Assembly: GCA_902802945.1 (NCBI GenBank)
Contig: CADCOC010000001.1
Span: 1-64,000, forward strand
Direction: 5' to 3'
From: an uncultured bacterium
Lineage (GTDB): Bacteria; Verrucomicrobiota; Kiritimatiellia; RFP12; UBA1067
DNA: 64,000 nucleotides
Shown: piece by piece, positions 1 through 64,000 of the stretch
How the letters are laid out: each line of letters starts with the position of its first letter
Position numbering within the stretch: the stretch's first letter is position 1
Notes under the pieces: generated by a model
The model's database searches: none
What the model was told of the DNA's origin: nothing
What the model saw: only the letters and a program-made list of their open reading frames with translations
Translations under genes and position numbers: made by a program

Positions 1-324
1 CTCTGGGGCGACATGAAGTCGACCGACCTCGGCAGCGCGCGCAACTGGGCGTGCAACTACAAGAAGGCGAACTACGGCCGTCCCGGCGAGCGCGCCAACT
101 TCAAGTGGGACTACGCCGACCATCCCGGCACGAGCCATCCCTACGCGAACATGCGCGTGGCGGACCTGCCGGCCGCCGACCACGTGTCGTTCCGCTCCTG
201 GCGCAACGGCGACGCAGTGGAGATTGCGGCCGTGCTAGTGGTGCCCGACCCCTCGATGGACCTCCGCTGCGAGCTCACGCGCGTCCTCTGCGGCCTCAAC
301 TGCGCCCCCTGGCGCATGCAGTGA
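1..324 (+). CDS. C-terminal part of an unidentified protein (5' end outside window)
   Basis: The frame is open from base 1 to the TGA at 322-324, giving 107 residues. A methionine at base 13 is internal to the open frame and has no clear ribosome binding site, so I treat this as the end of a longer gene. The fragment is rich in Trp, Asp and Arg, has no membrane segment and carries no motif I can name. Its tail holds three cysteines near the end. The left end of the IS30-type element begins only 7 bases after its stop codon. Confidence 0.6.
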   Translation, partial: LWGDMKSTDLGSARNWACNYKKANYGRPGERANFKWDYADHPGTSHPYANMRVADLPAADHVSFRSWRNGDAVEIAAVLVVPDPSMDLRCELTRVLCGLNCAPWRMQ

Positions 325-490
325 GCCCGCGTCCCGGCCAGAAGTAAACGCAAGTTCCAGAAGTAAACGGAAGCTTGTCCAATAACTTCTGGCAAATAGT
401 TTGCTTGAGTCAATGCGCTGAGAGTTCACGGCAGTGGCCGACGGATATTTTTGACTTTTTTTGCTTGATCCCGCACGGCCGGGCCGGGAT

Positions 491-500
491 TTGGTACAAT
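491..500 (+). promoter_or_regulatory. Extended -10 promoter inside the IS
   Basis: TTGGTACAAT matches the extended -10 used across this window. No TTGC-type -35 stands 17 bases upstream. Transcription would start near 507 and run only as far as the terminator at 562-588. Confidence 0.45.
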
Positions 501-506
501 GCTCCC

Positions 507-588
507 GCCGCCCGCCCCGCAGTTCGACTTGCGGTTGCCCCTGTGGCGCGGGCTGTGGGTTGGGCTCTCGCGAGAGAGCCCGTTTTAC
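507..588 (+). ncRNA. Candidate short RNA of about 80 nt within the IS
   Basis: The stretch lies between an extended -10 box (491-500) and a strong terminator hairpin (562-581 plus T-rich tail). It contains a further hairpin, CCGCA paired with TGCGG near 518-535, and no start codon with a ribosome binding site. It ends about 10 bases before the stop codon of the opposing transposase gene, so it is not a long antisense RNA to it. I do not recognise an RNA family. It could equally be the leader of a gene lost when the element inserted. Confidence 0.35.
562..588 (+). terminator. Rho-independent terminator
   Basis: A perfect 8-bp stem, GGGCTCTC with GAGAGCCC, has a GCGA loop and is followed by GTTTTAC on the + strand. 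There is no T-run in the minus direction, so it acts on + strand transcripts only. Confidence 0.7.
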
Positions 589-598
589 TTGTCGGAGC

Positions 599-1972
599 CT
601 ACTTCCTGGACGGCGTCACTCCGTTCTTCCTGAGGATCGCCCTGTCGGCCGCCTTCTGGAACTTCTGTCCGAGGAGGAAGGGGTGGAGCGTGACCTCGTT
701 CGCCGGGATCCGCACGATGCCGAGCCTGTCGAGGAACGTCCTGCCCTCGTCGCCGAACTCCTCCACGAACGCGTCGTACGGCGTCTTTCCGCCGAGCGAC
801 TGGCGCGGGTAGCTGTTGAGGTGCGACATCACGAGGTTGACCTGCTCCTGCGTGAGGGGGTTGAACGACACGCCCTTCTGGAGGATGCGGCGCAGCTCCA
901 GGTGGAAGCGCTCGAGGCACCCCTTCTGCGAGGAGCAGTAGGGGTCGCAGAAGAAGACCCTCACGCCGCGCGGCATGATCCTGTTGGGGTTGTGCACGGG
1001 GTCGGGGCGGTAGTTCTCCACCATCTCCGGGTCGCTGAACTCCGGCCCGTTGTCGGGGAGGATGCAGCGGAAGAGCCTGCGGAACAGCCCGGCGCCGGCC
1101 ATCTCCCAGAGCATGTTGACGATGCGGGTGAACGTCTGGGACGTCTTCTGGTCGCGGAGGAACGCGAGCGGCAGCTTGCGGCGCACCATGAAGGTGAACA
1201 GCACCTTCCCGCTGACCGAGCCGATCACGGTGTCGGCCTCGGTCGGCACGACGCCGGGGTTCTCCTTGAGCCATTCGAGCATGTCGGCGTGGGTCTTGCC
1301 CACGCGACACCTCGCGCACGTCCTGGACTCCGGCCTCTTGTGCCTCCCGCGGCGGGTTCCGGCGTAGGGCAGGTCGTGCTTCTTCGCGGAGAAGAGCCCG
1401 GCCCCGATCCAGCCGTACACGGTGCTGCGCGCGTACGGGGCGAACAGCTCGGGGTGGCTCGCCATGACGGCGTCCACGGACAGCCCCCTCCTGACGGACG
1501 GCGAGAGCGCCTCGTCCATCTTCCGGATCGTCTCCTCGTCGGGATGCACGCCCGAGCGGCTGTTGACGAGGGTCCCGAGGTAGTTGGCCTGCGCGGCGGA
1601 CGCGATGTAGTAGCGCTTCCTGAGCGGGCAGTTGTGCTCGCGCGCGCATCCGTTGCACACGTAGGGCGCGCGGTTCAGCCGCGGGCAGCAGGCCTCCCGG
1701 AAGTCGGGGCACGTCTCGAAGCAGCCGCGGGCGTTCTTGCGCAGCGACCTGTCGTTGAAGCCGTTGAACAGCGTCAGGCGGCACTCGTCGAAGTGCGCGC
1801 AGAGCCTGTTCGAGCAGCCGTAGAGCTTGTCGCTCTCGATCCGGCGCCCTAGGAGCTCGCGGGAGATGGTCGACTCCGACCTCCCCAGCGCCCTGGCGAT
1901 GTCCGCCACGCGGTATCCGCATCCGAGCATGAACTCGATGCGGTTCTTTTCGTCTCTTCCCATGTGTTTCAT
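599..1972 (-). CDS. IS30-family DDE transposase
   Basis: Transposase of 457 residues. The N-terminus holds a helix-turn-helix that opens GRDEKNRIEF, as in IS30 proteins. A cysteine-rich, probably zinc-binding block follows (about residues 55-120, several CxxC and CxC pairs). The C-terminal half is an RNase H-like core with the expected acidic residues: Asp247 (EADTVIG), Asp307 (LPDNGPEF) and Glu354 (GCLERFH). The last spacing is longer than in typical IS30 members. I chose the ATG at 1972 because AAGGAG stands just before it; an upstream in-frame ATG at 2050 has no such site. The frame is intact and the catalytic residues are present, so it could be active. Confidence 0.9.
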   Translation of the reverse strand: MKHMGRDEKNRIEFMLGCGYRVADIARALGRSESTISRELLGRRIESDKLYGCSNRLCAHFDECRLTLFNGFNDRSLRKNARGCFETCPDFREACCPRLNRAPYVCNGCAREHNCPLRKRYYIASAAQANYLGTLVNSRSGVHPDEETIRKMDEALSPSVRRGLSVDAVMASHPELFAPYARSTVYGWIGAGLFSAKKHDLPYAGTRRGRHKRPESRTCARCRVGKTHADMLEWLKENPGVVPTEADTVIGSVSGKVLFTFMVRRKLPLAFLRDQKTSQTFTRIVNMLWEMAGAGLFRRLFRCILPDNGPEFSDPEMVENYRPDPVHNPNRIMPRGVRVFFCDPYCSSQKGCLERFHLELRRILQKGVSFNPLTQEQVNLVMSHLNSYPRQSLGGKTPYDAFVEEFGDEGRTFLDRLGIVRIPANEVTLHPFLLGQKFQKAADRAILRKNGVTPSRK

Positions 1973-2222
1973 GGAGTTTCTCCTTGTTGTTTCCGGATCC
2001 GGGGCAGGGCACCTGCCGAGCCGCCTGTCCGGGTCGGGGAAATGATACACCCCCTGCGTGTCCGAAAGTAAACGCGGGTTTCCCTCCTAGGAGGGAATGA
2101 TGAGATTTCCGCCTCTCGTCAACGCCCTCCAGTCTTTACAAGGGGGAAACGCAAGAGAAACTTGCACTAGCTTCTGGACGGGACGTTCTTCGGCGGGAAG
2201 TAAAAAATCCTCCCCCGCGGGA

Positions 2223-2251
2223 TTGCGCGATGGGGCGAAAAATGGTAAACT
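2223..2251 (+). promoter_or_regulatory. Promoter of the greA-like gene
   Basis: TTGCGC at 2223-2228, then 17 bases, then TAAACT at 2246-2251 preceded by TGG. The start codon follows 41 bases later. Confidence 0.6.
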
Positions 2252-2292
2252 ATATGCCGTTTTTTTCACCCCAAGAGAAGAGCAAGTGGTTC

Positions 2293-4485
2293 ATGGACAA
2301 GAAGAGCAATGAGGAAAAAGAGGCGCGGTTCTCTGAGATCATGCAGCAGCCGCCGTACCCGGTGGACGAGATTTTCGAGCTGATCGCCGATGCGACGGGA
2401 GCGAAGAAGGATGAATGGATCCTTGCGGCGCTACATGCGTTTGCCGAAGCGGGGGATTTCGATTCGGCGTACCGTCTGGTCAGGGAGTTCAAGTCAGAGC
2501 TGGGGGCGAAGGCTCGGGGCGACGTCGTGCGCGAGGGCCTCAAGAAGGCCACGAAGGACCGGCTCATCACGTCCTTCATAGAGTCCGTCGGCTTCGGTGT
2601 GCGTCCGTTCGCGGACTCCGTCGGCCGCCTCGGTCGCCTGCTGTCGTTCCAGCCCGGCGCGCTCGTGCTCAACACGGCCTGGGGCCTGGGCGAGATCAAG
2701 CGCCTCGACGCCTTCTACCGCCGCGTGACGGTCGACTTCCGCACGCGCCGCGGCCACCAGCTTACGTTCGACGCGGCGTGCGAGACGCTCCTGCCCGCGC
2801 CCGAGAACCACATCCTCGTGACGGCGAAGGCCGATCCCGACCGCATCCAGAAGATGCTCACGGAAGAGCCCGGCAAGTTCGTGAAGGAGATGCTCGGCAG
2901 TTTCGGCAACATGCCGATCACCCGGCTTGAGGAGCTCAGCGCGCAGCACGGCTTCGTGAAGACGGCCAACTGGAAGTCCTTCTGGGAGCGCGCGCGCGCC
3001 GACCTGCGCAAGGACAATCTCGTGGAAATCCCCACGCGACGCGCAGAACCGATCGTCCTGAAGGCCGCAGCCGAAACATACGGCGGCGGGTGGTTTACGG
3101 CGTTCGCGCAGATGACGGACCCGAAGTCCATCCTCACGGCCGTGCGCGAGTTCGTCGGGGCCGGCAAGTTCAAGGGGCTCGACGACGATGGCCGCGCGAA
3201 GATCGCCGCACGCCTCGCATTCGCCCTCAAGGGCGCGCGCAAGGTGGACGATGCGCTTTACGCGCGCCTCGCGGCGTGCCATGCCGAGCTGAAGCTCGAT
3301 GACGCGGTCTCCGCCAAGGCCCGTTCGTACCTCTTGACTGATGAGCGTTACCTCGCGGCCGCGCGCGACTTACCCGCAAGCGAGATGTCGCGGCTCGTTG
3401 CGTTCCTCGTCGCCGAGAACGAGGGCGAGACCAAGATGAAGCTCTTCGAGGCGCTGCCGCAGATGTGCTTCCCGCTTCTGTCCGCCACTCTCGACCACTA
3501 CCGCAACGACGAGGCGTGCGAGTCCGCAGTGGCCGAGCTGCTCAAGACCCCGCACGCGCCCGCTACGCTCGTGGTGCTCGTGCTCGGGCGCTACCACGAG
3601 ATGAAGAAGGTGAAGAAGGGCGAGTCTGGCCAGGAGGTGGAGGCGGAGATGGAGGCCGGCTTCAGCCGCTGGTCGAAGTTGCCGCCGCTCGTCGTGATCC
3701 TCACGCACGCCATCGCCATCGGCGAGGGACGCCAGAGCGGCGAGACTCTCAAGATGCAGAACACGGTGCGCCGCCTCTTCGCAGACCAGAAGTGGCTCCG
3801 CAGCATCTTTGACCTGCTGCAGCCCGCCGACCAGGTGCTCTTCTTCGAGCGCTTCCAGGCTTCGACGACCTGGGATCCTGCGACGCACCATACGATCGTC
3901 GTGCGCATGACGCACATCGTGCCGACGCTCGCCGAGCGCCAGGCCAAGGTTGCCGCGCCGGAGGTGGTCGAGCGCATCACGTCGCTCCGCAGCTACGCCG
4001 AGCGCAAGGACGCCTACCAGAGGCTCATCAACGTCGAGATGCCCGCAAACGCCAAGCGCATCGAGTTCGCCCGCGGCTACGGCGACCTCAGCGAAAACGC
4101 CGAATACCAGTACGCGAAGGACGAGCAGCGCGCCCTCATGCAGAAGCAGACGCTCATGCAGGAGGAAATCGAGGCCGTCAAGCCAACCGATTTCGCGAAC
4201 GTCGAGTCGGACAAGGTCCGCCCCGGAACGACGGTCACGATCACGACCGCCGACGGTGCGGACAAGACGTTCACGGTTCTTGGCGAATGGGACAACGACT
4301 TGGAGCGCGGCATCATCGCGAACAAGACGCGTCTTGCGCAGAACATGCTCGGCAAGAAGGCTGGCGACACGTTCGACCTGCCGGACGCCGAGGGGAACGT
4401 GTCCACGGCCACAATCAAATCCATCGCACCTCTCTCGGACGAACTCCGCGCGTGGGTGCAGGTTCCCGCAGGCCTGAGCCTGTAA
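2293..4485 (+). CDS. Giant GreA-type transcription elongation factor with long N-terminal extension
   Basis: Protein of 730 residues. The last 155 or so form a GreA/GreB module. The coiled-coil tip carries the signature GYGDLSENAEY (around residue 594), whose acidic residues stimulate transcript cleavage by backtracked RNA polymerase. A C-terminal FKBP-like domain with the usual GD-T pattern follows. The first 570 residues are mostly helical and repeat-like, with a small beta-rich segment around residues 130-190 (AWGLGEIK). Ordinary GreA has about 158 residues. From family knowledge, Chlamydia GreA is also over 700 residues with an N-terminal extension, so this is probably the PVC version. 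The ATG at 2293 was chosen because AAGAGAAGAGC precedes it; an upstream in-frame ATG at 2230 overlaps the promoter. Confidence 0.85.
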   Translation: MDKKSNEEKEARFSEIMQQPPYPVDEIFELIADATGAKKDEWILAALHAFAEAGDFDSAYRLVREFKSELGAKARGDVVREGLKKATKDRLITSFIESVGFGVRPFADSVGRLGRLLSFQPGALVLNTAWGLGEIKRLDAFYRRVTVDFRTRRGHQLTFDAACETLLPAPENHILVTAKADPDRIQKMLTEEPGKFVKEMLGSFGNMPITRLEELSAQHGFVKTANWKSFWERARADLRKDNLVEIPTRRAEPIVLKAAAETYGGGWFTAFAQMTDPKSILTAVREFVGAGKFKGLDDDGRAKIAARLAFALKGARKVDDALYARLAACHAELKLDDAVSAKARSYLLTDERYLAAARDLPASEMSRLVAFLVAENEGETKMKLFEALPQMCFPLLSATLDHYRNDEACESAVAELLKTPHAPATLVVLVLGRYHEMKKVKKGESGQEVEAEMEAGFSRWSKLPPLVVILTHAIAIGEGRQSGETLKMQNTVRRLFADQKWLRSIFDLLQPADQVLFFERFQASTTWDPATHHTIVVRMTHIVPTLAERQAKVAAPEVVERITSLRSYAERKDAYQRLINVEMPANAKRIEFARGYGDLSENAEYQYAKDEQRALMQKQTLMQEEIEAVKPTDFANVESDKVRPGTTVTITTADGADKTFTVLGEWDNDLERGIIANKTRLAQNMLGKKAGDTFDLPDAEGNVSTATIKSIAPLSDELRAWVQVPAGLSL

Positions 4486-4514
4486 AAACCACTATCTGAA
4501 AGAGGGTATACCGC

Positions 4515-5342
4515 ATGAGTACGAAGTCAAAGAAGCCCGTCGCGAAGGCGACCCCGAAGAAGCCGGCCGCCAAGGCGCCTGCGAAGAAGCCCGCGGCGAA
4601 AGCCCCTGCCGCGAAGAAGCCCGCAGCCAAGGCGCAGGCGGCAAAGAAGCCAGTTGCCAAGAAGGCCCAAGAGAAGAAGCCCGCGGAAAAAAAGCAGGCG
4701 GAGAAGAAGGTCTCGGCGCCCAAAGCGGCGGAGCCGTCTAAAAAGGAGGTCGTGCGCAAGCCGATCACCGTGGTCAAGAAGGCGCCGCGTCCGCCGTTGA
4801 AGAAGGTTGAACCTGCTGTCGTGTTCGAGAACCAGAGCCAGTCGGCTGCCTTTACCTTTGCGGAGATGATGAAGAAGCGCCAGAGGGAACTTGACGCATC
4901 GCGCAAGGAGGCGTCGGACGCCTCCACCGTCAAGCTGTCGCGCCGTCCCACCTCGCGTACGCGCGGCGAGGCGTCTCAGCAGTTCCCGGCCTCGGACCTC
5001 GCCGATTTCCGCAAGCGTCTCATCCTGCTCCGGCAGGAGGCGATGGGGCAGTCCGCAACGCTCAAGACCATTGCCCTGGAGCACACCGACGACCGCGGAA
5101 GCGAGGACGACGACGGTTCCGACGCGTTCATGCGCCTCCAGAACCTGAGCCAGGTCGATTCGCACAACAAGGTCATCCAGCAGATCGACGAGGCGCTCGC
5201 CCGCATCCAGGAGGGCACCTACGGCATCTGCGAGATGTGCGGACAGCTCATCCGCAAGCCGCGCCTCATGAACCTGCCGTTCGTGCGCACATGCATGGAG
5301 TGCCAGTCGGCGATGGAAGAGAATCCGACGGGAATACGCTGA
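4515..5342 (+). CDS. DksA/TraR-type zinc-finger protein with Lys/Ala-rich histone-like tail
   Basis: Protein of 275 residues in two parts. Residues 1-75 are tandem Ala/Lys/Pro repeats (KKPAAKA-type) resembling histone H1 C-terminal tails, likely binding DNA or RNA without sequence preference. Residues 150-275 are a DksA/TraR domain: a coiled coil followed by a four-cysteine zinc finger (Cys239, Cys242, Cys260, Cys263). DksA proteins bind the RNA polymerase secondary channel, the same site used by GreA, whose gene ends 29 bases upstream. Sharing a transcript with greA and lspA is plausible. AAAGAGGG precedes the ATG. The acidic tip typical of E. coli DksA is not obvious, so the polymerase-directed role is inference. 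Confidence 0.85.
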   Translation: MSTKSKKPVAKATPKKPAAKAPAKKPAAKAPAAKKPAAKAQAAKKPVAKKAQEKKPAEKKQAEKKVSAPKAAEPSKKEVVRKPITVVKKAPRPPLKKVEPAVVFENQSQSAAFTFAEMMKKRQRELDASRKEASDASTVKLSRRPTSRTRGEASQQFPASDLADFRKRLILLRQEAMGQSATLKTIALEHTDDRGSEDDDGSDAFMRLQNLSQVDSHNKVIQQIDEALARIQEGTYGICEMCGQLIRKPRLMNLPFVRTCMECQSAMEENPTGIR

Positions 5343-5839
5343 TGCTTCGGCGCATCGTCCTGTTTTCGGCCGCCGTCGCGAACCTGCTTCTCATCGATCA
5401 GGTCGTGAAGGCGGCCTCGGTTTCGTCCTTGAAGGAGAAGCCGCCCGTCGAGGTGCTTCCGAACCTGTTCAATCTCGCATACGTCGAGAACCGTGGCTGC
5501 GCATGGGGCATGTTCCAGGGACACGTATGGCCGCTGGCGGTATTCGCCGTCATTGCGATGGGCCTCCTGATCTGGAAACGGAAGAGCGTGTTCCCGCGCG
5601 GGGGCTGGGGCGTGTTCTGCGAGATACTGCTCTATGCTGGCATACTCGGCAACCTCGTCGACCGCCTTGCGCGCGGGTACGTGGTGGACATGTTCGACTT
5701 CCACTGGGGCGTCCACCACTTCCCCGTCTTCAACGTGGCGGATTCCTACATCACGGTCGCCGCCGCCTTGCTGCTCGGCTTCGGCTTTTTCCAGAAGGAC
5801 GCGGAAAAGGACGCGGAGAGGGAAAGTGGCGCGGCGTGA
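5342..5839 (+). CDS. lspA: Lipoprotein signal peptidase (signal peptidase II)
   Basis: Inner-membrane aspartyl protease of 165 residues that removes the signal peptide from diacylglyceryl-modified prolipoproteins. The family blocks are all present: an N-terminal membrane helix ending IDQVVK, NRGCAWG, the GNLVDR...VVDMFDFHW block with one catalytic Asp, and FNVADSYIT with the other. Four membrane segments are expected. The ATG overlaps the stop of the dksA-like gene (TGATG), so translation is coupled. Its metabolic partner lgt is 50 kb away, at 55312. Confidence 0.95.
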   Translation: MLRRIVLFSAAVANLLLIDQVVKAASVSSLKEKPPVEVLPNLFNLAYVENRGCAWGMFQGHVWPLAVFAVIAMGLLIWKRKSVFPRGGWGVFCEILLYAGILGNLVDRLARGYVVDMFDFHWGVHHFPVFNVADSYITVAAALLLGFGFFQKDAEKDAERESGAA

Positions 5840-6527
5840 CGCCTATCTGCTCGCCGGCGCGACCGCGAGCGGGAAGTCGGCCGTGGCGGCCGTTCTGGCC
5901 CGCGAGATGGGCGCGGTGATCCTGAACGCGGATTCCATGCTCGTCTACAAGGGCATGGACATCGGGACGGCCAAGCCCACACCCGCCGAGCGCGCTGAGT
6001 TCCGCATGGGCGGCATAGACATCGTCACGCCAGCCGAGGATTTCTCCGCAGGCGCCTGGTTGCGCGCCGCAGCCGCATGGGCCGAGACGATTCCCGTCGA
6101 AACTCCAATCATCATAGTTGGCGGCACGGGCCTCTACTTCTCCGCGCTCCTGCGCGGACTTGACCGTGTCTGGACGAAGCCGCCGCCCGAATACCCCGTG
6201 CTCCAGATCGACCGCGCCGTTGTGCGTGCGCGCATCGCGGTCCGGCTCGACGACATGTTCCTCGCCGGCCTAGAGCGCGAGAAGGCGGAGTTGCATCGGC
6301 TCTATCCGACCTGGTCCCGCACGGCCGCGCTCGCGATCGGCTACCGCGAAGGAGACGACCGCGATAAGATTTACACGCGCACCTGTCAGCTTGCGAAGCG
6401 GCAGGATACTTGGTTCCGCCATCAGGCTACGGCGATCTACATTCCCGTTGGTGCGACGACCGAGGAAACCGCCGACCGAGTCCGCGCCGTCTGGCATGCC
6501 CACGGTCCCTGGCCCGTGAAATTGTAG
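5826..6527 (+). CDS. miaA: tRNA dimethylallyltransferase, short form
   Basis: Transfers a dimethylallyl group to A37 of tRNAs that read UNN codons. Seen: P-loop GATASGKSAVA, ADSMLVYKGMDIGTAKP, GGTGLYFSALLRGL and the tRNA-binding RQDTWFRH near the C-terminus. With a GTG start at 5826 (GGAGAGGG just upstream, overlapping the end of lspA) the protein has 233 residues; typical MiaA has about 300. The missing part is the central insert that normally carries a DP..A..I..ND..R..RALEV pattern, directly after LYFSALLRGL. The remaining blocks are colinear and in frame. An ATG start would remove the P-loop, so GTG is preferred. Confidence 0.85.
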   Translation: MARRDAYLLAGATASGKSAVAAVLAREMGAVILNADSMLVYKGMDIGTAKPTPAERAEFRMGGIDIVTPAEDFSAGAWLRAAAAWAETIPVETPIIIVGGTGLYFSALLRGLDRVWTKPPPEYPVLQIDRAVVRARIAVRLDDMFLAGLEREKAELHRLYPTWSRTAALAIGYREGDDRDKIYTRTCQLAKRQDTWFRHQATAIYIPVGATTEETADRVRAVWHAHGPWPVKL

Positions 6528-6557
6528 GGGGCAAACGGGGGCAAACTGCGGGGATTC

Positions 6558-6620
6558 ATTCGCAGTGATTCGCAGTGATTCGCAGTGGGATTCGTGGGAT
6601 TCGGATTCATTCGCAGTTGC
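6558..6620 (+). repeat. Short direct repeats of ATTCGCAGTG
   Basis: Three perfect 10-bp copies of ATTCGCAGTG run head to tail at 6558-6587. A fourth, near-perfect copy lies at 6609-6618. They sit between miaA and the promoter at 6617-6645 and could be operator-like sites for the downstream cluster, or simply slippage products. Confidence 0.6.
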
Positions 6621-6645
6621 GTTGCTCGTGGCGATTTGGTAAAAT
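6617..6645 (+). promoter_or_regulatory. Promoter of the GTPase gene
   Basis: TTGCGT at 6617-6622, 17-base spacer, TAAAAT at 6640-6645 preceded by TTGG. It directly follows the ATTCGCAGTG repeats. Confidence 0.6.
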
Positions 6646-6686
6646 ACTTCAACTTAAAAATCGGACGTCCAAGATAGGTGTCTCAA

Positions 6687-8150
6687 ATGAAGAAAGTGGC
6701 GATAGTTGGCGTTGAAGGCTCTGGCAAGACGGTGATGCTTGCCGGGTTGGGGGACTTGTACACGTATCCGGACGAGGACGGGTACTTCCTTGCGCCGAAA
6801 AACTTCGAAACAGCGACGTATGTTGCCGAGAAGATCAAGCGCATGCGGAGGGGTGAGTGGCCCTCGGCGACAACCGGCGACGAGATGCGGGGCCTCGACT
6901 GGACTTTGAAACGGCGCGAACTGGGAGCGCGCAAGCCGCCAGAGAACGTCTGCGAAGTCTCGTTCCTCGATTTCGCGGGCGAGGTGTACCGCGCTGCATA
7001 CGGCATTTCCGACGGAGACGACGACTCTCTGACGGAGCAGTCGAAGGAACTGAAGCAGTACGTGTGCGGGGCGGACGAGCTGATTGTGCTCATCAACCTG
7101 CGCGACGTGATCAGCAACGGACTTGGCGACCAGCGCGTACAGGAGGCGATGTGGATTACGAGGTCGATTCTTGACACGGTGCTTGGCAAAAAGGAAGGTA
7201 CGGGGGGGCCGCGTGCGGCGATCGTGCTCTCGCAGGCGGACAGATACGCGGAGACAATCAAGTCGTGCGGCGGCGCGACTGGCGTGTTGCAGAAGTATCT
7301 GCCGCATGTGGCCAACGATTATGGAGGGTGGCTTGATGTTTTTGCGGCAAATGCCATCGACAAGACGGTTCTCGACGATGATGGGAACATGGTGCCAGCT
7401 GCGGATTTCACTACGCAGGGCCTACTGTCGATTCTGAAGTGGATTCGCGGGGAAAAGGTTCTGGACGATGTGGCGATACCCAATGCAGAGGGGGGAAATT
7501 TGCCGCGACAGAGCGAATCCTCGCGTGGACGCAATAAGATTCAACTATGGGTGGAAGGCCCGTACTGGGCAGAGACGAACATCGGAGCCGATGAACCATG
7601 GGAATATGGCTGCTATTTCTGGTGGGGTGACACCGTGGGTTACAAACGTGAGAACAACGTATGGGTGGCGTGCGACGGTTCGTCATGTAATTTCTCCTTC
7701 GGCTCTGGGAACGCTCAAACCTACAATAGGAGCATTGCCTCCATGAAGAGCGGGGGATGGATTACGGACGGCAATGTTCTAGCGCCGGAACATGACGCAG
7801 CTCAAGTGCAATGGGGCGGCGGGTGGCGCATGCCGACGGCTCAGGAGCTTAAGGACCTTTGTGAAAAGTGCGATTGGCGCTGGACACAGATGAACGGCGT
7901 CAACGGATATCTCGTCCGAGGCAGGGGCGAGTACGCGTCCGCCAAAATTTTCCTTCCCGCTACTGGCTACGGCTATGGACCGTCGCTATACGGTGCTGGT
8001 TCGTACGGCTACTACTGGCCGTCTGATCCGTACTCGGACTATCACTATTTCGCGTGGTACTTCTACTTCTCTTCTAGCTACCACCGCACTAGTTACCATA
8101 CCCGCCTTCACGGACAGTCTGTTCGGCCTGTCCAAGGGTTTGGCGAATAG
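6687..8150 (+). CDS. Small-GTPase domain fused to a C-type-lectin-like FISUMP domain
   Basis: Protein of 487 residues. Residues 1-260 are a TRAFAC-type GTPase: P-loop GVEGSGKT at the N-terminus, a DxxG-like FLDFAGE and SQAD in place of the usual NKxD. Residues 280-487 form a Fibrobacter-succinogenes-type major paralogous (FISUMP/DUF1566-like) domain with WGGGWRMPTAQEL and an end in SVRPVQGFGE. The last 60 residues are dominated by Tyr, Ser and His. Such C-lectin-type tails serve as variable regions in diversity-generating retroelements elsewhere, but no reverse transcriptase or template repeat is in this window. The ATG at 6687 follows AGGTG; an in-frame GTG at 6678 is less likely. It is the first gene of a co-directional block reaching to 20416. 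Confidence 0.75.
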   Translation: MKKVAIVGVEGSGKTVMLAGLGDLYTYPDEDGYFLAPKNFETATYVAEKIKRMRRGEWPSATTGDEMRGLDWTLKRRELGARKPPENVCEVSFLDFAGEVYRAAYGISDGDDDSLTEQSKELKQYVCGADELIVLINLRDVISNGLGDQRVQEAMWITRSILDTVLGKKEGTGGPRAAIVLSQADRYAETIKSCGGATGVLQKYLPHVANDYGGWLDVFAANAIDKTVLDDDGNMVPAADFTTQGLLSILKWIRGEKVLDDVAIPNAEGGNLPRQSESSRGRNKIQLWVEGPYWAETNIGADEPWEYGCYFWWGDTVGYKRENNVWVACDGSSCNFSFGSGNAQTYNRSIASMKSGGWITDGNVLAPEHDAAQVQWGGGWRMPTAQELKDLCEKCDWRWTQMNGVNGYLVRGRGEYASAKIFLPATGYGYGPSLYGAGSYGYYWPSDPYSDYHYFAWYFYFSSSYHRTSYHTRLHGQSVRPVQGFGE

Positions 8151-8209
8151 CGAAAGCAGGGCCGAAGCTTTTCAGATGTTTTAGTGACGCACGGCATCTA
8201 AGAATTTGG

Positions 8210-8215
8210 TATAAT
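8210..8215 (+). promoter_or_regulatory. -10 box of the helicase operon
   Basis: TTGGTATAAT, with TATAAT at 8210-8215 and no TTGC-type -35 at the 17-base position. The start codon lies 34 bases downstream. This is a second promoter inside the 6.7-20.4 kb block. Confidence 0.6.
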
Positions 8216-8249
8216 TACCAACCTACACCCCAGAGGGTATGGGTGGAAT

Positions 8250-11200
8250 ATGACAGAAAACGTAGAGATCGAGATTGACGTGACCGGCGAATGTGGCCTT
8301 GTGCTGCAGCAGGCGGGGCGGTCGATCGTGCGCGGCGCGCGCGTGAGGAATGCGGGCGGGGAATCCCTCGTCGGCATGACGCTCACTTTGACGTCCGACA
8401 TCGGTTTGTTTCATCCGCTTATGCTTACGCTTGACGCCGTGCAGCCGGGCGAGACGATTTCCGTACAGGTTCCGGAGGGCGAGCCGAAGCTGGACTACGG
8501 ATTTCTCTCCACGCTGGCAGACGTGCGGCAGGGGGAGGTGCGTGCGTCGCTTGCCGCGCCTGACGGAAAGGAGCGCGCGTTCGCGTCCGTCCGCCACACG
8601 GTGTACGCGCCGGACCAGACGCTCGGCTGCGGGCGGCCGATTTACTATGCGAGCTTCGTCGTGCCGCAGTGCGACGCCGTCGCGCGCCTCCAGACGGACG
8701 TGGCGAAAGAGCTGGAGGCGGCAACCGGGGATGCGGGGATCGTCGGCTACCTGCACGAGAAGAAGGACGTCTACGACCTCTGCAAGGCCGTGTATCGCGC
8801 CGTGCAGAACCTTGGCATCGCGTACGCCGTGCCGCCGGCCACGTTTGGACAGCCCGGGCAGAAGGTTCGCCTGCCGGACGACATCCTGAAGTACAAGACG
8901 GGATGCTGTCTCGATACGACGCTTCTCTTCGCGTCCGTGTTCGAGAAGTGCGGACTGCGGCCCGTGGTCGTGTTGCTGAAGGACCATGCGTTCGTCGGAT
9001 GCCACCTCGTGGACAAGAGCTTCTCCGATCCGGTCGTGACGGACGTGGAGGTCCTGCGCAAGGCGCTGGCGGATGACACGCTGGTCGTGATGGAGACGAC
9101 GATGGTTGGCGGGAATTCGTCGTTCGCGGAGGCGGAGGCGTCCGCCAAGCTGAAACTGATGGAGAAGCCCTCGTTCGAGGGCGCGGTGGACGTGGCGCTC
9201 GCGCGCGGCATGGGCGTGCATCCGCTGCCCGTGGTGTCCGGCGGCGGGTTCGGCGAGGTTGAAGGGCGCGAGGTCAACGCGCGCGACGAGGCGACGCGCG
9301 AGTTGAAGGAGGACGTGAACCTCGACGCGCTCGGCGGGGCGGACAAGGACTCGGCGCAGGCGCGCATCGACGGCTGGGCGCAGCGGCTCCTTGACCTCTC
9401 AAAGGCCAACCGGCTCCTCAACGTGCGCGATAACGCCAAGGTCGTGCCGCTCCTGTGTCCCACGCCCGCGGCGCTCGAGGACGCGATCGCGGCGGACAGC
9501 GGGTTCCGCGTGAAGTCGTACGAGAACTTCCTCGACGCGGAGGCCGGGCGCGCGTTTCGGAAGCTTGCTCCGGCCGTGGCGCTCGAGCAGTACCACGAGA
9601 CGCTGGAGAAGTCGCTGCGCGAATGCGAGCTGTGGAGCGTCCTGCCGAAGAAGGACACCGAGAGGCGTCTCAAGGAGCTGTACCGCGCCGCACGCGTCGA
9701 TCTGGAGGAAAGCGGCGTCAACACGCTGTTCCTTGCGCTCGGAACGATGGAATGGCGCGAGGCGGGCGCCGCGAAGTCGGCGCCGCGCTGCCGTGCGCCG
9801 ATCCTGCTCGTGCCGGTGAAGATCGAGCGGAGGAGCGTGTCGGACGGCTACCGCATCCGCAGACTCGACGAGGAGACGATCATCAACACGACACTCCTTG
9901 AGATGCTTCGCGTGGAATACCGGCTCTCCGTGCCGGGACTCGATCCGCTGCCGACGGCTGATTCCGGTGTGGACGTGGGGAAGGTGTTCGGCATCCTCCG
10001 CGCGGCGGTGCGGGACCTGCCGGGCCTCGCCGTATCTGAAGACTGCATGGTGGGGCAATTCTCCTTCGGCAAGTTCGTGATGTGGAAGGACTTGACGTCC
10101 CGCAGTGAGGCGATCCGCGCCAACCCGCTCGTCGCGCACCTGATTGCACGCAAAGGTGCGTATGACGACGGAGTAGAGTCGTTCCCCGCAGTTGAGGTGG
10201 ACGGGCATCTCGACTATGCGCGGCTGTGCTGTCCGTTGAGCGCGGACTCCACCCAGCTCGCGGCGATCCTCTATTCCGCGCTCGGCAAGACGTTCGTCCT
10301 GCACGGTCCGCCCGGCACCGGCAAGTCGCAGACGATCACCAACATCATAGCGCACAACCTCTCGCTTGGTCGGCGCGTGCTGTTCGTCTCGGAGAAGAAA
10401 GCCGCGCTCGACGTGGTGTACGGGCGTCTGTCGCGACTTGGCCTTGCGCCGTTCTGCCTACAGCTGCACTCCAACAAGGCGGGCAAGGCGGATGTCTACG
10501 CGCAATTCTCGGAGGCCCTCAAGGTCGGTGCCGCCGCGCCTGCCGGCGACTCGGCCGCTACGGTCAGGGAGATTGAGGATGTCCGCCGCCAGCTGGACGG
10601 CTACGTGAAGTCCCTGCATCGCCAGACCGTGAGCGGTTTTACGCCATACGATCTCTTCTCGCGCCTTGTTCGCGGCGAGATTGACGGCGACGGCTCGCTC
10701 GTGAGAGGCAACGCCCGCGAAGTGACAGCTGAAGAGTACGACAAGGCGAAGCGAGCGATTACGGTTGCGGCGGAGATGCGCGAAGGGATTCCGGCCGACG
10801 CCGTAAAGGCGCTTGCGCGCGTGAAGCCTTTCGCCTGGAGTCCCGGTGCGGAAGCGCGCCTTGCGGAGGATGCCGTGCGCATTGCAGGGGAGCTGCGCGA
10901 GGCGAAGGCAGAACTTGAAAAAGTCGGAGGGCCGTCCGAGGACGCCGCCCGTTTCCTGAAGCGCTATTTCAACTTCCTGAAGGAGACGCGGAAGTTCGAG
11001 GAGAACGTCGCCGTTGCATACGATCCTGCTGCTCTCCGCAAGATGCCCGTGCGCGAGCTGCGTCGGCGTCTGGGAGAGATCGACCGCGCGTTCGTCCTCG
11101 TGCGCGTCTTCAAGGAACGTGCGCTCGTGCGCGAGTACGCCGCGGTTGCGAAGGACGGTGCGTTGGACCGCGTGCGCCTCCGCGAGGCGATGAAGCTGGC

Positions 11201-13163
11201 GACGAGTCTCCAGGAGGCGGACGAGGAGCTGGCGAAGTTGGAACCGCGCGCCAAGCAGCTGCTGGGCGAGGGATTCGATCCGAAGACTGCGAATCCCGAC
11301 GAGCGTTTCGAGGCTCGCGCACGGGCGGAACTGCGCCTGGAAAAGGCGTGCGGCGCGGTATCGGAATTGATCGTAGCCGAGCCGTCCGAGCTCGTTCCGG
11401 CGAAGTCGGGCGAGCTCGTGGAGCTGGCTGACGGAATCGCGGCGCACGCGAAGGGCAACCTAAGGCAGGCCTTCATGTACTTCGAGGCACGGCGGGAGAT
11501 TCCGTTCGTGGCGGGCGCGGTGGCGGAGGCGCTGGACGGGGACGACGCGCCGGACGCGGCGGCGTGGTCCGCGCAGTTCGACAAGGCGTTCCAGTCGAAA
11601 CTTCTGGACGAGACGATGGAGAGCGAGCCCGCGTTCGGTTCGTTCAGGGGCGTCGCGCGCGAGGCGCAGATTGCGCGCTTCCGCGAGCTTGACGCGCGTT
11701 GCGCGGAGTTGGCGAGGAGAAGTCTTGTCGCAAAACTCACCGCGGCCATTCCGCGCACTGACGGACACGCGCGGCGCGGCGACACGAGCGAGCTCGGGCT
11801 CCTGATGCACGAGTGCGGGAAGAAGATGCGCCAGAAGCCGGTGCGGCAGATTCTGGCTGAGACGCCCACGCTCATGCCGTCCATAAAGCCGTGCTTCCTG
11901 ATGAGTCCGCTCTCGGTGGCGCAGTACCTGCCCGTGGACGCCGCGTTCGACCTCGTGGTGTTCGACGAGGCGTCGCAGATTCCGACGTGGGACGCCATCG
12001 GCGTCATCGCGCGCGGGAAGCAGTTGATCGTGGTGGGCGACCCCAAGCAGATGCCGCCGACGAGCTTCTTCCAGAAGGGGCCTGACGAAGAGGCGGAGGT
12101 GGAGGACCTCGAGAGCATTCTCGACGAGTGCCTGCACGCGGGGTTGATGTCGTGCTTCCTCGGCTGGCACTACCGCAGCCGACACGAGTCACTCATCGCC
12201 TTTTCCAACCACCGCTACTACGAGGGCGGACTGAACGTGTTCCCGGCGGCGGCGCTCACGGACCGGCTGGGCGTCAGCTTCGTGTACGTGCCGGACGGCG
12301 TGTACGAGGCGAGCGGCAGCCGCACGAACAGGCGCGAGGCGGAGAGGGTGGCAGACATCGTGATGCGGTGGATGGCGGATCCGGAATGCGCGGGGAAGTC
12401 CATCGGCGTGGTCACGTTCAGCGAGGCGCAGCGCGACCTGGTGGAAGACCTCGTGGACGAGCGCCGCGAGGCGGCGCCGGAACTCGAGGCGCGTTTCGCG
12501 GAGCAGGGCGACGAGCCGTTCTTCGTGAAAAACCTCGAGAACGTGCAGGGCGACGAGCGCGACGCGATCGTGTTCTCGGTGGGGTACGCGCCCGACGCGA
12601 ACGGGAAGTTCAACATGGTGTTCGGCCCGCTCAGCAACCAGGGCGGCGAGCGCCGCCTCAACGTGGCCATCACGCGCGCCAAGGAGAAGATCGTGGTCGT
12701 CTCCAGCATCCACGCTCGGCAGATCGACACCGACCGCGTTTCGCGCCAGGGGCCGGCGGACCTCCGGGCCTTCCTCGACTACGCGGAGAAGGGTTATCGT
12801 ATCGCGCTGCCGCAGGCGGACGCTGCGAACGACCGCTTCGCCGAGGAGGTGGCGGCCACGCTGGAGAAGGCCGGGGCCAAGGTGTCGCGGGACGTAGGGT
12901 GCGGCGGAAACCGGGTGGACGTGGCCGTGCGCGCCCCTGGTGACGACGCCAGGTACGTGATGGGCGTGATGTGCGACGGGCGAAGCTACGCCGGTGCGCG
13001 CACTGCGCGCGACCGCGACTGTCTGCGCGATGACGTGCTGGCGTCGCTCGGCTGGAACGTCGTGCACGTGTGGGCCGTGGACTGGGCATACGACCGGGCC
13101 CGTGCGGAGAAGAGGATTTTGGAAGAATTCAAAAAGGCAACAACGAGAAAGGAACAAAAATGA
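8250..13163 (+). CDS. Very large DUF4011-type superfamily 1 helicase-nuclease
   Basis: Protein of 1637 residues with five parts. (1) Residues 1-120 look like an Ig-type beta domain. (2) Around 180-260 is a transglutaminase/peptidase-like segment with TGCCLDTTLL and a His in KDHAFVG. (3) A DUF4011-like region begins near 370 (LLDLSKANRLLN). (4) A UPF1/DNA2-like SF1 helicase (COG1112 type) has GPPGTGKSQT near 686, VFDEASQIP near 1234 and LNVAITRAKEK near 1468. A long coiled insert separates the two ATPase halves. (5) The C-terminal 90 residues resemble the Vsr/DUF559-type endonuclease (GGNRVDVAV, then CDG and YAGARTARDRD). Similar helicases occur in anti-phage systems such as Mokosh; assignment to defence is inference. 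The next gene overlaps its stop codon (ATGA). Confidence 0.8.
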   Translation: MTENVEIEIDVTGECGLVLQQAGRSIVRGARVRNAGGESLVGMTLTLTSDIGLFHPLMLTLDAVQPGETISVQVPEGEPKLDYGFLSTLADVRQGEVRASLAAPDGKERAFASVRHTVYAPDQTLGCGRPIYYASFVVPQCDAVARLQTDVAKELEAATGDAGIVGYLHEKKDVYDLCKAVYRAVQNLGIAYAVPPATFGQPGQKVRLPDDILKYKTGCCLDTTLLFASVFEKCGLRPVVVLLKDHAFVGCHLVDKSFSDPVVTDVEVLRKALADDTLVVMETTMVGGNSSFAEAEASAKLKLMEKPSFEGAVDVALARGMGVHPLPVVSGGGFGEVEGREVNARDEATRELKEDVNLDALGGADKDSAQARIDGWAQRLLDLSKANRLLNVRDNAKVVPLLCPTPAALEDAIAADSGFRVKSYENFLDAEAGRAFRKLAPAVALEQYHETLEKSLRECELWSVLPKKDTERRLKELYRAARVDLEESGVNTLFLALGTMEWREAGAAKSAPRCRAPILLVPVKIERRSVSDGYRIRRLDEETIINTTLLEMLRVEYRLSVPGLDPLPTADSGVDVGKVFGILRAAVRDLPGLAVSEDCMVGQFSFGKFVMWKDLTSRSEAIRANPLVAHLIARKGAYDDGVESFPAVEVDGHLDYARLCCPLSADSTQLAAILYSALGKTFVLHGPPGTGKSQTITNIIAHNLSLGRRVLFVSEKKAALDVVYGRLSRLGLAPFCLQLHSNKAGKADVYAQFSEALKVGAAAPAGDSAATVREIEDVRRQLDGYVKSLHRQTVSGFTPYDLFSRLVRGEIDGDGSLVRGNAREVTAEEYDKAKRAITVAAEMREGIPADAVKALARVKPFAWSPGAEARLAEDAVRIAGELREAKAELEKVGGPSEDAARFLKRYFNFLKETRKFEENVAVAYDPAALRKMPVRELRRRLGEIDRAFVLVRVFKERALVREYAAVAKDGALDRVRLREAMKLATSLQEADEELAKLEPRAKQLLGEGFDPKTANPDERFEARARAELRLEKACGAVSELIVAEPSELVPAKSGELVELADGIAAHAKGNLRQAFMYFEARREIPFVAGAVAEALDGDDAPDAAAWSAQFDKAFQSKLLDETMESEPAFGSFRGVAREAQIARFRELDARCAELARRSLVAKLTAAIPRTDGHARRGDTSELGLLMHECGKKMRQKPVRQILAETPTLMPSIKPCFLMSPLSVAQYLPVDAAFDLVVFDEASQIPTWDAIGVIARGKQLIVVGDPKQMPPTSFFQKGPDEEAEVEDLESILDECLHAGLMSCFLGWHYRSRHESLIAFSNHRYYEGGLNVFPAAALTDRLGVSFVYVPDGVYEASGSRTNRREAERVADIVMRWMADPECAGKSIGVVTFSEAQRDLVEDLVDERREAAPELEARFAEQGDEPFFVKNLENVQGDERDAIVFSVGYAPDANGKFNMVFGPLSNQGGERRLNVAITRAKEKIVVVSSIHARQIDTDRVSRQGPADLRAFLDYAEKGYRIALPQADAANDRFAEEVAATLEKAGAKVSRDVGCGGNRVDVAVRAPGDDARYVMGVMCDGRSYAGARTARDRDCLRDDVLASLGWNVVHVWAVDWAYDRARAEKRILEEFKKATTRKEQK

Positions 13164-13816
13164 CATTAGGCGACATCATAGCAAAAATCCTCGAAATATT
13201 CGGAATCAAACCGGCGCGCGAGCGGAAGCTCAGAGGCGCGATCGACGATACGAGGCGTAAGATCGCCGAAATGGATGAGGACAGAAGTCTCATTTTGCGC
13301 ACAAACGCGAAGATTGCAGAGGTCATCGCCGATCTTAGGCGCAAGCTTCAGGTTGAGACGATACCCCAGAACCAGAAGCTGATCATGGACGAAATGGACG
13401 AGCAGGAGAAGGAACTTGATCGAAAGACCGCGTTGTCCGAGCAGATGACTGAGAACATCTCGACGCAACGCATCATGCTCAGCAGGTACGAGCAGCTTCT
13501 CGAACAGCTCCGCCATGGCGCCGATCCTGTCATGATCGAAATGCTCACTGAAGAGGTTGCCAACATGGAGGAGATGCGCAAGGGAGCGAAAGATGGAGCT
13601 GAGGGGCTTGACGTCAGCGGCAGCAAGTCGAAGTCCCGAAAGGCGTCGGGCGCCGCTGCGGCTAAGCACGCCGCCCGACTGGCGGAGAAGCTCGGCACGG
13701 CGGTCCCCGCCCAGTCCGCGCCTGCGAACCACGCCCCGTCAACGCCTGCCGCTCCGGCGCCAGCGGCCCCTGAGACTGCACCTGATACTCCCGCGCCGAC
13801 GGTTGCCGCGGGCTGA
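13160..13816 (+). CDS. Coiled-coil protein, PspA/ESCRT-III-like (candidate)
   Basis: Protein of 218 residues. It starts with an amphipathic helix (MTLGDIIAKILEIFGIK), then has about 125 residues of long charged helices with heptad character. A low-complexity Ala/Pro-rich tail (about 165-218) follows. An N-terminal membrane-binding helix ahead of a helical hairpin is the plan of PspA/Vipp1 and ESCRT-III proteins. The similarity is architectural, not proven by alignment. It begins inside the stop of the helicase gene and follows AGAAAGGAA, so the two are translationally coupled. The next gene encodes a second protein of the same plan. Confidence 0.55.
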   Translation: MTLGDIIAKILEIFGIKPARERKLRGAIDDTRRKIAEMDEDRSLILRTNAKIAEVIADLRRKLQVETIPQNQKLIMDEMDEQEKELDRKTALSEQMTENISTQRIMLSRYEQLLEQLRHGADPVMIEMLTEEVANMEEMRKGAKDGAEGLDVSGSKSKSRKASGAAAAKHAARLAEKLGTAVPAQSAPANHAPSTPAAPAPAAPETAPDTPAPTVAAG

Positions 13817-13873
13817 CGTGTCAGATTCGGCCTTTGAAAAATTCTAACTAAAGAAGAAGAAAGAGAGAAAGTC

Positions 13874-14494
13874 ATGTCAATAGGAAGCATCTTAACTAAC
13901 ATCGGCAACATCTTCAAGACCACCGAGGAGATTGAGGCCGAGAAGCGCAGACAGAAACGCATGCTCGAGCGCGGCATCGAGAAGTCGATCGAAGCACTAT
14001 CCGAAGGGCAACGCCAGGCAGCAAAGGAACAGGAGAAGTTCTACCAGCAGGGCAAGCAGAAGCTCTCGGTTGGACGCGACGCCGAGGCACGCCAGTTCTT
14101 TCAGTTCTCGCGCATGCAGGCGCGGAGCGCGGAGAACTACACGCGCCAGAGGCTCATGTGGACGAACGCCCTCACGCAGATTAAGGTAGCAACTTCCATG
14201 CAGATGGCGGCCGCGTGCTTCAAGGATCTCGCCGCGCAGTGTGGTCTGAACCCGGACGTGTTCGAGAGCGGGCTTGACTCGATGGCGGACATTGAGAGCA
14301 CGATTGGGGAAATGAACAAGGCGATGGCGAAGAAGTGGGAGAGGGACAGCCTGAAGGCCGGAGAGGTCTCCGACGAGGCTGGCGACACCTCCATCGACGA
14401 GATGATGGAGCAGGCACGTGGCGAGGTCGCCGCAGAGACGGGTGCCGACGCGGCCGGATCCGAGTCGTCCACGCCAGGCCCGTCAGCCGTCTGA
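13874..14494 (+). CDS. ESCRT-III/Snf7-like helical protein (candidate)
   Basis: Protein of 206 residues, the usual size of ESCRT-III subunits. Seen: an amphipathic start ([16 protein letters not shown]), a basic first helix rich in Lys, Arg and Gln (about 20-60), a second long helix with repeated Ala/Gln/Arg (60-110), then a Met-rich helix ([12 protein letters not shown]) and an acidic C-terminal helix ([12 protein letters not shown]). Basic N-terminal half, acidic C-terminal half and a final short helix match the ESCRT-III plan, in which the terminal helix binds the MIT domain of the Vps4 ATPase. The next gene encodes an AAA+ ATPase with a MIT-like N-terminus. I rate the assignment as likely by architecture and context, not established. 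Confidence 0.5.
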
Positions 14495-14504
14495 GGAGAC
14501 GTCC

Positions 14505-15608
14505 ATGGGCGATTTCTACACCGACCGCGTCAAATCCCTGGACGCGCAGATAAGGAAGGCTCAGGCGTCCGGCAACAACGCGCAGGCCGCGGCGTTCTGC
14601 CGCGAGGCGGCGAGGGCCGTGGAGGCAATCGCCGTACGCACGGCGGGGGCAATCCGCGAGGCGTGGAAGAAGAGGGCTTCCGGGTACTTGGCTTCTGCCG
14701 AGCGCTACGAGAACGCTGGCCTCGTTCCGGCCACACCAGGAGGTGTTCAGCAGAAGCCGAAGTCTGGACCTGTTGCCGCATCGTCCGAGCAGCCGCAGAA
14801 AAGTCTGGCTGAACTGATGAAAGAGCTGAACGACCTCGTGGGGCTTCAACCCGTGAAGGCCGAGATCGCGAAGCTCGCGGACTTTCTCAAAATACAGGCC
14901 GCACGGTCGCGTGAGGGGCTCAAGTCCAACGGGCTTTCCCTGCACTGCGTGTTTACTGGCAATCCCGGTACCGGCAAGACGACTGTGGCGCGTCTGGTGG
15001 CGGGCATCTACCGCGAGCTGGGCGTCCTCAAGAAGGGACATCTCGTGGAGACCGACAGGGCTGGGCTCGTGGGGCAGTACGTGGGTCACACCGCGCCAAA
15101 GGTGGACGCGAAGGTGGACGAAGCGCTTGACGGCGTGCTCTTCATCGATGAGGCATACACGCTTTCCTCTGGTGGCGGAAACGATTTCGGGCAGGAGGCC
15201 ATAAACCAGCTCCTGAAGCGCATGGAGGACGATCGCGATCGACTCGCCGTGATTGTGGCTGGCTACACGGGAGAGATGAAGGAATTCCTTGCTTCGAACC
15301 CTGGACTCAACTCGCGCTTCAACCGCTTCATCGATTTTCCAGACTATTCGGCGGAAGAGTTGGCGGCGATATTCGACGGACAGATGCGCAGGAACGAGTA
15401 TGTCTGTTCGCCAGAGACGCGCGACGAGATCGCCCGCCGCATGGCTGCGGCACGCGCCGGGGCGAACGTGAAAGAGTTCGGAAACGCACGTTTCGTACGT
15501 AACGCCTTTGAGCGGACTCTCGAGCGCCAGGCCGTGCGGCTGGCGTCATATGGCAGCACTGACAGAGCCTCTCTCTTGGAGATCCGCACCGAAGACCTTG
15601 CTATCTAA
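14505..15608 (+). CDS. CbxX/CfxQ-type AAA+ ATPase with MIT-like N-terminal helical bundle
   Basis: Protein of 367 residues. Residues 1-72 are predicted to form three short helices ending [13 protein letters not shown], very like the MIT domains that precede the AAA module in Vps4 (three helices, Tyr-Leu-x-Arg/Ser-Ala-Glu near the end). Residues 100-360 are a CbxX/CfxQ-family AAA+ domain: GLQPVKAEI, Walker [10 protein letters not shown], Walker [10 protein letters not shown], sensor 1 VIVAGYT and Arg-finger region NSRF. CbxX proteins otherwise remodel Rubisco, but no Rubisco gene is nearby. Ten bases separate it from the ESCRT-III-like gene, with GAGGAGAC before the ATG. The likely role is to remodel the neighbouring filament proteins. 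Confidence 0.75.
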
Positions 15609-15613
15609 CCCCT

Positions 15614-15641
15614 ACCAACTACCATCCACCAACTACCAACT
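15614..15641 (+). repeat. 28-bp ACCAACTACCA-type repeat, copy 1
   Basis: This 28-bp block lies between the ATPase stop codon and the next start. It recurs with one mismatch inside argS at 61567-61594. It is built of ACCAACT/ACCAxC units. A sibling block of CACGAACCA units lies at 32371-32408 inside the lutB-lutA fusion. Confidence 0.75.
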
Positions 15642-15654
15642 GAAAGGCAAAAAC

Positions 15655-16554
15655 ATGAGATTAGGAGGATTGTTTAACGGTTTCTCGTTTGGCGCCGGCT
15701 TCGAGTTGATGCGCCGTGTAATCGCGCCAGCCATATTGGTGGCCACGCCGCTGATGCTCTGGTGGTGGCTAGGACCAGAGAAACCATCGTGCGATTCGGC
15801 GCGCCAGCTTGCGGCCCGATCAGCAATCGCGCAGGCTACCGAGCGGATACGCGCCGAACGCGGAGACATCCGCCGGGCGGCCGTCCTTCACCTCGCGAAC
15901 GACCCGTCCGATTATGTGACGCTGTCCTTGCGCAGCCATCTGGCGGAGGGCGGGCTTCTCGACCTTGACGGCACGCCGCCTTCCGAGAAGATACGCAACC
16001 TGCTTAACCTTCGCAACGAGGGCCTGTTCGACGTGGAGAAGGCCATTGAATACGGCAAGAGCCACGGACTCGACGCGGTCCTGATTGGCATCCTCGACGA
16101 GTTCGAGACGGTGAAGGGCAAGGCTGTCCTCAGGGGGCAGTTGAAGTTCGTGCGGATTGCGAAGGGCGACGTGGTGGACATCCCGTTCTCCGACAATGCG
16201 TCCGGTGGCGGTTCGGCGGCGGAAATCGCCAAGGTTGTCGCAGGAACTGGGGAGCCGCCATCACTTTCGCTTACGACTCGCATCTTGCTGTTGTCGCTCT
16301 CCATCTTCCTCCTGCCGATACTGGCATTCCCGTTTCTCAAGATGGCTATGGGAAGGAACTCTAACGTCGCGGCCGCCACAGCCCTGATCATACTGCTTGC
16401 CATCGACGGGTTCATCATCAGCGCGGCCCTCGGCACGAGCGGGACGTTCTGCGGCCTCGCAGTGTTCCTAATCGTGTTCGCGGCGGCATTTGGATATGAC
16501 CTCTTCATGCTCTCATACGCACAGCTTCGCCGTCCCCCGTCGCCAGCGAACTAA
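15655..16554 (+). CDS. Membrane protein of the ESCRT-like cluster
   Basis: Protein of 299 residues. One membrane helix lies near the N-terminus (about 22-40). A soluble domain of about 165 residues contains a beta-strand pattern (DAVLIGILDEF, AVLRGQLKFVRIAKGD) reminiscent of CsgG/FlgT-like folds. Three closely spaced membrane helices follow (about 205-290). Its ATG follows AGGCAAAAAC. Position between the ATPase and kinase genes suggests it anchors or senses for the module. I do not recognise a named family. Confidence 0.7.
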   Translation: MRLGGLFNGFSFGAGFELMRRVIAPAILVATPLMLWWWLGPEKPSCDSARQLAARSAIAQATERIRAERGDIRRAAVLHLANDPSDYVTLSLRSHLAEGGLLDLDGTPPSEKIRNLLNLRNEGLFDVEKAIEYGKSHGLDAVLIGILDEFETVKGKAVLRGQLKFVRIAKGDVVDIPFSDNASGGGSAAEIAKVVAGTGEPPSLSLTTRILLLSLSIFLLPILAFPFLKMAMGRNSNVAAATALIILLAIDGFIISAALGTSGTFCGLAVFLIVFAAAFGYDLFMLSYAQLRRPPSPAN

Positions 16555-16572
16555 ATTGAATGGAGTCTGGCG

Positions 16573-17637
16573 ATGACACAGGAAGAATTTTTTGGCGCGA
16601 TCGAACATAACTTGCAACTGCTGGCTGCAAAACGCGCCGAATTGCCGTTGTACAACATTCCGCGGATTGGCATTTTCCTTGGCAAATTCGGGAATCTGAA
16701 GTTGCTGTCTCGAATCAAGGAGTTTAAGTGCATTGCCAAGGGTGGTGATCCGCAGTGCCCTGATAACGTGCGCTGTTACGACCTTCTTTCTTCAAAGGCT
16801 CTCTTCGTCGGCCCGATTCGGTTTCGTGTCTTTGCCTGTTTCGCGGATGCGCCAACGGCGGAGGGATATCGTCTGGCCAAACGCGCAATCCGCAGATGGT
16901 ATCAGCAGAGCGGTTGGGCCAATAACGAATGTGAGATGCCGTACGCAGCCGCCATTGTCGTGGGGGCTGCATCGCCTTGGGAGGATGGACTCACTCCAAA
17001 TGCAGTAGACCCGCCGAGCGCGAACGTCAAAATTGCATTTCGCATGCTTGCGGCTTCCAGCCCACAGCCGGGGAATGGAATGGTGATAGAAAAGGAGGGG
17101 GATGTAGGGGCGTGCATAATCGTTTATCAAGCGCTTGTCCCAGAGACGTTCGACAAGGTGGAGAGACGTGTGCGTGATTGCGTGGAGAACCTTTTCCTGC
17201 CGAACGGCGATGTAATAGGCGGAGGGTATCTTACCGTTCGCAAGGTCATGGACAGGTTGCCGAAGATCCCATACAAGGTGATAGTCAACATTTTCGTCAA
17301 GATGCAGGGAGAGGGAAATTACAGAAAAGACTTGCTGCCGAAGGATGCAGGGCGAGAATTGGATGAACAGCGCGTATACCTTGAGAAGCGTCCGCCATCC
17401 TTTCTAAAGAAATGGCTCTCGCGGCTGGAGCCTGAATGGTATACGCAGAACCGTGTTTCTCGGCTAGTGGGCCTGGGCTCGATCGGGGCGTTGCTTACGG
17501 TGCCCTTGCAGCTTTTTGAACATTTCATTCCAGACTTGATCATGCCGTACAGATTCATGATCTTTCTCGTCGTCAGCAGCTTGCTGGGCGTATGCTTGAT
17601 TCTCTGGCTCTGGTTTTTACTGCGCCGTCGGATCTAA
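16573..17637 (+). CDS. Unrecognised protein with two C-terminal membrane helices
   Basis: Protein of 354 residues. The first 300 are soluble and contain eight or so Cys residues and several Pro-rich turns. The last 55 form two hydrophobic helices (about 297-315 and 325-347) ending in LLRRRI. The coding sequence is less GC-rich than its neighbours, which suggests separate acquisition. It follows the previous gene by 18 bases, with GGAGTCTGGCG before the ATG. No family assigned. Confidence 0.65.
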   Translation: MTQEEFFGAIEHNLQLLAAKRAELPLYNIPRIGIFLGKFGNLKLLSRIKEFKCIAKGGDPQCPDNVRCYDLLSSKALFVGPIRFRVFACFADAPTAEGYRLAKRAIRRWYQQSGWANNECEMPYAAAIVVGAASPWEDGLTPNAVDPPSANVKIAFRMLAASSPQPGNGMVIEKEGDVGACIIVYQALVPETFDKVERRVRDCVENLFLPNGDVIGGGYLTVRKVMDRLPKIPYKVIVNIFVKMQGEGNYRKDLLPKDAGRELDEQRVYLEKRPPSFLKKWLSRLEPEWYTQNRVSRLVGLGSIGALLTVPLQLFEHFIPDLIMPYRFMIFLVVSSLLGVCLILWLWFLLRRRI

Positions 17638-17668
17638 CGTTAATGATCTTCAATTCAGGAGGTGAAAA

Positions 17669-19363
17669 ATGGGATTCTTAAAAAGACTATTTGGTGGCGG
17701 TGCGTCGGCTGAAAAGCCAATCACCGGCGACATGTCGACAACGCTGATCAGGAGGTTGTCCGCAAACAAACATGAACTTGACGGACTGCCTCGCGACAGA
17801 CACGGACATGTGAGAGACGTGTTCTCTTGCGACTATCTCGACTTGACTGGGCTGAGAGACAAGCTGTCGTTCAGCCCATGCCTTGATCCAAAGACTTCTG
17901 TCGAAAGGGGCAAGTCGGTGTATTATCTCTCGCCGAACGTGTTCGTGCTGGAATTCGGCTGTCGAGACAATAAGCGCGTAAAGATGACGGCGACGCTGGA
18001 CAGGACTACGACAAGCGCTCTTCCCGAATGGCTGCACGCCTACGTGACAAAACCGGGGGAGAGTATCACTGCGGAAGCATTGGGGAGGCTACTGGACGGC
18101 AAGTACTCTTCCGAAAGACTTCCAGAATGGCTCATCTCTGAGCAGGGGGGGACGGAGATATCCCCCGATACAAAACCGCCAGAGGGTAAGTCGTTTGCCG
18201 AACTCGAGCCTGGAGACGTCGTTTTCAATTCCTACCGGATAGAACGCGAACTTGGCGGTGGTGGGCAGGGGCGTGTGCTTCTTGCGACAGACACAAACGC
18301 CCCCACGGAGTCCCTTGCGCATGTCGTGTTGAAGGGACTGTACGGCGGTGATGCGGTGGACGGTTCGGCGCTTGATGCCATCATTGGCGAGGCAAACTTC
18401 CTACGGAGCATGCGGCACGATGGAATCGCGGCGTACTACTGGTGCAAGATGCTTCGGGATGTGCCAGTCCTTGCGATCGAATACATCGAAGGTGTTTCGC
18501 TCGCGGATTATCTGGCCCACAAGTCTGGCGGCAAGATCAGCGAGGACGAGACACGGGAACTGTTGCGCCCGATCGCCGCCGCGCTTGACTACGCGCATCG
18601 CAGGAACGTGTTCCACCGTGACATAAAACCGAAGAACATTATCGTCCGGAACTCGCCCGTAAACGGGTTAAAGACATGTCTGATAGACTTCGGAATCGCG
18701 GGGACGAATCAGTCAGGTGCTACTGGGCAGCCAATCGGGACTCCTCGGTATATGTCGCCCGGGCAGAAGCTCGGCAAGCCGGCGTCGGCTGACATGGACG
18801 TGTATTCTCTTGCGGTTACGGCGTATGAATGCCTGACCGGAACGTTGCCGTATCCAGACGGATGGCTTCCCGGCGTGAAAGTGCCGCCGCTTCCATCGGA
18901 TACGCCTTTCGCGCGCTCGGTGATGCGCGGTCTTGCCATGTTGCCGGAAGATCGTCCTGCCACATGTTGCGAACTTATAGATCCAAAAGAAAACGTCGTC
19001 CCATCACCCCCACCCCCACCCACACCTCCTCCACCGCCGCCAGACGACCTTAAGGAACTGGAACGCTCGTTCATGCTCTATCGGCAGCTTCTGGCGCAGA
19101 GTGCTACGCGGATCGAACGGGAGAATAGCGACATGGCGGAGTGGTTCCGCGGTGCCCAGAGCAGACTTCGGGATATGACTTATGACCTAGCGCGTTCCGA
19201 CCGCCTGAAGCTTGAGGAATTCTTCAACGAGATCAGGGCCAAGAGGTGTCGGGTGTCTTCGGACGATTTCTTTCTGGCGACAGACCGTCTCGTCGAAGTG
19301 CGTAACGGCCTTCCCAAAAAAGGCGGTACGGTTTGGCACGCGCTCAAGGAAAGCATCAGTTGA
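17669..19363 (+). CDS. Ser/Thr protein kinase (Hanks type)
   Basis: Protein of 564 residues. Residues 1-185 are of unknown type with a short hydrophobic start (MGFLKRLFGGG). The kinase domain spans about 187-435: Gly-rich loop GGGGQGRV, lysine in VVLKGL, catalytic FHRDIKPKN (about 314) and IDFGIA. The activation-segment APE is replaced by SPG. A Pro-rich linker (PPPPPTPPPPPP) leads to a C-terminal helical region of about 110 residues. All catalytic residues are present, so it should be active. It is presumably the signalling arm of the surrounding cluster; substrates could be the coiled-coil proteins or the helicase, which is inference. AGGAGGTG precedes the ATG. Confidence 0.9.
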   Translation: MGFLKRLFGGGASAEKPITGDMSTTLIRRLSANKHELDGLPRDRHGHVRDVFSCDYLDLTGLRDKLSFSPCLDPKTSVERGKSVYYLSPNVFVLEFGCRDNKRVKMTATLDRTTTSALPEWLHAYVTKPGESITAEALGRLLDGKYSSERLPEWLISEQGGTEISPDTKPPEGKSFAELEPGDVVFNSYRIERELGGGGQGRVLLATDTNAPTESLAHVVLKGLYGGDAVDGSALDAIIGEANFLRSMRHDGIAAYYWCKMLRDVPVLAIEYIEGVSLADYLAHKSGGKISEDETRELLRPIAAALDYAHRRNVFHRDIKPKNIIVRNSPVNGLKTCLIDFGIAGTNQSGATGQPIGTPRYMSPGQKLGKPASADMDVYSLAVTAYECLTGTLPYPDGWLPGVKVPPLPSDTPFARSVMRGLAMLPEDRPATCCELIDPKENVVPSPPPPPTPPPPPPDDLKELERSFMLYRQLLAQSATRIERENSDMAEWFRGAQSRLRDMTYDLARSDRLKLEEFFNEIRAKRCRVSSDDFFLATDRLVEVRNGLPKKGGTVWHALKESIS

Positions 19364-19378
19364 GTTGGGAGATGCAGC

Positions 19379-20416
19379 ATGAAGATAAATCTGGCAGTAT
19401 ATACGGCCCAAGAGGGCTACTCCTGGCAACCAGGCTCCGCCTTTATGATCGAGGAATTGGTCGCGTTCAAGAAGAGCATCGGGAAATTCCCATCGCCCGA
19501 CTCAGCGGAATTCCCGTTCGGCGGGATTTTCCTGTTGGAAGATCGAGTTGTATTCTACCGTTACCATGTGGCGAAGAAGATCGACTTCCGTGGGCGTGAC
19601 GCGCTCTACTGCGTCCTCGGCGCAGTTTCTCGCGAAGATGCCGCGAAGATCGACCCTGCCGCGCTGTTCGCCTGCCCTGAGTTTGCGGGGCCGATGAAGC
19701 CGTTCCCGACGGAACTGGAGCTTCCGGAGGCTGATTCCTCCACCGTGCCAGAGTGGCTGAAGAACCTTGATAACAATACGCTCGACGTGCGGATTACGGG
19801 AACTGCCGATAATCCATCTTATGCGGTAATTCAGGAGCCAATTGAAATTCCGCAGACCCCTGTCTCGGAGACTACTGTCCCAGTTCCTCCTGAAATACCC
19901 CCCGCCGATCCCGGTTCTGCTGAGCCTGTACCCGCTCCCGATGGTGGGGCGCAATCACCGAGCGCGCCGCAATGCGGTGTGCCTGATTCGCAAAATTCTG
20001 TCCCTGACGATAGTGGTGCGCGTCCCGTGCGTCAGTTGCCGCGTCGGTTGGTCTGGCAGATCGCCTCAGCGGCGGCAATGGCTGTCCTGCTAATAGGTGG
20101 GAGTATCTGGTTTGCGGTTGGAACAAAGCAAGGAGGTAACGGGGATGCCGAGTCAGGATTACCACAGACCAACGGAGTTGTGGTGACGGGTGCTCCTGAA
20201 GGTACGATACCAGCGGATACGAACAATCTGCCGGAGGTCTCGACATCCACAAATGACAATCATCCCGTGACGAATGTAGTCGACGTGTCAACGAACACCC
20301 TCCAGACGGCAACGAACGTTTCGGCTGCGGTAACGAACGCCGCTCCAGTCGAAAAGTCAGCCCCCGCGCCGACCACGGAAAAGAGTGCGCAAAAAACTGT
20401 ACAGAAGAAGCGTTAA
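19379..20416 (+). CDS. Single-pass membrane protein, last gene of the ESCRT-like cluster
   Basis: Protein of 345 residues. Residues 1-135 form a cytoplasmic globular domain. A Pro/Glu/Val-rich linker (140-220) and one membrane helix (about 228-247) follow. The C-terminal 95 residues are Thr/Asn-rich low complexity, presumably extracytoplasmic. A degenerate REP-like palindrome lies inside the linker at 19943-19968. It starts 15 bases after the kinase stop with GGGAGATG upstream. It may be a partner or receptor for the kinase; no family recognised. Confidence 0.65.
   Translation: MKINLAVYTAQEGYSWQPGSAFMIEELVAFKKSIGKFPSPDSAEFPFGGIFLLEDRVVFYRYHVAKKIDFRGRDALYCVLGAVSREDAAKIDPAALFACPEFAGPMKPFPTELELPEADSSTVPEWLKNLDNNTLDVRITGTADNPSYAVIQEPIEIPQTPVSETTVPVPPEIPPADPGSAEPVPAPDGGAQSPSAPQCGVPDSQNSVPDDSGARPVRQLPRRLVWQIASAAAMAVLLIGGSIWFAVGTKQGGNGDAESGLPQTNGVVVTGAPEGTIPADTNNLPEVSTSTNDNHPVTNVVDVSTNTLQTATNVSAAVTNAAPVEKSAPAPTTEKSAQKTVQKKR
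19943..19968 (-). repeat. Diverged REP-like palindrome (CTACCA family)
   Basis: Read on the minus strand this is GGCGCGCTCGGTGATTGCGC with a CCCACC tail, a decayed copy of the element at 45919-45946. It lies in the linker-coding part of the membrane protein gene. Confidence 0.5.
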
Positions 20417-20456
20417 CGCGCTCTTTCCGCGCCGATATTTTTTTTCATTTTCCCCC

Positions 20457-20485
20457 TTGCGCGAACGGCGAAGGTCTGATATAAT
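20457..20485 (+). promoter_or_regulatory. Promoter of the tRNA operon
   Basis: TTGCGC at 20457-20462, 17-base spacer, TATAAT at 20480-20485 preceded by TGA. Transcription should start about 19 bases before tRNA-Gly. Confidence 0.75.
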
Positions 20486-20510
20486 ATATGCCGTTTTCAC
20501 GACACCAGGT

Positions 20511-20586
20511 GCGAGCTTAACTCAGTTGGTAGAGTGCCACCTTGCCAAGGTGGTTGTCGAGGGTTCGAGTCCCTTAGCTCGCTCCA
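20511..20586 (+). tRNA. tRNA-Gly (GCC)
   Basis: Cloverleaf with a 7-bp acceptor (GCGAGCT/AGCTCGC), D-loop CAGTTGGTAGAG, anticodon loop CTTGCCA (anticodon GCC), GGTTCGAGTCC T-arm and genome-encoded CCA. Confidence 0.95.
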
Positions 20587-20612
20587 TTCATGGGGTTGTG
20601 GAAGCGGTGAAT

Positions 20613-20688
20613 GGGAGCATAGCTCAGTTGGTAGAGCAAGTGACTCTTAATCACTGGGTCGTGGGTTCGAATCCCTCTGCTCCTACCA
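20613..20688 (+). tRNA. tRNA-Lys (CTT)
   Basis: Acceptor GGGAGCA pairs with TGCTCCT (one G-T pair at the end). The anticodon loop CTCTTAA gives anticodon CTT. T-arm GGGTTCGAATCC and encoded CCA are present. Confidence 0.95.
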
Positions 20689-20707
20689 TTCACAACTAAC
20701 TGGTCGT

Positions 20708-20783
<76 letters not shown>

Positions 20784-20795
20784 AAGAGAACCCCG

Positions 20796-20824
20796 AAAAC
20801 CCCAATGGAAACGGGGTTTTTCTT
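20796..20824 (+). terminator. Terminator of the tRNA operon
   Basis: AAAACCCC and GGGGTTTT form an 8-bp stem around a 9-base loop, followed by TTCTTTT. It begins 12 bases after tRNA-Phe. Confidence 0.85.
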
Positions 20825-21245
20825 TTCCTAGGACTTTTAGCCGTCCACCGCTTATCCTCGCTTGCACAGTTATTTTCCGCACGAATAATCGCCAAATAAT
20901 CACCAGTCCCCGAATTCGCGCGGTCGGATGGTTCACGAAGTTCTGACCGTAACGATGTGGTGAACGCCAACAAGGAAAACGCATACGGCCAATTTCGCAA
21001 ACGCGATAGAAGGCATGATCGACAAATTGCGGTCTTTGGTCGTCTGTTCAGATTTTGAGCAGTGGGGGAAAAATTGACAGGCGCTTTTGAGCGTTTGCCA
21101 AGAATCTGGTCGGCGTAAGACTGGAAAACGATGCATGATTTTTCCTGTTTCCGGTTTGGCACGAATACTGCTAATGTCGTGCCGTATGAGAAGTGAGAGA
21201 AATAATGAACGGGTATGTCGGCATTCGCGCAAGGTTCTGGGTAAG
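20825..21245 (+). other. Mostly non-coding stretch with a sigma54-like promoter
   Basis: I see no convincing gene here. At 21156-21172 there is TTGGCACGAATACTGCT: GG and GC exactly 10 bases apart, as in RpoN (sigma54) promoters. It lies 74 bases before the start chosen for the histidine phosphatase; an in-frame ATG at 21186 would place the start almost at the predicted transcript end. Confidence 0.4.
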
Positions 21246-21950
21246 ATGGATTTGTGCGACATAAGGGTCGCGCTTGAGGGGGGATGCAATGTGACTATGC
21301 TCATCCGCCACGCGGAACGTCCGCCGCTTGAACCTGGAGACATGACTTTTGGCGCAAGCCTCGCGCTCACTGAACGAGGGTGGCGCATGGCGCGGCAATT
21401 CGGCGCAATGCTGGCCAATACGGTACACCCCCGGTCAGTCGCGTTCTATGCGAGTGGAACTTTTCGCACTGTTCAGACGGCTTGCGGAATGGCGATGGGC
21501 CTTGACGCCGCTAAACCGGAGAATTCGATTGTCCGCAAGATCCATCTTGCGGAATTCCTCGGAAGCGATTCTCCGTTCTTTGGAATGCTTGATGACCGCA
21601 TGGCGCTCGCAGCGGAAGGACACTATCACGAACGTTTGAATGAGTACTTCACTGGCGGAGTGTTGCAGGGCTACAGGCCGCTTGGAAGGGCGACCGGCGG
21701 AATGGAGGCACGGCTCCATGCACTGCATCGCTCGGGCGAGAAACTTGTTGTTGCCGTGACGCACGATATCAACGTCGCGGCGTTTCTTGCCGGACGCGGC
21801 GTCGTCCCGTCGTTTACGGACGAGACATGGCCTGATTACCAGGACTCCGCCGTTGTCGTAGAAACGCCTGACGGAAACAGGGAATACGGCGTCATTCACT
21901 GGGACGAGCGCTTTGAGGGGATCGACCTGATTGACGTGAGGTATGCCTGA
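21246..21950 (+). CDS. Histidine phosphatase superfamily protein
   Basis: Protein of 234 residues with the phosphoglycerate-mutase-like fold. The N-terminal LIRHAERPP holds the RHxE catalytic motif, a second basic patch GTFRTVQTA follows, and THDINVAAF supplies the C-terminal catalytic His. Such enzymes remove phosphate from small metabolites, sugars or proteins (SixA-like members act on phosphohistidine), and the substrate cannot be read from sequence. The start is uncertain: ATG 21246 is favoured by GGGTAAG, but an in-frame ATG at 21186 would add 20 residues. A sigma54-type promoter may drive it. Confidence 0.8.
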   Translation: MDLCDIRVALEGGCNVTMLIRHAERPPLEPGDMTFGASLALTERGWRMARQFGAMLANTVHPRSVAFYASGTFRTVQTACGMAMGLDAAKPENSIVRKIHLAEFLGSDSPFFGMLDDRMALAAEGHYHERLNEYFTGGVLQGYRPLGRATGGMEARLHALHRSGEKLVVAVTHDINVAAFLAGRGVVPSFTDETWPDYQDSAVVVETPDGNREYGVIHWDERFEGIDLIDVRYA

Positions 21951-22015
21951 GGCGAAGGGGATTGAAGCCGAGAGAACGGGCGTCAACGGAAATTATTTTG
22001 TTTGGCGGGCTTTGA

Positions 22016-22021
22016 TAGACT
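22016..22021 (+). promoter_or_regulatory. -10 box of the nuclease/DnaE-like pair
   Basis: TTTGATAGACT, with TAGACT at 22016-22021 preceded by TGA. The start codon lies 26 bases downstream. No TTGC-type -35 found. Confidence 0.4.
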
Positions 22022-22047
22022 AGGCGCCGCAAAGGAAAAACAGCATT

Positions 22048-22881
22048 ATGAAACAAAGAAAAGAAATGATAGATGATGAACGCGGGTACTTCTTCGGATT
22101 TGCCCGTGGAACATACGGTGAGGTACTGGGCGAGCTCAGCAAGACGCGTGTCAATTCATGGCGGACGAGTTCCATCCCGCTCGCCGAATTCTGGCAACCG
22201 TCGAATCTCGGCAGGATCGGGAGACTTCTTTCCAAGCACCTTCCCGACTTCAATCCCGTCTGTGCGCTCAAATTCTTTGAGTTCCCCACGGACGCGCTTT
22301 TCGACGGCGAAAGGATCGGACGTCCTTCGATGACGGACATCATGATTCTCGAAGCCGGCGTGCAGATTGCCGTGGAGGGAAAGATGACCGAGTACGTTCG
22401 CTTTGCAGACAAAACGGTTCGGGAGTGGCTCAACGAGGGCGTGGGTGCGGCGGACATCCTCCTCCGCCATCGCATACTCAAGGCGTGGCTGTGCTATATC
22501 CACAATGCGGACTGCACCGGACTTGGCGGCTTTGCTGATTTCAAGTCGAACTGCATGGACATTTCGTACCAGTTCCTACACCGGACGGCGTCCGCCTGCA
22601 ACAAGGCAGGACTCAAGGGCGGTACGATACCTGTGCTTGTGTATCAGCTCTTCTTCGACGCAAACGACGCAGAACATATCCAGAAGATGGAGGAGTTCAA
22701 GTCCGAGTTGCGTCGGTGGGCGGCTGCGCTCAAGTTGCAGAACATGAAGTTTCTCAAGGCTCACTTCGATGGAATGCATGGCGAGATATTCGACACCATG
22801 CGCGACGAGTCCATCTACAAGTTTGACTTCGACGCAACGACGGTTGAGGCCGTCATCGACACGCCCGAGGAGGTCAAGTGA
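22048..22881 (+). CDS. PD-(D/E)xK-like nuclease candidate
   Basis: Protein of 277 residues. The segment MTDIMILEAGVQIAVEGKMT (about 95-115) has Asp, then after about 14 residues Glu-Gly-Lys, matching the D...ExK active site of PD-(D/E)xK nucleases. A helix follows, as expected. The rest shows no named domain. AAAGGAA precedes the ATG. The next gene, a DnaE-like polymerase, begins one base after its stop codon, so the two are made together and probably work together. Confidence 0.6.
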   Translation: MKQRKEMIDDERGYFFGFARGTYGEVLGELSKTRVNSWRTSSIPLAEFWQPSNLGRIGRLLSKHLPDFNPVCALKFFEFPTDALFDGERIGRPSMTDIMILEAGVQIAVEGKMTEYVRFADKTVREWLNEGVGAADILLRHRILKAWLCYIHNADCTGLGGFADFKSNCMDISYQFLHRTASACNKAGLKGGTIPVLVYQLFFDANDAEHIQKMEEFKSELRRWAAALKLQNMKFLKAHFDGMHGEIFDTMRDESIYKFDFDATTVEAVIDTPEEVK

Positions 22882-22882
22882 C

Positions 22883-25180
22883 ATGAACGGCTACGTTCCT
22901 CTCGATGTCCGCTCGTCGTATTCGATGGGCGATTCCATCTGCACTGTGCCGCGCCTTGTCTGCAAGGCGAGGGAGATGGGGTTCCCCGCGCTTGCGCTCA
23001 CCGATCGAAACTTCATGTTCGGCGCTGCCGAGTTCCATGCGGCATGTCGTTCGCAGCGGATAAAGCTCGGTGGTGATTTCCCGTCCATCAAGTCGATAAT
23101 CGGACGATCTGTCACGGCAACAATAGATGAGAAATGTCATGTCATACATCTTTATGCAAAGAACAAGATCGGCTACCGCAACCTTGTCCGTATCTCGTCG
23201 GCGGAAGTGCAGCCGCAAGGTGCCCAAGACCGATTCATAGCATTCTCTGACATCGAGAAATGGAGCGAAGGCCTTATTTGCATGACGAGCGACACGGAGC
23301 CGGACTTCGTGAATGGGTGCTTGCGTGTGTTTGACGATGATTTCGCTTTCTTGGCGGACAATGACGACTTTGATTGTTCGGCATGGCCGTCAGTCATGGT
23401 CTGCGCGGCAAATCATGTGAGGTTCATCGAAAAGGACGATGCCGAGGCGTATGATGCCTACTGCGCCATCTTCGACCACAGGAAATTGGCAGATGGCGGG
23501 CGCAGACATTGCAACGGGACTGAATACCTGCTGTCGAGAGAAGAGATGTCCTTGCGGTTCCCGAAGCATCCAGAATGGATCGAGAACACGGTCAAGCTTG
23601 CAGAGCGAATCGAAGATTACGAGATATGCGAAGCACCACAAGTCGTTGATTTTCCGATTCCACAGGGGTTCGGCAGCGAGGCGGACTACCTCGCCTCGCT
23701 CGTATGCGAGGGCATGAAGAATCGTTGGGGCGAACAGTTGCCGCCGGAAGTCGTAGAGAGGATCGATTTCGAGTTGCACGTCATCAAGATGATGGGTTTT
23801 CCCAGTTACTTCCTCATCGTACACGACTACGTGAAGGCGGCGCGGCGCATGGGCGTGTGGGTCGGCCCTGCACGCGGTTCGGCAACTGGTTCGGCGGTTG
23901 CGTATGCGCTTGGAATAACCTCCATCGATCCAATCAAGCACAGGCTCCTCTTCGAGCGTTTCCTCACCCCCGATAGGATCTCAATGCCAGACATTGATAT
24001 CGATTTCGAGGATGCCGGGCGCGGGAAGGTTGTCGAATATCTTTGCGATAAATACGGGCGCGACCACGTAGCCCACATCGTCACTTTCGGGCAAATGGCA
24101 CCACGAAGTGCAATAAAGGACGTGGCACGTGTGTTGGAGTATCCAATCCGTAAAGCCAACGAGCTTGCAAGCCTTGTCCCCGAAGAGCCACGAATGACGT
24201 TTCGGCGTGCGCGTAGTTGCTCGGCCAAATTTCGCCAGGTGTACGAGAATGGCGAAGATACGCAGAAGAAGATTCTTCGTATAGCCGAGAAGCTTGAAGG
24301 ATGTGTTCGGCAACCCGGCATACATGCCTGCGGAATCGTCATCTCGCGCAAGCCGCTTTGGGAAAGATTGCCTGTAATGCCCGTTGACGCGAATTCTCGC
24401 GTGGTTGGCGAGCCTGAACTTATCACGCAATATGACGGACAATATGTCGAACCCGTAGGACTCGTAAAGTTTGACATCCTTGGCTTAAAGACTTTGTCAA
24501 TCCACAAGGGTTGCGTGAACTTGATCAAGGAGCGGAAAGGACAGGTGGTTGATCTTGACAAGATCCCGAATGACGAACTTGAGACGATGGAGGTCTTTGC
24601 AAGGGGCGATACTGAGCATATTTTCCAGTTCGAGTCCGCCGGGATGAAGCGTTGGCTTAAGGCACTCAAACCGAAATGCTTTGATGACCTCGTGGCCATG
24701 AACGCTCTGTATCGTCCGGGGCCAATAGCCTGCATCCCTACGTTCGTGCGGCGCAAGAACGGCGAAGAGCCTGTCGCATACGATCATCCTCTCATGGAGG
24801 AGGAACTGCGCGAGACATACGGCGTTACCATCTATCAGGAGCAGATCATGATACTCTCGCGGAAGCTGGCCGGCTTCACGCGGGGCGAATCGGACAAGCT
24901 GCGCAAGGCGATGGGCAAGAAGCGACTCGACATCATGGAAGAGATGAAGGTCAAGTTCGTAGAAGGCTGTCTCGCCAACCAGGAGTTCCGCGTCGACAAG
25001 TGGAAGGACGAGGACGAGGCCCGTAGGCTCATCGACAAGATATGGAGTGATTGGCGCGCGTTTTCGTCCTATGCATTCAACAAGTCGCATGCTGTTGCAT
25101 ACGCTTGGCTTGCCTATCAGTCGGCATATCTCAAGGCTCACTATCTCGAAGAGTTCGCGGAGGCCGTAGGCAAGTGTTAA
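22883..25180 (+). CDS. Truncated DnaE-type DNA polymerase III alpha subunit paralogue
   Basis: Protein of 765 residues; replicative DnaE has about 1160. The polymerase core is complete. PDIDIDF (about 368) carries two catalytic Asp and FDILGLKTL the third. GPARGSATGSAVAYALG and FNKSHAVAYAWLAYQ are also present. The protein stops 20 residues after that last block, so the helix-hairpin-helix, OB-fold and beta-clamp-binding tail are missing. The N-terminal PHP domain is degenerate: its metal-binding HxH is VRSSYS and TDHG is TDRN, so no proofreading is expected. GAGGAGGT precedes the ATG. It is probably an accessory, non-processive polymerase linked to the upstream nuclease-like gene. Confidence 0.85.
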   Translation: MNGYVPLDVRSSYSMGDSICTVPRLVCKAREMGFPALALTDRNFMFGAAEFHAACRSQRIKLGGDFPSIKSIIGRSVTATIDEKCHVIHLYAKNKIGYRNLVRISSAEVQPQGAQDRFIAFSDIEKWSEGLICMTSDTEPDFVNGCLRVFDDDFAFLADNDDFDCSAWPSVMVCAANHVRFIEKDDAEAYDAYCAIFDHRKLADGGRRHCNGTEYLLSREEMSLRFPKHPEWIENTVKLAERIEDYEICEAPQVVDFPIPQGFGSEADYLASLVCEGMKNRWGEQLPPEVVERIDFELHVIKMMGFPSYFLIVHDYVKAARRMGVWVGPARGSATGSAVAYALGITSIDPIKHRLLFERFLTPDRISMPDIDIDFEDAGRGKVVEYLCDKYGRDHVAHIVTFGQMAPRSAIKDVARVLEYPIRKANELASLVPEEPRMTFRRARSCSAKFRQVYENGEDTQKKILRIAEKLEGCVRQPGIHACGIVISRKPLWERLPVMPVDANSRVVGEPELITQYDGQYVEPVGLVKFDILGLKTLSIHKGCVNLIKERKGQVVDLDKIPNDELETMEVFARGDTEHIFQFESAGMKRWLKALKPKCFDDLVAMNALYRPGPIACIPTFVRRKNGEEPVAYDHPLMEEELRETYGVTIYQEQIMILSRKLAGFTRGESDKLRKAMGKKRLDIMEEMKVKFVEGCLANQEFRVDKWKDEDEARRLIDKIWSDWRAFSSYAFNKSHAVAYAWLAYQSAYLKAHYLEEFAEAVGKC

Positions 25181-25201
25181 ATCGGCATATCAAGGTTATG
25201 G

Positions 25202-25207
25202 TATAAT
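25202..25207 (+). promoter_or_regulatory. -10 box giving a leaderless transcript
   Basis: ATGGTATAAT, with TATAAT at 25202-25207. The ATG at 25215 begins 7 bases after it, at the expected transcription start. Confidence 0.55.
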
Positions 25208-25214
25208 ATTGGCC

Positions 25215-25868
25215 ATGCGCGGCAGACCCAGAAAGAACATGACGGAGACGGAACGACACGATTTCAGATTGGAATCGTCGAAGATGTCTCATGCCAAGGC
25301 TCGGCGGATTGCGTGGGGCGAGCAACACAAATCGCCCTCACGCACGTCCACCAAGCCGCCGCCGTCGCTGGACGAACTGCGCACCGCCTACCAGCGGCGC
25401 AACGAATCGTGCGAGGCGATGATCCGTCTCGGTTCGATGCTTGAGGACATCGAAGCGGCGCACTGTGTCGGCTACAAATTCGATAAGTACGACGACAGCG
25501 GCACGGCCGATAGCTACTTCATCGACTACGACACGCCGTGGCAGACGGGGATTCGTGGCTTTCTCAAGGATGCGCCCGATCTGCTCGCCTCGTACAAGAC
25601 GCTCATGCGCTACAAGAAACTGTCCGCAGACTTCCGCGATGTAATCGAGCTCTACGACCCCAACCCCGCCTCGCTCGTGTTCGACGGCCCTGATGAGCCG
25701 TGGCTCGTCCCCATCCGCGAACGTGCGCGCAAGTTGCTGGATGGCTGCGGGCGGTCATTTCGCGAGTTGGCGAAGAGGATCGCGGAGTTTGGACAACAAC
25801 CGGGGCAGTGTCTCGAACCCCGCCTTGATGCACAAGGCACACGAACGACGGGGGAAGAAGCGAAATAG
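25215..25868 (+). CDS. Unrecognised protein with AT-hook-like N-terminus
   Basis: Protein of 217 residues. It opens MRGRPRKN, an AT-hook-like basic patch, followed by a predicted helix-turn-helix-sized region (SKMSHAKARRIAWGE). This resembles the start of some phage terminase small subunits or DNA-binding adaptors. The remainder is soluble, with YDDSGTADSYFIDYDTPW in the middle. The start codon coincides with the predicted transcript start. No family assigned. Confidence 0.6.
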   Translation: MRGRPRKNMTETERHDFRLESSKMSHAKARRIAWGEQHKSPSRTSTKPPPSLDELRTAYQRRNESCEAMIRLGSMLEDIEAAHCVGYKFDKYDDSGTADSYFIDYDTPWQTGIRGFLKDAPDLLASYKTLMRYKKLSADFRDVIELYDPNPASLVFDGPDEPWLVPIRERARKLLDGCGRSFRELAKRIAEFGQQPGQCLEPRLDAQGTRTTGEEAK

Positions 25869-25950
25869 GGATTTTTGTGTCTCCCGCAGAGTCACAGGGA
25901 CGCAGGGAGATTGTTCAATCGAATAAAATGACAAATTAAAGGAGATTCAA

Positions 25951-26895
25951 ATGAAACTTTTCCCCAAAATGGAATTGGTTGTAAAGGCAATGGCATTGTG
26001 CTGCGAAAATGAGGGTGATGATAAAACAAGGTGTGGCGATGTCGAGAAATCGCCCATAGCGCGCTCAGAGGTATTTAACGAAACATGGATGCTTCGACTA
26101 ACGTTGGCGCTGATACATGACTATGGGGTTTGCTCTTTGCCTGATGACAAAAATACCGCATTATCACTTATATGTAACGCACTCCCAAAAAGATGGATTA
26201 GCGAAGGAGGACTTGAGCCGGCGTTTAAGGAAGAGGGGACGACATGGACGGATGCAATATTGGGCGATGTCAGATTGAGGGGCGAATCTGCCGATGATGG
26301 CGAAAATACGGAGACCGCAAGTAACAAGAGAAAAGTAGAAATTGCTGGTACGTCCGGTGATAACCCCGGCGTGGTTATTGTCGAAGCGAAGATTGGTAGC
26401 CCACTTGATAAGTCGGTAACAAACTCCAAAAACTATGATCAAGTTGCGCGAAATATCGCTTGTCTCGCCAAGTTGCTTTTGAAAGTCGATAAAGATGCTG
26501 TGTCTGCGTATTTGAAGAATAGTGCCGTCGTTGTCTTCATGCCAAACCCTGAGGAATGCCTGAAACTGTTGCCAGAACTTGATGACGATCAGAAGAATAG
26601 GATGGGCAAAGCGCTTGATAAAAGAATGCAAGCAGCAAGGAGTTTTTTTAAAAGCGCACAGGAAACAATACAAAATCAGGGGGGGGAACGCGCGTATGAC
26701 ATCGACGAGGGGAACCTCGAAAAGTTCAATACTGTTGTCAAAACCATATTCGGCAATTCGACTATTTTGACATGGGACGAGATAATAGATGCGATAGCAG
26801 ACGAAAATGAAAACAAAGAAATGCTCAAAAACTTTTACATACAGGCGTTAAAAGAAATCGTACCAAAGAAGAGGGAATGGAAGCACGGCAAATAA
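25951..26895 (+). CDS. PD-(D/E)xK-like nuclease candidate, low-GC gene
   Basis: Protein of 314 residues. TWTDAILGDVRLRG (about 98) and VVIVEAKIGSPLDK (about 143) give the Asp and ExK of a PD-(D/E)xK active site, followed by a helix with QVARNIACLAKLLL. Similar proteins are often annotated as PD-(D/E)xK nuclease family or restriction-type. Its coding sequence is distinctly AT-richer than its neighbours, which suggests horizontal transfer. AAAGGAGATT precedes the ATG. A heptad-type repeat (CGCAGAGTCACAGGGACGC) lies just upstream at 25887-25905. Confidence 0.6.
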   Translation: MKLFPKMELVVKAMALCCENEGDDKTRCGDVEKSPIARSEVFNETWMLRLTLALIHDYGVCSLPDDKNTALSLICNALPKRWISEGGLEPAFKEEGTTWTDAILGDVRLRGESADDGENTETASNKRKVEIAGTSGDNPGVVIVEAKIGSPLDKSVTNSKNYDQVARNIACLAKLLLKVDKDAVSAYLKNSAVVVFMPNPEECLKLLPELDDDQKNRMGKALDKRMQAARSFFKSAQETIQNQGGERAYDIDEGNLEKFNTVVKTIFGNSTILTWDEIIDAIADENENKEMLKNFYIQALKEIVPKKREWKHGK

Positions 26896-26909
26896 CCAAA
26901 AGACGCATT

Positions 26910-26926
26910 TTGGCACGAGAATTGTC
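26910..26926 (+). promoter_or_regulatory. Sigma54-like promoter (imperfect)
   Basis: TTGGCACGAGAATTGTC matches the -24 element exactly; the -12 element reads TTGT instead of TTGC. It shares TTTGGCACGA with the site at 21155. A 21-codon ORF begins at 26930 and the FtsK-like gene at 27065. Confidence 0.35.
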
Positions 26927-27064
26927 TCATGGGGGAGATTATGAAAACAGAGCATGAGATTACGGAGCGGACGAAATCTTTCGCTGGTCAATGAAGAGAG
27001 AAGCTGCCGCTAGTTGAAATGCAGAATGCGTTCGCGCGATTAATTGCTGAAATGGAAACTGACA

Positions 27065-28066
27065 ATGGAAACACAAACCCTGATTGACGCTGACACGGCG
27101 AGTCGGCTACAGGCAATGGCAAATGAACTTGGAAAACCGCTCACTGCAGACGCCGCGAGCATCCGCCGGTTACATGACATTGCAAAAGAAATAAAAAGAT
27201 TGGCGGATTCGCTTGGACGGCACGAGCTGGTGGATTTCGCCGACGTGTGGCCGGAATCCCTAGACCCGAAAGAGGAGCAGAGGATGCTGTTGCCGCTCTA
27301 CCTTGGCATGACTCCGCAAGATGAGAAACTGGTCATCGACCTTGCACGGATGCCGCATCTGCTCATCGGCGGCGCAAGCGGACAGGGTAAGTCTAATCTG
27401 CTCAACTGCATTATCAGTGGCCTTGCCCGGCTTCTGCCGCCTGAACAGCTCCGTTTCTTTCTCTTTGACCCTAAATACGTGGAGTTCACGCATTTCTTGA
27501 ATCTACCACATCTTGCATTTCAGGTGATAAATGACGGTGCCAAGTGTGTCCGTGCTCTCAACTGGCTCGAAAATGAGATGGAAGAACGTCTGAAGACTTT
27601 TAGCAACGTAAAATGCAGCAACATAGAGAAATATCGTGCTGGTGGAAATCAAATGCCGTACATTGTTGTTGTCATGGACGAGATTGCGGACTTGATGATG
27701 GAATATGGGAAAGAGGTTGAATCGCTTGTTGGAAGGATTACGGCATTTGGCCGTGCGGTAGGAATCCATTTTGTGATGGCAACACAAGTTGCCGATCAGA
27801 AGGTGCTGACCGCATCCTTATGCAGAAGTTTCATCACGCGAATTGCATTTAAGACTCGCAACCAGTCTGAATCGCAGTTGATTATTGACGCACCTGATGC
27901 CGATATCCTGTGTGGCCGTGGTGATATGTTCGTAAGCCAGCCTGGAGGATCGCTTGTCCGGGCGCAGTGTGCGTATCTTTCTTCTGAGGAAGAGACCAGG
28001 ATTGGCGATGAAATCGGGAAGCGGTATCCCCTTGTCAATGCTATTACCTCGTTTTCTGATATTTAG
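27065..28066 (+). CDS. Stand-alone FtsK/SpoIIIE-type motor protein
   Basis: Protein of 333 residues consisting almost only of the FtsK motor: LARMPHLLIGGASGQGKSN (Walker A, about 101), FFLFDPKYVEF, PYIVVVMDEIADLMM (Walker B), FGRAVGIHFVMATQ and GDMFVSQPG. The N-terminal membrane domain and the C-terminal gamma DNA-recognition domain of chromosomal FtsK are absent. Such single-motor proteins occur on plasmids, integrative elements and in defence loci, where they pump DNA. The 170 bases upstream hold no clear gene except a possible 21-codon ORF. Lower GC than average points to acquisition with the preceding gene. Confidence 0.85.
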   Translation: METQTLIDADTASRLQAMANELGKPLTADAASIRRLHDIAKEIKRLADSLGRHELVDFADVWPESLDPKEEQRMLLPLYLGMTPQDEKLVIDLARMPHLLIGGASGQGKSNLLNCIISGLARLLPPEQLRFFLFDPKYVEFTHFLNLPHLAFQVINDGAKCVRALNWLENEMEERLKTFSNVKCSNIEKYRAGGNQMPYIVVVMDEIADLMMEYGKEVESLVGRITAFGRAVGIHFVMATQVADQKVLTASLCRSFITRIAFKTRNQSESQLIIDAPDADILCGRGDMFVSQPGGSLVRAQCAYLSSEEETRIGDEIGKRYPLVNAITSFSDI

Positions 28067-28116
28067 GCTTTTCACCTTTCGCGAATTTCGGATAGACGAC
28101 GGTGGCTGGTTTGTGG

Positions 28117-28122
28117 TATCAT
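28117..28122 (+). promoter_or_regulatory. -10 box of the ORF6N leader
   Basis: TTGTGGTATCAT, with TATCAT at 28117-28122. The predicted transcript start (about 28129) coincides with the first stem of the leader RNA. Confidence 0.5.
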
Positions 28123-28128
28123 AGCGGC

Positions 28129-28469
28129 GCTCCCCGGGATTGAACTCCGTGGCAACGGATGTACGAACGGGAGCCGTTGATGAGCCGTTGGGTTGAAACC
28201 GAAGGAGTCCTGCCGTGAACGGACCGAAAAGCCTGAAGGGTGGGCGGACGGTCCGGGAGGGGGTGTCGATCTCGGGAACCGCGGCCGCCGATTTGGAGCG
28301 TGATGGAGGAGGCTTCCTCCGCGGGCTTGAGCGCGAAAGCGCGGCCTAAGCGTCGTCGGCATCCGGCGAGGCATCGCCTATTCCGAAAATGCGACTGTTG
28401 GCGCATTGTATCCAGTGGCCGGCGTTCGGCCGCGCAGTGCGCCGGCATCACAACGAAAGGAATAGGCAC
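28129..28469 (+). ncRNA. Candidate structured leader RNA upstream of the ORF6N gene
   Basis: About 340 bases without a credible gene but rich in perfect stems. GCTCCC (28129-28134) pairs with GGGAGC (28169-28174) around a TCCG/CGGA hairpin (28146-28159). GGACCG (28221-28226) pairs with CGGTCC (28249-28254), followed by GGGAGGGGG. GGAGGA/TCCTCC and GCGC-GAAA-GCGC hairpins follow. The first stem begins at the predicted transcript start. The GGACCG...CGGTCCGGGAGGGGG part is reminiscent of the segment preceding group II intron ORFs, but there is no reverse transcriptase. Family unknown. Confidence 0.45.
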
Positions 28470-29060
28470 ATGAAGAAACCAGCCGAATCCGGGGCGATCG
28501 ACATCGCCGCCGTTCAATCCCGCATGCTCACGATCCGCAATCAGCAGGTGCTGCTCGACCGATATGTCGCCGCGCTGTATGGCGTGCAGACGAAGGAAAT
28601 CAACCAGGCGATACGGAACAACCCAGGGAAATTCCCCGAAGGATTCGTATTTCAGTTGAATGAAGACGAGTTTGAAAATTGGAAGTCAAAAATTTTGACC
28701 TCCAATTTATCTGCTAGGGAGATTGCTGTCATCAAGATGGGGATACGCCGAGCCCCGTATGCTTTGACGGAGCGCGGCCTTTACATGCTGGCAACGATTT
28801 TGAAGGGCGAAGTGGCTACGCGCGCGACACTTGCCATCGTGAACACCTACGCCCAGGTGCGTTCGATGGTTCGCGACATGGAGGCGATCCAAAAGGAGAA
28901 GGCGGGTTCGCCGGAACAGGCGAATATGCTCACGCGGGCCGGCCACAAGCTTGCGGGGCTCATCGGCGACAATCTCTCCACGGTATCGCGGAAGACCACG
29001 ATCGAGCTGAATCTCGCGCTGCTCAAGATCACGCACGAAGTCACGCAGAGAAAGGAGTGA
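28470..29060 (+). CDS. ORF6N domain protein
   Basis: Protein of 196 residues. The N-terminal 100 residues fit the ORF6N domain found in phage antirepressor-like and KilA-N-type proteins: LTIRNQQVLLDRYVAALYGV, then NNPGKFPEGFVFQL and RRAPYALTERGLYMLATIL. A helical C-terminal region follows. Such proteins bind DNA and are carried by mobile elements. AAAGGAA precedes the ATG at 28470; an upstream in-frame ATG lies inside the structured leader. The next gene follows 5 bases after the stop. Confidence 0.85.
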   Translation: MKKPAESGAIDIAAVQSRMLTIRNQQVLLDRYVAALYGVQTKEINQAIRNNPGKFPEGFVFQLNEDEFENWKSKILTSNLSAREIAVIKMGIRRAPYALTERGLYMLATILKGEVATRATLAIVNTYAQVRSMVRDMEAIQKEKAGSPEQANMLTRAGHKLAGLIGDNLSTVSRKTTIELNLALLKITHEVTQRKE

Positions 29061-29065
29061 GGGCT

Positions 29066-29746
29066 ATGAAGCAGAAGTATGAATTTTCGGTTCGCATGCA
29101 ACAGCGGCATTTGAAGGCTATTGTTGGAGCTCTGAGGTTTCGACAGCGATTTCTGGCGGGCGATGTATATGGTACGATTGGCCGCGCAGCGATGGATGCG
29201 TGGGGGACGTTGCCAGAGATTGCCCATGGGGCGTATCCTGCGAGGAAAGGCGAGAAGGGGGCGGTTCAAGCGGAAGTTTTCGAGGCCTGCCGGGTAATTG
29301 AGGATATTGTGAGGGGCCAGAGAAGGCCATCTGAGGCATTCTCGGCATCGCCAGAAGGAAGGCTTGCGGCCGAACTGCTCTCGCAAAACAAGGCGAAGGA
29401 GAGGCATACGCGATTCATCGTGAAACTGAGAAAGGAAGTTTTAAGGAAGATTGGCTGGGCGGTTGAGTTCGAATTACGCGCACGAATCGGGCACTTAGAA
29501 GCGGTTGTTGCTCATCTTGATATTGAGATTGGCGGGATGAAGCGCGTGGATAGCCAGTGCGAGCGAATGAAAGCTGTGGCTTGGCAGATCGTGGGCGGGA
29601 ACTACAGCCCGTGGTTTACGTATCGAACGAGATTTCTTTACGATATCTATTCTGCCATCCAACACGAGGAGGGGCACTGGCGCTATAGCACTGTGCATCC
29701 TCTGGTGCCAAGCGTGCCACTGATGGAGATTGCGAGGTACGTATGA
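29066..29746 (+). CDS. Unrecognised protein downstream of ORF6N
   Basis: Protein of 226 residues, basic, mostly helical, with many Arg and Trp and no membrane segment. GGAGTGAGG precedes the ATG, and the gene is probably co-transcribed with the ORF6N gene. No motif I can name. It ends 18 bases before a REP-type hairpin (29764-29781). Confidence 0.6.
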   Translation: MKQKYEFSVRMQQRHLKAIVGALRFRQRFLAGDVYGTIGRAAMDAWGTLPEIAHGAYPARKGEKGAVQAEVFEACRVIEDIVRGQRRPSEAFSASPEGRLAAELLSQNKAKERHTRFIVKLRKEVLRKIGWAVEFELRARIGHLEAVVAHLDIEIGGMKRVDSQCERMKAVAWQIVGGNYSPWFTYRTRFLYDIYSAIQHEEGHWRYSTVHPLVPSVPLMEIARYV

Positions 29747-29763
29747 GGGGAGCCGATACTAGC

Positions 29764-29781
29764 GGCAGCGCAAGCGCTGCC
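29764..29781 (+). repeat. REP-like hairpin next to the Y1 transposase
   Basis: GGCAGCGC-AA-GCGCTGCC, a perfect 8-bp stem with a TTCAGG tail, 45 bases before the Y1 transposase start. Flanking REP hairpins are typical of RAYT genes. Confidence 0.6.
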
Positions 29782-29826
29782 TTCAGGACACGGACGCGGG
29801 CTTCAAGGCTGGATTGGAGGTGAAGG

Positions 29827-30327
29827 ATGGTGAAAGAAAAGAAGGAGATTCACCGGTATCGGCGGTTTTGCGGGTATGACTACTCGCGGGGCGCGGCGCT
29901 TTTCATCACAATCGTGACCAATCCGCGAAGGCGGCTTTTCGGGGCGATTATCAATGCCAAGCTCCAGAAGACGCCGCTCGGGCTTGCCGTGGAGCGACTG
30001 TTCGCCGAGATGGCGCAGATGCCGGGCATCCGGCTTTTCAACTTCGTCGTGATGCCGGACCACGTACACCTCCAGCTTCATCTTCGCGCGGGGCTGGCAA
30101 ATCCGCTCGTTACGCTGGGGCGGGCGATCGGCGCGTTCAAAAGCCTCTGCGCGAAGGACTTTCACGAACTCACGGGCGAGTCGGGGTCGCTTTGGCAGGG
30201 ACCGGGGCTGGCAACGGGGCAAGGGGTAGCATCGGGGCAAGCGGGGGAAGGGATGATACCGGGGCGGGTTTATCCTCGGGGGAAGGCAGTTTACTGGCTA
30301 CCAGATGGGCCGAAGCTCGTTTCCTGA
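29827..30327 (+). pseudogene. REP-associated tyrosine (Y1, IS200-like) transposase with decayed C-terminus
   Basis: Reading frame of 166 residues. The first 115 match the RAYT/Y1 fold: ALFITIVTNPRRRLFG, then VVMPDHVHLQLHL with the HUH metal-binding motif (His-Val-His), then GAFKSLCAKDF and LWQ. After LWQ the usual YYDHIIR-type helix with the catalytic Tyr and the NPxxW end is missing. It is replaced by 45 residues of Gly-rich sequence made from short repeats. So it should no longer be catalytically competent. It is the only HUH transposase in the window and the natural candidate, as a family, for spreading the many REP-like palindromes nearby. Confidence 0.75.
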
Positions 30328-30405
30328 TAGTACCGCTTGCGGTGCGACTACGTAAACGATGATTCAGAAGTTGATGCGAAAGTGCCCAAGGGCAGGCGTT
30401 TATGG

Positions 30406-30411
30406 TATACT
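30406..30411 (+). promoter_or_regulatory. -10 box of the lut operon
   Basis: TATGGTATACT, with TATACT at 30406-30411 and the start codon 46 bases downstream. Confidence 0.5.
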
Positions 30412-30457
30412 ATCGCCCAAGCAGAGTTGGTGAATCTATCAATTATAGCTTGAGAGA

Positions 30458-30970
30458 ATGGAAGAAACAGCTACAGATCTTTTCATCGCGCGTGCCGAGG
30501 CGGCGGCTGCGCAGGTGCATGCCGTACCCGATGAGGCGGCGGCTGCGCGCGAAGTTGAGGCGATCCGCGCCGAGAAGGGTACGGATGGCGGCGCGCACGG
30601 GGTGCGCGCCCTAACGGGTGGGGTTGGCGTGGCGCACGGGGTGCGCGCCCTACCGGGTGGGGTTGGCGTGGTGCGTGCCGCGAAGGGTATCGCCCAGACG
30701 GGCACGTGCATCGTGGTGACGGACGACGAGGCGCTGCGCCTAGAGACGATGCTCCCCGAAGTGAGCGTGATCCTCTTGAACAGCGCCGACATCCTGCCCG
30801 ACCTTCCCTCCGCCGCGCCGTTCCTTCGTGAGCAGCAGACGCAGGGACGAGCCTCCTACGTATCCTTCATCACGGGTCCGAGCCGCACGGCCGACATCGA
30901 GCGCGTGAGCGCAATAGGCGTGCATGGTCCGCTGGAGCTTCACATCGTACTGATCGGAGGGCGTCCATGA
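30458..30970 (+). CDS. lutC: LutC-like LUD-domain protein
   Basis: Protein of 170 residues. The C-terminal half is a LUD (LutC/YkgG) domain: TGTCIVVTDDEALRL, SFITGPSRTADIERV and GVHGPLELHIVL. It is the small subunit of the LutABC iron-sulphur lactate oxidation complex in the cytoplasm. The N-terminal region contains a 13-residue sequence duplicated in tandem (AHGVRALTGGVGV), which is a translated 39-bp REP-like repeat (30590-30669). LutC without it would be near the lower end of the family size. Its stop overlaps the start of the LutB-LutA fusion (ATGA). Confidence 0.85.
   Translation: MEETATDLFIARAEAAAAQVHAVPDEAAAAREVEAIRAEKGTDGGAHGVRALTGGVGVAHGVRALPGGVGVVRAAKGIAQTGTCIVVTDDEALRLETMLPEVSVILLNSADILPDLPSAAPFLREQQTQGRASYVSFITGPSRTADIERVSAIGVHGPLELHIVLIGGRP
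30590..30669 (+). repeat. Two tandem REP-like copies inside lutC
   Basis: First copy: GGCGCGCA and TGCGCGCC form an 8-bp stem around CGGGG, tail CTAACGGG. The second copy is a 39-bp near repeat with a slightly shortened left arm and tail CTACCGGG. Both are translated in frame. Confidence 0.7.
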
Positions 30971-33120
30971 GCTACGCGCACGAGATCGAGGAGGCGCTGA
31001 AGGATGGCTTCCTCCGCCGCACGCTGGATAAATTTGCTGTCGAATACCGCGCGGGACGCGACCGCGTGTTCGCGGAGGTTGACGAGCGTGCGCTCATCCA
31101 GCGCATTGCGGACGTCAAGGACGACGCGGCGCGACACATGGAGGAACTCTACGAAAAGTTCCGCAGTGAGGCCGAGAAACGCGGTGCCGTGGTTCACCGC
31201 GCGAAGGACGCTGCGGAGGCACGCGAAATCATCGCGCAGATTGCCAAGGAGAACGACGTCCACAAGATCGTCAAGTCGAAGTCCATGACTGCCGAGGAGA
31301 TCGGACTCAACGCGCATCTCGAAGCAGCCGGCATCGAGGTGAATGAGACCGACCTTGGCGAATGGATCGTGCAGCTGCGCCACGAACGCCCCTCGCACAT
31401 GGTGATGCCCGCGATCCATCTCTCGCGCGGACAGGTGGCGGACGAGTTCGAGAAGGCGACCGGCCGCGCGCAGGACCACGAGGACGTTCACAAGCTCGTG
31501 AAGACCGCGCGCGCCGAGCTGCGCCCCAAGTTCCTTGCGGCGGACATGGGCATCTCAGGCGCCAACTTCCTCATCGCCGAGACGGGCTCGCTCGCAATCG
31601 TCACGAACGAGGGCAACGGACGCCTCGTCAACACGCTCCCGCGCGTCCACGTGGCGCTCGCGGGACTCGACAAGCTAGTGCCCACGCTCGACGACGCGCT
31701 CTTGGCCCTGCAGGTGCTGCCGCGCAACGCGACAGGTCAGCGTCTCACGAGCTACGTGACGTTCATCGACGGCGCGACGGCGTGCGCGAAGAGTCCCACT
31801 GGGCGCAAAATCCTCCACATCGTGCTCCTCGACAACGGGCGCGCCGACCTCGCGCGTGATCCTCTCTTCTCACAGATCTACCGCTGTGTGCGGTGCGGCG
31901 CGTGCGCGAACGTGTGCCCCGTGTTCCGTCTCGTGGGCGGACACCGCATGGGACACGTCTACGTGGGCGCGATCGGCCTCGTGCTCACCTACCTCTATCA
32001 CGACCGCGCCGCCGCGAAGAAGCTCTGCCAGAACTGCGTGGGATGCGGGGCATGCAAGGAAGTTTGCTCGGGCGGTATTGACCTGCCGCGCCTCATCCAG
32101 GAAATCCGCGCGCGGTTCGCGACGGAGGATGGCGAGCCGGTGGCCTCGCGTCTTGCACGCTACGCGATGCGCAAGCGCACCACGTTCCACCGTCTGCTCA
32201 AGTTCATGCGTTTCGCGCAGAAGCCGTTTGCAGGCAAGGATGGCTTCGTACGCCACCTCCCGATGGCGCTCTTCGGCAAGCAGGGCTTCAAATCACTGCC
32301 TGCGCTTGCCAAGAAATCCTTCCGCGAGCTGTGGCCGAAGCGCGATTCGTGGCTCGTCGCCCGTGATTCAAGCCCACGAACCACGAACCACAAACCACGA
32401 ACCACTAAAATCGCGCTCTTCGCGGGCTGCGCGCTCGACTTCTCCCTGCCGCACCAGCTCGTGGCTGCGATGAAGGTGTTTGCGCATTTCGGCGTGGAGG
32501 TGGAGTTCCCGATGGAGCAGACGTGCTGTGGGCTGCCGCTCGTCACGCTCGGCGAGAAGGAGACGGCGCTCGACGTGGCGCGTCAGAACATCGCCGCGTT
32601 CGCGGGTGAGTACGACGCGATCGTCACGCTCTGCGCGAGCTGCGCTTCGCATCTTCGCCACTGGTACAAGGATACGCTCGGTGCGGAGGCCGAGGCGTTC
32701 TCCGCGAAGGTGATGGACTTCAGCTCGTTCGTACACGACGTGCTGGGACTCACGGAGAAGGATTTCACGCGCCTCGACTGGAAGGTGGCCTACCATGCGA
32801 GCTGCCACCTCTGCCGTGCGCTCGGCGTGAAGGAGGCCCCGCGCGCGCTCATTTCTGCCGCCGCGCACTACACGCCCACACCGGAGGAGGAGTCGTGTTG
32901 CGGTTTTGGCGGCAGCTGGTCGTTCAAGTTCCCGGAGATTTCCAAGGAGCTCATGCACAAGAAACTCGACAACGCCTGCTCAAGCGACGCCACGCACCTT
33001 GCGCTCGATTGCCCAGGCTGCACGATCCAACTGCGTGGAGGCGCGGACCGTGAGAAGCGCAAGATTCAAGTCGTGCACGTTGCGGAAGTACTTGCGGCAA
33101 GCTTGGAGGCTGGCGCGTGA
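30967..33120 (+). CDS. LutB-LutA fusion: iron-sulphur subunits of L-lactate dehydrogenase complex
   Basis: Protein of 717 residues. Residues 1-300 are the LUD part of LutB (NFLIAETGSLAIVTNEGN). Two ferredoxin-type [4Fe-4S] sites follow, CVRCGACANVCP (about 305) and CVGCGACKEVC (about 357). From about 480 on comes a LutA-like heterodisulphide-reductase domain with CCGLP (about 520) and CCGFGG (about 644). LutA and LutB are separate in Bacillus; here they are joined through a linker (DSWLVARDSSPRTTNHKPRTTK) translated from a CACGAACCA-type repeat (32371-32408). With LutC it should oxidise lactate to pyruvate and feed electrons to the respiratory chain. Confidence 0.88.
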   Translation: MSYAHEIEEALKDGFLRRTLDKFAVEYRAGRDRVFAEVDERALIQRIADVKDDAARHMEELYEKFRSEAEKRGAVVHRAKDAAEAREIIAQIAKENDVHKIVKSKSMTAEEIGLNAHLEAAGIEVNETDLGEWIVQLRHERPSHMVMPAIHLSRGQVADEFEKATGRAQDHEDVHKLVKTARAELRPKFLAADMGISGANFLIAETGSLAIVTNEGNGRLVNTLPRVHVALAGLDKLVPTLDDALLALQVLPRNATGQRLTSYVTFIDGATACAKSPTGRKILHIVLLDNGRADLARDPLFSQIYRCVRCGACANVCPVFRLVGGHRMGHVYVGAIGLVLTYLYHDRAAAKKLCQNCVGCGACKEVCSGGIDLPRLIQEIRARFATEDGEPVASRLARYAMRKRTTFHRLLKFMRFAQKPFAGKDGFVRHLPMALFGKQGFKSLPALAKKSFRELWPKRDSWLVARDSSPRTTNHKPRTTKIALFAGCALDFSLPHQLVAAMKVFAHFGVEVEFPMEQTCCGLPLVTLGEKETALDVARQNIAAFAGEYDAIVTLCASCASHLRHWYKDTLGAEAEAFSAKVMDFSSFVHDVLGLTEKDFTRLDWKVAYHASCHLCRALGVKEAPRALISAAAHYTPTPEEESCCGFGGSWSFKFPEISKELMHKKLDNACSSDATHLALDCPGCTIQLRGGADREKRKIQVVHVAEVLAASLEAGA
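32371..32408 (+). repeat. CACGAACCA-type short tandem repeat forming a protein linker
   Basis: Four or so units of CACGAACCA/CACAAACCA lie exactly at the LutB/LutA junction. It resembles the ACCAACTACCA repeats at 15614 and 61567 in composition and in its placement at a domain boundary. Confidence 0.6.
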
Positions 33121-33136
33121 GGTGGCTGGGCCGCGC

Positions 33137-33165
33137 TTGCCACGGGGGAGTGGACATGGTAAAAT
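33137..33165 (+). promoter_or_regulatory. Promoter of purD
   Basis: TTGCCA at 33137-33142, 17-base spacer, TAAAAT at 33160-33165 preceded by TGG; the start codon lies 32 bases on. Confidence 0.65.
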
Positions 33166-33197
33166 ACGGGCGTTGGTCAAATCAGAGGAAGTAAAAC

Positions 33198-34499
33198 ATG
33201 AAGATTCTCATTGTTGGCAGTGGCGGGCGCGAACACGCGATTACATGGCGCCTCGCCCAGGACGAAACGAAGCACGAGCTCTACTGTGCGCCAGGCAACG
33301 CCGGTACCGCGGCGCTCGCCACGAACCTCGCCATCGGCGCGGAGGATGTGGCTGCCGTCGCCGCGTGGGCGGAGGCGAACCGTCCCGATCTCGTGGTGGT
33401 GGGACCTGAGGCACCGCTCTGCAAGGGACTCGTCGACGCGCTGGAAAAGATCGGCGTGAAGGCGTTCGGCCCCGTCGCGGCAGGTGCGCGCATGGAGGGC
33501 TCGAAGCGTTTTGCGAAGGAAGTCATGGATGCTGCGGGCGTGCCCACGGGTCGCGCGCGCACGTTCACGGACGCGGCGGCGGCGAAGGCCGCGCTCGCGG
33601 AGTATGGTCTCCCCGTCGTGATCAAGGCGGACGGCCTAGCCGCCGGCAAGGGCGTGGTGGTGGCCGAGACGACGGAACAGGCCGAGGCGGCGATTGACGA
33701 TATGCTCGTGGGCAATAAGTTCGGCGCGGCCGGCGCCGAGGTGCTCGTGGAGGAGTTCCTCCACGGCGAGGAGTGCTCGATCCTTGCGCTCGTGGACGGC
33801 GAACGCGCCGTGCTGCTGCCGAGTTCACAGGACCACAAGCGCGTGTTCGACGGCGACAAGGGTCCGAACACGGGCGGCATGGGCGCATACTCGCCCGCGC
33901 CCGTGGTGACGGGCGCAATGCTCCCCGAAATCAAGGAGAAGATCATCCTTCCCGTCGTGCGCGAGCTGAAGAAGCGCGGCATCACCTATCGCGGCGTGCT
34001 CTACGCTGGGCTCATGGTCACGCCGCCCGGTGGCAAGATGGCGCTCAGCGGCAGCGCTGTGAACGTGGTGGAGTTCAACGCCCGCTTCGGCGACCCCGAG
34101 ACGGAGGCCGTGTTGCCGCGTCTTGGCGGTGATTTCGCGACGGCGCTCCTGCACTGCGCTGATGGTTGTCTCTCCGACGCCGACGTGGTGGTGAAGCCAG
34201 AGGCGGCGGCCACGGTGATCGTTGCTTCCGGTGGTTATCCGGGGTCGTACGAGAAGGGTAAGGAGATCACTGGACTCGACGCGGCGGCGCAGGTGCCGGG
34301 TGCGATTGTGTTTCATTGCGGCACGAAGGCGGCTGACGGCAAGATTCTCACGTCGGGCGGACGCGTCCTCTCCGTGACGGGCATGGGACCCACGTTGCGC
34401 GCGGCCGTGGACACCGCCTACGCGGCAGTGGACCTCATCGCCTTCGACAAGGCGTTTCACCGCAAGGACATCGCGCACCGAGCCTTCGAACGCGGATAA
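33198..34499 (+). CDS. purD: Phosphoribosylamine-glycine ligase (GAR synthetase)
   Basis: Protein of 433 residues, full length. It makes glycinamide ribonucleotide from phosphoribosylamine, glycine and ATP in purine synthesis. Seen: N-terminal MKILIVGSGGREHAI, PEAPLCKGLVD, the ATP-grasp segment VIKADGLAAGKGVV, SSQDHKRVFDGDKGPNTGGM and FNARFGDPETE. AGAGGAAG precedes the ATG. purE lies 436 bases downstream, separated by one small gene. Confidence 0.96.
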   Translation: MKILIVGSGGREHAITWRLAQDETKHELYCAPGNAGTAALATNLAIGAEDVAAVAAWAEANRPDLVVVGPEAPLCKGLVDALEKIGVKAFGPVAAGARMEGSKRFAKEVMDAAGVPTGRARTFTDAAAAKAALAEYGLPVVIKADGLAAGKGVVVAETTEQAEAAIDDMLVGNKFGAAGAEVLVEEFLHGEECSILALVDGERAVLLPSSQDHKRVFDGDKGPNTGGMGAYSPAPVVTGAMLPEIKEKIILPVVRELKKRGITYRGVLYAGLMVTPPGGKMALSGSAVNVVEFNARFGDPETEAVLPRLGGDFATALLHCADGCLSDADVVVKPEAAATVIVASGGYPGSYEKGKEITGLDAAAQVPGAIVFHCGTKAADGKILTSGGRVLSVTGMGPTLRAAVDTAYAAVDLIAFDKAFHRKDIAHRAFERG

Positions 34500-34530
34500 T
34501 GGGAAGTGCAAATCGGGAGACCGCTTTTCG

Positions 34531-34884
34531 ATGAAAACCAGTACGAACATCCTTGTGATCATAATTCTCATCCTCATCATCTTGATCATGGGCGGCGCGG
34601 GACTATGGTACTTATTTTCCGGACGCATCGGCAACCGCGACATCTACGACGCCGTCAACGGCAATAGACAGCATGTGCAGGAACAGTTGGACCGGCGCAG
34701 CGACGCCATTGAGACGAAGCTTGACCGCCTAGGGACGCAGCTCGGCGCCATACACGACCTGTCCGCCCGCACCGACGCGCAGGCCGCGCGCATCGAGGGC
34801 AAGCTCGACAAACTGCTCAAACTCGTCGAAAAGAACCAGCCCGTCCCTATGGAATCGGTACCTGAGATGGAATCGGCACCGTGA
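34531..34884 (+). CDS. Small membrane-anchored coiled-coil protein
   Basis: Protein of 117 residues. It has one strongly hydrophobic helix (about 8-30) and then a charged coiled coil with repeated KLDRL/KLDKLLKL heptads. The N-terminus is probably inside and the coiled coil outside or periplasmic. It sits between purD and purE with 31 and 51 bases on either side, but its role is unknown. Confidence 0.7.
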   Translation: MKTSTNILVIIILILIILIMGGAGLWYLFSGRIGNRDIYDAVNGNRQHVQEQLDRRSDAIETKLDRLGTQLGAIHDLSARTDAQAARIEGKLDKLLKLVEKNQPVPMESVPEMESAP

Positions 34885-34935
34885 GCTTTTTAAAAACAGT
34901 AAAACTTTGAAACAACTTCATAGAGGAGAAAACAG

Positions 34936-35442
34936 ATGGATTCTCAAAACCCCAGAGTGGGGATCGTGATGGGCAGCGACAGCGACTGGCCCCTCGTCAA
35001 GAAAGCCTGCGACACGCTTGATTCGTTCGGCGTGCCGTACGAGACGCGTGTCATCAGCGCGCACCGCACGCCCGACGTGGCGCTCGACTACGCGAAGACA
35101 GCCGAAGGGCGCGGCATTCAGGTGATCATCGCCGCCGCCGGCGGCGCGGCGCACCTCGGCGGCGTGCTCGCCGCAGGCACGGTGTTGCCGGTGATCGGCA
35201 TTCCCGTGGCGGGCGGCGCGCTGAACGGACTCGACGCCCTCTACGCTACGGTGCAGATGCCGTCCGGCGTGCCTGTGGCAACAGTAGCCTGCGGCAGCGC
35301 GGGACCGGTGAACGCCGCGCTTCTCGCGGTGCAGATTCTCGGCACGGCCGACGCGGGGCTGCGCGAGAAGTTCCGCGCCCACAAGGAAACGCTCCGCGCC
35401 AAGGTCGCCAAGGCCAACGAACGGATACACCAGCCGGAATGA
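34936..35442 (+). CDS. purE: N5-carboxyaminoimidazole ribonucleotide mutase
   Basis: Protein of 168 residues. It interconverts N5-CAIR and CAIR in purine synthesis. Seen: GIVMGSDSDWPLVKKA, the RVISAHRTPD motif with the catalytic His, and AAAGGAAHLGGV. TAGAGGAGAAAA precedes the ATG. The last four bases overlap the start of the next gene (ATGA). Confidence 0.96.
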   Translation: MDSQNPRVGIVMGSDSDWPLVKKACDTLDSFGVPYETRVISAHRTPDVALDYAKTAEGRGIQVIIAAAGGAAHLGGVLAAGTVLPVIGIPVAGGALNGLDALYATVQMPSGVPVATVACGSAGPVNAALLAVQILGTADAGLREKFRAHKETLRAKVAKANERIHQPE

Positions 35443-36212
35443 AACTGCGCGTATTTGGGAGCGGATCGCAGGGAAATGCGCTTGCCGTGAGATCCGGCGA
35501 GACGTTGCTGCTTGTCGATTGCGGGTTCTGCAACCGCGAACTGGAACGGAGAATGTCCGCGTGCGGCGTCGATCCCGACGCGGCGGCGGGGCTCTTCTTC
35601 ACGCACGACCACACCGACCACTGCAAGGGCCTTGCCACTTTCCACAAGCGGCACCCGCAGGTGCCGCTCTATGCGAACGGCAACACGGCCGACGCCATCT
35701 CCGTCCTGACGGGCGTTGACGACGGCTGGCGCGTGTTTGAGACGGCCGAGACTTTCCCCGTGGGCGGTTTATCCGTGACGTCGTTCTCGATTCCGCATGA
35801 CGCGGCCGACCCCGTGGGCTACCTCTTCGACGATGGCGCGAGCGCGCTTTTCGTGGGCACGGACATGGGCGCGCCCACGTTCGGCGTGCGGGACGCGCTC
35901 GCTCGCGCGACTTGCGCGGTTCTGGAGTCTAACCACGATCCAGTGTTGCTCCAGACATCTGACCGGCCGGTGTCGCTCAAACAGCGCATCGCGGGACGGT
36001 GCGGGCATCTCTCGAACGGCGACGCGGCCGACCTCGTGCGCGCGGTGTGTCCGCAACGCCTTAAGACGCTGCTCCTCGCGCACATTTCAAGGCAGTGCAA
36101 CGCGCCATATCTTGCGCTTGAGGCGATGCGTTCGGCAGTCGCGGAGCTGGGACGCCCCGTGGCGCTCGAAGTGCTCGATCAGGACGCCCCTAGCCCGCTT
36201 TATGAATTCTAG
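35439..36212 (+). CDS. MBL-fold metallohydrolase (YycJ/WalJ-like)
   Basis: Protein of 257 residues with the metallo-beta-lactamase fold: FGSGSQGNA start, then FFTHDHTDHCKGL (HxHxDH metal site), SIPHDAADP and LLLAHISRQCN. This pattern and length fit YycJ/WalJ-type phosphodiesterase or exonuclease-like enzymes. Translational overlap with purE suggests co-expression only. Confidence 0.88.
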   Translation: MKLRVFGSGSQGNALAVRSGETLLLVDCGFCNRELERRMSACGVDPDAAAGLFFTHDHTDHCKGLATFHKRHPQVPLYANGNTADAISVLTGVDDGWRVFETAETFPVGGLSVTSFSIPHDAADPVGYLFDDGASALFVGTDMGAPTFGVRDALARATCAVLESNHDPVLLQTSDRPVSLKQRIAGRCGHLSNGDAADLVRAVCPQRLKTLLLAHISRQCNAPYLALEAMRSAVAELGRPVALEVLDQDAPSPLYEF

Positions 36213-36235
36213 CCGCACGCCGCATGGTTTTATGG

Positions 36236-36241
36236 TATAAT
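36236..36241 (+). promoter_or_regulatory. -10 box of the BamD-LptE-AhbAB unit
   Basis: TATGGTATAAT, with TATAAT at 36236-36241, 35 bases before the start codon; no TTGC-type -35. Confidence 0.55.
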
Positions 36242-36276
36242 TATCCACCTAACCACAAAACCTTAAAGGTTATTGC

Positions 36277-37311
36277 ATGATGCAGAAGAACAACAAGTTG
36301 ATGCTGGCGGCGGTCGCCGCGTGTGCGTGCATGGCTGCGTTTGCCGAACCGCCGCGCGTGGCCGGATCTCCGTTTGCCGCGAATTCGCCATACGCGACGG
36401 ACGCCTATCCAGGCTTCGACGGGCTGGACGACACCAAGCGCCCGGAGAAGAAGGAAAAGAGCTGGTTTAACTGGGTCGACCGCGATAAGCCCGCAGAACA
36501 GTACGCGCTCGCCCAGGAGCTCGAGGCCGCAGGATCGCTCCGCAAGGCTCGCCGTGCCTGCGACGCGCTCGTGCGCGAATGGCCCGCCTCCGCCGAGGCG
36601 CCCAGGGCCCAGCTCCGCCTCGCAAAGATCTACGCCCGCGAGAAGGACTACGACAACGCGCTGGAGGAACTTGAATACCTGCTGGACTTCTACCCGGGCG
36701 AGGTCTCGTACCTCGATCTCGTGGAGTACCTCTACCAGCTCACGAACCTCATGGTCAAGGAGAAGAAGACGATGTTCGGCTTCTCCTTCACGTCCGACCG
36801 CATCGTGCGCCAGCACTATGAATCCGTGGTGCGTCGCGCTCCGCGCGCAGCATACGTGCCAGAGGCGATGCTGAAGATCGCGGACCTGCGCGAGCAGGAC
36901 AACCACTACGAGGAGGCCGTGCAGGTCTACAACCAGCTCGTCATGAAGTTCCCGAAGACGCCTGAGGCCGATGCCGCGATCTATCTACAGGCCAAGGCGC
37001 GAATGTGGCTCTGCCGCCGGCTGTCGTACAACATCCCCCGCTGCGTCGACACGCAGAAGTACCTTAAGATGATGATCGAGGAACATCCCCGCCACGACCG
37101 CGTCGACGAGATGAAGGAATGGCTTGCCGAACTGGAGAGGCACCTGGAGGCCGATGCCTACAGGCGCGCCAAGTTCTACGACACCAAGCAGCGCACGCCG
37201 CACGCGGCGGCTGCGGCCTGGGAACGCTTCCTAAAGGAATATCCCTATTCACCACATGCGGACGAGGTCCGCGCGCGCATCGAAACCCTTAAGAAAGGCA
37301 ATAGGCAATGA
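36277..37311 (+). CDS. BamD-like outer-membrane assembly protein
   Basis: Protein of 344 residues. A signal peptide (about 1-23, ending AAFA) precedes tetratricopeptide-like helical repeats (about 75-340) in the BamD/YfiO arrangement: AQELEAAGSLRKARRACDALV, YDNALEELEYLLDFYPG and FPKTPEADAAIYLQAKA. BamD helps insert beta-barrel proteins. No lipobox Cys is evident at the signal cleavage site (the Cys lies before it), which differs from E. coli BamD. Coupled by ATGA overlap to the lptE-like gene. Confidence 0.78.
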   Translation: MMQKNNKLMLAAVAACACMAAFAEPPRVAGSPFAANSPYATDAYPGFDGLDDTKRPEKKEKSWFNWVDRDKPAEQYALAQELEAAGSLRKARRACDALVREWPASAEAPRAQLRLAKIYAREKDYDNALEELEYLLDFYPGEVSYLDLVEYLYQLTNLMVKEKKTMFGFSFTSDRIVRQHYESVVRRAPRAAYVPEAMLKIADLREQDNHYEEAVQVYNQLVMKFPKTPEADAAIYLQAKARMWLCRRLSYNIPRCVDTQKYLKMMIEEHPRHDRVDEMKEWLAELERHLEADAYRRAKFYDTKQRTPHAAAAAWERFLKEYPYSPHADEVRARIETLKKGNRQ

Positions 37312-37850
37312 TTAAATATGCCAGCAGGGGCCTAGCCCTCATACTTCCAGCCCTCGCAATCTGCGGCTGTGCCAACTACAAGTGGACATCAGATGTGCCG
37401 GATGAACTCCGCACGGTCGCCGTGCCGGTGTTCGAGAACCGCACAATGAGCGCGGAACTGGGGCCGATCGTCTCGCAGTACGTCCTGCGCGAGTTCCAGC
37501 GCGAGGGCACGTTCTCAATCCGGCGTTCCGGCGATTCCTCCATCGAGGTGCAGGGCTCCATCGTCAAGGCCGAGCGGCATCCTGTCTCGTTCGACCGCGC
37601 ATACGGCTCGCGCGCCGACGAATACCGCTACCTCGTGACGGCGGAGGTGTCGATCATAAACAAGGACGCCGGACGCGTGCTGCTGTCGAACCGCGCCTAC
37701 ACGGGCGAGACGACGTTCCTCGTGCAGGGCGATCTGCTCACCTCCCAGCGCAACGCCGCGCAGCGCATCGCGCATGACCTCGCGCGTCAGATCGTCGATG
37801 ACGTCGTCTCCTTTCCTTACGACGGCACCGAAAAGCCGGAAAAGAAGTGA
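37308..37850 (+). CDS. LptE-family lipoprotein (LPS transport)
   Basis: Protein of 180 residues. The signal peptide ends ALAICGCANYK; the lipobox cysteine is most likely the second Cys (ICG-C). The mature part has the LptE pattern: VPDELRTVAVPVFENRT, EFQREGTF and IEVQGSIVKAERHP, with a YLVTAEVSI strand. LptE plugs LptD in the outer membrane for lipopolysaccharide export, which implies an LPS-bearing envelope. It overlaps the gene before (ATGA) and after (TGATG). Confidence 0.82.
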   Translation: MIKYASRGLALILPALAICGCANYKWTSDVPDELRTVAVPVFENRTMSAELGPIVSQYVLREFQREGTFSIRRSGDSSIEVQGSIVKAERHPVSFDRAYGSRADEYRYLVTAEVSIINKDAGRVLLSNRAYTGETTFLVQGDLLTSQRNAAQRIAHDLARQIVDDVVSFPYDGTEKPEKK

Positions 37851-38917
37851 TGTCGAAGCCTCTGGCCGCGGCGAGGCTCGACTCTTCCTCCGCAGAAGGG
37901 CGCTGGCTCGCCGAACTGCAGCGGGGCATCCCGCTTTGTGCCCGTCCTTTTGAAGCGCTTGCACGTGAACTGGACTGCGCGGAGTCCGATCTCATCAACT
38001 TCGTCGGTCGGTGTCGCGAGGCGGGGCTGGTGCGCCGTTTCGGAGCAGTGTTCGACACGCGCCGCCTCGGTTACCGGTCCGTGCTTTGCGCCGCCGCCGT
38101 GCCTCAAGACGCTCTGGACGATGCGGCCGCGAAGATCACGCCTTTCCTCGGGGTTACGCATTGCTACCTCCGTGAAGCGGCAGGAGTGCCGCTTCCCCGA
38201 ACTGTCGACGCCCTTCGGGGAAGCGGCACTCATGCCGCTTCTCATCCCAACCTGTGGTTCACGCTGTCATATCCTGCGGATGTGTTTGATGCGATGGCGG
38301 ACGAAATCCGCACGCGGCTTGCGCCATTTGCGGTGTCGTTCCTGCCCGCGACGCGCCGCTACAAGGTGGATGTCGTTTTCGGCGCCGGCACGCGAGCACG
38401 GGAGGAACGCACGGAAGACGACACCGCGCCGCTCGGCGCACGCGACCGCGCGGCAGTGGCTGCGCTGCAGGGCGATACCGAGGTGCGCCCCGACTACTTC
38501 GCCGCCCTTGCTGAACGGGCGGGGATGAAGGAATGGGATCTCCTCTCCACGCTGGAACTCTGGCAACGGCGGGGACGCCTAAAGCGCATCGGCCTTCTGC
38601 TCGCGCACCGCACGGCGGGCTATGTGGCGAATGGCATGTGCTGCTGGCGTGTGGAAGGGGATACTACCGGGGCAGGACGCGCCCTTGCCGCGCGCGAAGA
38701 GGTCACGCACTGCTACGAGCGTCCATTGTCGGAGGGGTTCCCCTACAATCTCTTCGCAATGGTACATGCCACGTCTCCCGAAGAGGCCCATGCGCAGCAT
38801 GCCGACCTACACCGCGCCGTCGTGACGGAACTGGGACACGAGCCCGACACCGTCATGCTGCTCTCCACTAAAGAATACAAAAAGACTTCCATGACGTTTT
38901 TCACCTCCGGTAAATGA
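37850..38917 (+). CDS. Two-module AsnC/Lrp-type siroheme decarboxylase (AhbA-AhbB fusion)
   Basis: Protein of 355 residues made of two homologous AsnC-like units. Each has a helix-turn-helix part followed by a ferredoxin-like part with a His: VRRFGAVFDTRRLGY and VTHCYLR in the first, LKRIGLLLAHRTAGY and VTHCYERPLSEGFPYNLF in the second. AhbA and AhbB decarboxylate siroheme to didecarboxysiroheme, for heme d1 or the alternative heme route. The first module is interrupted between THCYLR and NLWFTL by about 25 residues translated from two face-to-face REP palindromes (38174-38241). No other heme gene is in the window. Confidence 0.82.
   Translation: MSKPLAAARLDSSSAEGRWLAELQRGIPLCARPFEALARELDCAESDLINFVGRCREAGLVRRFGAVFDTRRLGYRSVLCAAAVPQDALDDAAAKITPFLGVTHCYLREAAGVPLPRTVDALRGSGTHAASHPNLWFTLSYPADVFDAMADEIRTRLAPFAVSFLPATRRYKVDVVFGAGTRAREERTEDDTAPLGARDRAAVAALQGDTEVRPDYFAALAERAGMKEWDLLSTLELWQRRGRLKRIGLLLAHRTAGYVANGMCCWRVEGDTTGAGRALAAREEVTHCYERPLSEGFPYNLFAMVHATSPEEAHAQHADLHRAVVTELGHEPDTVMLLSTKEYKKTSMTFFTSGK
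38174..38241. repeat. REP doublet (BIME-like) inside the siroheme decarboxylase gene
   Basis: GAAGCGGCA-GGAG-TGCCGCTTC (38174-38195) with tail CCCCGAA faces its inverse TTCGGGG plus GAAGCGGCA-CTCA-TGCCGCTTC (38220-38241). Both stems are perfect 9-bp, and the loops are inverse-complementary variants. Confidence 0.85.
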
Positions 38918-38936
38918 AACGGAGAGGTTCCGGGGC

Positions 38937-38965
38937 TTGCGCGGGAGGGCGTGAAATGATATACT
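38937..38965 (+). promoter_or_regulatory. Promoter giving a leaderless transcript
   Basis: TTGCGC at 38937-38942, 17-base spacer, TATACT at 38960-38965 preceded by TGA. The ATG at 38976 is 10 bases after the -10 box, at the expected transcription start. Confidence 0.65.
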
Positions 38966-38975
38966 GCCCCGCGTG

Positions 38976-40445
38976 ATGAAAGCGACAAATTCTAAAATTC
39001 TGCCGTCCGGCGTGAGCCGGCGCGAATTCATTCTCTCTGGCCTTGCGGCGTCGTTTGTGGCGGGCTGCCGCACTGCGGATATCTTCGGAGGCCCCGCGCT
39101 GACGTTCGGCGTGGTGAGCGACATCCACGTGACAACGCCGGGTACGGAGGCTCGCTACGAGAAGGCGCTCCGTCTCTTCAAGTCGCGCGGCGCGGACGCC
39201 GTGATGGTGTGCGGAGACCTCGCAGACTGGGGCACGCTCAATTCTCTGCAGCTTGTGCGCGACGCCTGGAAGCGCGTGTTCGACGACGATGACGCGACCG
39301 TGCCGCTCCTCTGCACCGGCAACCACGATTTCGAGGGCTGGCGGTACGGCGACATGACGATGGACATGCACGCCTCGGGCCATTCCGAGGACGAGGCGGC
39401 CGTGAGGGCACCTGGCGGAATGAAGGCCGCGTGGGAGAAGATTTTCGGCGAAGCATACGCGCCGGTGCGTCTGCGCACCGTGAAGGGGTACAATTTCGTT
39501 TCGACAGAATACGCGGACGCGGATAACGGCAAAAAGCGCCCGGACGCAGCAGGGTTCCTCGTGGCATACGGCAGGCGCCTGCGCGACTCCGGCAAGCCGT
39601 TCTTCTACTTCCAGCACCTGCCGATCAAGGGAACGACCGGCGACAGCGGACATCGCTCGGACGGTGGCAGCGTGTATCCCGTGTTGAAGACATTTCCGAA
39701 CGCAGTCTCCTTTACGGGGCATACGCATCGTCCGTTCGTGGACGAGCGCCAGATCTGGCAGGGCGAATTCACGGCGATCGGCACGCCATCGCTTTCCTAC
39801 CCCACGCTCGCCGGACACGAGAACGGCGGCACTGCGAAGCGCGACGGCTCGGCGACGAACGCGATGCCGATGATTCCAGTGCGCCGCGACCTCGAAGGCA
39901 CGCAGGGCTTTTTCGTGAACGTGTACGAGGATAGGATCGTCGTGGAACGCATCGACGTGGAGGCGGACGAATGGGACCGCGAGGTCGCTCCCGCGTGGAT
40001 CATACCGTTCGCGGGCGCGAAACCCTACGCCTGGTCTGAGGCGGAGAAGCGCGTGCCCGTGCCAGTGTTTCCAGAAGGGGCCTCCGTGCGGTGTTCAATG
40101 CGAAACACGGAAAACCGCCAGGGCAAGTGGACGATCGTGATGACGTGCGAGTTCCCGTCGGCGACCGTGCCCGAGGGATGGCGCGTGTTCGACTACGAGA
40201 TCCGCGCCGTGCCGAAAGACGGTTCGGAGCCGCTCGTGAAACGGTTCTACTCGCCGGCCTACCACAAGATTCCGTCCTGCGAGCCGGAGCGCCAGCGGTT
40301 CTGGTTCGACGTGACCGAGCTGCCGCAGGACAAGGACTACGTGATCGAGGTGCGAGCGCGCAACTGCTTCGAAAAGGCGTCGGCGCCGATTACCGCCGGG
40401 CGCGTGTTCCACGGCAAGCCGGGCCTTGGAAAGGTCAAGCGGTGA
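38976..40445 (+). CDS. Tat-exported metallophosphoesterase
   Basis: Protein of 489 residues. The N-terminus has a Tat-type signal (SRREFILSGLAASFVAGC); the Cys after VAG could be a lipoprotein site. The calcineurin-like core follows: VVSDIHV, VCGDLADWG, CTGNHDFEG and FTGHTHRP supply the metal ligands. A C-terminal beta domain of about 130 residues may bind substrate. Typical substrates are phosphodiesters or phosphorylated sugars outside the cytoplasm. It is not detectably a close relative of the shorter enzyme at 51034. Confidence 0.87.
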   Translation: MKATNSKILPSGVSRREFILSGLAASFVAGCRTADIFGGPALTFGVVSDIHVTTPGTEARYEKALRLFKSRGADAVMVCGDLADWGTLNSLQLVRDAWKRVFDDDDATVPLLCTGNHDFEGWRYGDMTMDMHASGHSEDEAAVRAPGGMKAAWEKIFGEAYAPVRLRTVKGYNFVSTEYADADNGKKRPDAAGFLVAYGRRLRDSGKPFFYFQHLPIKGTTGDSGHRSDGGSVYPVLKTFPNAVSFTGHTHRPFVDERQIWQGEFTAIGTPSLSYPTLAGHENGGTAKRDGSATNAMPMIPVRRDLEGTQGFFVNVYEDRIVVERIDVEADEWDREVAPAWIIPFAGAKPYAWSEAEKRVPVPVFPEGASVRCSMRNTENRQGKWTIVMTCEFPSATVPEGWRVFDYEIRAVPKDGSEPLVKRFYSPAYHKIPSCEPERQRFWFDVTELPQDKDYVIEVRARNCFEKASAPITAGRVFHGKPGLGKVKR

Positions 40446-40446
40446 T

Positions 40447-40475
40447 TTGCCGAAGGGGCGGAGGTTTGGTATAAT
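40447..40475 (+). promoter_or_regulatory. Promoter giving a leaderless gtrA transcript
   Basis: TTGCCG at 40447-40452, 17-base spacer, TATAAT at 40470-40475 preceded by TTGG. The ATG at 40487 lies 11 bases downstream. Confidence 0.65.
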
Positions 40476-40486
40476 TGCACACTCAC

Positions 40487-41065
40487 ATGGACAGACCAGA
40501 GGACATAGATGCGTGTGGTCGCGACAAGCGCGACCCTCCCGCTACTGGGACAACGGGCGTCTCGCCCGTTGACGGTTCCTGGTTGAGGCGGTTCCTCTCG
40601 CACGACAGCGGGCCGTTCGCGCAGTTCGTGAAGTACGGCGCAATCGGCGTTGCGGCCACAATCGTGCAGATGGCAGTGTTCTATCTGTTGGCATCCACGT
40701 TTTGCCGCTGTCTCGGGCCGGATGACTGGGCGGTAAAGTGGTTCGGACTGCCTGCGGTGGAGTTGTCGCGCTTCGTGCGCGGGCTTCGCTTTGCAGTGGA
40801 TACCGCACTTGGCTTCACGGTGGCTAACGTGTTCTGCTGGTTGATGAACCGCGCGTTCGTGTTCCGCCCGGGCAAGTTCGTATGGTACAAGGAATTCGGG
40901 ATGTTCTTCGGCGCGGCGGCGGGCGCGATGGTGCTGGCCACCGGGCTTGCCTGGGTGCTGATCAACTGGGTGGGGCTCCAGACCACGGCGGCCGTCATAA
41001 TCGAGGTGGTGGTGTCGTTCCTCGTGAATTTCGTCGCCCGCAAGTTCTTTATCTTCAAAGGCTAA
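40487..41065 (+). CDS. GtrA-family membrane protein
   Basis: Protein of 192 residues with four membrane helices in the GtrA arrangement: FVKYGAIGVAATIVQMAVFY, a second helix through FTVANVFCWLMNRAFVF, then two more ending VVSFLVNFVARKFFIF. GtrA proteins help flip polyprenyl-linked sugars for surface glycan modification. The first 30 residues are translated from two REP-like palindromes (40517-40571) and are not part of the family domain. An in-frame TTG at 40475 overlaps the -10 box, so ATG 40487 is preferred. Confidence 0.85.
   Translation: MDRPEDIDACGRDKRDPPATGTTGVSPVDGSWLRRFLSHDSGPFAQFVKYGAIGVAATIVQMAVFYLLASTFCRCLGPDDWAVKWFGLPAVELSRFVRGLRFAVDTALGFTVANVFCWLMNRAFVFRPGKFVWYKEFGMFFGAAAGAMVLATGLAWVLINWVGLQTTAAVIIEVVVSFLVNFVARKFFIFKG
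40517..40571 (+). repeat. Two REP-like palindromes in the 5' end of gtrA
   Basis: GGTCGCG-ACAAG-CGCGACC (40517-40535) with tail CTCCCG, then CAACGGGCG-TCT-CGCCCGTTG (40551-40571). The first is a sibling of the elements at 47690 and 48256. Confidence 0.75.
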
Positions 41066-41092
41066 CAAACTCAAAACAAAAAGGAGACAACA

Positions 41093-42373
41093 ATGAAAAG
41101 ACTTATCATAGCCATGGCCTGTGCCGCGTGCGCGGGTCTCGTGTTGGCGGAGGATGCGCCGAAGGCGGCCCCTGCTGCGCCTAAGGCGGATCCTGTCGCG
41201 CAGAAGGCTGACTTCGCGGCCCGTCGCGCGGCGCGTGCGCGTCGAATGCAGGAGAGATACGCGTCCAGGCTCGGTCGTTCGGTCGAGGCTCGGCCTTGGG
41301 GCAAGCTTGCGGACGGCACGGAGGTGAAACTCTACCGCCTCATGAGCCCCGGCGGACTCGTCCTCGACGTGTCTGACTACGGCGGCCGCGTGGTGCGTTG
41401 CTACGCCCCCGACAAGCACGGCAACCTCGCCGACGTCACGCTCGGCTGGAACACTCCCGGCGAATACGAGACTCTCGGTTTCTCGATGGGCACGCTCATC
41501 GGCCGCTACGGCAACCGCATCGCGGACGGCAAGTTCACGCTCGACGGCAAGGAATACACGCTGCCGATCAACGAGGACAAGAAGACCGAGGCCACGCAGC
41601 GCCACTGCAACCTCCACGGCGGACCCGAGGGATGGGACAAGAAGGTATGGAAGGCCACGCCGATGGTGAGCCGCGGTCCCGTGCAGGGCATCGTCTTCAC
41701 ATACGTCTCGGCGGACGGCGAGATGGGCTTCCCGGGCAAGGTGACCTGCCGCGTGACCTACCGCGTGCTGCCGAACAACACCTGGACGGTTGAATACTAC
41801 GCCACCACCGACAAGCCCACGGTGCTCAACCTCACGCACCACTCCTACTGGAACCTCGCGGGCGAGTCGAGCGGTAACGTGCTCGGACAGGAGCTCCAGA
41901 TCTTCGCGGACGAGTACACCCAGACGACCCCCGGCCTCATCCCCACGAAGAACGTCTCCGTGAAGGGTACGGGCTTCGACTTCACCACGCTCCGTCCGAT
42001 CGGCGCGAAGGCCGACCTGATGAAGGCCGACAAGTCGCTCGCGGCGATGGACAACTGGTACGACCACAACTTCGTGCTGCGCGGGAAGATCGGCGAGCTC
42101 AAGCAGGCCGCCCTCATGCGCGACCCCGTCTCGGGCCGCACGATGGAGATCTGGACCACCGAGCCCTGCATGCAGATGTACGGCGCGCAGAACATGGACG
42201 ACAAGCTTCCCGCGAAGGCCGCAGGCAAGCATCTCTGCCAGTTCGCCGGCGTGGCGCTTGAGACGCAGCACGCGCCCGACTCGCCGAACCGCCCGGACTT
42301 CCCGTCCACGGAGCTCCGTCCCGGCGAGACGTTCCGCTCGCGCACCGAATACCGCTTCGGCGTGGGGAAGTAA
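41093..42373 (+). CDS. galM: Exported aldose 1-epimerase
   Basis: Protein of 426 residues. A signal peptide (about 1-19, ending VLA) and an Ala/Lys/Arg-rich stretch (to about 60) precede a GalM domain: YGGRVVRCYAPDKHG, IGRYGNRIADGKF, CNLHGGPEGWDKKVW, LNLTHHSYWNL and LETQHAPDSPN. Catalytic His and Glu positions are present. It interconverts alpha and beta anomers of galactose or glucose, here in the periplasm. AAAAAGGAGAC precedes the ATG. etfB starts 3 bases after the stop. Confidence 0.92.
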   Translation: MKRLIIAMACAACAGLVLAEDAPKAAPAAPKADPVAQKADFAARRAARARRMQERYASRLGRSVEARPWGKLADGTEVKLYRLMSPGGLVLDVSDYGGRVVRCYAPDKHGNLADVTLGWNTPGEYETLGFSMGTLIGRYGNRIADGKFTLDGKEYTLPINEDKKTEATQRHCNLHGGPEGWDKKVWKATPMVSRGPVQGIVFTYVSADGEMGFPGKVTCRVTYRVLPNNTWTVEYYATTDKPTVLNLTHHSYWNLAGESSGNVLGQELQIFADEYTQTTPGLIPTKNVSVKGTGFDFTTLRPIGAKADLMKADKSLAAMDNWYDHNFVLRGKIGELKQAALMRDPVSGRTMEIWTTEPCMQMYGAQNMDDKLPAKAAGKHLCQFAGVALETQHAPDSPNRPDFPSTELRPGETFRSRTEYRFGVGK

Positions 42374-42375
42374 TT

Positions 42376-43182
42376 ATGAACGTTGTCGTCTGCGTGAAAC
42401 AGGTGCCGGACACCACCAACGTCCGGATCAACCCCAAGACCAACACCTTGATGCGCGAGGGCGTGGAGTCGATCGTCAACCCGTTCGACGAGTACGCCCT
42501 TGAGGAGGCGCTGCGGCTGAAGGACGCCCACGGCGCGCACGTCACGGTGATCTCCATGGGGCCGCCGCAGGCGACGGCCGTTCTCCGCGAGACGCTCGCC
42601 CGCGGCGCCGACGACGCGTTTCTCGTGTCGTCGCGCGCCTTCGGCGGGGCGGACACCCTCGCGACGAGCTACACGCTGTCGCAGGCCATCAAGAAGGCCT
42701 GCGGCGGCAAGACGCCCGACCTCGTCCTCTTTGGCAAGCAGGCGATCGACGGCGATACCGCTCAGGTCGGCCCCGGCGTGAGCGAGTTTCTTAACGTACC
42801 ACTTGTAACATACGTGAAAAAGCTTGATGTGGCCAACGGTCGGTTCACGGTGGAGTCCCTCATGGACGACGGCACGGCCGTCATCGAGGGCGCACTGCCC
42901 GCCGTGATGACGGTGGTGAAGGAAGCCTCCACGCCGCGCTTTGCCTCGCTTGCCGGCTGGATGGACGCCGCGAAGGCACCCGTCACGGTGCTTGATGAAA
43001 AGGCGGTGGAGGCGAATCCGCTCTGGATCGGCCTCACAGGTTCGCCCACGAAGGTCGTGACGATCTTCCCGCCTCCTACGAAGGGCGGCGGCGAAAAGGT
43101 GGATGCGCGCGGCGATGCGTCCGCAGGCGCGCGCGCCATTTCCGATTTCCTCGAGAAGAAAGGCCTGGTGAAACATGGCTGA
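42376..43182 (+). CDS. etfB: Electron transfer flavoprotein beta subunit
   Basis: Protein of 268 residues. Seen: MNVVVCVKQVPDTTNVRINP, NPFDEYALEEALRLK, VISMGPPQA and LFGKQAIDGDTAQVGP, the AMP/FAD-binding segment. It forms a heterodimer with EtfA; the genes overlap by 8 bases. Confidence 0.94.
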   Translation: MNVVVCVKQVPDTTNVRINPKTNTLMREGVESIVNPFDEYALEEALRLKDAHGAHVTVISMGPPQATAVLRETLARGADDAFLVSSRAFGGADTLATSYTLSQAIKKACGGKTPDLVLFGKQAIDGDTAQVGPGVSEFLNVPLVTYVKKLDVANGRFTVESLMDDGTAVIEGALPAVMTVVKEASTPRFASLAGWMDAAKAPVTVLDEKAVEANPLWIGLTGSPTKVVTIFPPPTKGGGEKVDARGDASAGARAISDFLEKKGLVKHG

Positions 43183-44419
43183 AGCCCCGATTAAGATTGA
43201 CCTTGCCGCCTGCAAGGGCTGCGGCAAGTGCGTGAAGGGCTGCGGCTTCGGCGCGCTTTCGATGGTCGACAAGCCCGGTGCGAACAAGGTCGGCAAGATC
43301 GCGGTAGTTGATGCCAGCGCCTGCAAGGCGTGTTCCGCGTGCGTGAAGGCGTGTCCGTTCAAGGCCATCTCCGAGGTAAAGCAGCAGGTCTACGGCACGG
43401 CGAACATCGAATCCTACAAGGACATCTGGGTATTCGCCGAACAGCACGGCGGCGTCGTGGCCGACGTGGCGTTCGAGCTGCTCGCAAAGGCGCAGGAGCT
43501 GAAGACCCAGCGCGGCGGCGGCGCGAAGGTGTGCGCCGTGCTGCTTGGGAGCGGCCTTCCTTCCGCTGCGGAGCAGGCGCTCGTCGCCGCCGGCGCGGAC
43601 GTGGTCTACAAGGTCGACGACCCCAACCTCGCGGACTACGAGGCGAACGTCTACGTGGACGCCGTGGCGCAGCTTGTCGAGAAACACAAGCCGGAGGTGA
43701 TTCTCGCCGGTGCCACCGCCGTGGGGCGTGCGTTCTTCGCGCGCGTGGCGGTGAAGGTGCGTACCGGCCTCACGGCCGACTGCACGATGCTCAAGATCGA
43801 GGAGACGAAGAACAAGGATACGGGCGCGTTGCAGATGCTTCTGCACCAGACGCGTCCTGCGTTCGGCGGCAACATCATGGCCACCATCATGACGCCGAAC
43901 CACCGTCCGCAGATGGCCACCGTGCGTCCGAAAGTTTTCAAGAAGGGCGAGCCCGACCCCAAGCGCAAGGGCACCATCCTCGCGGAGGCACTCAAGCTGA
44001 TCGCGCCGCAGACGAAGCTCGTGAAGACCGTGCGCGATCCTGATGCAGTGGACATCGCCGCGTACGACGTGCTCGTTTCGGGCGGACGCGGTCTCAAGGG
44101 CGCGGAGAATTTCAAACTGCTCGCGCGCCTTGCGGAGTTGCTTGGCGGCGAGGTCTCCTGCTCGCGTGCGTGCGTGGACGCCGGGTGGTGTCCCGCGACG
44201 CGCCAGGTGGGCCAGACGGGCAAGACCGTGGCCCCGAAGCTCTACCTCTGCTTCGGCATCTCCGGCGCCATCCAGCATCTGGAGGGCATCCGCGGCGCCG
44301 ATACGATCGTCGCCGTGAACATCGACCCCCACGCACCGATCTTCGGCGTGGCGGACCTCGGCATAGTCGGCGACGCCCTGGAAATCATCCCCAAGTTGAT
44401 TGAGCAGCTGGAGAGATAG
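43175..44419 (+). CDS. etfA: Electron transfer flavoprotein alpha subunit with N-terminal two-cluster ferredoxin domain
   Basis: Protein of 414 residues. Residues 1-70 hold two [4Fe-4S] motifs, [11 protein letters not shown] and [12 protein letters not shown]. The EtfA body follows, with the C-terminal FAD-binding segment around [18 protein letters not shown] and [14 protein letters not shown]. Ferredoxin-extended EtfA is known in anaerobes where Etf links to ferredoxin or to electron-bifurcating dehydrogenases. The probable partner, an ETF-quinone oxidoreductase gene, is 7.7 kb downstream, with a scrambled fragment of both genes at 50878. Confidence 0.93.
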
Positions 44420-44437
44420 ACAAGCGAGGAACAGGGC

Positions 44438-45619
44438 ATGGACATAAGGCCGCTGAAAGTGACCGTGCGCGAGGTCGTCGCGGGATACGAGGACAACTCT
44501 GATCGAGAGGAAGGAATCCACGGATACGGCGGACGCCTTGACATCCGCCCGAAATACCAGCGCAACTACATCTACGACGACGCGAAGCGCAACGCCGTCA
44601 TCGACACCGTCTCCAAGGACTTCCCCCTCGGTATCATGTACTGGGTGAAGAACGAGGATGGCAACTTTGAGATTCTAGACGGACAACAGCGTACCATTTC
44701 GCTCTGTACTTTCGTGAGCATCGACGATCCCGCGCGCGGCTACTCCATTCCCGGTCTATTCGGCAACCCCCATGCCCGTACGTTCAGCCAACTGCTTCCA
44801 AAGGAGAAGGAGCGCATTCTCAACTATCAGCTGCTCGTCTACGTCTGCGAGGGCGCGGATACCGACCGCCTCCGTTGGTTCGAGACGATCAACATCGCGG
44901 GCGAACGTCTGAGCGGACAGGAAATCCGCAACGCGCAGTATTCCGGCCCGTGGGTGACAGACCTCAAGCGGTACTTCTCGCGGACCAACTCTCCAGCCCA
45001 GCGCCTTTCAGCGACCAAGCCACAGATTTACATCACACTCCCGGCGGCCAATACGTGGAACCGGCAGGGCGGGCTTGAAAAGGCGCTCTGTTGGTTCATC
45101 GGCGATCTGCGCGACACGGAGAAGCTGGAGGCGTTCATGTCCGCCCACAAGGATGACGCCGACGCCGCATCTATCTGGCAGTATTTCCAAGACGTCATCG
45201 CCTGGACGAAGCGTCTCTTCCCCACCTACCGCAAGGGCATGGAGAAGGTCGAGTGGGGCATTCTCTACAACCAGTACCACGAGAAGGAATTCGACCTTGA
45301 GGCGATCCAGCGCCGCGTGGCGGAACTCTACGCCGACGATGAGGTGAAGGACAAGAGCGGCATATACGAATACATATTCGACGGACGCCAGAGCCACTTG
45401 AACCTCCGCCAGTTCGAGGACTGGCAGAAGCAGACGATGTACGAACGGCAGAAGGGGCGTTGTCCCGAATGTGTGAAGGAGGGCGTGAAGCGGACTTACG
45501 ACATTTCCGAAATGCACGCCGACCACGTCAAGCCGTGGCATCTCGGTGGCAAGACGGAGATTGAGAACGGCCGCATGCTCTGCGCCGCCCACAACCTCGC
45601 CAAGGGAGGGGCGTGGTGA
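44438..45619 (+). CDS. DUF262-HNH endonuclease
   Basis: Protein of 393 residues. The N-terminal DUF262 (ParB/sulphiredoxin-like) domain shows [29 protein letters not shown] and [10 protein letters not shown], the NTP-dependent signature of GmrS-type restriction subunits. The C-terminal 60 residues form an HNH nuclease: CPECVKEG, then [14 protein letters not shown] and LCAAHN. It looks like the restriction half of a two-gene system with the methyltransferase that starts one base after its stop. The start lies 18 bases after etfA (AAGCGAGGAAC). Confidence 0.87.
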
Positions 45620-45620
45620 C

Positions 45621-46811
45621 ATGGCCGGAAACAAGTCATTGGGCGACGCGAAGAACGCGAAGAAGGACGAGTTCTACACGCAGCTCTGCGACATCGAGGC
45701 GGAGCTGAAGCACTACACGCGCTTCTTCAAGGGGAAGACCGTTCTCTGCAACTGCGACGACCCCTACGAAAGCAACTTCTTCTACTACTTCGCATCGCGC
45801 TTCAACGACCTCGGGCTGAAGAAGCTCATCGCCACCTGCTACGACGGCTCGCCCGTCGCCTACACGCAGCTGGACCTGTTCGGGGAAGAGTTTAACGCAG
45901 AGACGCAGAGTCGCAGAGGTGGTAGGGCGCGCTCGCCGAGCGCGCCGAACGATCCCAAACCTCGCCACGAACGCCGCGCCTACAAGATCGTCATCACCGA
46001 AGTCGGCGACGAGAACGGCGATGGCACGGTTGACATCGCCGACGTCGAATACCTCATCAAGAACCGCAAGAATGTTCTCACCCGCCTCAAGGGCAACGGC
46101 GATTTCCGCTCGCCCGAGTGCGTCGAACTCCTCAAGGAAGCCGATGTCGTCGTCACCAATCCGCCGTTCTCCCTCTTCCGTGAATACGTCGCGCAACTCG
46201 TCCAGTACAAGAAAAAGTTCCTCATCATTGGCAATCAGAATGCAATCACTTACAAAGATTGTTTCAGTTTGTTCATGAAGAATGAAATGTGGTTGGGTGC
46301 AAGTATTCATTCAGGTGATAGGGAATTTGCTGTCCCCGATGATTATCCGTTAGAGGCGGCCGGATCGCGTGTGGACGACACAGGAAGAAAGTATATTCGG
46401 GTGAAAGGTGTGCGGTGGTTCACCAATCTTGATTACAAAGAACGTCATGAAGATTTAGTTCTTGTTCGTCATTACACTCCAGAGGAATATCCAAAGTATG
46501 CAAACTATGATGCGATAGAGGTTTCAAAGACGGCAGACATTCCCTGTGACTACTATGGTGAAATGGGCGTGCCGATCACATTCCTCGACAAGTACAATCC
46601 AGATCAGTTTGAAATCATTGGTTCAAGTCGTTGGCTTGGGCGTCCAATGTCGGAGATCGCGCCGAAGGGAAGTTATGTTTCTGGCGGTATACGTTTTTAT
46701 CTGCAAATTTCCGCTACCCCCCCCTGTTTAGGTGCCTTTATGACAGAATTGTCATCAAGCGTAAAGTATCAAAGACTGTATGATCGGATTGTGATTAAAA
46801 GGAGGCGATGA
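45621..46811 (+). CDS. EcoRI-family adenine-specific DNA methyltransferase
   Basis: Protein of 396 residues of the M.EcoRI type: KDEFYTQLCDIEAEL, FKGKTVLCNCDDPYESNF, the catalytic TNPPFSLFREYV (NPPF) and LIIGNQNAITYKD. It methylates adenine N6 and should protect DNA from the adjacent DUF262-HNH protein. Residues about 92-113 come from inserted repeats: a CGCAGAG heptad run (45896-45918) and a REP palindrome (45919-45946). From about 46225 to the end the coding sequence is much more AT-rich than before, so the 3' half may have been exchanged. The last 35 residues (after GGIRFYLQ) look unlike the family and may be frame-damaged. Confidence 0.85.
   Translation: MAGNKSLGDAKNAKKDEFYTQLCDIEAELKHYTRFFKGKTVLCNCDDPYESNFFYYFASRFNDLGLKKLIATCYDGSPVAYTQLDLFGEEFNAETQSRRGGRARSPSAPNDPKPRHERRAYKIVITEVGDENGDGTVDIADVEYLIKNRKNVLTRLKGNGDFRSPECVELLKEADVVVTNPPFSLFREYVAQLVQYKKKFLIIGNQNAITYKDCFSLFMKNEMWLGASIHSGDREFAVPDDYPLEAAGSRVDDTGRKYIRVKGVRWFTNLDYKERHEDLVLVRHYTPEEYPKYANYDAIEVSKTADIPCDYYGEMGVPITFLDKYNPDQFEIIGSSRWLGRPMSEIAPKGSYVSGGIRFYLQISATPPCLGAFMTELSSSVKYQRLYDRIVIKRRR
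45896..45946 (-). repeat. CGCAGAG heptad run plus REP palindrome inside the methyltransferase gene
   Basis: 45896-45918 is a run of CGCAGAG-type units. 45919-45946 read on the minus strand is GGCGCGCTC-GGC-GAGCGCGCC, a perfect 9-bp stem with tail CTACCACC. It belongs to the same family as copies at 55142 and 61486, with a different stem. Confidence 0.8.
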
Positions 46812-47383
46812 TAAACCTCACACGAATCTTCGCATGGTTGTTGCTCGTTCTGGCTTCGGTTTTTACCGCACAGGCGGCGCCGCTGCCTCAGCCGGAGTGG
46901 GTGGATGCTGGCGCTTGTACGAACGTCGCGCTGTCCGCATTGTCTGCCTCGGGCGTGCTATCGTTTTCCCTTTCGTTCACGCCCGCCGCGTCGAACAACG
47001 TTGAGGTGGTTTTCGGTGCAGATATTGACGGCGACGGCATTCTTTCGCCCGACGAACGGCGCATGGAGGCGGGATGGGATCGTGGCGCATGGTTCATGCG
47101 CGGCGCGGAAGGGGAAACGGTGGTACAGTCCGCACAGCTGTCGGAAGGCGTCACGAGAGATTTCAAATGGGCGCTCCGGTTAAGGGGCGGGCGAGTTCCG
47201 TCGCGCCTTTCGGCGACTGTTGACGGCACTCCGTTATTCTCCGAAGTTGCATCTGTTCCGCCGGGATGGCTCTACGAGCCGGACTGGAATATCGCATGCG
47301 TCATCGTGCGCGGTGCGGGCGTAGATGGCGGCATGGGTGAGGTCAAGGCCGCAATCGATGGGACGCTTCTGAAGCTAAGGTGA
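46808..47383 (+). CDS. Secreted protein of unknown function
   Basis: Protein of 191 residues. A signal peptide (about 1-24, ending AQA) precedes a beta-rich domain containing DIDGDGILSPDE, an EF-hand-like calcium loop. The start overlaps the methyltransferase stop (ATGA) and the next gene starts 3 bases after its own stop. A decayed REP-like palindrome may lie at 47186-47207. No family recognised. Confidence 0.65.
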   Translation: MINLTRIFAWLLLVLASVFTAQAAPLPQPEWVDAGACTNVALSALSASGVLSFSLSFTPAASNNVEVVFGADIDGDGILSPDERRMEAGWDRGAWFMRGAEGETVVQSAQLSEGVTRDFKWALRLRGGRVPSRLSATVDGTPLFSEVASVPPGWLYEPDWNIACVIVRGAGVDGGMGEVKAAIDGTLLKLR

Positions 47384-47386
47384 CGG

Positions 47387-49999
47387 ATGCAAGACGCTCA
47401 GACATTTGCGGAAGTGTTTCGCGGCATCATGTGCTACGTGTCGCTTACGCTTCTTGCCATCTTGCTATCCGCAACTGCGATTGCGTGGCTGGCGAAAACA
47501 GTTGCGGTGCCACTGCGCAGACTGTTTGGCGGGGGTATCGTACGCGCCGTACTTGCTGTGGCGATGGTGGGGACGGGGATTGTCGAAAGCTTCAGCAAGC
47601 ACACGAACGACCCGCCGAGGAGAGCGGCATCGCCGATGCTGGCCGTGACGCCGACAGACATTTCCAACGGCTGGCGCGTGGCGGCGACGCGGGAGGGCCG
47701 CGCCCCGTCGCGGCCACAGGACGGGACATACACGATTCACGAACCGTGGCTTGTGCGCGGCGGCTTCGATGACTTTATGCGCATATCCGCAGACGGCTGG
47801 TCCTTCCCATGGCGCAATGGTTTCACGGACGGTCTAACGGTGTTCTCAGACGGAGAGATTCGTCTTGCGCTGCGCACTCCGTACTTTCCGCGTCCCTTCG
47901 ACGCGCCGCTCGCGGTCGTGCCTGCGTTCAATTGGCATCTACTGCCTGGCGGAGTTTCCAATGTGTTCTGGCATGCGGCTACGCCATCCAACTCGCTCGT
48001 CGTCGCATGGGAGAACGCGCCTGTTAACTACGACGTCAGCTGCCTCACGAACTTCCAGGCGGAGTTCTTCGCGGGCGGTCATTTTTCCTATCGCTACGAC
48101 GACCGCGTGGTTGACTACGCGCCGGTGTTTCCGTTCGACTGGGATAATGACGGACTGGAGAATTCTGTCGATCCCGATCCGCTTGTGGCGGGGCCGGATG
48201 CGCACGGCACGAACGCGGAATGGTACAATGTTTTGTGTTCAAATGTGCTGGAGGTGGCCGCGACAAGCGCGGCCCTCCCGTTGGAATTGGCATGGTTAGA
48301 GGGTGTGAACTCCAACGCATACTACTTCGTGGATGTCGTTGCGTCGAACGGCCCTGCTCCGATCTATTTCACTGGTGACCGCGACTCGCGCCTCGGCAAT
48401 CCCGTCGTGGTTGCGCGTGGTGGCGAGACGAACCACGTGCCGCTTCTAATCGGCGTCAGCTATGCCATTACCTCCACCGTGCCTTTCTCCGTCTCGCTTC
48501 CCGATGATGGCTTCGCCACGATCACGACCAACTGCGTTTCCAACTACGTCGTGCAATGGCCATTGGAGTTTACGGTTGTACCGGATGGCATGGGATATAG
48601 TGTCAGCGCGGGGCCTTACGATCCCGGATGCGAATTCCAGTGGCAAGCACCGACGCGATCCGCGACGTGCAGCTACACGACGGATGGCGGATGGATCGGG
48701 TTCAGTTGCAACGTTTGGAGTTGCGAATGTGGTGGCTGTTCTGTTTCGGGCGTTGCCATGCTTGAGGATGTGTCGTTCGCCCTTCCGCATGTCTGGTGCG
48801 GATGTTGGCGTCACGGTTCGGGCAATTCTGGAAACGGGCAATATGCTACTAACGGGCCGTCCGTTTTCGTGTCGTTCGACAATCCAGTCGTGTTTTACGA
48901 GGACGCCTACACGAACGCGCCGAATGATGTAGTTGCCAAGCATTCAACAAATACGACGCTTACCGTTTTCGCATACGGTGGCGAGGCTGGCGGTATGCTT
49001 TACATTTCGGAGCAGAAAATCGGGAAGCTCGTCCGCGTTGGCGGGAAGGCGATCTCTTTCCCATACACGGCATTCGTCCCGCCGCAGAGAGGCGTGTCGT
49101 TTTCAATTGAATACGAGGCGGAGACGCATAGTGATTTCCAGAACGACATTTCGGTGTCGGCATCCATGCTACCCGGAGACGGTGGGGTGCCATGCACGGC
49201 GTCTGCTTCCGTTACCGCCGCAGAAATACTGATAGAGGCCGAAGCAAGCTTTCCTACGAACAAGCACAGGCACGTGTTCGGACCTGCGGAAAGGGTTATA
49301 TACTCGATCGATCCGCCTGGGGTGAGTTTTACATTGCAGGGGAATGTTCCGTCACAGGGAGAGCATGACCATTTGCAGGGAAGAATCGTCATGCCGTTTT
49401 GCGCTTCTCAATTCACGATGGAGGTGGTAAATGCCAACGTATCGCTATCCCTCCCGTTCGCTGTAATCGAGCCTGAAGCGGAATTGCATCTAGACAATGT
49501 GCGGCTCCCGACAGCAAAGGACTGGTCAGAAGCAATACAGGCAGCGCCGTTGACAGAGGGGGACATCGGCTCGGCATTCCACGCAGATATGAGCCTTCGT
49601 CCTAACACGGTGTCATTTGCCAATATCATACTGATGGAGGGAGAGGCAGCTGCCTCCGACATTCACGGTTTCTTCACAAACAGTATATTTAACGGACAGC
49701 TTAACCATGACATTGCAGCCGGAGCTTATAGGGAGATGGATGTACATGATGAAAATATCGTTGGTACTGGTGACAATGCGTTTCTTGGATTAAATTCCGC
49801 ACTATTGCCATATCTCCGAGATGGCGACTTCAAACTTCAGATACCGCTATATTGGTATGTTGATGGAGGAGTTGTAACGAATACGCTGCTCTTTCTTGAG
49901 GTGAGAAACTTCGTCTATCAAAATGCAGATGTGAAAGTGTGTAAGTACAACGTGTCGGCCATAAGAGGGACTAACGATGTCACGAACATTCAAAGATAA
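47387..49999 (+). CDS. Large exported beta-rich protein with calcium-type repeat
   Basis: Protein of 870 residues. The first 70 contain one or two hydrophobic helices (about 14-36 and 50-66), so it is anchored or exported. The rest is beta-rich with many Asn, Thr and Val. FDWDNDGLENSVDPDP (about 255) is a thrombospondin-3-like calcium repeat. A Cys cluster (CNVWSCECGGC, then WCGCW) lies around 445-480. Two REP-like palindromes are translated within it (47690-47715 and 48256-48280). It overlaps the next gene by 23 bases. Probably a cell-surface protein; no family named. Confidence 0.65.
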   Translation: MQDAQTFAEVFRGIMCYVSLTLLAILLSATAIAWLAKTVAVPLRRLFGGGIVRAVLAVAMVGTGIVESFSKHTNDPPRRAASPMLAVTPTDISNGWRVAATREGRAPSRPQDGTYTIHEPWLVRGGFDDFMRISADGWSFPWRNGFTDGLTVFSDGEIRLALRTPYFPRPFDAPLAVVPAFNWHLLPGGVSNVFWHAATPSNSLVVAWENAPVNYDVSCLTNFQAEFFAGGHFSYRYDDRVVDYAPVFPFDWDNDGLENSVDPDPLVAGPDAHGTNAEWYNVLCSNVLEVAATSAALPLELAWLEGVNSNAYYFVDVVASNGPAPIYFTGDRDSRLGNPVVVARGGETNHVPLLIGVSYAITSTVPFSVSLPDDGFATITTNCVSNYVVQWPLEFTVVPDGMGYSVSAGPYDPGCEFQWQAPTRSATCSYTTDGGWIGFSCNVWSCECGGCSVSGVAMLEDVSFALPHVWCGCWRHGSGNSGNGQYATNGPSVFVSFDNPVVFYEDAYTNAPNDVVAKHSTNTTLTVFAYGGEAGGMLYISEQKIGKLVRVGGKAISFPYTAFVPPQRGVSFSIEYEAETHSDFQNDISVSASMLPGDGGVPCTASASVTAAEILIEAEASFPTNKHRHVFGPAERVIYSIDPPGVSFTLQGNVPSQGEHDHLQGRIVMPFCASQFTMEVVNANVSLSLPFAVIEPEAELHLDNVRLPTAKDWSEAIQAAPLTEGDIGSAFHADMSLRPNTVSFANIILMEGEAAASDIHGFFTNSIFNGQLNHDIAAGAYREMDVHDENIVGTGDNAFLGLNSALLPYLRDGDFKLQIPLYWYVDGGVVTNTLLFLEVRNFVYQNADVKVCKYNVSAIRGTNDVTNIQR
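47690..47715 (-). repeat. REP-like palindrome, CTCCCG type
   Basis: On the minus strand GGCCGCG-ACGGGG-CGCGGCC with tail CTCCCG. Confidence 0.75.
48256..48280 (+). repeat. REP-like palindrome, CTCCCG type
   Basis: GGCCGCG-ACAAG-CGCGGCC with tail CTCCCG. It differs from the copy at 40517 by one compensated base pair (GGTCGCG/CGCGACC). Confidence 0.8.
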
Positions 50000-50834
50000 T
50001 GGGTTGAAGCCCATGAGATTGCGTTTCGGGGTCGCGTTGATGGCGGCAATGTCTGCCATCGCCAGCCTTGCAGACGGGAATGAGTTGCTTGCGGCGTTTA
50101 GGGATGCCGTGGCGAGCCGAGATGTGCTTGAATGCCAACAGGCACTAACGCCGCTTTTTGACAAGGCGGTCACCGACGGTAGTTTCAATGACGCAAAGAC
50201 GCGGGACACCGTCTTGCTCATGGTGGCAGACCATCTGTCACAATTACGAATCAAGTACTGCGACGATGCGCCTAGCGCTCGTTTCCATGCCATGGAAAAC
50301 CTCATGTGGTATGCCGTAGGTTGTGACCAGATTGCGCAGACCAATGTATATTTCCTCAAACTCGCGGACTATCTGGCCGATGAAAGAGAAATCTCCGTGG
50401 ACGGTCGGGCTGAAGAGATAAAAGAGGCACGGCAAAAGGACGAGGCGTTGATAGCCTCTGGCGCAATTGCGGCACCGATAGTTTACACCGCCTATCCTCG
50501 GACGCCGAATCTGCTGGCACTTCGGCGGAAATACGACAGTATTGATCGATGGAATAGCGCCGTCAAGAAACACAGGAACGCAGTAGCGTTTTGCTTTGCG
50601 AAGCCGATGTCAAGATATCTTGCAACGATGAAGGACGCAGAAGACAGGTCAGCGTTCCGCTGCCTTTTCACGGAGCGTGCCCGCCTGTCGCCGAAAGAGG
50701 AGGGGCGTTTCTTCGGCGCGGGTTGCCAAGACGAGACAAGTAACGTGCGCAGAACACAAGCGGTTCCATCCCCAAACCAGAAACGCGAACATTCAAAGAT
50801 GGGCGGATACATACCTCTGCCGCACGCGCCGTGA
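49977..50834 (+). CDS. Secreted protein of unknown function
   Basis: Protein of 285 residues. A signal-like hydrophobic helix (about 16-33, ending SLADG) precedes a helical soluble domain with no recognisable motif. It starts within the end of the previous gene, so the three secreted proteins at 46808-50834 form one translation-coupled set. The C-terminus (after GAGCQDETSN) is low complexity. Confidence 0.55.
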   Translation: MSRTFKDNGLKPMRLRFGVALMAAMSAIASLADGNELLAAFRDAVASRDVLECQQALTPLFDKAVTDGSFNDAKTRDTVLLMVADHLSQLRIKYCDDAPSARFHAMENLMWYAVGCDQIAQTNVYFLKLADYLADEREISVDGRAEEIKEARQKDEALIASGAIAAPIVYTAYPRTPNLLALRRKYDSIDRWNSAVKKHRNAVAFCFAKPMSRYLATMKDAEDRSAFRCLFTERARLSPKEEGRFFGAGCQDETSNVRRTQAVPSPNQKREHSKMGGYIPLPHAP

Positions 50835-50840
50835 ATGTGA

Positions 50841-50846
50841 TATACT
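50841..50846 (+). promoter_or_regulatory. -10 box of the Etf remnant
   Basis: GTGATATACT, with TATACT at 50841-50846, 31 bases before the ATG of the remnant. The same box-to-ATG distance is found upstream of the intact ETF-QO gene. Confidence 0.5.
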
Positions 50847-50877
50847 ATTAGCAGCCTTGAAGGAGAAGATGGAGCGT

Positions 50878-51024
50878 ATGATCAGCACAGATGTTCTTAT
50901 TATCGGTGCGGGGCCGGGAGGCCTCGCGATGGCCATTGTGCCGCTGTTCACGACTGTGCGTGGACGCCGGGTGTTCCGGGATGCGTCAGGTGGGTCAGAC
51001 GGGCAAGGCCTCGTGTACAGTTGA
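50878..51024 (+). pseudogene. Chimeric remnant: ETF-QO start joined to a piece of etfA
   Basis: The first 60 or so bases encode ISTDVLIIGAGPGGLAMAI, nearly the start of the ETF-QO protein at 52138. From about 50955 the DNA switches to a stretch matching the 3' part of etfA near 44168: GTGCGTGGACGCCGGGTG is identical, and AGGTGGGTCAGACGGGCAAG differs at one base. The etfA piece is out of frame and the ORF ends after 48 codons. A promoter and AAGGAGAAG still stand upstream. Confidence 0.8.
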
Positions 51025-51033
51025 GGAAGTAAC

Positions 51034-52062
51034 ATGACGAGACGAGAATTCATTTGCGCCGCAGGTGGCACGGTGTTGTTGACGGGCGTCCGGCTGTACG
51101 GTGAGGAGGCGCCGAAGGGGCGTCCTATCGTGCGCTTTGGCATGGTGACGGATCTGCACTACGCCGCGCTGAAGCCGCTGGGACATCGGCACTACGGCGA
51201 TTCGGTGCGCAAGCTCGACGAGGCCGTGGATCTGTTCAACGTGCGCAAGCCTGATTTCGCCATCGAGCTGGGGGATTTCAAGGACAATTCCAACGGCCAC
51301 GACGAAACCATCAAACGGCTTGAAGAGGTCGAAAAGTCGTTCGCCCGGTTCAATGGTCCTCGCTACCATGTGGTCGGCAACCACGACTGCGACTGCATCA
51401 CGCCGGCGGAATTCCTCGCGCGGACGCCGAACGGCGGCAAGGTCATGGACAAGGGCTGGTATTCGTTTGCATATGGCGGCGTCTCGTTCATCGTCCTCGA
51501 CGGGTGCTTCACGGGCAAGATGAAGCACTACTCCAGGAGCAATCCATGGACGGACGCCAACATTCCGCCGGAGCAGCTTGCCTGGCTGGAACGCGAGCTC
51601 GCCTCGGCGGGGAAGCATGCCGTGGTGTTCGTCCACCAGCGGCTTGACCCGGCATCCGAGAAGCACCACCTCATGAAGAACGCGGAGGCCGTGCGAAAGG
51701 TGCTGGAGGCGAGCGGGAAGGTGCGCGCGGTCGTCACGGGGCATCAGCACAACGGCGGTCACAGCAAGGTGAACGGAATCCCCTACTACACGCTGCGTGC
51801 CATGGTGGAAGGTTCGGCACCGGCGTCCAGCAGCTACGCCGAGGGCGCAATCTGGCCGTCGGGCGCGTTCACCGTCACGGGCTGGCGCAAGGCAAAATCG
51901 TTGGTAACCGGTCACTCATCTGCATCCGACCAAAATCGGCTTTTTCGGGGAAGCGACACTCTTGTCGCTTCATCCGCATCCCATCGGCGAAGCGGCAAGA
52001 GTGCCGCTTCCCCGATGGAGAGCCTTCCGAGTGTCAGTTTTTGGAGGGATGCAGTTAAGTGA
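51034..52062 (+). CDS. Tat-exported metallophosphoesterase
   Basis: Protein of 342 residues. It begins TRREFICAAGGTVLLTG (Tat-type signal). The calcineurin-like core is MVTDLHYA, IELGDFKDN, VVGNHDCD, VFVHQRL and VVTGHQHNGG. The C-terminal 50 residues are not conserved-looking; they are translated from a REP doublet (51944-52016). It follows the Etf remnant by 9 bases. Confidence 0.85.
   Translation: MTRREFICAAGGTVLLTGVRLYGEEAPKGRPIVRFGMVTDLHYAALKPLGHRHYGDSVRKLDEAVDLFNVRKPDFAIELGDFKDNSNGHDETIKRLEEVEKSFARFNGPRYHVVGNHDCDCITPAEFLARTPNGGKVMDKGWYSFAYGGVSFIVLDGCFTGKMKHYSRSNPWTDANIPPEQLAWLERELASAGKHAVVFVHQRLDPASEKHHLMKNAEAVRKVLEASGKVRAVVTGHQHNGGHSKVNGIPYYTLRAMVEGSAPASSSYAEGAIWPSGAFTVTGWRKAKSLVTGHSSASDQNRLFRGSDTLVASSASHRRSGKSAASPMESLPSVSFWRDAVK
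51944..52016. repeat. REP doublet (BIME-like) in the 3' end of a phosphoesterase gene
   Basis: GAAGCGACA-CTCT-TGTCGCTTC (51950-51971) preceded by TTCGGG, then GAAGCGGCA-AGAG-TGCCGCTTC (51989-52010) with tail CCCCGA. The stems differ by a compensated G-C/A-T change. Same family as 38174-38241, but arranged tail-outward. Confidence 0.85.
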
Positions 52063-52100
52063 CCGGGTGTAATCTTTGGCCTGAAACGCCGGAGTTATGA

Positions 52101-52106
52101 TATAAT
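52101..52106 (+). promoter_or_regulatory. -10 box of the ETF-QO gene
   Basis: TATGATATAAT, with TATAAT at 52101-52106, 31 bases before the ATG. Confidence 0.55.
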
Positions 52107-52137
52107 CTCACCGATTTTCTCAAGGAGAGCAAAAGGA

Positions 52138-53739
52138 ATGATAAGCACAGATGTTCTGATAATCGGCGCGGGGCCGGCGGGCCTCGCAACGGCCATTGCG
52201 CTTCTGCGCGGCGCGGGCGAGAAGAAGCCGCGCGTAGTTGTGCTCGACAAGGGCCGCAGCGTGGGTTCGCACGTTCTCTCCGGTGCGATTGTGGACCCAA
52301 GCGGATTCGAGGGGCTTCTCACACCCGATGAAATCGAGAAACTCCCGTGCGAGGCGAAGGTGGTGAAGGAGAGCTTCCGCTCGCTATTCACGGAGAAGCG
52401 TAGCGTGAAGATCCCGTGGGTGCCGCCGATGATGAGCTCGAAGGGCTTTCCCGTCGTGTCGCTCACGAAGGTGACGGCCTACCTCGCGCAGATCGCGTCG
52501 AAGCTCGGCGCGGAAATCTACACGGGCTTCGCCGTGACGGAGCTCGTGGAGGAGGACGGCCGCGTGGTGGGCGCGCGCACGGGCGAGAAGGGCCTCGACA
52601 AGAACGGCCGGAAGAAATCCAACTACCTGCCGTCCGAGGAAGTGCGCGCGAAGGTTGTGGTGCTGGCCGAAGGCGGCTGCGGCATCCTCACGGAACGTCT
52701 CATCACCGAGAAGGGATTGCAGGGGACGCGTCCGCAGACATACGCCCTCGGCATCAAGGAGCTGATCGAGGTGCCGGCCGGCACGCAGACCGCCGGCGAG
52801 GTGATGCACACGTTCGGCTGGCCGAGCGACTTCTACACCTACGGCGGCGGGTTCGTCTACCACGTGAGCGAGACGCAGGTGATGGTGGGCTACGCCTACG
52901 GGCTTGACTACACGCGCGCGGAGATCGACCCGTTCCGCCTGTTCCGGCGGTTCAAGTCCGCCCCGAGCGTCGAGCGCCACATCAAGGGCGGCAAGACCGT
53001 GGCCTACGGCGCGAAGGTGATTCCCGAAGGCGGGTTCTACGCCGTGCCGAAACCCTACGCGCCGGGCGTGCTGATCGTCGGCGACGGTGCCGGTCTGCTC
53101 GATTCTTTGCGCATCAAGGGCGTGCATATCGCGATGCAGAGCGGACGCGCCGCGGCCGAGGCAATCCTCGCGAACGACAACGCGGATGCGCTGGGCGAAG
53201 ACTACTACAAGCGCCTCCAGGCGACGAAGGGCTGGAAGGAGATGAAGCGTGTGCGGAACGTGCGCGCGTCGTTCTCCTACGGCATGCCATGGGGCGTGAT
53301 GGCGGCCGGACTCGCGTGGATGACGTTCGGGAAGTTCCCGTGGTTCCGCGTGCCGGGCTGCGACGAGGGCGATGCCGCCGCGCTGGAGCCGCTTGTGCGC
53401 GAACGCCTTGCGCGCGAGGCGGCGGACGACGTGGAAGCTTCGCCGATGCAACCGGACCGCTTGACGGATGTCTTCATGTCAGGCACGATCCACGAAGAGG
53501 ACCAGCCGTGCCACCTGAAGATCAAGGATCCCGCCGCATGCGCCGCGTGCGAGAAGGAGTTCGGCTCGCCCTGCACGCGGTTCTGTCCGGCGGAGGTCTA
53601 CCTCCGCGAGGGTGACCACCTGCAGATCGACTTCTCGAACTGCCTGCACTGCAAGACGTGCCGGATCAAGTGCCCGAAGGGCAATATCGACTGGACCTTC
53701 CCGCAGGGCGGCGACGGTCCGCGCTACACGCGCATGTGA
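52138..53739 (+). CDS. Electron transfer flavoprotein-quinone oxidoreductase (FixC/ETF-QO type)
   Basis: Protein of 533 residues. It accepts electrons from EtfAB and reduces membrane quinone. Seen: N-terminal FAD site IIGAGPAGLATAIAL, VLDKG and GSHVLSGAIVDP, then VLIVGDGAGLLDSLRIKGVH. A C-terminal ferredoxin-type region follows, with CAACEKEFGSPCTRFCP and CLHCKTCRIKC (the [4Fe-4S] site). AAAGGA precedes the ATG. etfBA is 7.7 kb upstream and a broken copy of the start lies at 50878. A membrane-associating hydrophobic segment (WGVMAAGLAWMTFG) is present. Confidence 0.92.
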   Translation: MISTDVLIIGAGPAGLATAIALLRGAGEKKPRVVVLDKGRSVGSHVLSGAIVDPSGFEGLLTPDEIEKLPCEAKVVKESFRSLFTEKRSVKIPWVPPMMSSKGFPVVSLTKVTAYLAQIASKLGAEIYTGFAVTELVEEDGRVVGARTGEKGLDKNGRKKSNYLPSEEVRAKVVVLAEGGCGILTERLITEKGLQGTRPQTYALGIKELIEVPAGTQTAGEVMHTFGWPSDFYTYGGGFVYHVSETQVMVGYAYGLDYTRAEIDPFRLFRRFKSAPSVERHIKGGKTVAYGAKVIPEGGFYAVPKPYAPGVLIVGDGAGLLDSLRIKGVHIAMQSGRAAAEAILANDNADALGEDYYKRLQATKGWKEMKRVRNVRASFSYGMPWGVMAAGLAWMTFGKFPWFRVPGCDEGDAAALEPLVRERLAREAADDVEASPMQPDRLTDVFMSGTIHEEDQPCHLKIKDPAACAACEKEFGSPCTRFCPAEVYLREGDHLQIDFSNCLHCKTCRIKCPKGNIDWTFPQGGDGPRYTRM

Positions 53740-53776
53740 CGGAAAAGATTGCCGTGGAAGATGCCGCGAACTGCGG

Positions 53777-54784
53777 CTAGGTAATCTGGAAGGGCGTGAG
53801 AGGTTCGCGCTCGTACGGGCGCGGGACTGTTCGCTCGACGATTGTCGTGTCTGTGACGACCTTCACCGTTATTTCGCCGGAGAAGCTGTCGAAGCGGCTC
53901 CAGGCGCAGACGATGCGCGCGGCGGCGTCGAGGTCGGCTTCCGAGGCAACGTGCGGGAGAATGGCGGTGGGGCCAGGGACGGAGATGGGTGCGACGAGCG
54001 TATCGGAGGGGGTACGCCGTTCCGCGAGCAGGCGGTTATCGTTCGCATCGCGTCCGAGGATCACGCCCGTGCCGTCGGGGAGGCGGAATCGCCGTCCGAC
54101 GAGAAGCAGTTCCACGAGGCGGCTCTCGTCGAGTCCTTCGTGGTCGAGGAGATCCTTCAGCTTGCGTCCGAAACCTTTCTCGGTGAGCTTGCAGCCGCCG
54201 GCGGGAGAAGGGTAGTCCACGAGGCCGTATTTCTTTGCGAGCTCGAACTGCGGTTCGCGTCGGCGTCCGGAGAGGCCGAGGAGCTTCGAGCGGTCGAGCT
54301 TGCCTTCTTGTTCGGGGATGGTGGGGGCGAGGAGCTGTGCGCAGAGCGGACGCACGAGGCGTCCGACAAGGCCGCTTGATTTCTCCACCACGCCGAGGGA
54401 CTGTCGGTTCTGCGACATCGGGCGCTGGTTGAGCACCTCGCCGGTGGCGACGAAGTCGTAGCCGAGCTGCGCCATCAGCTCGCCGGCGCGGCGGATCATC
54501 GTGGCGTGGCAGTCGATGCAGGGGTTCATCGCGCCGCCGAAGCCGTGGGGCGGGTTCTTGATGAGGGCGATCTCGTCGTCCGTGAAGTCGATCACGTGCA
54601 GCTTCACGCCGAGTGCGGCGGCGGCCTTGCGGGCGGCGGCGGAGGCGAAGAAGGGCGTCTCGAACGTGACGGCCTCCACCTCCGCGCCGGCGTCGCGCAG
54701 CACGCAGACTGCGAGCTGCGAGTCAAGTCCGCCGGAAATTAGCGACAGACCACGGCATTTTTTGGTATACTCTACGGTGTCCAT
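53777..54784 (-). CDS. PP-loop ATPase, tRNA thiouridylase-like
   Basis: Protein of 335 residues on the minus strand. The N-terminal PP-loop SGGLDSQLAV binds ATP, and NPCIDCHATMIRRA carries a CxxC near the substrate site. Further on, DFVATGEVLNQRPMSQ and PSPAGGCKLTEKGF resemble the MnmA/ThiI-like group that activates uridine for sulphur transfer. The exact tRNA position cannot be inferred. I chose ATG 54784 (MDTVEY); the longer in-frame ATG at 54943 would overlap the divergent gene and its promoter. A TAAACT box on the minus strand just upstream suggests a leaderless transcript. Confidence 0.8.
   Translation of the reverse strand: MDTVEYTKKCRGLSLISGGLDSQLAVCVLRDAGAEVEAVTFETPFFASAAARKAAAALGVKLHVIDFTDDEIALIKNPPHGFGGAMNPCIDCHATMIRRAGELMAQLGYDFVATGEVLNQRPMSQNRQSLGVVEKSSGLVGRLVRPLCAQLLAPTIPEQEGKLDRSKLLGLSGRRREPQFELAKKYGLVDYPSPAGGCKLTEKGFGRKLKDLLDHEGLDESRLVELLLVGRRFRLPDGTGVILGRDANDNRLLAERRTPSDTLVAPISVPGPTAILPHVASEADLDAAARIVCAWSRFDSFSGEITVKVVTDTTIVERTVPRPYEREPLTPFQIT
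54766..54771 (+). promoter_or_regulatory. -10 box inside the 5' end of the divergent PP-loop gene
   Basis: TTGGTATACT, with TATACT at 54766-54771, lies within the first codons of the minus-strand gene and 31 bases before the + strand ATG at 54803. The two promoters overlap back to back. Confidence 0.55.
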
Positions 54785-54802
54785 GACGAAAGAGTTTACA
54801 AA

Positions 54803-55312
54803 ATGAAGAGCGGTTTGGCAATACTGTTTGCGGCGACATTTGGCATTCAGCCATTGCCGCAGCCGGACGGACCGCTTGAGCCGTCCGTCCAGAACGAGGT
54901 GGATCACGCCATCGCGTTGGGCGAGCGGTGGTTGGCGGCGCATGTTTCGGCGGTCGCGGGGCGACCGCCCTACCAGGGTGGCGGCACGAACGTGACGGCG
55001 GTCGCGGGGCGACCGCCCTACCAGGGTGGCGGCACGAACACGACGGCGGTCGCGGGGCGACCGCCCTACCAGGGTGGCGGCACGAACGCGACGGCGGTCG
55101 CGGGGCGACCGCCCTACCAGGGTGGCGGCACGAACACGGCGGCCGCCTCGGCGAGGCGGCCCTACCAGGGGGATCTCTTCGCTACGAACGGGCTCACGCG
55201 AGAGCGGATTGCGATCAAGCTTATTTCCTCGCAGCGGGCCGGTGGATGGTGGCTCATGGAGACGAACGCGGCGCCGACGCGCCTGGCCATTGAAATTCTG
55301 AAAGGACTCTGA
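54803..55312 (+). CDS. Small protein carrying four tandem REP-derived 16-residue repeats
   Basis: Protein of 169 residues. A short hydrophobic start (MKSGLAILFAATFGIQP) is followed by about 30 normal residues. Then comes AVAGRPPYQGGGTN plus two variable residues, four times (54950-55141), and a related AASARRPYQG unit. A normal C-terminus follows (LTRERIAIKLISSQRAGGWW). The repeats are translated REP palindromes, not a known protein domain; without them the protein would have about 90 residues. Its stop overlaps lgt (TGATG). Function unknown. Confidence 0.7.
   Translation: MKSGLAILFAATFGIQPLPQPDGPLEPSVQNEVDHAIALGERWLAAHVSAVAGRPPYQGGGTNVTAVAGRPPYQGGGTNTTAVAGRPPYQGGGTNATAVAGRPPYQGGGTNTAAASARRPYQGDLFATNGLTRERIAIKLISSQRAGGWWLMETNAAPTRLAIEILKGL
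54950..55168 (+). repeat. Tandem array of REP palindromes: four 48-bp units plus one variant
   Basis: Units start at 54950, 54998, 55046 and 55094. Each contains GGCGGTCGC-GGG-GCGACCGCC with tail CTACCA and a 21-base spacer. The final element (55141-55168) has the stem GCCGCCTC/GAGGCGGC instead, with the same CTACCA tail. Confidence 0.95.
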
Positions 55313-56154
55313 TGCATCCCGATCTCATCGCTGGCCTGCCTATTAAGACGTATGGCTTCTGCATGGCGCTTGGCTTCATCGCCGCGTGGCAGGTGCTTTC
55401 ATGGCTGTGCCGCCGCACGGGGCGCGCGGCGGAGCCGCTCTCGAACCTCCTGATGCTGATGATGTTCAGCGGCATCGTTGGAGCACGGCTCGAGTACGTG
55501 CGCGAGTTTTGGGGACGCGAATTCGCCGCCAACCCGCTGTCCGTGTTCAAGGTCTGGCAGGGCGGGTTGGTGTTCTACGGCGGGCTGATCCTCGCGATTG
55601 TGGTGTTCTTCGTCTGGTGCCGCGTGCGCCGCGAGCGCATAGCGCAGGTTGCGGACCTCTTCGTGACGGTAATTCCCCTTGCGCACGCGTTTGGCAGGGT
55701 GGGGTGTTTCTTCTATGGCTGTTGTTACGGGAGGGTGTCGGACTGCGCCTGCGCCGTGGCGTTTCCGCGTCGTTCGCCGGCGTGGGTGGCGCAGGTGGAC
55801 GGTGGGCTGATTCCGGAGACCGCGCAGTCTGCTCTGCCCGTCCTGCCCACGCAGCTCTTCGAGGCGGCGGCGGTGCTGTGTCTCTTCGCGGTGCTGCTAT
55901 TCGTGTTCCTGCGGAACTGGAGGAAAAGGCCTGGATTCACGACGGGCTGCTATCTCGTAGGATACGCCTGCATACGCTTTTGCATTGAATTTCTCCGCGA
56001 CGACATGCGCCAGCGCGTCGGGGCGCTGTCGATCGGCCAGACGATCTCCATCGGGCTTGTTTTTCTGGGAATCGCGTTTATCCTCGTTTCTCTATTGCGT
56101 TTCCGCGCCGAAAATTGTAAAATATTCGGACCAACCAAACAGGAGAGATCCTAA
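55312..56154 (+). CDS. lgt: Prolipoprotein diacylglyceryl transferase
   Basis: Protein of 280 residues with about seven membrane helices. It adds diacylglycerol to the lipobox cysteine of prolipoproteins, the step before LspA. Seen: YGFCMALGFIAAW, GARLEYV, VWQGGLVFYGG, HAFGRVGCFFYGCCYG (the Lgt signature) and RFCIEFLRDD. Start codon ATG within TGATG of the preceding gene. Confidence 0.95.
   Translation: MHPDLIAGLPIKTYGFCMALGFIAAWQVLSWLCRRTGRAAEPLSNLLMLMMFSGIVGARLEYVREFWGREFAANPLSVFKVWQGGLVFYGGLILAIVVFFVWCRVRRERIAQVADLFVTVIPLAHAFGRVGCFFYGCCYGRVSDCACAVAFPRRSPAWVAQVDGGLIPETAQSALPVLPTQLFEAAAVLCLFAVLLFVFLRNWRKRPGFTTGCYLVGYACIRFCIEFLRDDMRQRVGALSIGQTISIGLVFLGIAFILVSLLRFRAENCKIFGPTKQERS
56095..56123 (+). 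promoter_or_regulatory. Promoter of the FecR-like gene
   Basis: TTGCGT at 56095-56100, 17-base spacer, TAAAAT at 56118-56123, within the 3' end of lgt and 33 bases before the next ATG. Confidence 0.55.
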
Positions 56155-56156
56155 TT

Positions 56157-57293
56157 ATGATGTGGAAAGTTTCATTTCAAGCGGCTCTGACCGCTGCGTT
56201 TGTTGTCTCAAGCGCAGTCTTCGCGCCCGTGTGCGCGCAAGACGCTGAGCCTGCTGCGGACGCTGCGGCAGACGACGCATTGCCGAAGCCGCGGCAAAAT
56301 GAGAAGCCGTTCACGGCTCTCGTCAAGTGCGTGCGCGTGCAAGGTGCCGTGCATGTACTGAAGCCGGGCGCGTCCGAATGGACCGTTGCCGTGGAGGAAC
56401 GCTACTATCCCCTGGGATCGTCGTTCCGCACGGTGCAGGAGGCGGGCGCATCCACCACGATGGCCGAGTTCGAGTTCGGGCCAGAGGCGACGATCAAGCT
56501 TACGGGGTCGGCGGAGGTGTCGACCCGTCCGGTCGAGATCGGCGTGCTAACGCGCACTCTGGTGCTCAAGTCCGGTCGGGTGCAGGCGTCGCTGCCGCGT
56601 ACCCTCAAGGAGGGTCTCTTCTTTGTGGCGGCGCCGTTCTTCACCTGCTCGAACCTCGCCGGCGAGAGCCAGTTTGACTACCAGCCCATCGGCAACGGCG
56701 ACGAGGTGGTCGTCCGCTGCGTGACCGGAACACTGACGCTGGAGGGCCGCCACTACAAGATCCCGCGCATGGCGGCAGCAAACCAGATTCGCATCCGCAC
56801 CACGGACGGTGACGACCTCATTTCGTGGCTGCGCGGCGAAAGTGGCGACAGCAAGGTGTTGCTCGACCAGGGCTTGGTGGCAGAGAAGAACTTCGAGACG
56901 GGCGAGTCGAAGGACGTGCAGAAGACGTACGAGTTCGCACTGTCGCCCCGCTGCGCCGTCAAGATATTCCGCCGTCGCTCCAAGGTGGGCGGAAACATGA
57001 TCGTGTCCACGATGGCGTTTGACGCCACTGGCGAGATCAAGAGCCGCTGCGCGTTCGCGGAGGGCCGCTCCAACGTGAATTCGGGCGAGCTGGTGATCAC
57101 GCCCGTCGAGGCTGCGGACGCCGAGAAGAAGAAGGCAAAGGCCGCGTCCGAGGAGACGGAGGAGGTCGAGGCCGTGGAAACTAAGCCCGCGAAGGCAAAG
57201 GAACCGGCCAACAACGCCGGGGCCGAAGAGGAGAAGAAGTCCGAAGAGCCGCAGGAAGAAAAGAAGGAAGACAAGAACGACGACGACATCTGA
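56157..57293 (+). CDS. Exported FecR-like protein with acidic/lysine-rich tail
   Basis: Protein of 378 residues. A signal peptide (about 1-27, ending VCA) precedes a FecR-type beta domain (about 50-200: VQGAVHVLKPGASEW, FEFGPEATIKL, VLKSGRVQASLP). The C-terminal 60 residues are almost only Glu, Lys and Ala, ending DKNDDDI. FecR domains usually transmit surface signals or bind peptidoglycan or partner proteins. Two adjacent ATG codons exist; AGGAGAG precedes both. Confidence 0.7.
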   Translation: MMWKVSFQAALTAAFVVSSAVFAPVCAQDAEPAADAAADDALPKPRQNEKPFTALVKCVRVQGAVHVLKPGASEWTVAVEERYYPLGSSFRTVQEAGASTTMAEFEFGPEATIKLTGSAEVSTRPVEIGVLTRTLVLKSGRVQASLPRTLKEGLFFVAAPFFTCSNLAGESQFDYQPIGNGDEVVVRCVTGTLTLEGRHYKIPRMAAANQIRIRTTDGDDLISWLRGESGDSKVLLDQGLVAEKNFETGESKDVQKTYEFALSPRCAVKIFRRRSKVGGNMIVSTMAFDATGEIKSRCAFAEGRSNVNSGELVITPVEAADAEKKKAKAASEETEEVEAVETKPAKAKEPANNAGAEEEKKSEEPQEEKKEDKNDDDI

Positions 57294-57372
57294 GTTTCGT
57301 CCGTAAACAGCATCTTGGCATCAACAAGAAAAAAGTTTCTACAACAACAAGAAAAAGAACAGGAAAAAGAAA

Positions 57373-59070
57373 GTGGTTATCCATCATTTCAACCGAATCA
57401 TCCGCAACAAGTGGGTTTGGGGCGTGTTCGCGGTCCTAATCTCAATGTTCTTCGCATTCGACTTCATTTTCGACGGACGCAGTGACACCCGCGGATCCGA
57501 TGGCGCGGGAAAACTGGCTGGCGACACGGTGCCTTCCGCGAAGTTCGACGAGATTCGCGCGGACGTGCTGGCAGAGATGCGTTTCCAGTACGGGCGCGAG
57601 ATTCCTATCAAGGCACCCCAGCTCAACCAGGAGGTGTGGACGCGCCTCGGCATGTTGAAGGTCGTCGACGACCTCAAGCTGACGGCGTCCGACGACGAGG
57701 TCCGCGAGGCGATTATGCGCAGTTTCTCGGACGAGAAGGGCGGGTACAACCACGCGCGCTTCCAGGAAACGTGCGCCCGCATCGGCTGGACGGCCGAGCG
57801 CTTCGAGGCGTACATCCGCCGCCAGATCTCGCTTTCGCGCGTCCGCGGCGTGGCGGAGTCCGCCAGCTGGGTCTCGCCCCTCGAGCTCTCCAGCGGTGTG
57901 CGGGACGCGACCGACAAGATTACGGTGCGCGTTGCCAGATTCACGCACAAGAACGCGGCGGCCATCAAGCTGGACGACGCTGCACTCAAGGCTTATTACG
58001 AGTCCCACACCAACTCGCTCGCGCTGCCGGCCCTGACGGCCGTCCGCTACGTGAAGGTGCCGGCGGACGACGCGGCGAGCCTCAAGAAGGTCGAGGTCAC
58101 CGACGATGAACTCCACGAGCGCTTCGACGAGACGAGCGACCGTTACGGCACCAACGCGTTTGAAACCGTCAAGGCGCAGATCGAGAAGGAACTCCGCCTC
58201 GAGAAGTCCGTCGAGGCCGCCGTCGATGCGCTCTACGCGCGCGTCTGCCCGGAGGACGGAGCGGCCGACGACGGAGTTGACCGTCTGGCACAGCTCGCGA
58301 AGGCCGAGAAACTGGAGGTCAAGACGTCGCGTCCGTTCTCCATCTCCGGCGAGAAGTTCGTGCCCGGTTTCATGGTGGATGCGGCATCCGTGCTGCCCGA
58401 CTGCCGTGAATTCGTCGCCACGGTGTCGGATCTCGACTACGACGAGCCGTCCGCGCGCTACCGCGCAATCGCTGGCTCGAACGCCGTCTACGTAGTCACC
58501 CTTGCCACGAACCTCTGCACGCAGGCGCGCGTGCCCTCGTATGCGGAAATCACGAACAACGTGTCCGTGCGCAACGACGCGCTGGCCGACCTGAAGGCGC
58601 AGGACTTCAAGAAGGCCGTGGACAAGGTGCGCGAGACCGTCAAGGCCGACCTCGCCAAGCGCAAGGACGGCAAGCTCGATCCGAAGCTCTTCGGCGACGC
58701 AAACGTCTCCACCTCCATCACTTTCGTGGCGCAGACAGCGATGCGCGGCAACGCCTTCCCCGATGCGTACTCTATTGTTCCCGCAGCGGTGCGTCTCGCG
58801 AAGGGCGAGCTGTCCGAACTCGTGACCACGGGCCTGCCCGGACATGGCGTTGTGGTGTACGTCGAGGACCGCAAGCCGGGCGACGCCGCCACGATTGCCG
58901 CTGCTGGGCAGATGCGCGAGATGATGGCGCGCGGCCAGGGCGAAAACACCGTGCGCGCATGGAGCGAGGCCAATTTGTCCCGTTTGGGCGCACAGCCCAG
59001 TGACTGGGCTTCGATGAAAGAGCTGACTGAGGGCGAAGACGCCGATGACGGTGAAAGTTCTAAGAACTGA
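57373..59070 (+). CDS. SurA/PpiD-like periplasmic folding factor
   Basis: Protein of 565 residues. It opens with a single membrane anchor ([20 protein letters not shown], about 14-33), as in PpiD. A SurA-N-like helical domain follows ([42 protein letters not shown]). The middle region has poor similarity to a parvulin domain and lacks clear catalytic residues, so chaperone rather than isomerase activity is likely. The GTG start at 57373 is preceded by AGGAAAAAGAAA. The gene overlaps dut by 26 bases. Confidence 0.75.
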
Positions 59071-59473
59071 TCCGGCGGCGCAGTTGCCTGTCTACGCCCA
59101 TCCCGGCGATGCCGGGATGGACGTTCGTTCTATCGAGGAGGTGACGCTGTCCCCCGGCGCACGCGCCCTCATCCACACGGGTCTCGTGCTGATGCTGCCT
59201 CCCAACGCGGAGGCGCAGGTGCGTCCGCGCTCCGGCCTTGCCCTCAAGCACGGCGTCACGGTGCTCAACACGCCGGGTACGATAGACGCGGGCTATCGCG
59301 GCGAAGTGGGTGTGATTCTCATCAATCTCGGCACGGAACCGTTCGTGGTCGAGAAGGGAATGAAGATAGCCCAGCTCGTCGTCTCGCCTGTTGCGCAGGC
59401 AGAAGTCGTAGAAGTCACATCTGTCGATGAAACCGACCGCGGTGCAGGTGGTTTCGGTTCCACCGGCGTCTGA
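59045..59473 (+). CDS. dut: dUTP pyrophosphatase
   Basis: Protein of 142 residues, trimeric dUTPase type, hydrolysing dUTP to dUMP. The five motifs are visible: [42 protein letters not shown] and the C-terminal [11 protein letters not shown]. Confidence 0.96.
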
Positions 59474-59490
59474 TTCCCTGGTACGGAGTT

Positions 59491-60039
59491 ATGTTGCTTG
59501 ATATTGTCAAATACGGTTCCGCGGTTCTTCGCGAAAAGGCCGTGCCCGTGCCGGCCGTGACGTCTGAGCTGGTGCACCTCGCCGAGGATATGCTCCAGAC
59601 GATGTACCACGCGAAGGGCGTGGGCCTGGCAGCGCAGCAGGTCGGCCGACTTGAGAGCGTATGCGTGATCGACGTGCCTGCCAACTGCGAGGAGAGCGAG
59701 GAGGTCAAGGCGTTCAACGTTTCCGTGAAGATGCCCCTCGTGATGTTCAACCCTGTCATTATCTCCAAGTCCGGTGAGCAGGACGGCAAGGAGGGGTGTC
59801 TCAGCTTCCCGAACATGGGCGGGCACGTGGTGCGCGCGGATCAGGTGACGTGCCAATACACGGACGTCTCCGGGCGGATGCAGATCGTAACGGTGCGTGG
59901 TTTCCTCGCGCGGGCCGTGCAGCACGAGACGGATCACCTGAACGGCGTCCTGTACGTGGACCTCATGAGCGCGGAGGACAAGCTCGCGCTCGCAAACAAA
60001 CTGAAAAAACTGGCCAATAAGAACGGTGGTAACATCTGA
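59491..60039 (+). CDS. def: Peptide deformylase
   Basis: Protein of 182 residues. It removes formyl from N-terminal methionine. The metal site is present: GVGLAAQQVG, EGCLSFP (Cys ligand) and QHETDHLNG (His ligands, catalytic Glu). The third motif has Thr where many enzymes have Ile or Leu. Stop codon overlaps the argS start (TGATG). Confidence 0.95.
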   Translation: MLLDIVKYGSAVLREKAVPVPAVTSELVHLAEDMLQTMYHAKGVGLAAQQVGRLESVCVIDVPANCEESEEVKAFNVSVKMPLVMFNPVIISKSGEQDGKEGCLSFPNMGGHVVRADQVTCQYTDVSGRMQIVTVRGFLARAVQHETDHLNGVLYVDLMSAEDKLALANKLKKLANKNGGNI

Positions 60040-61862
60040 TGGCATGCGATTCGATTGAGGGCTGGCTGAAGGCTGGCTTTGAAGCCGCTTTCCCCGGAAA
60101 CGATTTCTCCAACGTGCGGGCGCTTCCCGCGACGGACGCCAAGTTCGGCGATTTCCAGTGCAACGACGCGCTGGCTGCCGCGAAGACGCTCCACATGCCG
60201 CCGCGCAAGATCGCCGAGGCCGTATTCGCGCGCCTTGAGGCCGACCGGCCAGACTTCATCGCGAAGTTCGAGCTCGCCGGTCCGGGATTCCTCAACATCA
60301 CGGTTTCGACCGACTGGATCGCAGCGCGCCTCGCCGCGCTCGCCGCCGATGCGCACACGGGCATTCCGCAGACGGGCGCGGGTCAGCGCGTCGTCATCGA
60401 CTACTCATCCCCGAACGCCGCCAAGCAGATGCACATCGGCCACATCCGCTCCACCGTGATCGGCAACGCGATCGACCGCATCTATCGCGCGCTCGGATAC
60501 GAGGTGATTGCCGACAACCATCTCGGCGACTGGGGCACGCAGTTCGGCATCCTCATCAAGGGCTACCGCGAGTGCCTCACGCAGGAGGAGCGCGACAACC
60601 TCACCGTCGCCAACCTCGAGAAGTGCTACGTGCTCTCCGCCGCGAAGGCGAAGGAGGAGGACGGCGTCTGGAAGGAGGCGTGCAAGGCTGAACTCGTGAA
60701 GCTCCAGCAGGGCGACGCCGACAACCTCGCGCTCTGGAAGCGTTTCATCGACATCTCCATCAGCGAATTCGACCGAATGTACGCGAAGCTCGGCGTGAAG
60801 TTCGACACGTACCGCGGCGAGTCGTACTACAACGACACGATGCCGGGCGTCGTCGCCAAACTCCAGGAGATGGGACTCGCCGTCGAGTCGGAGGGCGCGC
60901 TCATCGTGAACCTCGAGGCCGAGAAGCTCGGCGTCGCGATCGTCCGCAAGTCGGACGGCGGCTACAACTACACGACGAGCGACCTCGCATGCGTCAAGTC
61001 GCGCGTCGAGGAATACAGCCCGGAGCGCATCATCTACGTGACCGACGCCCGCCAGCAGCTCCATTTCAGGCAGTGGTTCTCGATCGCGGCGAAGATGGGT
61101 TACTCCGGCGTCAAGCTCGTCCATGTGCCGTTCGGCCTCATGAGTTTCCAGGGCAAGGCGATCTCCACGCGCGAAGGCAACCTCATCAAGCTCGACGACC
61201 TCCTCGCCGAGGCTGTGCGGAGGGCGCTGGAGATCGTGAAGGCGCGGACAACGACCGGGGACACCCCGAACCCCGCAGCGGATCAGGCTACGCCTGCTCA
61301 AATCTCTCTCGCTGAGCAGATCGGCTACGGCGCGGTCAAGTACTCCGATCTCTCGCACGACCCGATTACCGACATCGACTTCAACTGGGACAAGGCGCTT
61401 GCGCTTGAGGGCAATTCCGGTCCGTATCTCCAATACGCATACGCGCGCGTGTGCTCGCTCCTCGACAAGGCGGCGGAGGGGGAGGGCGGCCGCCTCGGCG
61501 AGGCGGCCCTACCAAGCGGCGGTCGCGGGGCGACCGCCCTACCAGCTGAGGCACCAACAACCAACAACCAACTACCATCTACCAACTACCAACTAACAAC
61601 TCCGATCGAGAAACAGCTCGGGTTACAGCTCCTGCAGTTCGGCCCCACCGTACTGCGTGCGGCGGAGTGCTACAAGCCGTCCGTACTCGCCGACTATCTC
61701 TTCCAGACGGCGCAGCTCTACAGTTCGTTCTACCAGCGCTCGCCGATCCTCAAGAGCGAGCCTGCTGTGCGCGCCGCGCGTCTGCGTCTCTGCGCGCTGT
61801 TCGGAAAGGTCCTCTCCACGGGTCTCCATCTTCTCGGCATAGAAACGCCCAACCGCATCTAA
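60039..61862 (+). CDS. argS: Arginine-tRNA ligase with repeat-derived insertion
   Basis: Protein of 607 residues, class I. Seen: N-terminal Arg-S additional domain, SSPNAAKQMHIGHIRST (HIGH motif), NHLGDWGTQFGILI and VPFGLMSFQGKAISTREGN. The C-terminal anticodon-binding helical domain follows (AQLYSSFYQRSPIL). Between YARVCSLLDKA and IEKQLGLQLL about 42 residues are inserted. They are translated from two REP palindromes (61486-61542) and the 28-bp repeat (61567-61594). The inserted segment sits in a naturally variable loop, so function is probably kept. Confidence 0.95.
   Translation: MACDSIEGWLKAGFEAAFPGNDFSNVRALPATDAKFGDFQCNDALAAAKTLHMPPRKIAEAVFARLEADRPDFIAKFELAGPGFLNITVSTDWIAARLAALAADAHTGIPQTGAGQRVVIDYSSPNAAKQMHIGHIRSTVIGNAIDRIYRALGYEVIADNHLGDWGTQFGILIKGYRECLTQEERDNLTVANLEKCYVLSAAKAKEEDGVWKEACKAELVKLQQGDADNLALWKRFIDISISEFDRMYAKLGVKFDTYRGESYYNDTMPGVVAKLQEMGLAVESEGALIVNLEAEKLGVAIVRKSDGGYNYTTSDLACVKSRVEEYSPERIIYVTDARQQLHFRQWFSIAAKMGYSGVKLVHVPFGLMSFQGKAISTREGNLIKLDDLLAEAVRRALEIVKARTTTGDTPNPAADQATPAQISLAEQIGYGAVKYSDLSHDPITDIDFNWDKALALEGNSGPYLQYAYARVCSLLDKAAEGEGGRLGEAALPSGGRGATALPAEAPTTNNQLPSTNYQLTTPIEKQLGLQLLQFGPTVLRAAECYKPSVLADYLFQTAQLYSSFYQRSPILKSEPAVRAARLRLCALFGKVLSTGLHLLGIETPNRI
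61486..61594 (+). repeat. Composite insertion in argS: two REP palindromes plus 28-bp repeat
   Basis: GGCCGCCTC-GGC-GAGGCGGCC with tail CTACCA (61486-61512), GGCGGTCGC-GGG-GCGACCGCC with tail CTACCA (61516-61542), then the 28-bp ACCAACTACCA repeat (61567-61594), which matches 15614-15641 with one mismatch. Confidence 0.9.
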
Positions 61863-61889
61863 AACAACCATTCAAGCAAGGAGTCTAAA

Positions 61890-62960
61890 ATGAACACAAC
61901 CGCGAATCCCATGCTCGGCTCGCTCATCTTCGCCCTCGGCGGCTTCGCCGGAGCCGTGTTTGCCGTCCCGTTCCGCAAGGTGAAGGGCTGGGCGTACGAA
62001 AGCTACTGGTTCGTCTACGCCGTGGTCGGTCTGATCGTGTTCCCGGCGGCGCTCGCGTTCGCGACGGTGCCGGACCTCTGCGGCGTGCTGGCGAAGACTC
62101 CGACGGCGACCTTGCTCGGCTGCGCAGGATACGGTGCGCTGTGGGGCGTTGGCGGCCTAACGTGGGGATTGATGATCCGCTATCTCGGCGTGGGACTCGG
62201 CCTCGCGATAGGCTGCGGACTCTGCTCGGCCACGGGTACGCTCATCCCGCCGATCCTGCAGGGCAAGGCGGGCGAACTCGTAAAGGACTCAGCCGCGCTG
62301 ATTACGCTGGGCGGCGTTGCGCTGTCGCTCGTCGGCATCGTGTTCGTGGGCCTCGCCGGCAAGTCGAAGGAGGCGGAGCTTCCTGAGGAGGAGAAGAAGA
62401 AAGCCGTTGCCGAATTCAACTTCAAGAAGGGCATCGTAGTCGCCTGCATCAGCGGCGTGTTCTCCGGGTGCATGAATTTCGGCCTCCAGAACGGCTGGTG
62501 GACGGACGCTGCCGGCGTGAAGCACACCGTCGCCGAGTTGGCCAAGGCCGTCAACACTGGCGACTGGTGGGTTGGCATGCCCGTGCTGATCGTTGTGCTG
62601 TGGGGCGGTTTCCTCGTGAACCTCTGCTGGTGCTTCTACATGAACGCGAAGAACAAGACGTTCGGTGACTACGCGAAGGCGGCTTCGCCGTCCGGTCTAG
62701 GCGTGATCTTCTGGTCGGGCCTCGCTGGTGTCATCTGGGCGTGCCAGTTCGCGTTCCTCAAGATCGGCGAGCCGCTGTGCGGCGACATGGCGTACGTGGG
62801 CTTTGCCATCCTGATGGGCTCGAGCGTGCTGTTCTCGTCGCTGCTCGGCGTGTTCCTCGGCGAATGGAAGGGAACCGGCGGCAAGACGCGCGGTCTGCTC
62901 GTGACCGGCCTTCTGATCCTCGCCGCATCCATCGTCGTGACCGCCGTCGCGAAGATGTGA
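61890..62960 (+). CDS. L-rhamnose/proton symporter, RhaT type
   Basis: Protein of 356 residues with about ten membrane helices, of the RhaT family: GSLIFALGGFAGAVFAVPFRKVKGW..., ESYWFVYAVVG, LWGVGGLTWGLMIRYLGVGLG, SGCMNFGLQNG and WACQFAFLKIGEP. RhaT carries rhamnose, and related proteins may carry other 6-deoxysugars. No rhamnose catabolic gene is in the window, so the exact sugar is open. AAGGAGT precedes the ATG. Confidence 0.85.
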   Translation: MNTTANPMLGSLIFALGGFAGAVFAVPFRKVKGWAYESYWFVYAVVGLIVFPAALAFATVPDLCGVLAKTPTATLLGCAGYGALWGVGGLTWGLMIRYLGVGLGLAIGCGLCSATGTLIPPILQGKAGELVKDSAALITLGGVALSLVGIVFVGLAGKSKEAELPEEEKKKAVAEFNFKKGIVVACISGVFSGCMNFGLQNGWWTDAAGVKHTVAELAKAVNTGDWWVGMPVLIVVLWGGFLVNLCWCFYMNAKNKTFGDYAKAASPSGLGVIFWSGLAGVIWACQFAFLKIGEPLCGDMAYVGFAILMGSSVLFSSLLGVFLGEWKGTGGKTRGLLVTGLLILAASIVVTAVAKM

Positions 62961-62983
62961 CATCTTGTGTTCAAGGTGGAATT

Positions 62984-63253
62984 ATGCTCTATCCATTCCT
63001 GACCCTTGAAGATGATACCGAAATCGTTCATTCTGACATGGACGAGAACGGGTACGTTGATGTGTGCATCGAGAAACCTGTTGACGGTGGTTTTCACTCA
63101 GCGAAGTGCCGCCTGCCAGATTTTCGTTGGATTGAGATTGATGGTTTCTCTCCCACTGAAATTGCAAATCTTCAGGAGCTGATTCAACGGGGAAAGACAT
63201 TGATCATGCGCTACGCAAAAAACGGGGGATTTGAGAATGCCTCGGGTTTTTAA
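62984..63253 (+). CDS. Small acidic protein of unknown function
   Basis: Protein of 89 residues, beta-rich then helical (MLYPFLTLEDDTEIVHSDMD, then EIANLQELIQRGKTLIMRYA). Size and pattern resemble small single-domain proteins often paired with toxins, but no partner is adjacent. GGTGGAATT precedes the ATG. Confidence 0.65.
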   Translation: MLYPFLTLEDDTEIVHSDMDENGYVDVCIEKPVDGGFHSAKCRLPDFRWIEIDGFSPTEIANLQELIQRGKTLIMRYAKNGGFENASGF

Positions 63254-63620
63254 AAGAGGTTAGCCCGCCGCCCGCGCTTCACGCAGGAATGTAAATGAGA
63301 ATAACTTTGATTGCTTTCGCTGCTGGGAGATTAGGAGTATAGGAGTTGAGGAGAATACTACAAATTCTCCAATCTTCTCCCAGCCTCCAAAACTCTAAAA
63401 CTCCCAATAGCGAAAGCAAGAAGGGCCTTCTCTGCGCTCTCTGCTTCTCTGCGCCTCTGCGTGAGACTATCGTTTAGAGCCCAATTTATTTTTGGCATCG
63501 AAAGCAAATAAGAGAAGCCGCAAGAAGGGCAAGGGGGGTGTCAAAGTTTTTTTGACTATGGGTGTAAGATTTTCTGCTTGGGCGCGAGTAGGGAGTAGAA
63601 ACCAGAAAGGTCACAGCTAA
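63254..63620. other. Non-coding stretch with a long inverted repeat and a GCAGAG-type repeat
   Basis: 63312-63418 is a long imperfect palindrome: TGCTTTCGCT at the left end pairs perfectly with AGCGAAAGCA at the right, with purine-rich GGAG-type units inside. 63427-63463 is a run of CTCTGCG-type units (reverse of those at 45896). I see no credible gene. Confidence 0.7.
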
Positions 63621-64000
63621 ATGAAAATAAAGAAAATACTCGTCACCGGCACGATAGTAGCTCTCCTTGCGGGGCTTGCCGGAACAGGCTCGGCGCTCGT
63701 GCTGATGCGCGAGAAGGTACGGGCCCTCGAACAGGAACGCGCGCAGCTCGCGCAAAAAATGAAGGAAAAGGCGGCGCAGGCCCGTACCCGAAGCGTCCCG
63801 AAGAAAAAGAAGCAGGCGGCGAAGGCGCCGTCCCGCGTCAAGGACGTGAAACCTATCGCCAATGACGCGAAGCCGGGTTATGAGTATGAGGTGAAGGAGG
63901 GCGACGATGTCGTCTCCATTGCGATTAAATTTGGCATCTCCCCCTCCGTATTGATGGATTTCAACGGCTGGAAGATATCTGATGATCTGAAGCCGGGCAT
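63621..64000 (+). CDS. LysM-domain protein (3' end outside window)
   Basis: At least 126 residues. One N-terminal membrane helix (about 7-26) leads into a coiled coil (REKVRALEQERAQLAQKM) and a basic Lys/Ala linker. A LysM-type peptidoglycan-binding repeat begins YEVKEGDDVVSIAIKFGIS. Likely anchored in the inner membrane and reaching the cell wall. AGAAAGG precedes the ATG. Confidence 0.75.
   Translation, partial: MKIKKILVTGTIVALLAGLAGTGSALVLMREKVRALEQERAQLAQKMKEKAAQARTRSVPKKKKQAAKAPSRVKDVKPIANDAKPGYEYEVKEGDDVVSIAIKFGISPSVLMDFNGWKISDDLKPG

Follow-up and report, generated by a model that had tools for sequence, protein, structure and literature searches.

A block of nine genes in a bacterium of the Verrucomicrobiota encodes a putative ESCRT-III protein next to an AAA+ ATPase and a helicase-nuclease of antiphage type. 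Profile comparisons and a structural model give good support for assigning one product, G4, to the Snf7/ESCRT-III family as a divergent member distinct from PspA. With moderate confidence, we read the whole block as a bacterial ESCRT-III machine coupled to the helicase-nuclease.

Layout of the nine-gene block

The block was examined in the window, the whole 64,000-nucleotide stretch of DNA that was analysed. An earlier note on this DNA had described nine co-directional genes separated by short gaps or overlaps, and all nine open reading frames (G1 to G9) were indeed found in that order on the + strand:

G1, 6687..8150, + strand: P-loop GTPase (DO-GTPase-like) with a C-terminal Lcl_C/FISUMP (C-type-lectin-like) domain
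G2, 8250..13163, + strand: DUF4011 SF1 helicase with an MTES_1575 restriction-type nuclease domain; NCBIfam anti-phage ProA
G3, 13160..13816, + strand: helical-hairpin protein, amphipathic at the N-terminus; probably a second, distant ESCRT-III-like subunit
G4, 13874..14494, + strand: Snf7/ESCRT-III family protein
G5, 14505..15608, + strand: SpoVK/CbbX-type AAA+ ATPase whose N-terminal domain (about residues 1-75) is MIT-like
G6, 15655..16554, + strand: membrane protein whose soluble domain lies between one TM segment at the N-terminus and three at the C-terminus
G7, 16573..17637, + strand: protein of no assigned family with one C-terminal TM segment
G8, 17669..19363, + strand: Hanks-type Ser/Thr protein kinase with its own N-terminal extension
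G9, 19379..20416, + strand: single-TM protein with a conserved N-terminal domain

Intergenic gaps are mostly below 60 bp, the exception being the 99 bp between G1 and G2. The start of G3 overlaps the end of G2 by 4 bp, and G1 has an alternative GTG start at 6678. The promoters that had been proposed at 6617 and 8210 were not recovered: a consensus scan, which does not cover other promoter types, found none nearby and returned 3 sites over the whole region, against 3.3 expected. Archaeal or eukaryotic contamination is unlikely, because ordinary bacterial genes (greA-, dksA- and miaA-like) lie just upstream of the block on the same 115-kb contig. Named relatives of the G4 family come from ruminant-gut assemblies, which points to a Kiritimatiellae-type gut bacterium as the host.

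On the 3' side, three tRNA genes (Gly, Lys, Phe; 20511-20783) start 95 bp after the block; the six relatives' stretches that were checked showed none of them. Beyond the tRNAs, positions 22769-29746 hold DNA polymerase III alpha-like, FtsK-like and ORF6N-like genes at a lower G+C, which is suggestive of a mobile element. A single island spanning 6.5 to 53.8 kb was considered and rejected, core-type genes being present within 33-53 kb. It had been prompted by a relative (G029) in which miaA is joined to a homologue of the 53.85 kb region, an arrangement that a rearrangement in G029 may explain.

Among the genes flanking the ESCRT-type core, G1 matches Pfam Lcl_C (2.5e-7) and DO-GTPase1 (0.003), both under the curated cut-offs, and G8 matches Pkinase (1.2e-33). 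By hydropathy, G6 has four TM segments, and G7 and G9 have a single one apiece; by eye, the soluble domain of G6 has a FlgO/CsgG-type likeness. In relatives, G1-type GTPases are located at the 3' end of the block rather than upstream, in one to four tandem copies. One stretch (L145 1952-13048, G030:C409) carries five GTPase genes 3' of the block whose C-terminal parts differ (vWA, Sel1-like repeats, TM segments, FISUMP), an arrangement that resembles a collection of interchangeable sensors or effectors. The template repeat of a diversity-generating retroelement is expected to leave an adenine bias. Such an element at the lectin-like C-terminus of G1 was rejected, as the six genomic paralogous stretches vary at all four bases without this bias.

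G4 and its partners G3 and G5

When the G4 family profile (17 sequences) was compared with every PDB sequence, yeast SNF7 chains took the top four places, at E 1.3e-7 to 9.1e-7, and Asgard ESCRT-III proteins appeared lower in the ranking. Pfam Snf7 is matched by 14 of the 17 family members (best 8.7e-9), and no PspA_IM30 match is listed among them. In other genera, homologues at about 20-25% identity are recognised by Pfam Snf7, and two of these exceed the curated cut-off; the window's own G4 is below detection by this model, so that its link is transitive, through homologues at 21-27% identity. Taken singly, neither G3 nor G4 has a Pfam family. In a six-frame search, the curated Snf7 cut-off was passed in 5 of 25 genomes; among the controls Sulfolobus acidocaldarius alone matched, below the cut-off, and 13 others were silent.

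The AlphaFold2 model of G4, of moderate confidence (pLDDT 72), places an amphipathic helix before a long hairpin and further C-terminal helices, in an ESCRT-III-like order (predicted helices 4-11, 17-65, 69-105, 109-122, 128-134, 137-166 and 174-194). Foldseek, run with this model against the PDB, puts CdvB or CHMP1B/IST1 in each of its top seven places (best E 0.021, probability 1.00). With VIA-align, BAR domains rank level with ESCRT-III; helical bundles are a known weak spot for this ranking. Sequence analysis indicates amphipathic N-termini in both G3 and G4. The C-terminal helix of G4 (174-194) is acidic, and a (D/E)xxLxxxLxxE-like pattern was seen by eye in relatives. Elsewhere in the window's own genome, a 3.5-kb contig (L068 1-3500, G000:C271) carries another ESCRT-III-family gene, with FHA and kinase genes next to it.

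Like bacterial PspA/Vipp1, G4 belongs, by homology and predicted fold, to the ESCRT-III superfamily, with a probable membrane role and YdjI-type SPFH partners. What sets its family apart from PspA/Vipp1 is a match to the Snf7 model and none listed to PspA_IM30. The latter was found in none of the 13 carrier genomes, while the same search was positive in 9 of 14 controls.

G3 is probably a distant second ESCRT-III-like subunit. Its AlphaFold2 model (from a family of 16 sequences) has an amphipathic helix, a hairpin and a long helix. Aligned with hhalign, the G3 and G4 profiles share 128 columns with a score of 35.8, at an HH probability of only 55%; 26 reversed, rotated or block-shuffled controls scored 20.8 at most. 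A fold search to place G3 returned only unspecific coiled coils.

G5 combines Pfam AAA with AAA_lid_6 and reaches 296.9 bits to SpoVK, under its cut-off. No Vps4/meiotic-clade AAA domain was found in G5, which is of the SpoVK/CbbX type, whereas the partner AAAs of other loci are of the Cdc48/Vps4 clade with AAA_lid_3. Residues 1-75 of G5 nonetheless align with the N-termini of these AAAs. The window locus is best described, on sequence grounds, as having its motor swapped (SpoVK-type for Cdc48/Vps4-clade) behind the same putative adaptor domain. Two versions of a profile of this N-terminal domain were searched against the PDB. The best natural matches were 2mpk (E 0.07), labelled chitin synthase 1 and which we take to be an MIT domain, and the Vps4B MIT domain (E 0.48). 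MIT-domain matches ranged from E 0.07 to 2, and designed helical proteins scored slightly above the natural matches with both versions. Pfam MIT gave no match in single sequences. These matches are suggestive of an MIT-like domain. With Snf7 homology and an MIT-like AAA, the "ESCRT-like" membrane module put forward in the earlier note stands on firmer ground than was claimed for it.

The resulting set resembles archaeal and eukaryotic ESCRT-III/Vps4 systems, including Cdv, in its Snf7-family protein with an amphipathic N-terminus, in having multiple ESCRT-III paralogues and in a partner AAA+ with an MIT-like N-terminal domain, of the Cdc48/Vps4 clade in most bacterial loci. It differs from them in its bacterial host, in the SpoVK/CbbX type of the window AAA, and in the linkage of the window genes to a kinase, a GTPase, membrane proteins and a helicase-nuclease. 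According to Makarova et al. 2024 (PMC10936438), ESCRT homologues occur in archaea and eukaryotes but bacteria lack them, the superfamily being represented there by PspA/Vipp1. The archaeal Meth_adaptin ESCRT loci of that study have an SPFH protein with a zinc ribbon and a coiled coil beside the ESCRT genes, as do three of our bacterial loci (L027, L028, L032), whereas the window variant has no SPFH gene. Ravi et al. 2024 describe Vps4-like AAA genes in bacterial operons with membrane proteins, a likeness to the present loci; there snf7 is displaced by an unrelated gene, whereas here the Snf7-family protein adjoins the AAA (PMC11237479). In Deltaproteobacteria and Bacteroidetes, the same authors report, a Snf7 protein is occasionally encoded close to PspA (PMC11237479). 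No description of the present gene set was found among the published open-access papers searched.

Conservation of the block and of its site

The same block is present, whole or in part, in 7 of the 16 sampled genomes of the genus. The order G2-G9 is kept in G036 and G033, and also in G030, although its G3 was recovered only as part of a longer open frame. On broken contigs, G032 and G040 keep this order too, and G031 has G5-G9 up to a contig end. G7 and G9 are conserved in the block within the genus, while G6 homologues occur next to the ESCRT-III core out to Hydrogenedentota.

All open frames of 39 loci were searched with profiles (a few loci are the same genome reached twice). In all loci whose contig does not end close by, an MIT-AAA gene lies near the Snf7 gene. 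The triad of G4, G3-like and MIT-AAA genes recurs where the contig extends far enough, the G3-like gene in nearly all cases. Six more MIT-AAA loci, found independently, have the same pattern or a contig edge, save L174 and L177, which carry MIT-AAA and G3-like genes with no Snf7 gene detected within the stretch covered. Outside the genus, the triad is often accompanied by G6, G7-like, kinase and GTPase genes, or by SPFH, FHA and M48 genes. Named carriers belong to Kiritimatiellae, Lentisphaerae, Verrucomicrobia and one Candidatus Hydrogenedentota genome; within the phylum, 16 of 388 genomes carry a Snf7-type gene. In L064 (3020-13088, G360:C5), one cluster brings together four genes of the ESCRT-III family with two for MIT-AAA proteins, of which one is 796 aa long.

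These neighbourhoods agree with the earlier proposal of one linked system rather than chance neighbours, with the G2-G9 order kept in the genus and the G3/G4/G5 core found throughout a phylum and beyond it. Homologues of the helicase, coiled-coil and AAA+ genes are neighbours in other genomes as well, contrary to the refuting case named in the note, in which they would adjoin each other nowhere else. What persists across genera is the association of G3, G4 and G5; the helicase as a constant partner does not, since none of the blocks sampled from other genera contains it, and it is confined to a genus-level variant.

The block sits 3' of miaA, and G036 has the same block at the same site. At the miaA-flanked site, G041 carries a cytosine methylase and a type II restriction enzyme, and G035 a mad2-like gene (variable site at L162 8329-10714 and L163 6685-7902). 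In G030, the block and miaA are on different contigs. The site downstream of miaA is likely a defence hotspot, and both its variability and the differing location of the block fit a mobile defence locus.

The helicase-nuclease and the function of the block

G2 (1637 aa) is composed of DUF4011, a split SF1 helicase and an MTES_1575 nuclease. It scores 1558.8 bits against the NCBIfam model "anti-phage protein ProA" (NF058533), above the cut-off of 1500, and 1045 bits against PADLOC PDC-S37. The helicase had been described as defence-type, which these two matches support. Its supposed likeness to Mokosh fared less well, the nearest families being ProA/PDC-S37 (1559 and 1045 bits) and not Mokosh (89 bits). 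A COG1112-type helicase and a Ser/Thr kinase are indeed common to both, but the window kinase is a separate gene and the Mokosh scores are partial, at most 89 bits. Membership was rejected, with matches over partial stretches only (43-89 bits) and no full-length MkoA or MkoC match. To our knowledge, ESCRT-type genes are not part of Mokosh. ProA-type relatives of about 1900 aa in the same family are located away from ESCRT genes, unlike G2, the first gene of the ESCRT operon. DUF4011 helicase relatives occur in 55 of 112 family genomes; G2 orthologues (79-94% identity), on the other hand, were found only in ESCRT-block genomes, adjoining the block. No paper on ProA or PDC-S37 was found among open-access papers. 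In a separate stretch (L141 5990-19999, G036:C25), a 3314-aa protein similar to both Ser/Thr kinases and DUF4011 helicases adjoins a 1350-aa SpoVK/CbbX-type AAA protein, and an ESCRT-III gene was not seen; judged from sequence similarity, kinase, helicase and SpoVK/CbbX-type AAA are linked here a second time.

In the mechanism that we propose, G4, with G3, would assemble on the inner membrane via the amphipathic N-termini. The MIT-like domain of G5 would grip the acidic C-terminal helix of G4, and G5 would use ATP to remodel or disassemble the G4 polymer. Assembly could be triggered by G6, G7, G9, the kinase G8 and the GTPase-lectin G1, which would sense envelope disturbance, and G2 would process nucleic acid at the assembly site. 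As an outcome, phage DNA entry or phage-induced membrane damage would be sealed and the incoming DNA destroyed. A role of the membrane module in defence is likewise inferred. Put more broadly, Verrucomicrobiota and relatives may possess a Snf7-type ESCRT-III/MIT-AAA machine that serves, in this genus, as the membrane arm of phage immunity, sealing or constricting entry sites while the helicase-nuclease destroys DNA; we give this fuller version slightly less than an even chance. The helicase is missing from the majority of ESCRT-carrying loci, so the module's core function is something other than defence.

That same distribution gives weight to an envelope-stress or membrane-repair system that replaces PspA, with kinase and GTPase sensing, in which the helicase would be a defence-island neighbour sharing no mechanism. 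In all other genera sampled the core has no helicase and is often accompanied by SPFH, FHA and M48-peptidase genes, the 13 carriers all lack PspA, and the bacterial SPFH protein YdjI is linked to PspA (PMC10936438). We regard this explanation as unlikely, yet deserving attention; G2-type helicase orthologues occur only with the ESCRT block, and G2 overlaps G3 by 4 bp. A machine for trafficking, vesicle shedding or division, of the archaeal Cdv/ESCRT kind and with no immune role, is improbable. Archaeal systems do have the ESCRT-III and MIT-AAA core, and four ESCRT-III paralogues are gathered at one locus (L064), but the patchy presence (16 of 388 genomes in the phylum, 7 of 16 in the genus) and variable location are unfit for an essential division machine, and this block contains a defence helicase. 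Finally, different genes lie 3' of miaA in different relatives, as would be expected if unrelated defence and membrane genes had gathered in a variable island with no joint system. Conserved synteny largely refutes this last explanation, which we consider very improbable: the G2-G9 order recurs in several genomes and at more than one genomic location, and G3-G4-G5 is deeply conserved.

The survey of conflict systems by Kaur et al. 2020 makes no mention of ESCRT, Snf7 or Vps4, and no link between ESCRT-III remodelling and bacterial immunity was found in open-access papers. If the coupling of the ESCRT-III machine to the helicase-nuclease is true, it would be the first such link, and would echo the roles of ESCRT-III in eukaryotic membrane repair and virus biology. 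A Snf7-type protein with an MIT-like AAA+ in several bacterial classes would alter the view of how ESCRT systems are distributed and have spread, and small bacterial ESCRT systems would become available for reconstitution.

Follow-up and report, generated by a model that had tools for sequence, protein, structure and literature searches.

A putative transglutaminase-like site in a short-form ProA-type helicase-nuclease of an uncultured rumen bacterium

We describe a ProA-type protein of 1637 aa from an uncultured rumen bacterium (ORF 8250-13163, + strand, ATG start), in which a predicted transglutaminase (TG)-like domain with a conserved Cys-His pair stands ahead of a DUF4011 part, a helicase core and a nuclease domain on a single chain. 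The best explanation, to which we assign a probability of roughly 0.6, is that this short-form ProA would carry the TG-like site as the effector of a nucleic-acid-gated defence. Unless another locus or contig is named, coordinates refer to the window, i.e. the whole stretch of 64,000 nucleotides that was analysed.

Results

Domain architecture of the ProA-type protein

The domains follow each other in the order Ig-like, TG-like, DUF4011, SF1 helicase and MTES_1575/Vsr-type nuclease:

8250..13163, + strand: ProA-type protein, 1637 aa (ORF; NCBIfam NF058533; PADLOC PDC-S37)
8250..8609, + strand: Ig-like beta-sandwich, residues ~1-120 (predicted model; VIA-align rows over residues 1-123)
8610..9239, + strand: TG-like domain, residues ~121-330 (model pLDDT 86.9; PNGase/TGase/LapG rows; hhalign)
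8907..8909, + strand: codon of putative catalytic Cys220 (Cys in 44/44 rows)
8985..8987, + strand: codon of putative catalytic His246 (His in 44/44 rows)
9093..9095, + strand: codon of putative third residue Glu282 (Glu in 42/44 rows, Asn in 2)
9384..9908, + strand: DUF4011, residues 379-553 (Pfam PF13195, E 1.2e-38)
10245..12707, + strand: SF1 helicase core, residues 666-1486, its motifs parted by a long insert (Pfam AAA_11, AAA_12)
12837..13127, + strand: MTES_1575 (Vsr-like) nuclease domain, residues 1530-1626 (Pfam PF18741, E 4.3e-25; 55-row alignment)

An earlier note on this DNA had claimed DUF4011, a helicase core and a nuclease in this one frame, and Pfam indeed returns matches to all three. 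The helicase parts (AAA_11/AAA_12) lie at residues 666-737 and 1289-1486, and the motifs GPPGTGKS, DEA, GDPKQ and RLNVAITRA are all found. The note had also placed a beta domain ahead of the helicase and proposed structure prediction of the N-terminal part; the predicted models contain an Ig-like beta-sandwich at that place, followed by a TG-like alpha/beta domain. For residues 1-123, VIA-align gives Ig-like rows, for example factor XIII barrels and domains of glycoside hydrolases. Right behind the TG-like domain, residues 330-379 form a block with a pLDDT of 31-40.

Conservation of the TG-like site

The papain/transglutaminase-type Cys/His site suggested in the earlier note is backed by conservation, profile comparison and fold. 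It comprises the segments TGCCLDTTLL (residues 217-226) and KDHAFVG (residues 244-250). When related proteins were compared, as the note had also advised, C220 and H246 were kept in all 44 aligned rows, a count that exceeds the number of independent rows because at least two pairs (L050/L012 and L052/L017) seem to come from one assembly each. Within TGCCLDTTLL it is the second Cys that is conserved, position 219 being mostly Thr in relatives. Y192, Q204 and R207 are likewise invariant; with C220, H246, Q204 and R207 unchanged in 44/44 rows, the putative site is no chance resemblance. C220, H246 and E282 were kept already in the first set of nine sequences and account for three of the 11 columns that do not vary in a 20-row alignment (A2).

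The 44 rows consist of ORF 8250-13163, 8 loci from the whole-protein search, 27 of 28 phylum loci (L051, which is the ORF itself, was dropped) and 8 of 79 plasmid/phage records; loci found by patterns containing the Cys motif were left out. We dropped biased sampling as the source of the conservation, given this omission and the use of a whole-domain profile for the phylum search. A zinc site was also discarded, as no other Cys or His is near-invariant at residues 100-330 of the 44 rows.

With the whole-domain profile (E up to 1e-10) the TG-like domain was found in 28 of 288 phylum genomes, that of the window included; matches to the N-terminal part come from 78 records of plasmids and one of a phage. 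Scans of viral contigs with alignment A1 gave no relatives; those with A2, A4, A5 and a Klebsiella homologue gave 4, 7, 4 and 3 loci, with several contigs repeated. The whole-protein search yielded 40 loci, 32 of which match only from residue ~326-372 onward and are without the TG part; the TG-like domain is therefore dispensable in related proteins.

The domain was also seen, with its conserved Cys/His, in three seemingly helicase-free proteins (L075, L076 and L077; 759, 593 and 394 aa), two of which start with signal-like stretches while one adjoins a clostripain-like gene (by sequence reading). On a Microbacterium plasmid (L082, 8266-10161) the TG-like part lies on a gene apart from the DUF4011 part, and a similar split occurs on a Cyanobacterium plasmid (L080, 8998-10551); both arrangements could reflect gene split or decay.

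Fold and profile evidence for the TG superfamily

Two AlphaFold models, built from 16 rows each, reached a pLDDT of 84.7 and 86.9 (86.9 for the TG part alone). The TG part was predicted alone because Ig-like rows took up the fold search with the complete N-terminal model. Its best rows are PNGase (3esw, Z 9.7 over 154 residues), a TGase (4xz7, Z 9.1) and LapG (Z 8.8), with Rad4/XPC close behind (6uin, Z 8.5 over 160 residues), to be read with the tool's warning that a Z near 8 is common. The 50 rows include yeast and mouse PNGase, TGases, TglA, LapG, PeiP, arylamine N-acetyltransferase and Rad4/XPC; rows whose titles name no fold are microtubule doublet chains, 3kd4 and RavJ. Foldseek E-values for the same model are weak (best 2e-3, none <=1e-3).

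In the TG superfamily the catalytic arrangement has a Cys at the start of a helix, a His at the start of a following strand and a polar or acidic third residue at the next strand or behind it. DSSP of our model has C220 beginning a helix, H246 beginning a strand and E282 after strand 278-281. Profile comparison by hhalign with 15 Transglut_core proteins of the same taxonomic family (P 3.4e-5) puts C220 on the Cys and H246 on the His. In the control runs, scores of 10-15 came from the reversed profile and from 18 of the 19 column shuffles, the remaining shuffle (131) being a 4-column end artefact; after removal of gap-rich columns the true alignment scores 48.8, against 22.5 for the best of 60 column shuffles. 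E282 did not fall on the third residue in the extended profile alignment, so that its assignment is one by conservation and position only.

Single scans of 20 members detect Transglut_core in 5 (best E 1.5e-4) and DUF553 in 6 (best E 4.2e-4). For the ProA-type protein itself the Pfam TG-family match stays below cut-off (DUF553, 14.3 against 20.5 bits, E 0.029). Sequence searches of the PDB returned weak matches alone with the N-terminal part (E >=0.5) and none with a 20-row profile. We accept the TG fold because most of the titled fold rows name one superfamily and the profile aligns the Cys-His pair; the call of a TG-superfamily fold at residues 121-330, whose Cys and His are invariant and whose Glu is nearly so, is a strong one. 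Fold and Cys-His pair are shared with PNGase, TGases and LapG, where the third residue is Asp, whereas here it is Glu (Asn in two relatives) and the domain is fused to a helicase.

ProA family membership and the short form

The protein scores 1558.8 bits against NCBIfam NF058533 ('anti-phage protein ProA', cut-off 1500) and 1045 bits with the PADLOC candidate PDC-S37. Scores with NF058533 are 1569.3 for the orthologue L013, 1797.6 for the long form L014 and 2222.1 for the Klebsiella plasmid copy. By these scores ORF 8250-13163 belongs, as a short form, to the ProA anti-phage family of DUF4011 helicase-nucleases. Among the open-licence papers listed in searches for ProA as anti-phage protein, none dealt with it; DUF4011 occurs in three listed papers, PMC10250203 being one.

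Long forms (L014, L016, L017) measure 1889-1916 aa, short forms (ORF 8250-13163 and L010-L013) 1637-1649 aa. NF058533 is covered up to position 1730 of 1903 and its C-terminal DUF3320 part is missing: Pfam finds no DUF3320 in the 1637-aa protein and does find it in L014. On this comparison the C-terminal DUF3320 region is lost from the ProA form of this genus. The architecture from Ig-like domain through nuclease, and a score above cut-off, are thus shared with ProA, whereas the missing DUF3320 C-terminus, a replaced nuclease Glu and the cassette partners set the protein apart.

The same genome holds a paralogue (C73:1-9000; L009, 1616-5344) of 1242 aa without the TG part, which at 1393 bits falls below the ProA cut-off of 1500.

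Nuclease motif

In the 55-row alignment of the nuclease domain, D1557 and D1576 are kept in every row and Glu occupies position 1574 in 45. The ProA-type protein has Met1574; over this ORF and L010-L013 the position is Met, Ile, Val or Thr, and five further rows, from other groups, also have no Glu there. All five short forms looked at are thus without the consensus nuclease Glu and keep the TG triad residues. The nuclease of this lineage may be weakened, and the TG site may therefore bear more of the effector role.

Gene cassette

ProA and seven downstream genes form a cassette that is collinear in L011, L012 and L013; in L010 the first two genes behind ProA are present before the contig ends. 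The seven genes are:

13160..13816, + strand: coiled-coil-like gene, start overlapping the ProA stop (ATGA); conserved in L010-L013
13874..14494, + strand: helical-looking gene, 206 aa; 82-95% identity in L010-L013
14505..15608, + strand: CbxX/SpoVK-type AAA ATPase (NCBIfam spore_V_K, E 1.2e-88, below cut-off); L011-L013
15655..16554, + strand: gene with hydrophobic stretches, conserved in L011-L013 (membrane nature a sequence reading alone)
16573..17637, + strand: gene with hydrophobic C-terminus, conserved in L011-L013
17669..19363, + strand: Ser/Thr kinase (Pfam Pkinase, E 1.2e-33); L011-L013
19379..20416, + strand: cassette gene, conserved in L011-L013

By tblastn, no cassette genes were found in the stretches surrounding the long forms L014, L016 and L017. 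The genes upstream of ProA are common to L013 and the window; no match to the window's upstream genes was found in L010-L012.

Directly behind the cassette are three tRNA genes (Gly, Lys, Phe) at 20511-20783. Relatives of the 13874 and 15655 genes are clustered in L122, L123 and L126, with no ProA match in the same stretch; the L122 and L123 clusters also carry a relative of the AAA gene.

GTPase genes and a retroelement

One GTPase gene is present in the window, upstream of ProA, and its end resembles part of a retroelement found on contig C54 of the same genome:

6678..8150, + strand: GTPase (DO-GTPase-like) fused to a FISUMP/Lcl_C-like domain (Pfam below cut-off; relatives behind the cassette in L011 and L013)
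7965..8140, + strand: segment at the end of the GTPase gene resembling the variable repeat of the C54 retroelement (alignment to the C54 template)

The DO-GTPase matches of this gene reach 17.2 and 14.3 bits against a Pfam cut-off of 27. On the contig of L011, a goat omasum relative (L165, 1453-12549), the cassette is followed by five GTPase genes with an SF1 helicase among them; all five carry the same GTPase domain, and the C-termini are vWA, Sel1 repeats, hydrophobic, FISUMP-like and DUF805. L013 has two such genes behind the cassette before its contig ends.

C54 encodes a diversity-generating retroelement with reverse transcriptase, template repeat and variable repeat, in which 28 of 29 mismatches fall at template adenines. 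Compared with the same template, the end of the GTPase gene is changed at 27/52 adenines and 24/124 other bases (Fisher p 2.3e-5); the adenine changes occupy codon positions 1 and 2 alone, and 18 of the 24 other changes are at position 3. This pattern fits an old retroelement target that has since drifted. Passages of an earlier paper describe GTPase-centric conflict systems with variable partners, some with retroelement-diversified parts (PMC7159879). A GTPase with variable partners is common to both; compared with the systems in those passages, ours differs in that a single GTPase domain recurs with varying C-termini next to a ProA cassette.

Discussion

Pfam (E up to 1) finds no HEPN family in the ProA-type protein, the N-terminus of which models as Ig-like and TG-like. 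The model of Hhe, which we take to be related to the HEPN-transglutaminase-helicase-Vsr giant proteins, gives 719.3 bits, below its cut-off of 2000. Passages of a 2013 paper describe such giants with HEPN, transglutaminase-like, SF-I helicase, Vsr nuclease and wHTH domains, and suggest from the transglutaminase fusion that protein cleavage serves as an extra line of defence (PMC3710099). The idea of the earlier note, that a protease-like domain could cleave proteins on activation, is therefore sound but not new for the wider family. Compared with the giants in those passages (PMC3710099), our protein likewise joins a TG-like domain, a helicase and a Vsr-type nuclease on one chain, and differs in having neither an N-terminal HEPN nor a DUF3320 wHTH. 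Less ordinary here are the loss of DUF3320, the absence of the nuclease Glu with the TG triad kept, and the cassette with a kinase and GTPases. The earlier note mentions none of these three features.

In the mechanism that we favour, the helicase would sense foreign nucleic acid or move along it. The resulting change would expose the TG-like site, perhaps gated by the cassette kinase, AAA ATPase and GTPases, and a host or phage protein would then be the substrate of the exposed site, which would work as a cysteine peptidase, a deamidase or a cross-linker.

Foremost among the rivals is a binding function like that of Rad4/XPC, DNA-binding TG folds without enzyme activity: the domain would be a non-catalytic module for nucleic acid or a protein partner, and the nuclease would be the effector. 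The Rad4/XPC chains among the best fold matches and the helicase context speak for this reading, as do the two invariant nuclease aspartates. Yet a dead site is not expected to keep C220 and H246 throughout the alignment, the pair persists in proteins that seem free of a helicase, and the consensus nuclease Glu is absent in this lineage; we hold this rival to be unlikely. Less probable still is that C220 and H246 serve structure, as a metal or redox pair within a TG-like fold. Conservation alone cannot tell structural from catalytic residues, but the predicted placement of C220, H246 and E282 on helix and strands is the catalytic arrangement of the superfamily, and the profile alignment puts the pair on the Transglut_core Cys and His.

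An active site might also be directed inwards, with the domain processing its own protein or a cassette partner (activation by cleavage) and not phage or host targets. The flexible, low-confidence stretch just after the domain and the separate TG gene of L082 would suit this, though low pLDDT at residues 330-379 may mean a mere linker, and we see only a slim chance for it. The effector role of the TG-like site in a nucleic-acid-gated defence can be extended to a bolder scenario, which we regard as speculative and rather improbable: in this rumen genus a ProA that began as helicase-nuclease would have become a TG peptidase gated by its helicase, with nuclease motif and wHTH tail decayed and the C-H-E site retained. 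The protein would have become the effector in a cassette that also holds a kinase, an AAA ATPase and a set of GTPases; domain swapping would diversify the GTPase C-termini, and in the FISUMP case a diversity-generating retroelement would do so as well.

Conclusions

Summarizing, should the TG site prove active, a defence family that is widespread and named as helicase-nuclease would possess an effector that modifies proteins; a single point mutant would then put the 2013 prediction directly to the test. The short form, whose nuclease motif is altered, offers a natural experiment in which TG and nuclease activity may come apart.

Follow-up and report, generated by a model that had tools for sequence, protein, structure and literature searches.

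Two neighbouring genes of an uncultured bacterium of the Verrucomicrobiota, here called B and C and possibly assisted by a third, A, probably encode a bacterial ESCRT-III/MIT-AAA machine. We found that B belongs to a family related to Snf7, a protein of the membrane-cutting ESCRT-III group, that the N-terminus of the ATPase C is modelled with the fold of an MIT domain, and that this N-terminus is homologous to that of ATPases with a different motor core which accompany the relatives of B. The two genes are linked in an operon, and in some relatives B and the ATPase are fused. The genes lie in a window of 64,000 nucleotides, the whole stretch of DNA analysed (positions 1 to 64,000 of contig CADCOC010000001.1, assembly GCA_902802945.1). 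The host is a gut bacterium.

Organization of the locus

Genes A, B and C have the positions, strand and sizes given in an earlier note on this DNA, and both N-termini quoted there are exact (Table 1). They are part of a compact run in which the upstream helicase gene overlaps A by 4 nt and the later gaps are 57, 10, 46, 18, 31 and 15 nt, to position 20416. The helicase gene scores above the NF058533 cut-off (1558.8 bits vs 1500) and is thereby assigned to the ProA anti-phage family; a paper describing ProA, or the origin of the name, was not found in the literature searches made. Homologues of the 490-aa protein come after the same cassette in two relative loci (L007 and L008). A profile of D matched 20 proteins in 40 searched sequences (one duplicate contig among them), and an LpoB match was found in a D-like relative.

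Table 1. Genes of the run and features of the B and C proteins.
Feature	Position	Strand	Description
490-aa protein	6678..8150	+	Weak DO-GTPase N-terminus, FISUMP/Lcl_C C-terminus
DUF4011 helicase, C-terminal endonuclease domain	8250..13163	+	Anti-phage ProA family; PDC-S37 (PADLOC), PF13195, PF18741
Gene A	13160..13816	+	218 aa; helical hairpin/coiled-coil partner, possibly a divergent ESCRT-III paralogue
Gene B	13874..14494	+	206 aa; Snf7-type ESCRT-III-like protein
B residues 1-14, N-terminal amphipathic helix	13874..13915	+	Putative membrane anchor; AF2 helix 4-11, low confidence
B residues 171-190, conserved acidic C-terminal helix	14384..14443	+	Candidate MIT-interacting motif
Gene C	14505..15608	+	367 aa from ATG at 14505; AAA+ ATPase, PF00004 7.9e-19, AAA_lid_6 1.3e-12
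C residues 1-72, MIT-like three-helix domain	14505..14720	+	AF2 fold; homology to N-terminus of classic AAA partners
C residues 105-365, CbxX/SpoVK-type AAA+ core and lid	14817..15599	+	TIGR02881 match 105-365
Gene D	15655..16554	+	Conserved membrane protein; soluble domain possibly of LpoB/CsgG kind
354-aa protein	16573..17637	+	Hydrophobic stretches at C-terminal end; no Pfam family
Ser/Thr protein kinase, 564 aa	17669..19363	+	PF00069 1.2e-33
345-aa protein	19379..20416	+	Single hydrophobic stretch; final gene of run

Relationship of gene B to Snf7-type ESCRT-III proteins

Profile comparisons support the assignment of gene B to a Snf7-type ESCRT-III family. Against PDB sequences, the profile of the B family ranked yeast Snf7 at the top (E 2.3e-7 to 1.3e-6) and Asgard ESCRT-III next (3.7e-4), with the first unrelated match at 0.0078. 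The Pfam Snf7 model was matched in 13 of 15 family members (best 8.7e-9) and was the sole Pfam family common to most of them, the next reaching 4 of 15. The earlier note had proposed B as an ESCRT-III protein and a sequence comparison with Snf7 as a check, and the family profile bears the proposal out. Searched by itself, the B protein of the window found no family in Pfam (no Snf7), NCBIfam or PADLOC, and a scan with the Pfam Snf7 model gave no match in the window's own genome, so the ESCRT-III case depends on the relatives of B. In the same scan 11 of 288 genomes of the phylum matched, 4 of them above the curated cut-off, and Sulfolobus alone among 14 controls matched, under that cut-off. 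A comparison of the B family with PHROGs gave nothing notable. The identification of B as PspA or Vipp1 was rejected: up to E 10, the family profile found no PspA or Vipp1 chain in the PDB, and PspA_IM30 was not among the Pfam matches of the family.

The AF2 model of B (mean pLDDT 80.8; AF2 input alignments held five close sequences only) has helices at residues 4-11, 17-65, 69-105, 109-122, 137-164 and 167-195, the layout of ESCRT-III with a long alpha1/alpha2 hairpin and then alpha3-alpha5; the hairpin had been anticipated in the earlier note. A reading of B as a generic protein of helical or BAR-like type, resembling ESCRT-III through composition and long helices only, is in our view highly improbable. 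Such a protein would fit the lack of a Snf7 match to the single sequence, a best Foldseek E of 0.07 in the PDB, and the VIA result, where BAR domains (Z 9.4 and 9.0) scored as well as ESCRT-III (8.6), all under the value of 13 below which Z is weak for helical folds. However, the best 24 Foldseek rows were all CdvB, CHMP, IST1 or Vipp1, that is, of the ESCRT-III superfamily, and the profile ranking placed Snf7 far above unrelated coiled coils, in line with the Pfam counts.

The distribution of charge in B also follows the ESCRT-III pattern, as the earlier note had described: net charge is +7 over residues 1-105 and −13 over residues 106-206, and a basic first half with an acidic second half recurs in 36 of 36 homologues counted. 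Amphipathic N-termini, noted previously for both A and B, are borne out by the best 11-residue hydrophobic moments within the first 18 residues (0.72 for A, 0.68 for B), which both lie just above the highest value in 130 internal windows (0.65). At the other end of B, the C-terminal helix carries the motif (I)PSxE(D/E)(L/M)xxxLExEVA, or a variant of it, across 35 aligned members.

Gene A

The evidence that A is a divergent ESCRT-III paralogue related to B is suggestive. Expanded profiles of A and B matched each other with probabilities of 85.6/69%, compared with at most 4.9% for reversed and shuffled controls; a nine-member A alignment gave 10% against B. When only the shorter A proteins were used, in a set of 13 members, the probability was 30.4%; on these results together we keep the kinship as suggestive. 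Singly, A found no family in Pfam, NCBIfam or PADLOC; the nine-member alignment found generic coiled coils only in the PDB (best 0.0062) and no Pfam family, and A, with a net charge of −2 over residues 1-115, is without the basic/acidic pattern of B. The view that A is a second ESCRT-III protein thus has the expanded-profile match to B in its favour and no backing from Pfam or the PDB.

An MIT-like domain joined to different motors

The N-terminus of C is predicted to adopt the fold of MIT, the domain that holds ESCRT-III in human cells, with AF2 helices at residues 2-21, 25-43 and 49-71 (block pLDDT 64-87). MIT structures made up 11 of the best 14 VIA rows for residues 1-72, with Sulfolobus Vps4 (2w2u) at Z 11.0 (1.6 Å over 72 residues) and MIT 1yxr at Z 10.9 (1.9 Å over 74 residues), and Foldseek matched the domain to MIT with probability 1.00 and TMt 0.83. 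By sequence, no model among the MIT profiles matched the domain. Hence the MIT-like bundle described in the earlier note holds for the three-helix fold and its best structural matches, and not at the level of MIT profiles. The same note had correctly named C as an AAA+ protein of CbxX/CfxQ type: TIGR02881 matched with 297 bits, under the equivalog cut-off of 423, and the core, modelled by AF2 with low confidence, is of CbxX/SpoVK type. Because it combines this core with AAA_lid_6, rather than having a classic AAA core, AAA_lid_3 and Vps4_C, C is not a Vps4.

In most relatives of B the partner ATPase is of the classic Cdc48/Vps4 type. The classic partners in other loci have AAA plus AAA_lid_3 in 14 of 14 cases and a weak match to Vps4_C in 6 of 8, one over the cut-off, and their PDB list was filled by two-domain p97/Cdc48 chains. 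A profile of 16 N-termini of these classic ATPases nevertheless finds the C protein of the window at 1.3e-6 among 4390 ORFs, and all of its reported matches are AAA proteins of these loci. This homology leaves the suggestion that the system was independently assembled without support, and makes the CbxX-type motor look like a later swap, in which the window's genus would have kept the MIT-like domain while a CbxX/SpoVK-type core replaced the classic AAA core.

Linkage of the two genes is common. In 28 of 37 Verrucomicrobiota contigs a separate MIT-like AAA gene shares the strand of B and lies no more than 3.6 kb from it; in another 4, B is fused to the AAA and the MIT-like domain is gone. The MIT-like AAA is missing in the remaining 5; four of these are fragmentary or truncated at the end of the contig, and the exception is locus L088. 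Among 387 genomes, strong matches to B and strong matches to the MIT domain came from one and the same set of 16; the design of the search contributes to this co-occurrence, because the profile of the MIT domain was built from these loci. Recurrent neighbours across 36 loci include a kinase cluster (25), FHA (17) and SPFH/Band_7 (14) genes. Spread by plasmid or phage was considered and rejected: tblastn with the B and MIT-domain queries tried gave no match in plasmids or phages, and no relative was found on viral contigs.

These neighbourhoods bear on the alternative that B and C are a chaperone pair like CbbX/SpoVK, in which the AAA+ protein remodels a cytoplasmic, oligomeric helical scaffold of B on a nucleic-acid or enzyme complex, with no membrane involved. 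The core type of C and the presence of a helicase-nuclease and a kinase in the operon agree with it, but the partner elsewhere is a classic AAA with AAA_lid_3 and the common part is the MIT-like domain, SPFH and TM proteins are recurrent nearby, and B has an amphipathic N-terminus with the ESCRT-III charge pattern. We therefore regard a chaperone pair as improbable and an ESCRT-III/MIT-AAA machine as the better reading.

Proposed mechanism and role

In the machine that we propose, B, possibly with A, would polymerise at the inner membrane, on its cytoplasmic side, into a filament like those of ESCRT-III, with the N-terminal amphipathic helix of B as the anchor. The MIT-like domain of C would grip the acidic C-terminal helix of B, and the C hexamer, using ATP, would pull out B subunits, so that the filament is remodelled or recycled. 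The window's lineage would have put a CbxX/SpoVK-type core in place of the classic AAA behind the same MIT-like domain.

FtsZ is present in the window's genome, which rules out the machine as an FtsZ replacement and disfavours a role in cell division. The kinase, the anti-phage-type helicase and the membrane proteins in the operon instead suggest, tentatively, a role in envelope stress or defence, acting at the inner membrane upon envelope damage or phage attack. A rather unlikely variant of this purpose is that of a phage-defence effector, whose ESCRT-III-like polymer, when signalled by the ProA-type helicase and the kinase, damages the host membrane or seals it off, so that the outcome is abortive infection and not repair. 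It would suit the ProA-family helicase directly upstream of A and overlapping it, a kinase-helicase fusion, caspase and papain-like proteases close to relatives, and a patchy occurrence across the class (29 of 345 genomes). In the initial comparison of loci, however, a ProA-type gene stood beside B in the window's genus only. Slightly less probable than the stress or defence role is the general view that complete ESCRT-III/MIT-AAA machines occur in Verrucomicrobiota in connection with genes for kinases, FHA and SPFH proteins and anti-phage helicases, with a conserved MIT-tail grip and an exchangeable motor (Cdc48/Vps4-type, CbxX/SpoVK-type or directly fused to the ESCRT-III domain), and that these might form a membrane-repair or severing arm of bacterial immunity.

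If the ESCRT-III/MIT-AAA reading is correct, the locus offers a natural experiment on motor exchange with retention of the coupling domain. It would then bear on the origin of ESCRT-III/MIT coupling, which may predate the archaeal-eukaryotic line or have reached bacteria from it by transfer, and on bacterial use of membrane-remodelling polymers in stress or defence. Recent reviews place the ESCRT-III and MIT-ATPase pairing in archaea and eukaryotes only; a bacterial Snf7-type protein linked or fused to an MIT-like AAA+ protein would make this view directly testable at the bench.

Comparison with known systems

The closest parallel is ESCRT-III-Vps4 of eukaryotes and archaea (Snf7/CHMP with Vps4; CdvB with CdvC), where, as in B, the ESCRT-III protein is helical and Snf7-type with a basic N-terminal hairpin and an acidic C-terminal half. 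Here too an AAA+ protein with an N-terminal MIT-like domain adjoins B, and in some relatives the ESCRT-III gene occurs as tandem paralogues. The system of the window differs in being bacterial, in having a motor core of CbxX/SpoVK type and not a classic AAA, in an MIT domain recognised by fold only, and in a tail-MIT binding that is presumed; ESCRT-I/II genes were not noticed. PspA/Vipp1, the bacterial members of the superfamily, share the superfamily fold with B in Foldseek; B, in contrast, is paired with a dedicated MIT-like AAA, and PspA_IM30 has no match in its genome. CbbX, SpoVK and EccA have an AAA+ core and lid like those of C, although C scores under all three equivalog cut-offs and begins with an MIT-like domain that has its homologue at the N-terminus of the classic AAA partners. 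The upstream gene resembles the ProA/Hhe DUF4011 anti-phage helicases and differs in sharing a gene run with ESCRT-like genes. Bacterial genes of the Snf7 clade near AAA+ ATPases, Vps4-like AAA proteins in bacteria and the displacement of snf7 where such an AAA occurs are described in the portions of PMC11237479 (mSystems 2024) available to us, which name no Verrucomicrobiota cassette, bacterial MIT-Snf7 pairing, CbxX motor swap or B-AAA fusion. Bacterial Snf7-AAA neighbourhoods have thus already been reported, while the MIT link and the motor swap appear, relative to those portions, to be new.

B is an ESCRT-III protein of the Snf7 type

The structure of B, predicted from five close sequences (mean pLDDT 80.8), begins with a short helix; a hairpin follows, its two helices 49 and 37 residues long, and more helices come after it. 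This hairpin bears out the ESCRT-III fold proposed in the earlier note, as does a Foldseek search of the PDB, in which rows 1-24 were all CdvB, CHMP/IST1 or Vipp1, with a best E-value of only 0.07. In VIA the model aligned with CHMP3 (Z 8.6, 3.0 Å over 123), CdvB (Z 8.4, 2.4 Å over 112) and the Snf7 core (Z 7.5, 0.9 Å over 79), and BAR domains scored as high (Z 9.4, at 9.0 Å, and 9.0), so that structure alone would not decide the identity of B.

For the sequence comparison, a profile was built from 15 of the B proteins collected (15-89% identity to the window's B), omitting B genes absent from the first gene calling and near-duplicates, including those of L036, L039, L041, L045 and L046. Against all PDB chain sequences, its top four matches were yeast Snf7 (2.3e-7 to 1.3e-6) and the fifth an Asgard ESCRT-III (3.7e-4); below these lay unrelated helical proteins (0.0078 and 0.0092), followed by a Heimdallarchaeota ESCRT-IIIB whose value of 0.023 is within noise. 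Thirteen members of this set matched the Pfam Snf7 model, the best at 8.7e-9, and the next family matched only four. Run independently, the Snf7 model was positive in 11 of 288 genomes, four of them above the curated cut-off, and its sole match in 14 controls was Sulfolobus acidocaldarius, under the cut-off. Because this model matched neither the window's own B nor the B of its genus, it is the family alignment that places them in this family. The basic N-terminal and acidic C-terminal halves, also read as ESCRT-III-like in the earlier note, recurred in all 36 homologues counted. We conclude that B is an ESCRT-III protein of the Snf7 type. Searching with B found relatives in 17 of 387 phylum-wide genomes. 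Two to four B paralogues occur at each of three loci (L034, L035, L043), comparable to composite ESCRT-III polymers.

For A, an alignment of nine family members gave generic coiled-coil matches only. With hhalign, 30 A members against 35 B members gave 85.6% (69% in the other direction) and 13 shorter A proteins gave 30.4%, while reversed and heptad-block-shuffled controls stayed at or below 4.9%. A is probably a partner and may be a divergent paralogue.

One MIT-like domain, two motors

In the model of the ATPase C (AAA core poor, mean pLDDT 47.3), residues 1-71 form three helices (block pLDDT 64-87), and 11 of the 14 best rows in VIA are MIT domains, in agreement with the MIT-like bundle suggested previously. 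The segment fits an archaeal Vps4 MIT at 1.6 Å over 72 residues (Z 11.0), and Foldseek matched it to Sulfolobus MIT (probability 1.00, TMt 0.81-0.83). We retain caution over helical bundles, since a designed protein and alpha-SNAP both reach Z 10.6; sequence searches with the domain matched no MIT model or chain. C is predicted to open with an MIT-like domain.

In other families, the neighbour of B is a classic AAA of 370-400 residues, with AAA_lid_3 in 14 of 14 and a weak Vps4_C match in six of eight, above cut-off in one. A domain profile from 16 N-termini of these partners, excluding the window's genus, was searched against 4390 ORFs and recovered the window's C (1.3e-6) and those of L007, L008, L009, L010 and L048 (2e-6 to 2.4e-5); all remaining matches were classic-AAA partners. 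With hhalign the value was 95.9% over 72 columns. These profile matches indicate that the domain is common to two different motors, classic AAA (24 of 30 proteins) and CbxX-type (six, all in the window's genus, that of L048 being on a duplicate contig of L010). A tandem CbxX-type protein in the window's own genome (L097) has 51-54% identity to the core of C and no match to the MIT-like profile; it is possibly a relative of the motor donor.

Linkage of B with the MIT-like AAA

Among 37 B contigs (38 minus the duplicate L048), 28 carry an MIT-like AAA on the strand of B within 3.6 kb, and four (L092-L095) encode a fusion with B as its N-terminal part, a classic AAA behind it and no MIT-like domain. 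Neither arrangement was found at five (L011, L083, L086, L088, L096); in all of these except L088, the contig stops close to B or is a fragment. Strong B matches (E <1e-20) and strong MIT-domain matches fell in the same 16 of 387 phylum-wide genomes, setting aside one marginal match each in G134 (B) and G258 (the domain). As these loci also supplied the sequences for the domain profile, the independent evidence is only the lack of strong matches in the other 371 genomes. Neither profile reached the L111 Snf7-type gene and its two neighbours.

Operon context and possible function

Kiritimatiellae from ruminants are the closest named relatives of the 5.8-Mb source genome (B identity 83-95%). The genes form a run of eight on one strand, spaced at -4 to 57 nt, and 99 nt upstream of them is a ninth gene. 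Sites beside tRNA genes are common spots for inserted cassettes. The helicase scores above the NCBIfam cut-off for 'anti-phage protein ProA'.

Features of the operon and of related loci
Location	Positions	Strand	Feature
Window	6678-8150		490 aa; weak DO-GTPase similarity, FISUMP/Lcl_C C-terminus; homologues at opposite cassette end in L007, L008
Window	8250-20416		Helicase, A, B, C, D, 354-aa protein, Ser/Thr kinase, 345-aa protein
Window	13160-13816	+	A
Window	13874-14494	+	B
Window	14505-15608	+	C
Window	15655-16554	+	D
Window	20511-20783		tRNA-Gly, tRNA-Lys, tRNA-Phe, directly behind operon
L096 (contig C271, own genome)	895-1434		Second B-family copy, broken by stop codon, on 3.5-kb fragment
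L097 (own genome)	10524-12629		701-aa tandem CbxX-type AAA, hydrophobic N-terminal stretches
L085	11963-16609		1548-aa Ser/Thr kinase-SF1 helicase fusion near B/MIT-AAA pair
L087	11822-14329		Membrane protein close to B, caspase-like (Peptidase_C14)
L088	2530-3225		Sole B gene without MIT-like AAA unexplained by contig end or fragment
L111	8105-8818	-	More distant Snf7-type gene (Pfam Snf7 4.4e-8)
L111	4744-8247	-	~1110 aa, two P-loops, adjoins Snf7-type gene; N-terminus MIT-like by eye
L111	3635-4747	-	370-aa AAA near Snf7-type gene; N-terminus MIT-like by eye

All-against-all grouping of neighbours at 36 loci, each family named from one representative, gave a cluster with kinases at 25 loci, into which the 490-aa family also falls, and FHA with zinc ribbon (17), SPFH/Band_7 (14), D-like LpoB/CsgG-type (13) and caspase-like (8) families. 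D is a membrane protein whose profile matches 20 proteins in 40 searched sequences. SPFH proteins adjoin PspA and one archaeal ESCRT type, according to PMC10936438. FtsZ is present in the window's genome and no PspA was detectable there; a division role is therefore not needed, and B may be the genome's main ESCRT-III-type protein. We therefore favour, by inference, a regulated machine that would remodel membranes under envelope or phage stress.

Relation to known systems

Among the open PMC passages searched, we found no account of an MIT-like AAA paired with a Snf7-type gene in a bacterium, nor of the motor swap (a CbxX/SpoVK-type core replacing the classic AAA core behind the same domain) or the B-AAA fusion. 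Novelty is lowered by PMC11237479, which already describes Snf7-clade genes close to AAA+ ATPases in bacteria, as well as bacterial Vps4-like AAA.
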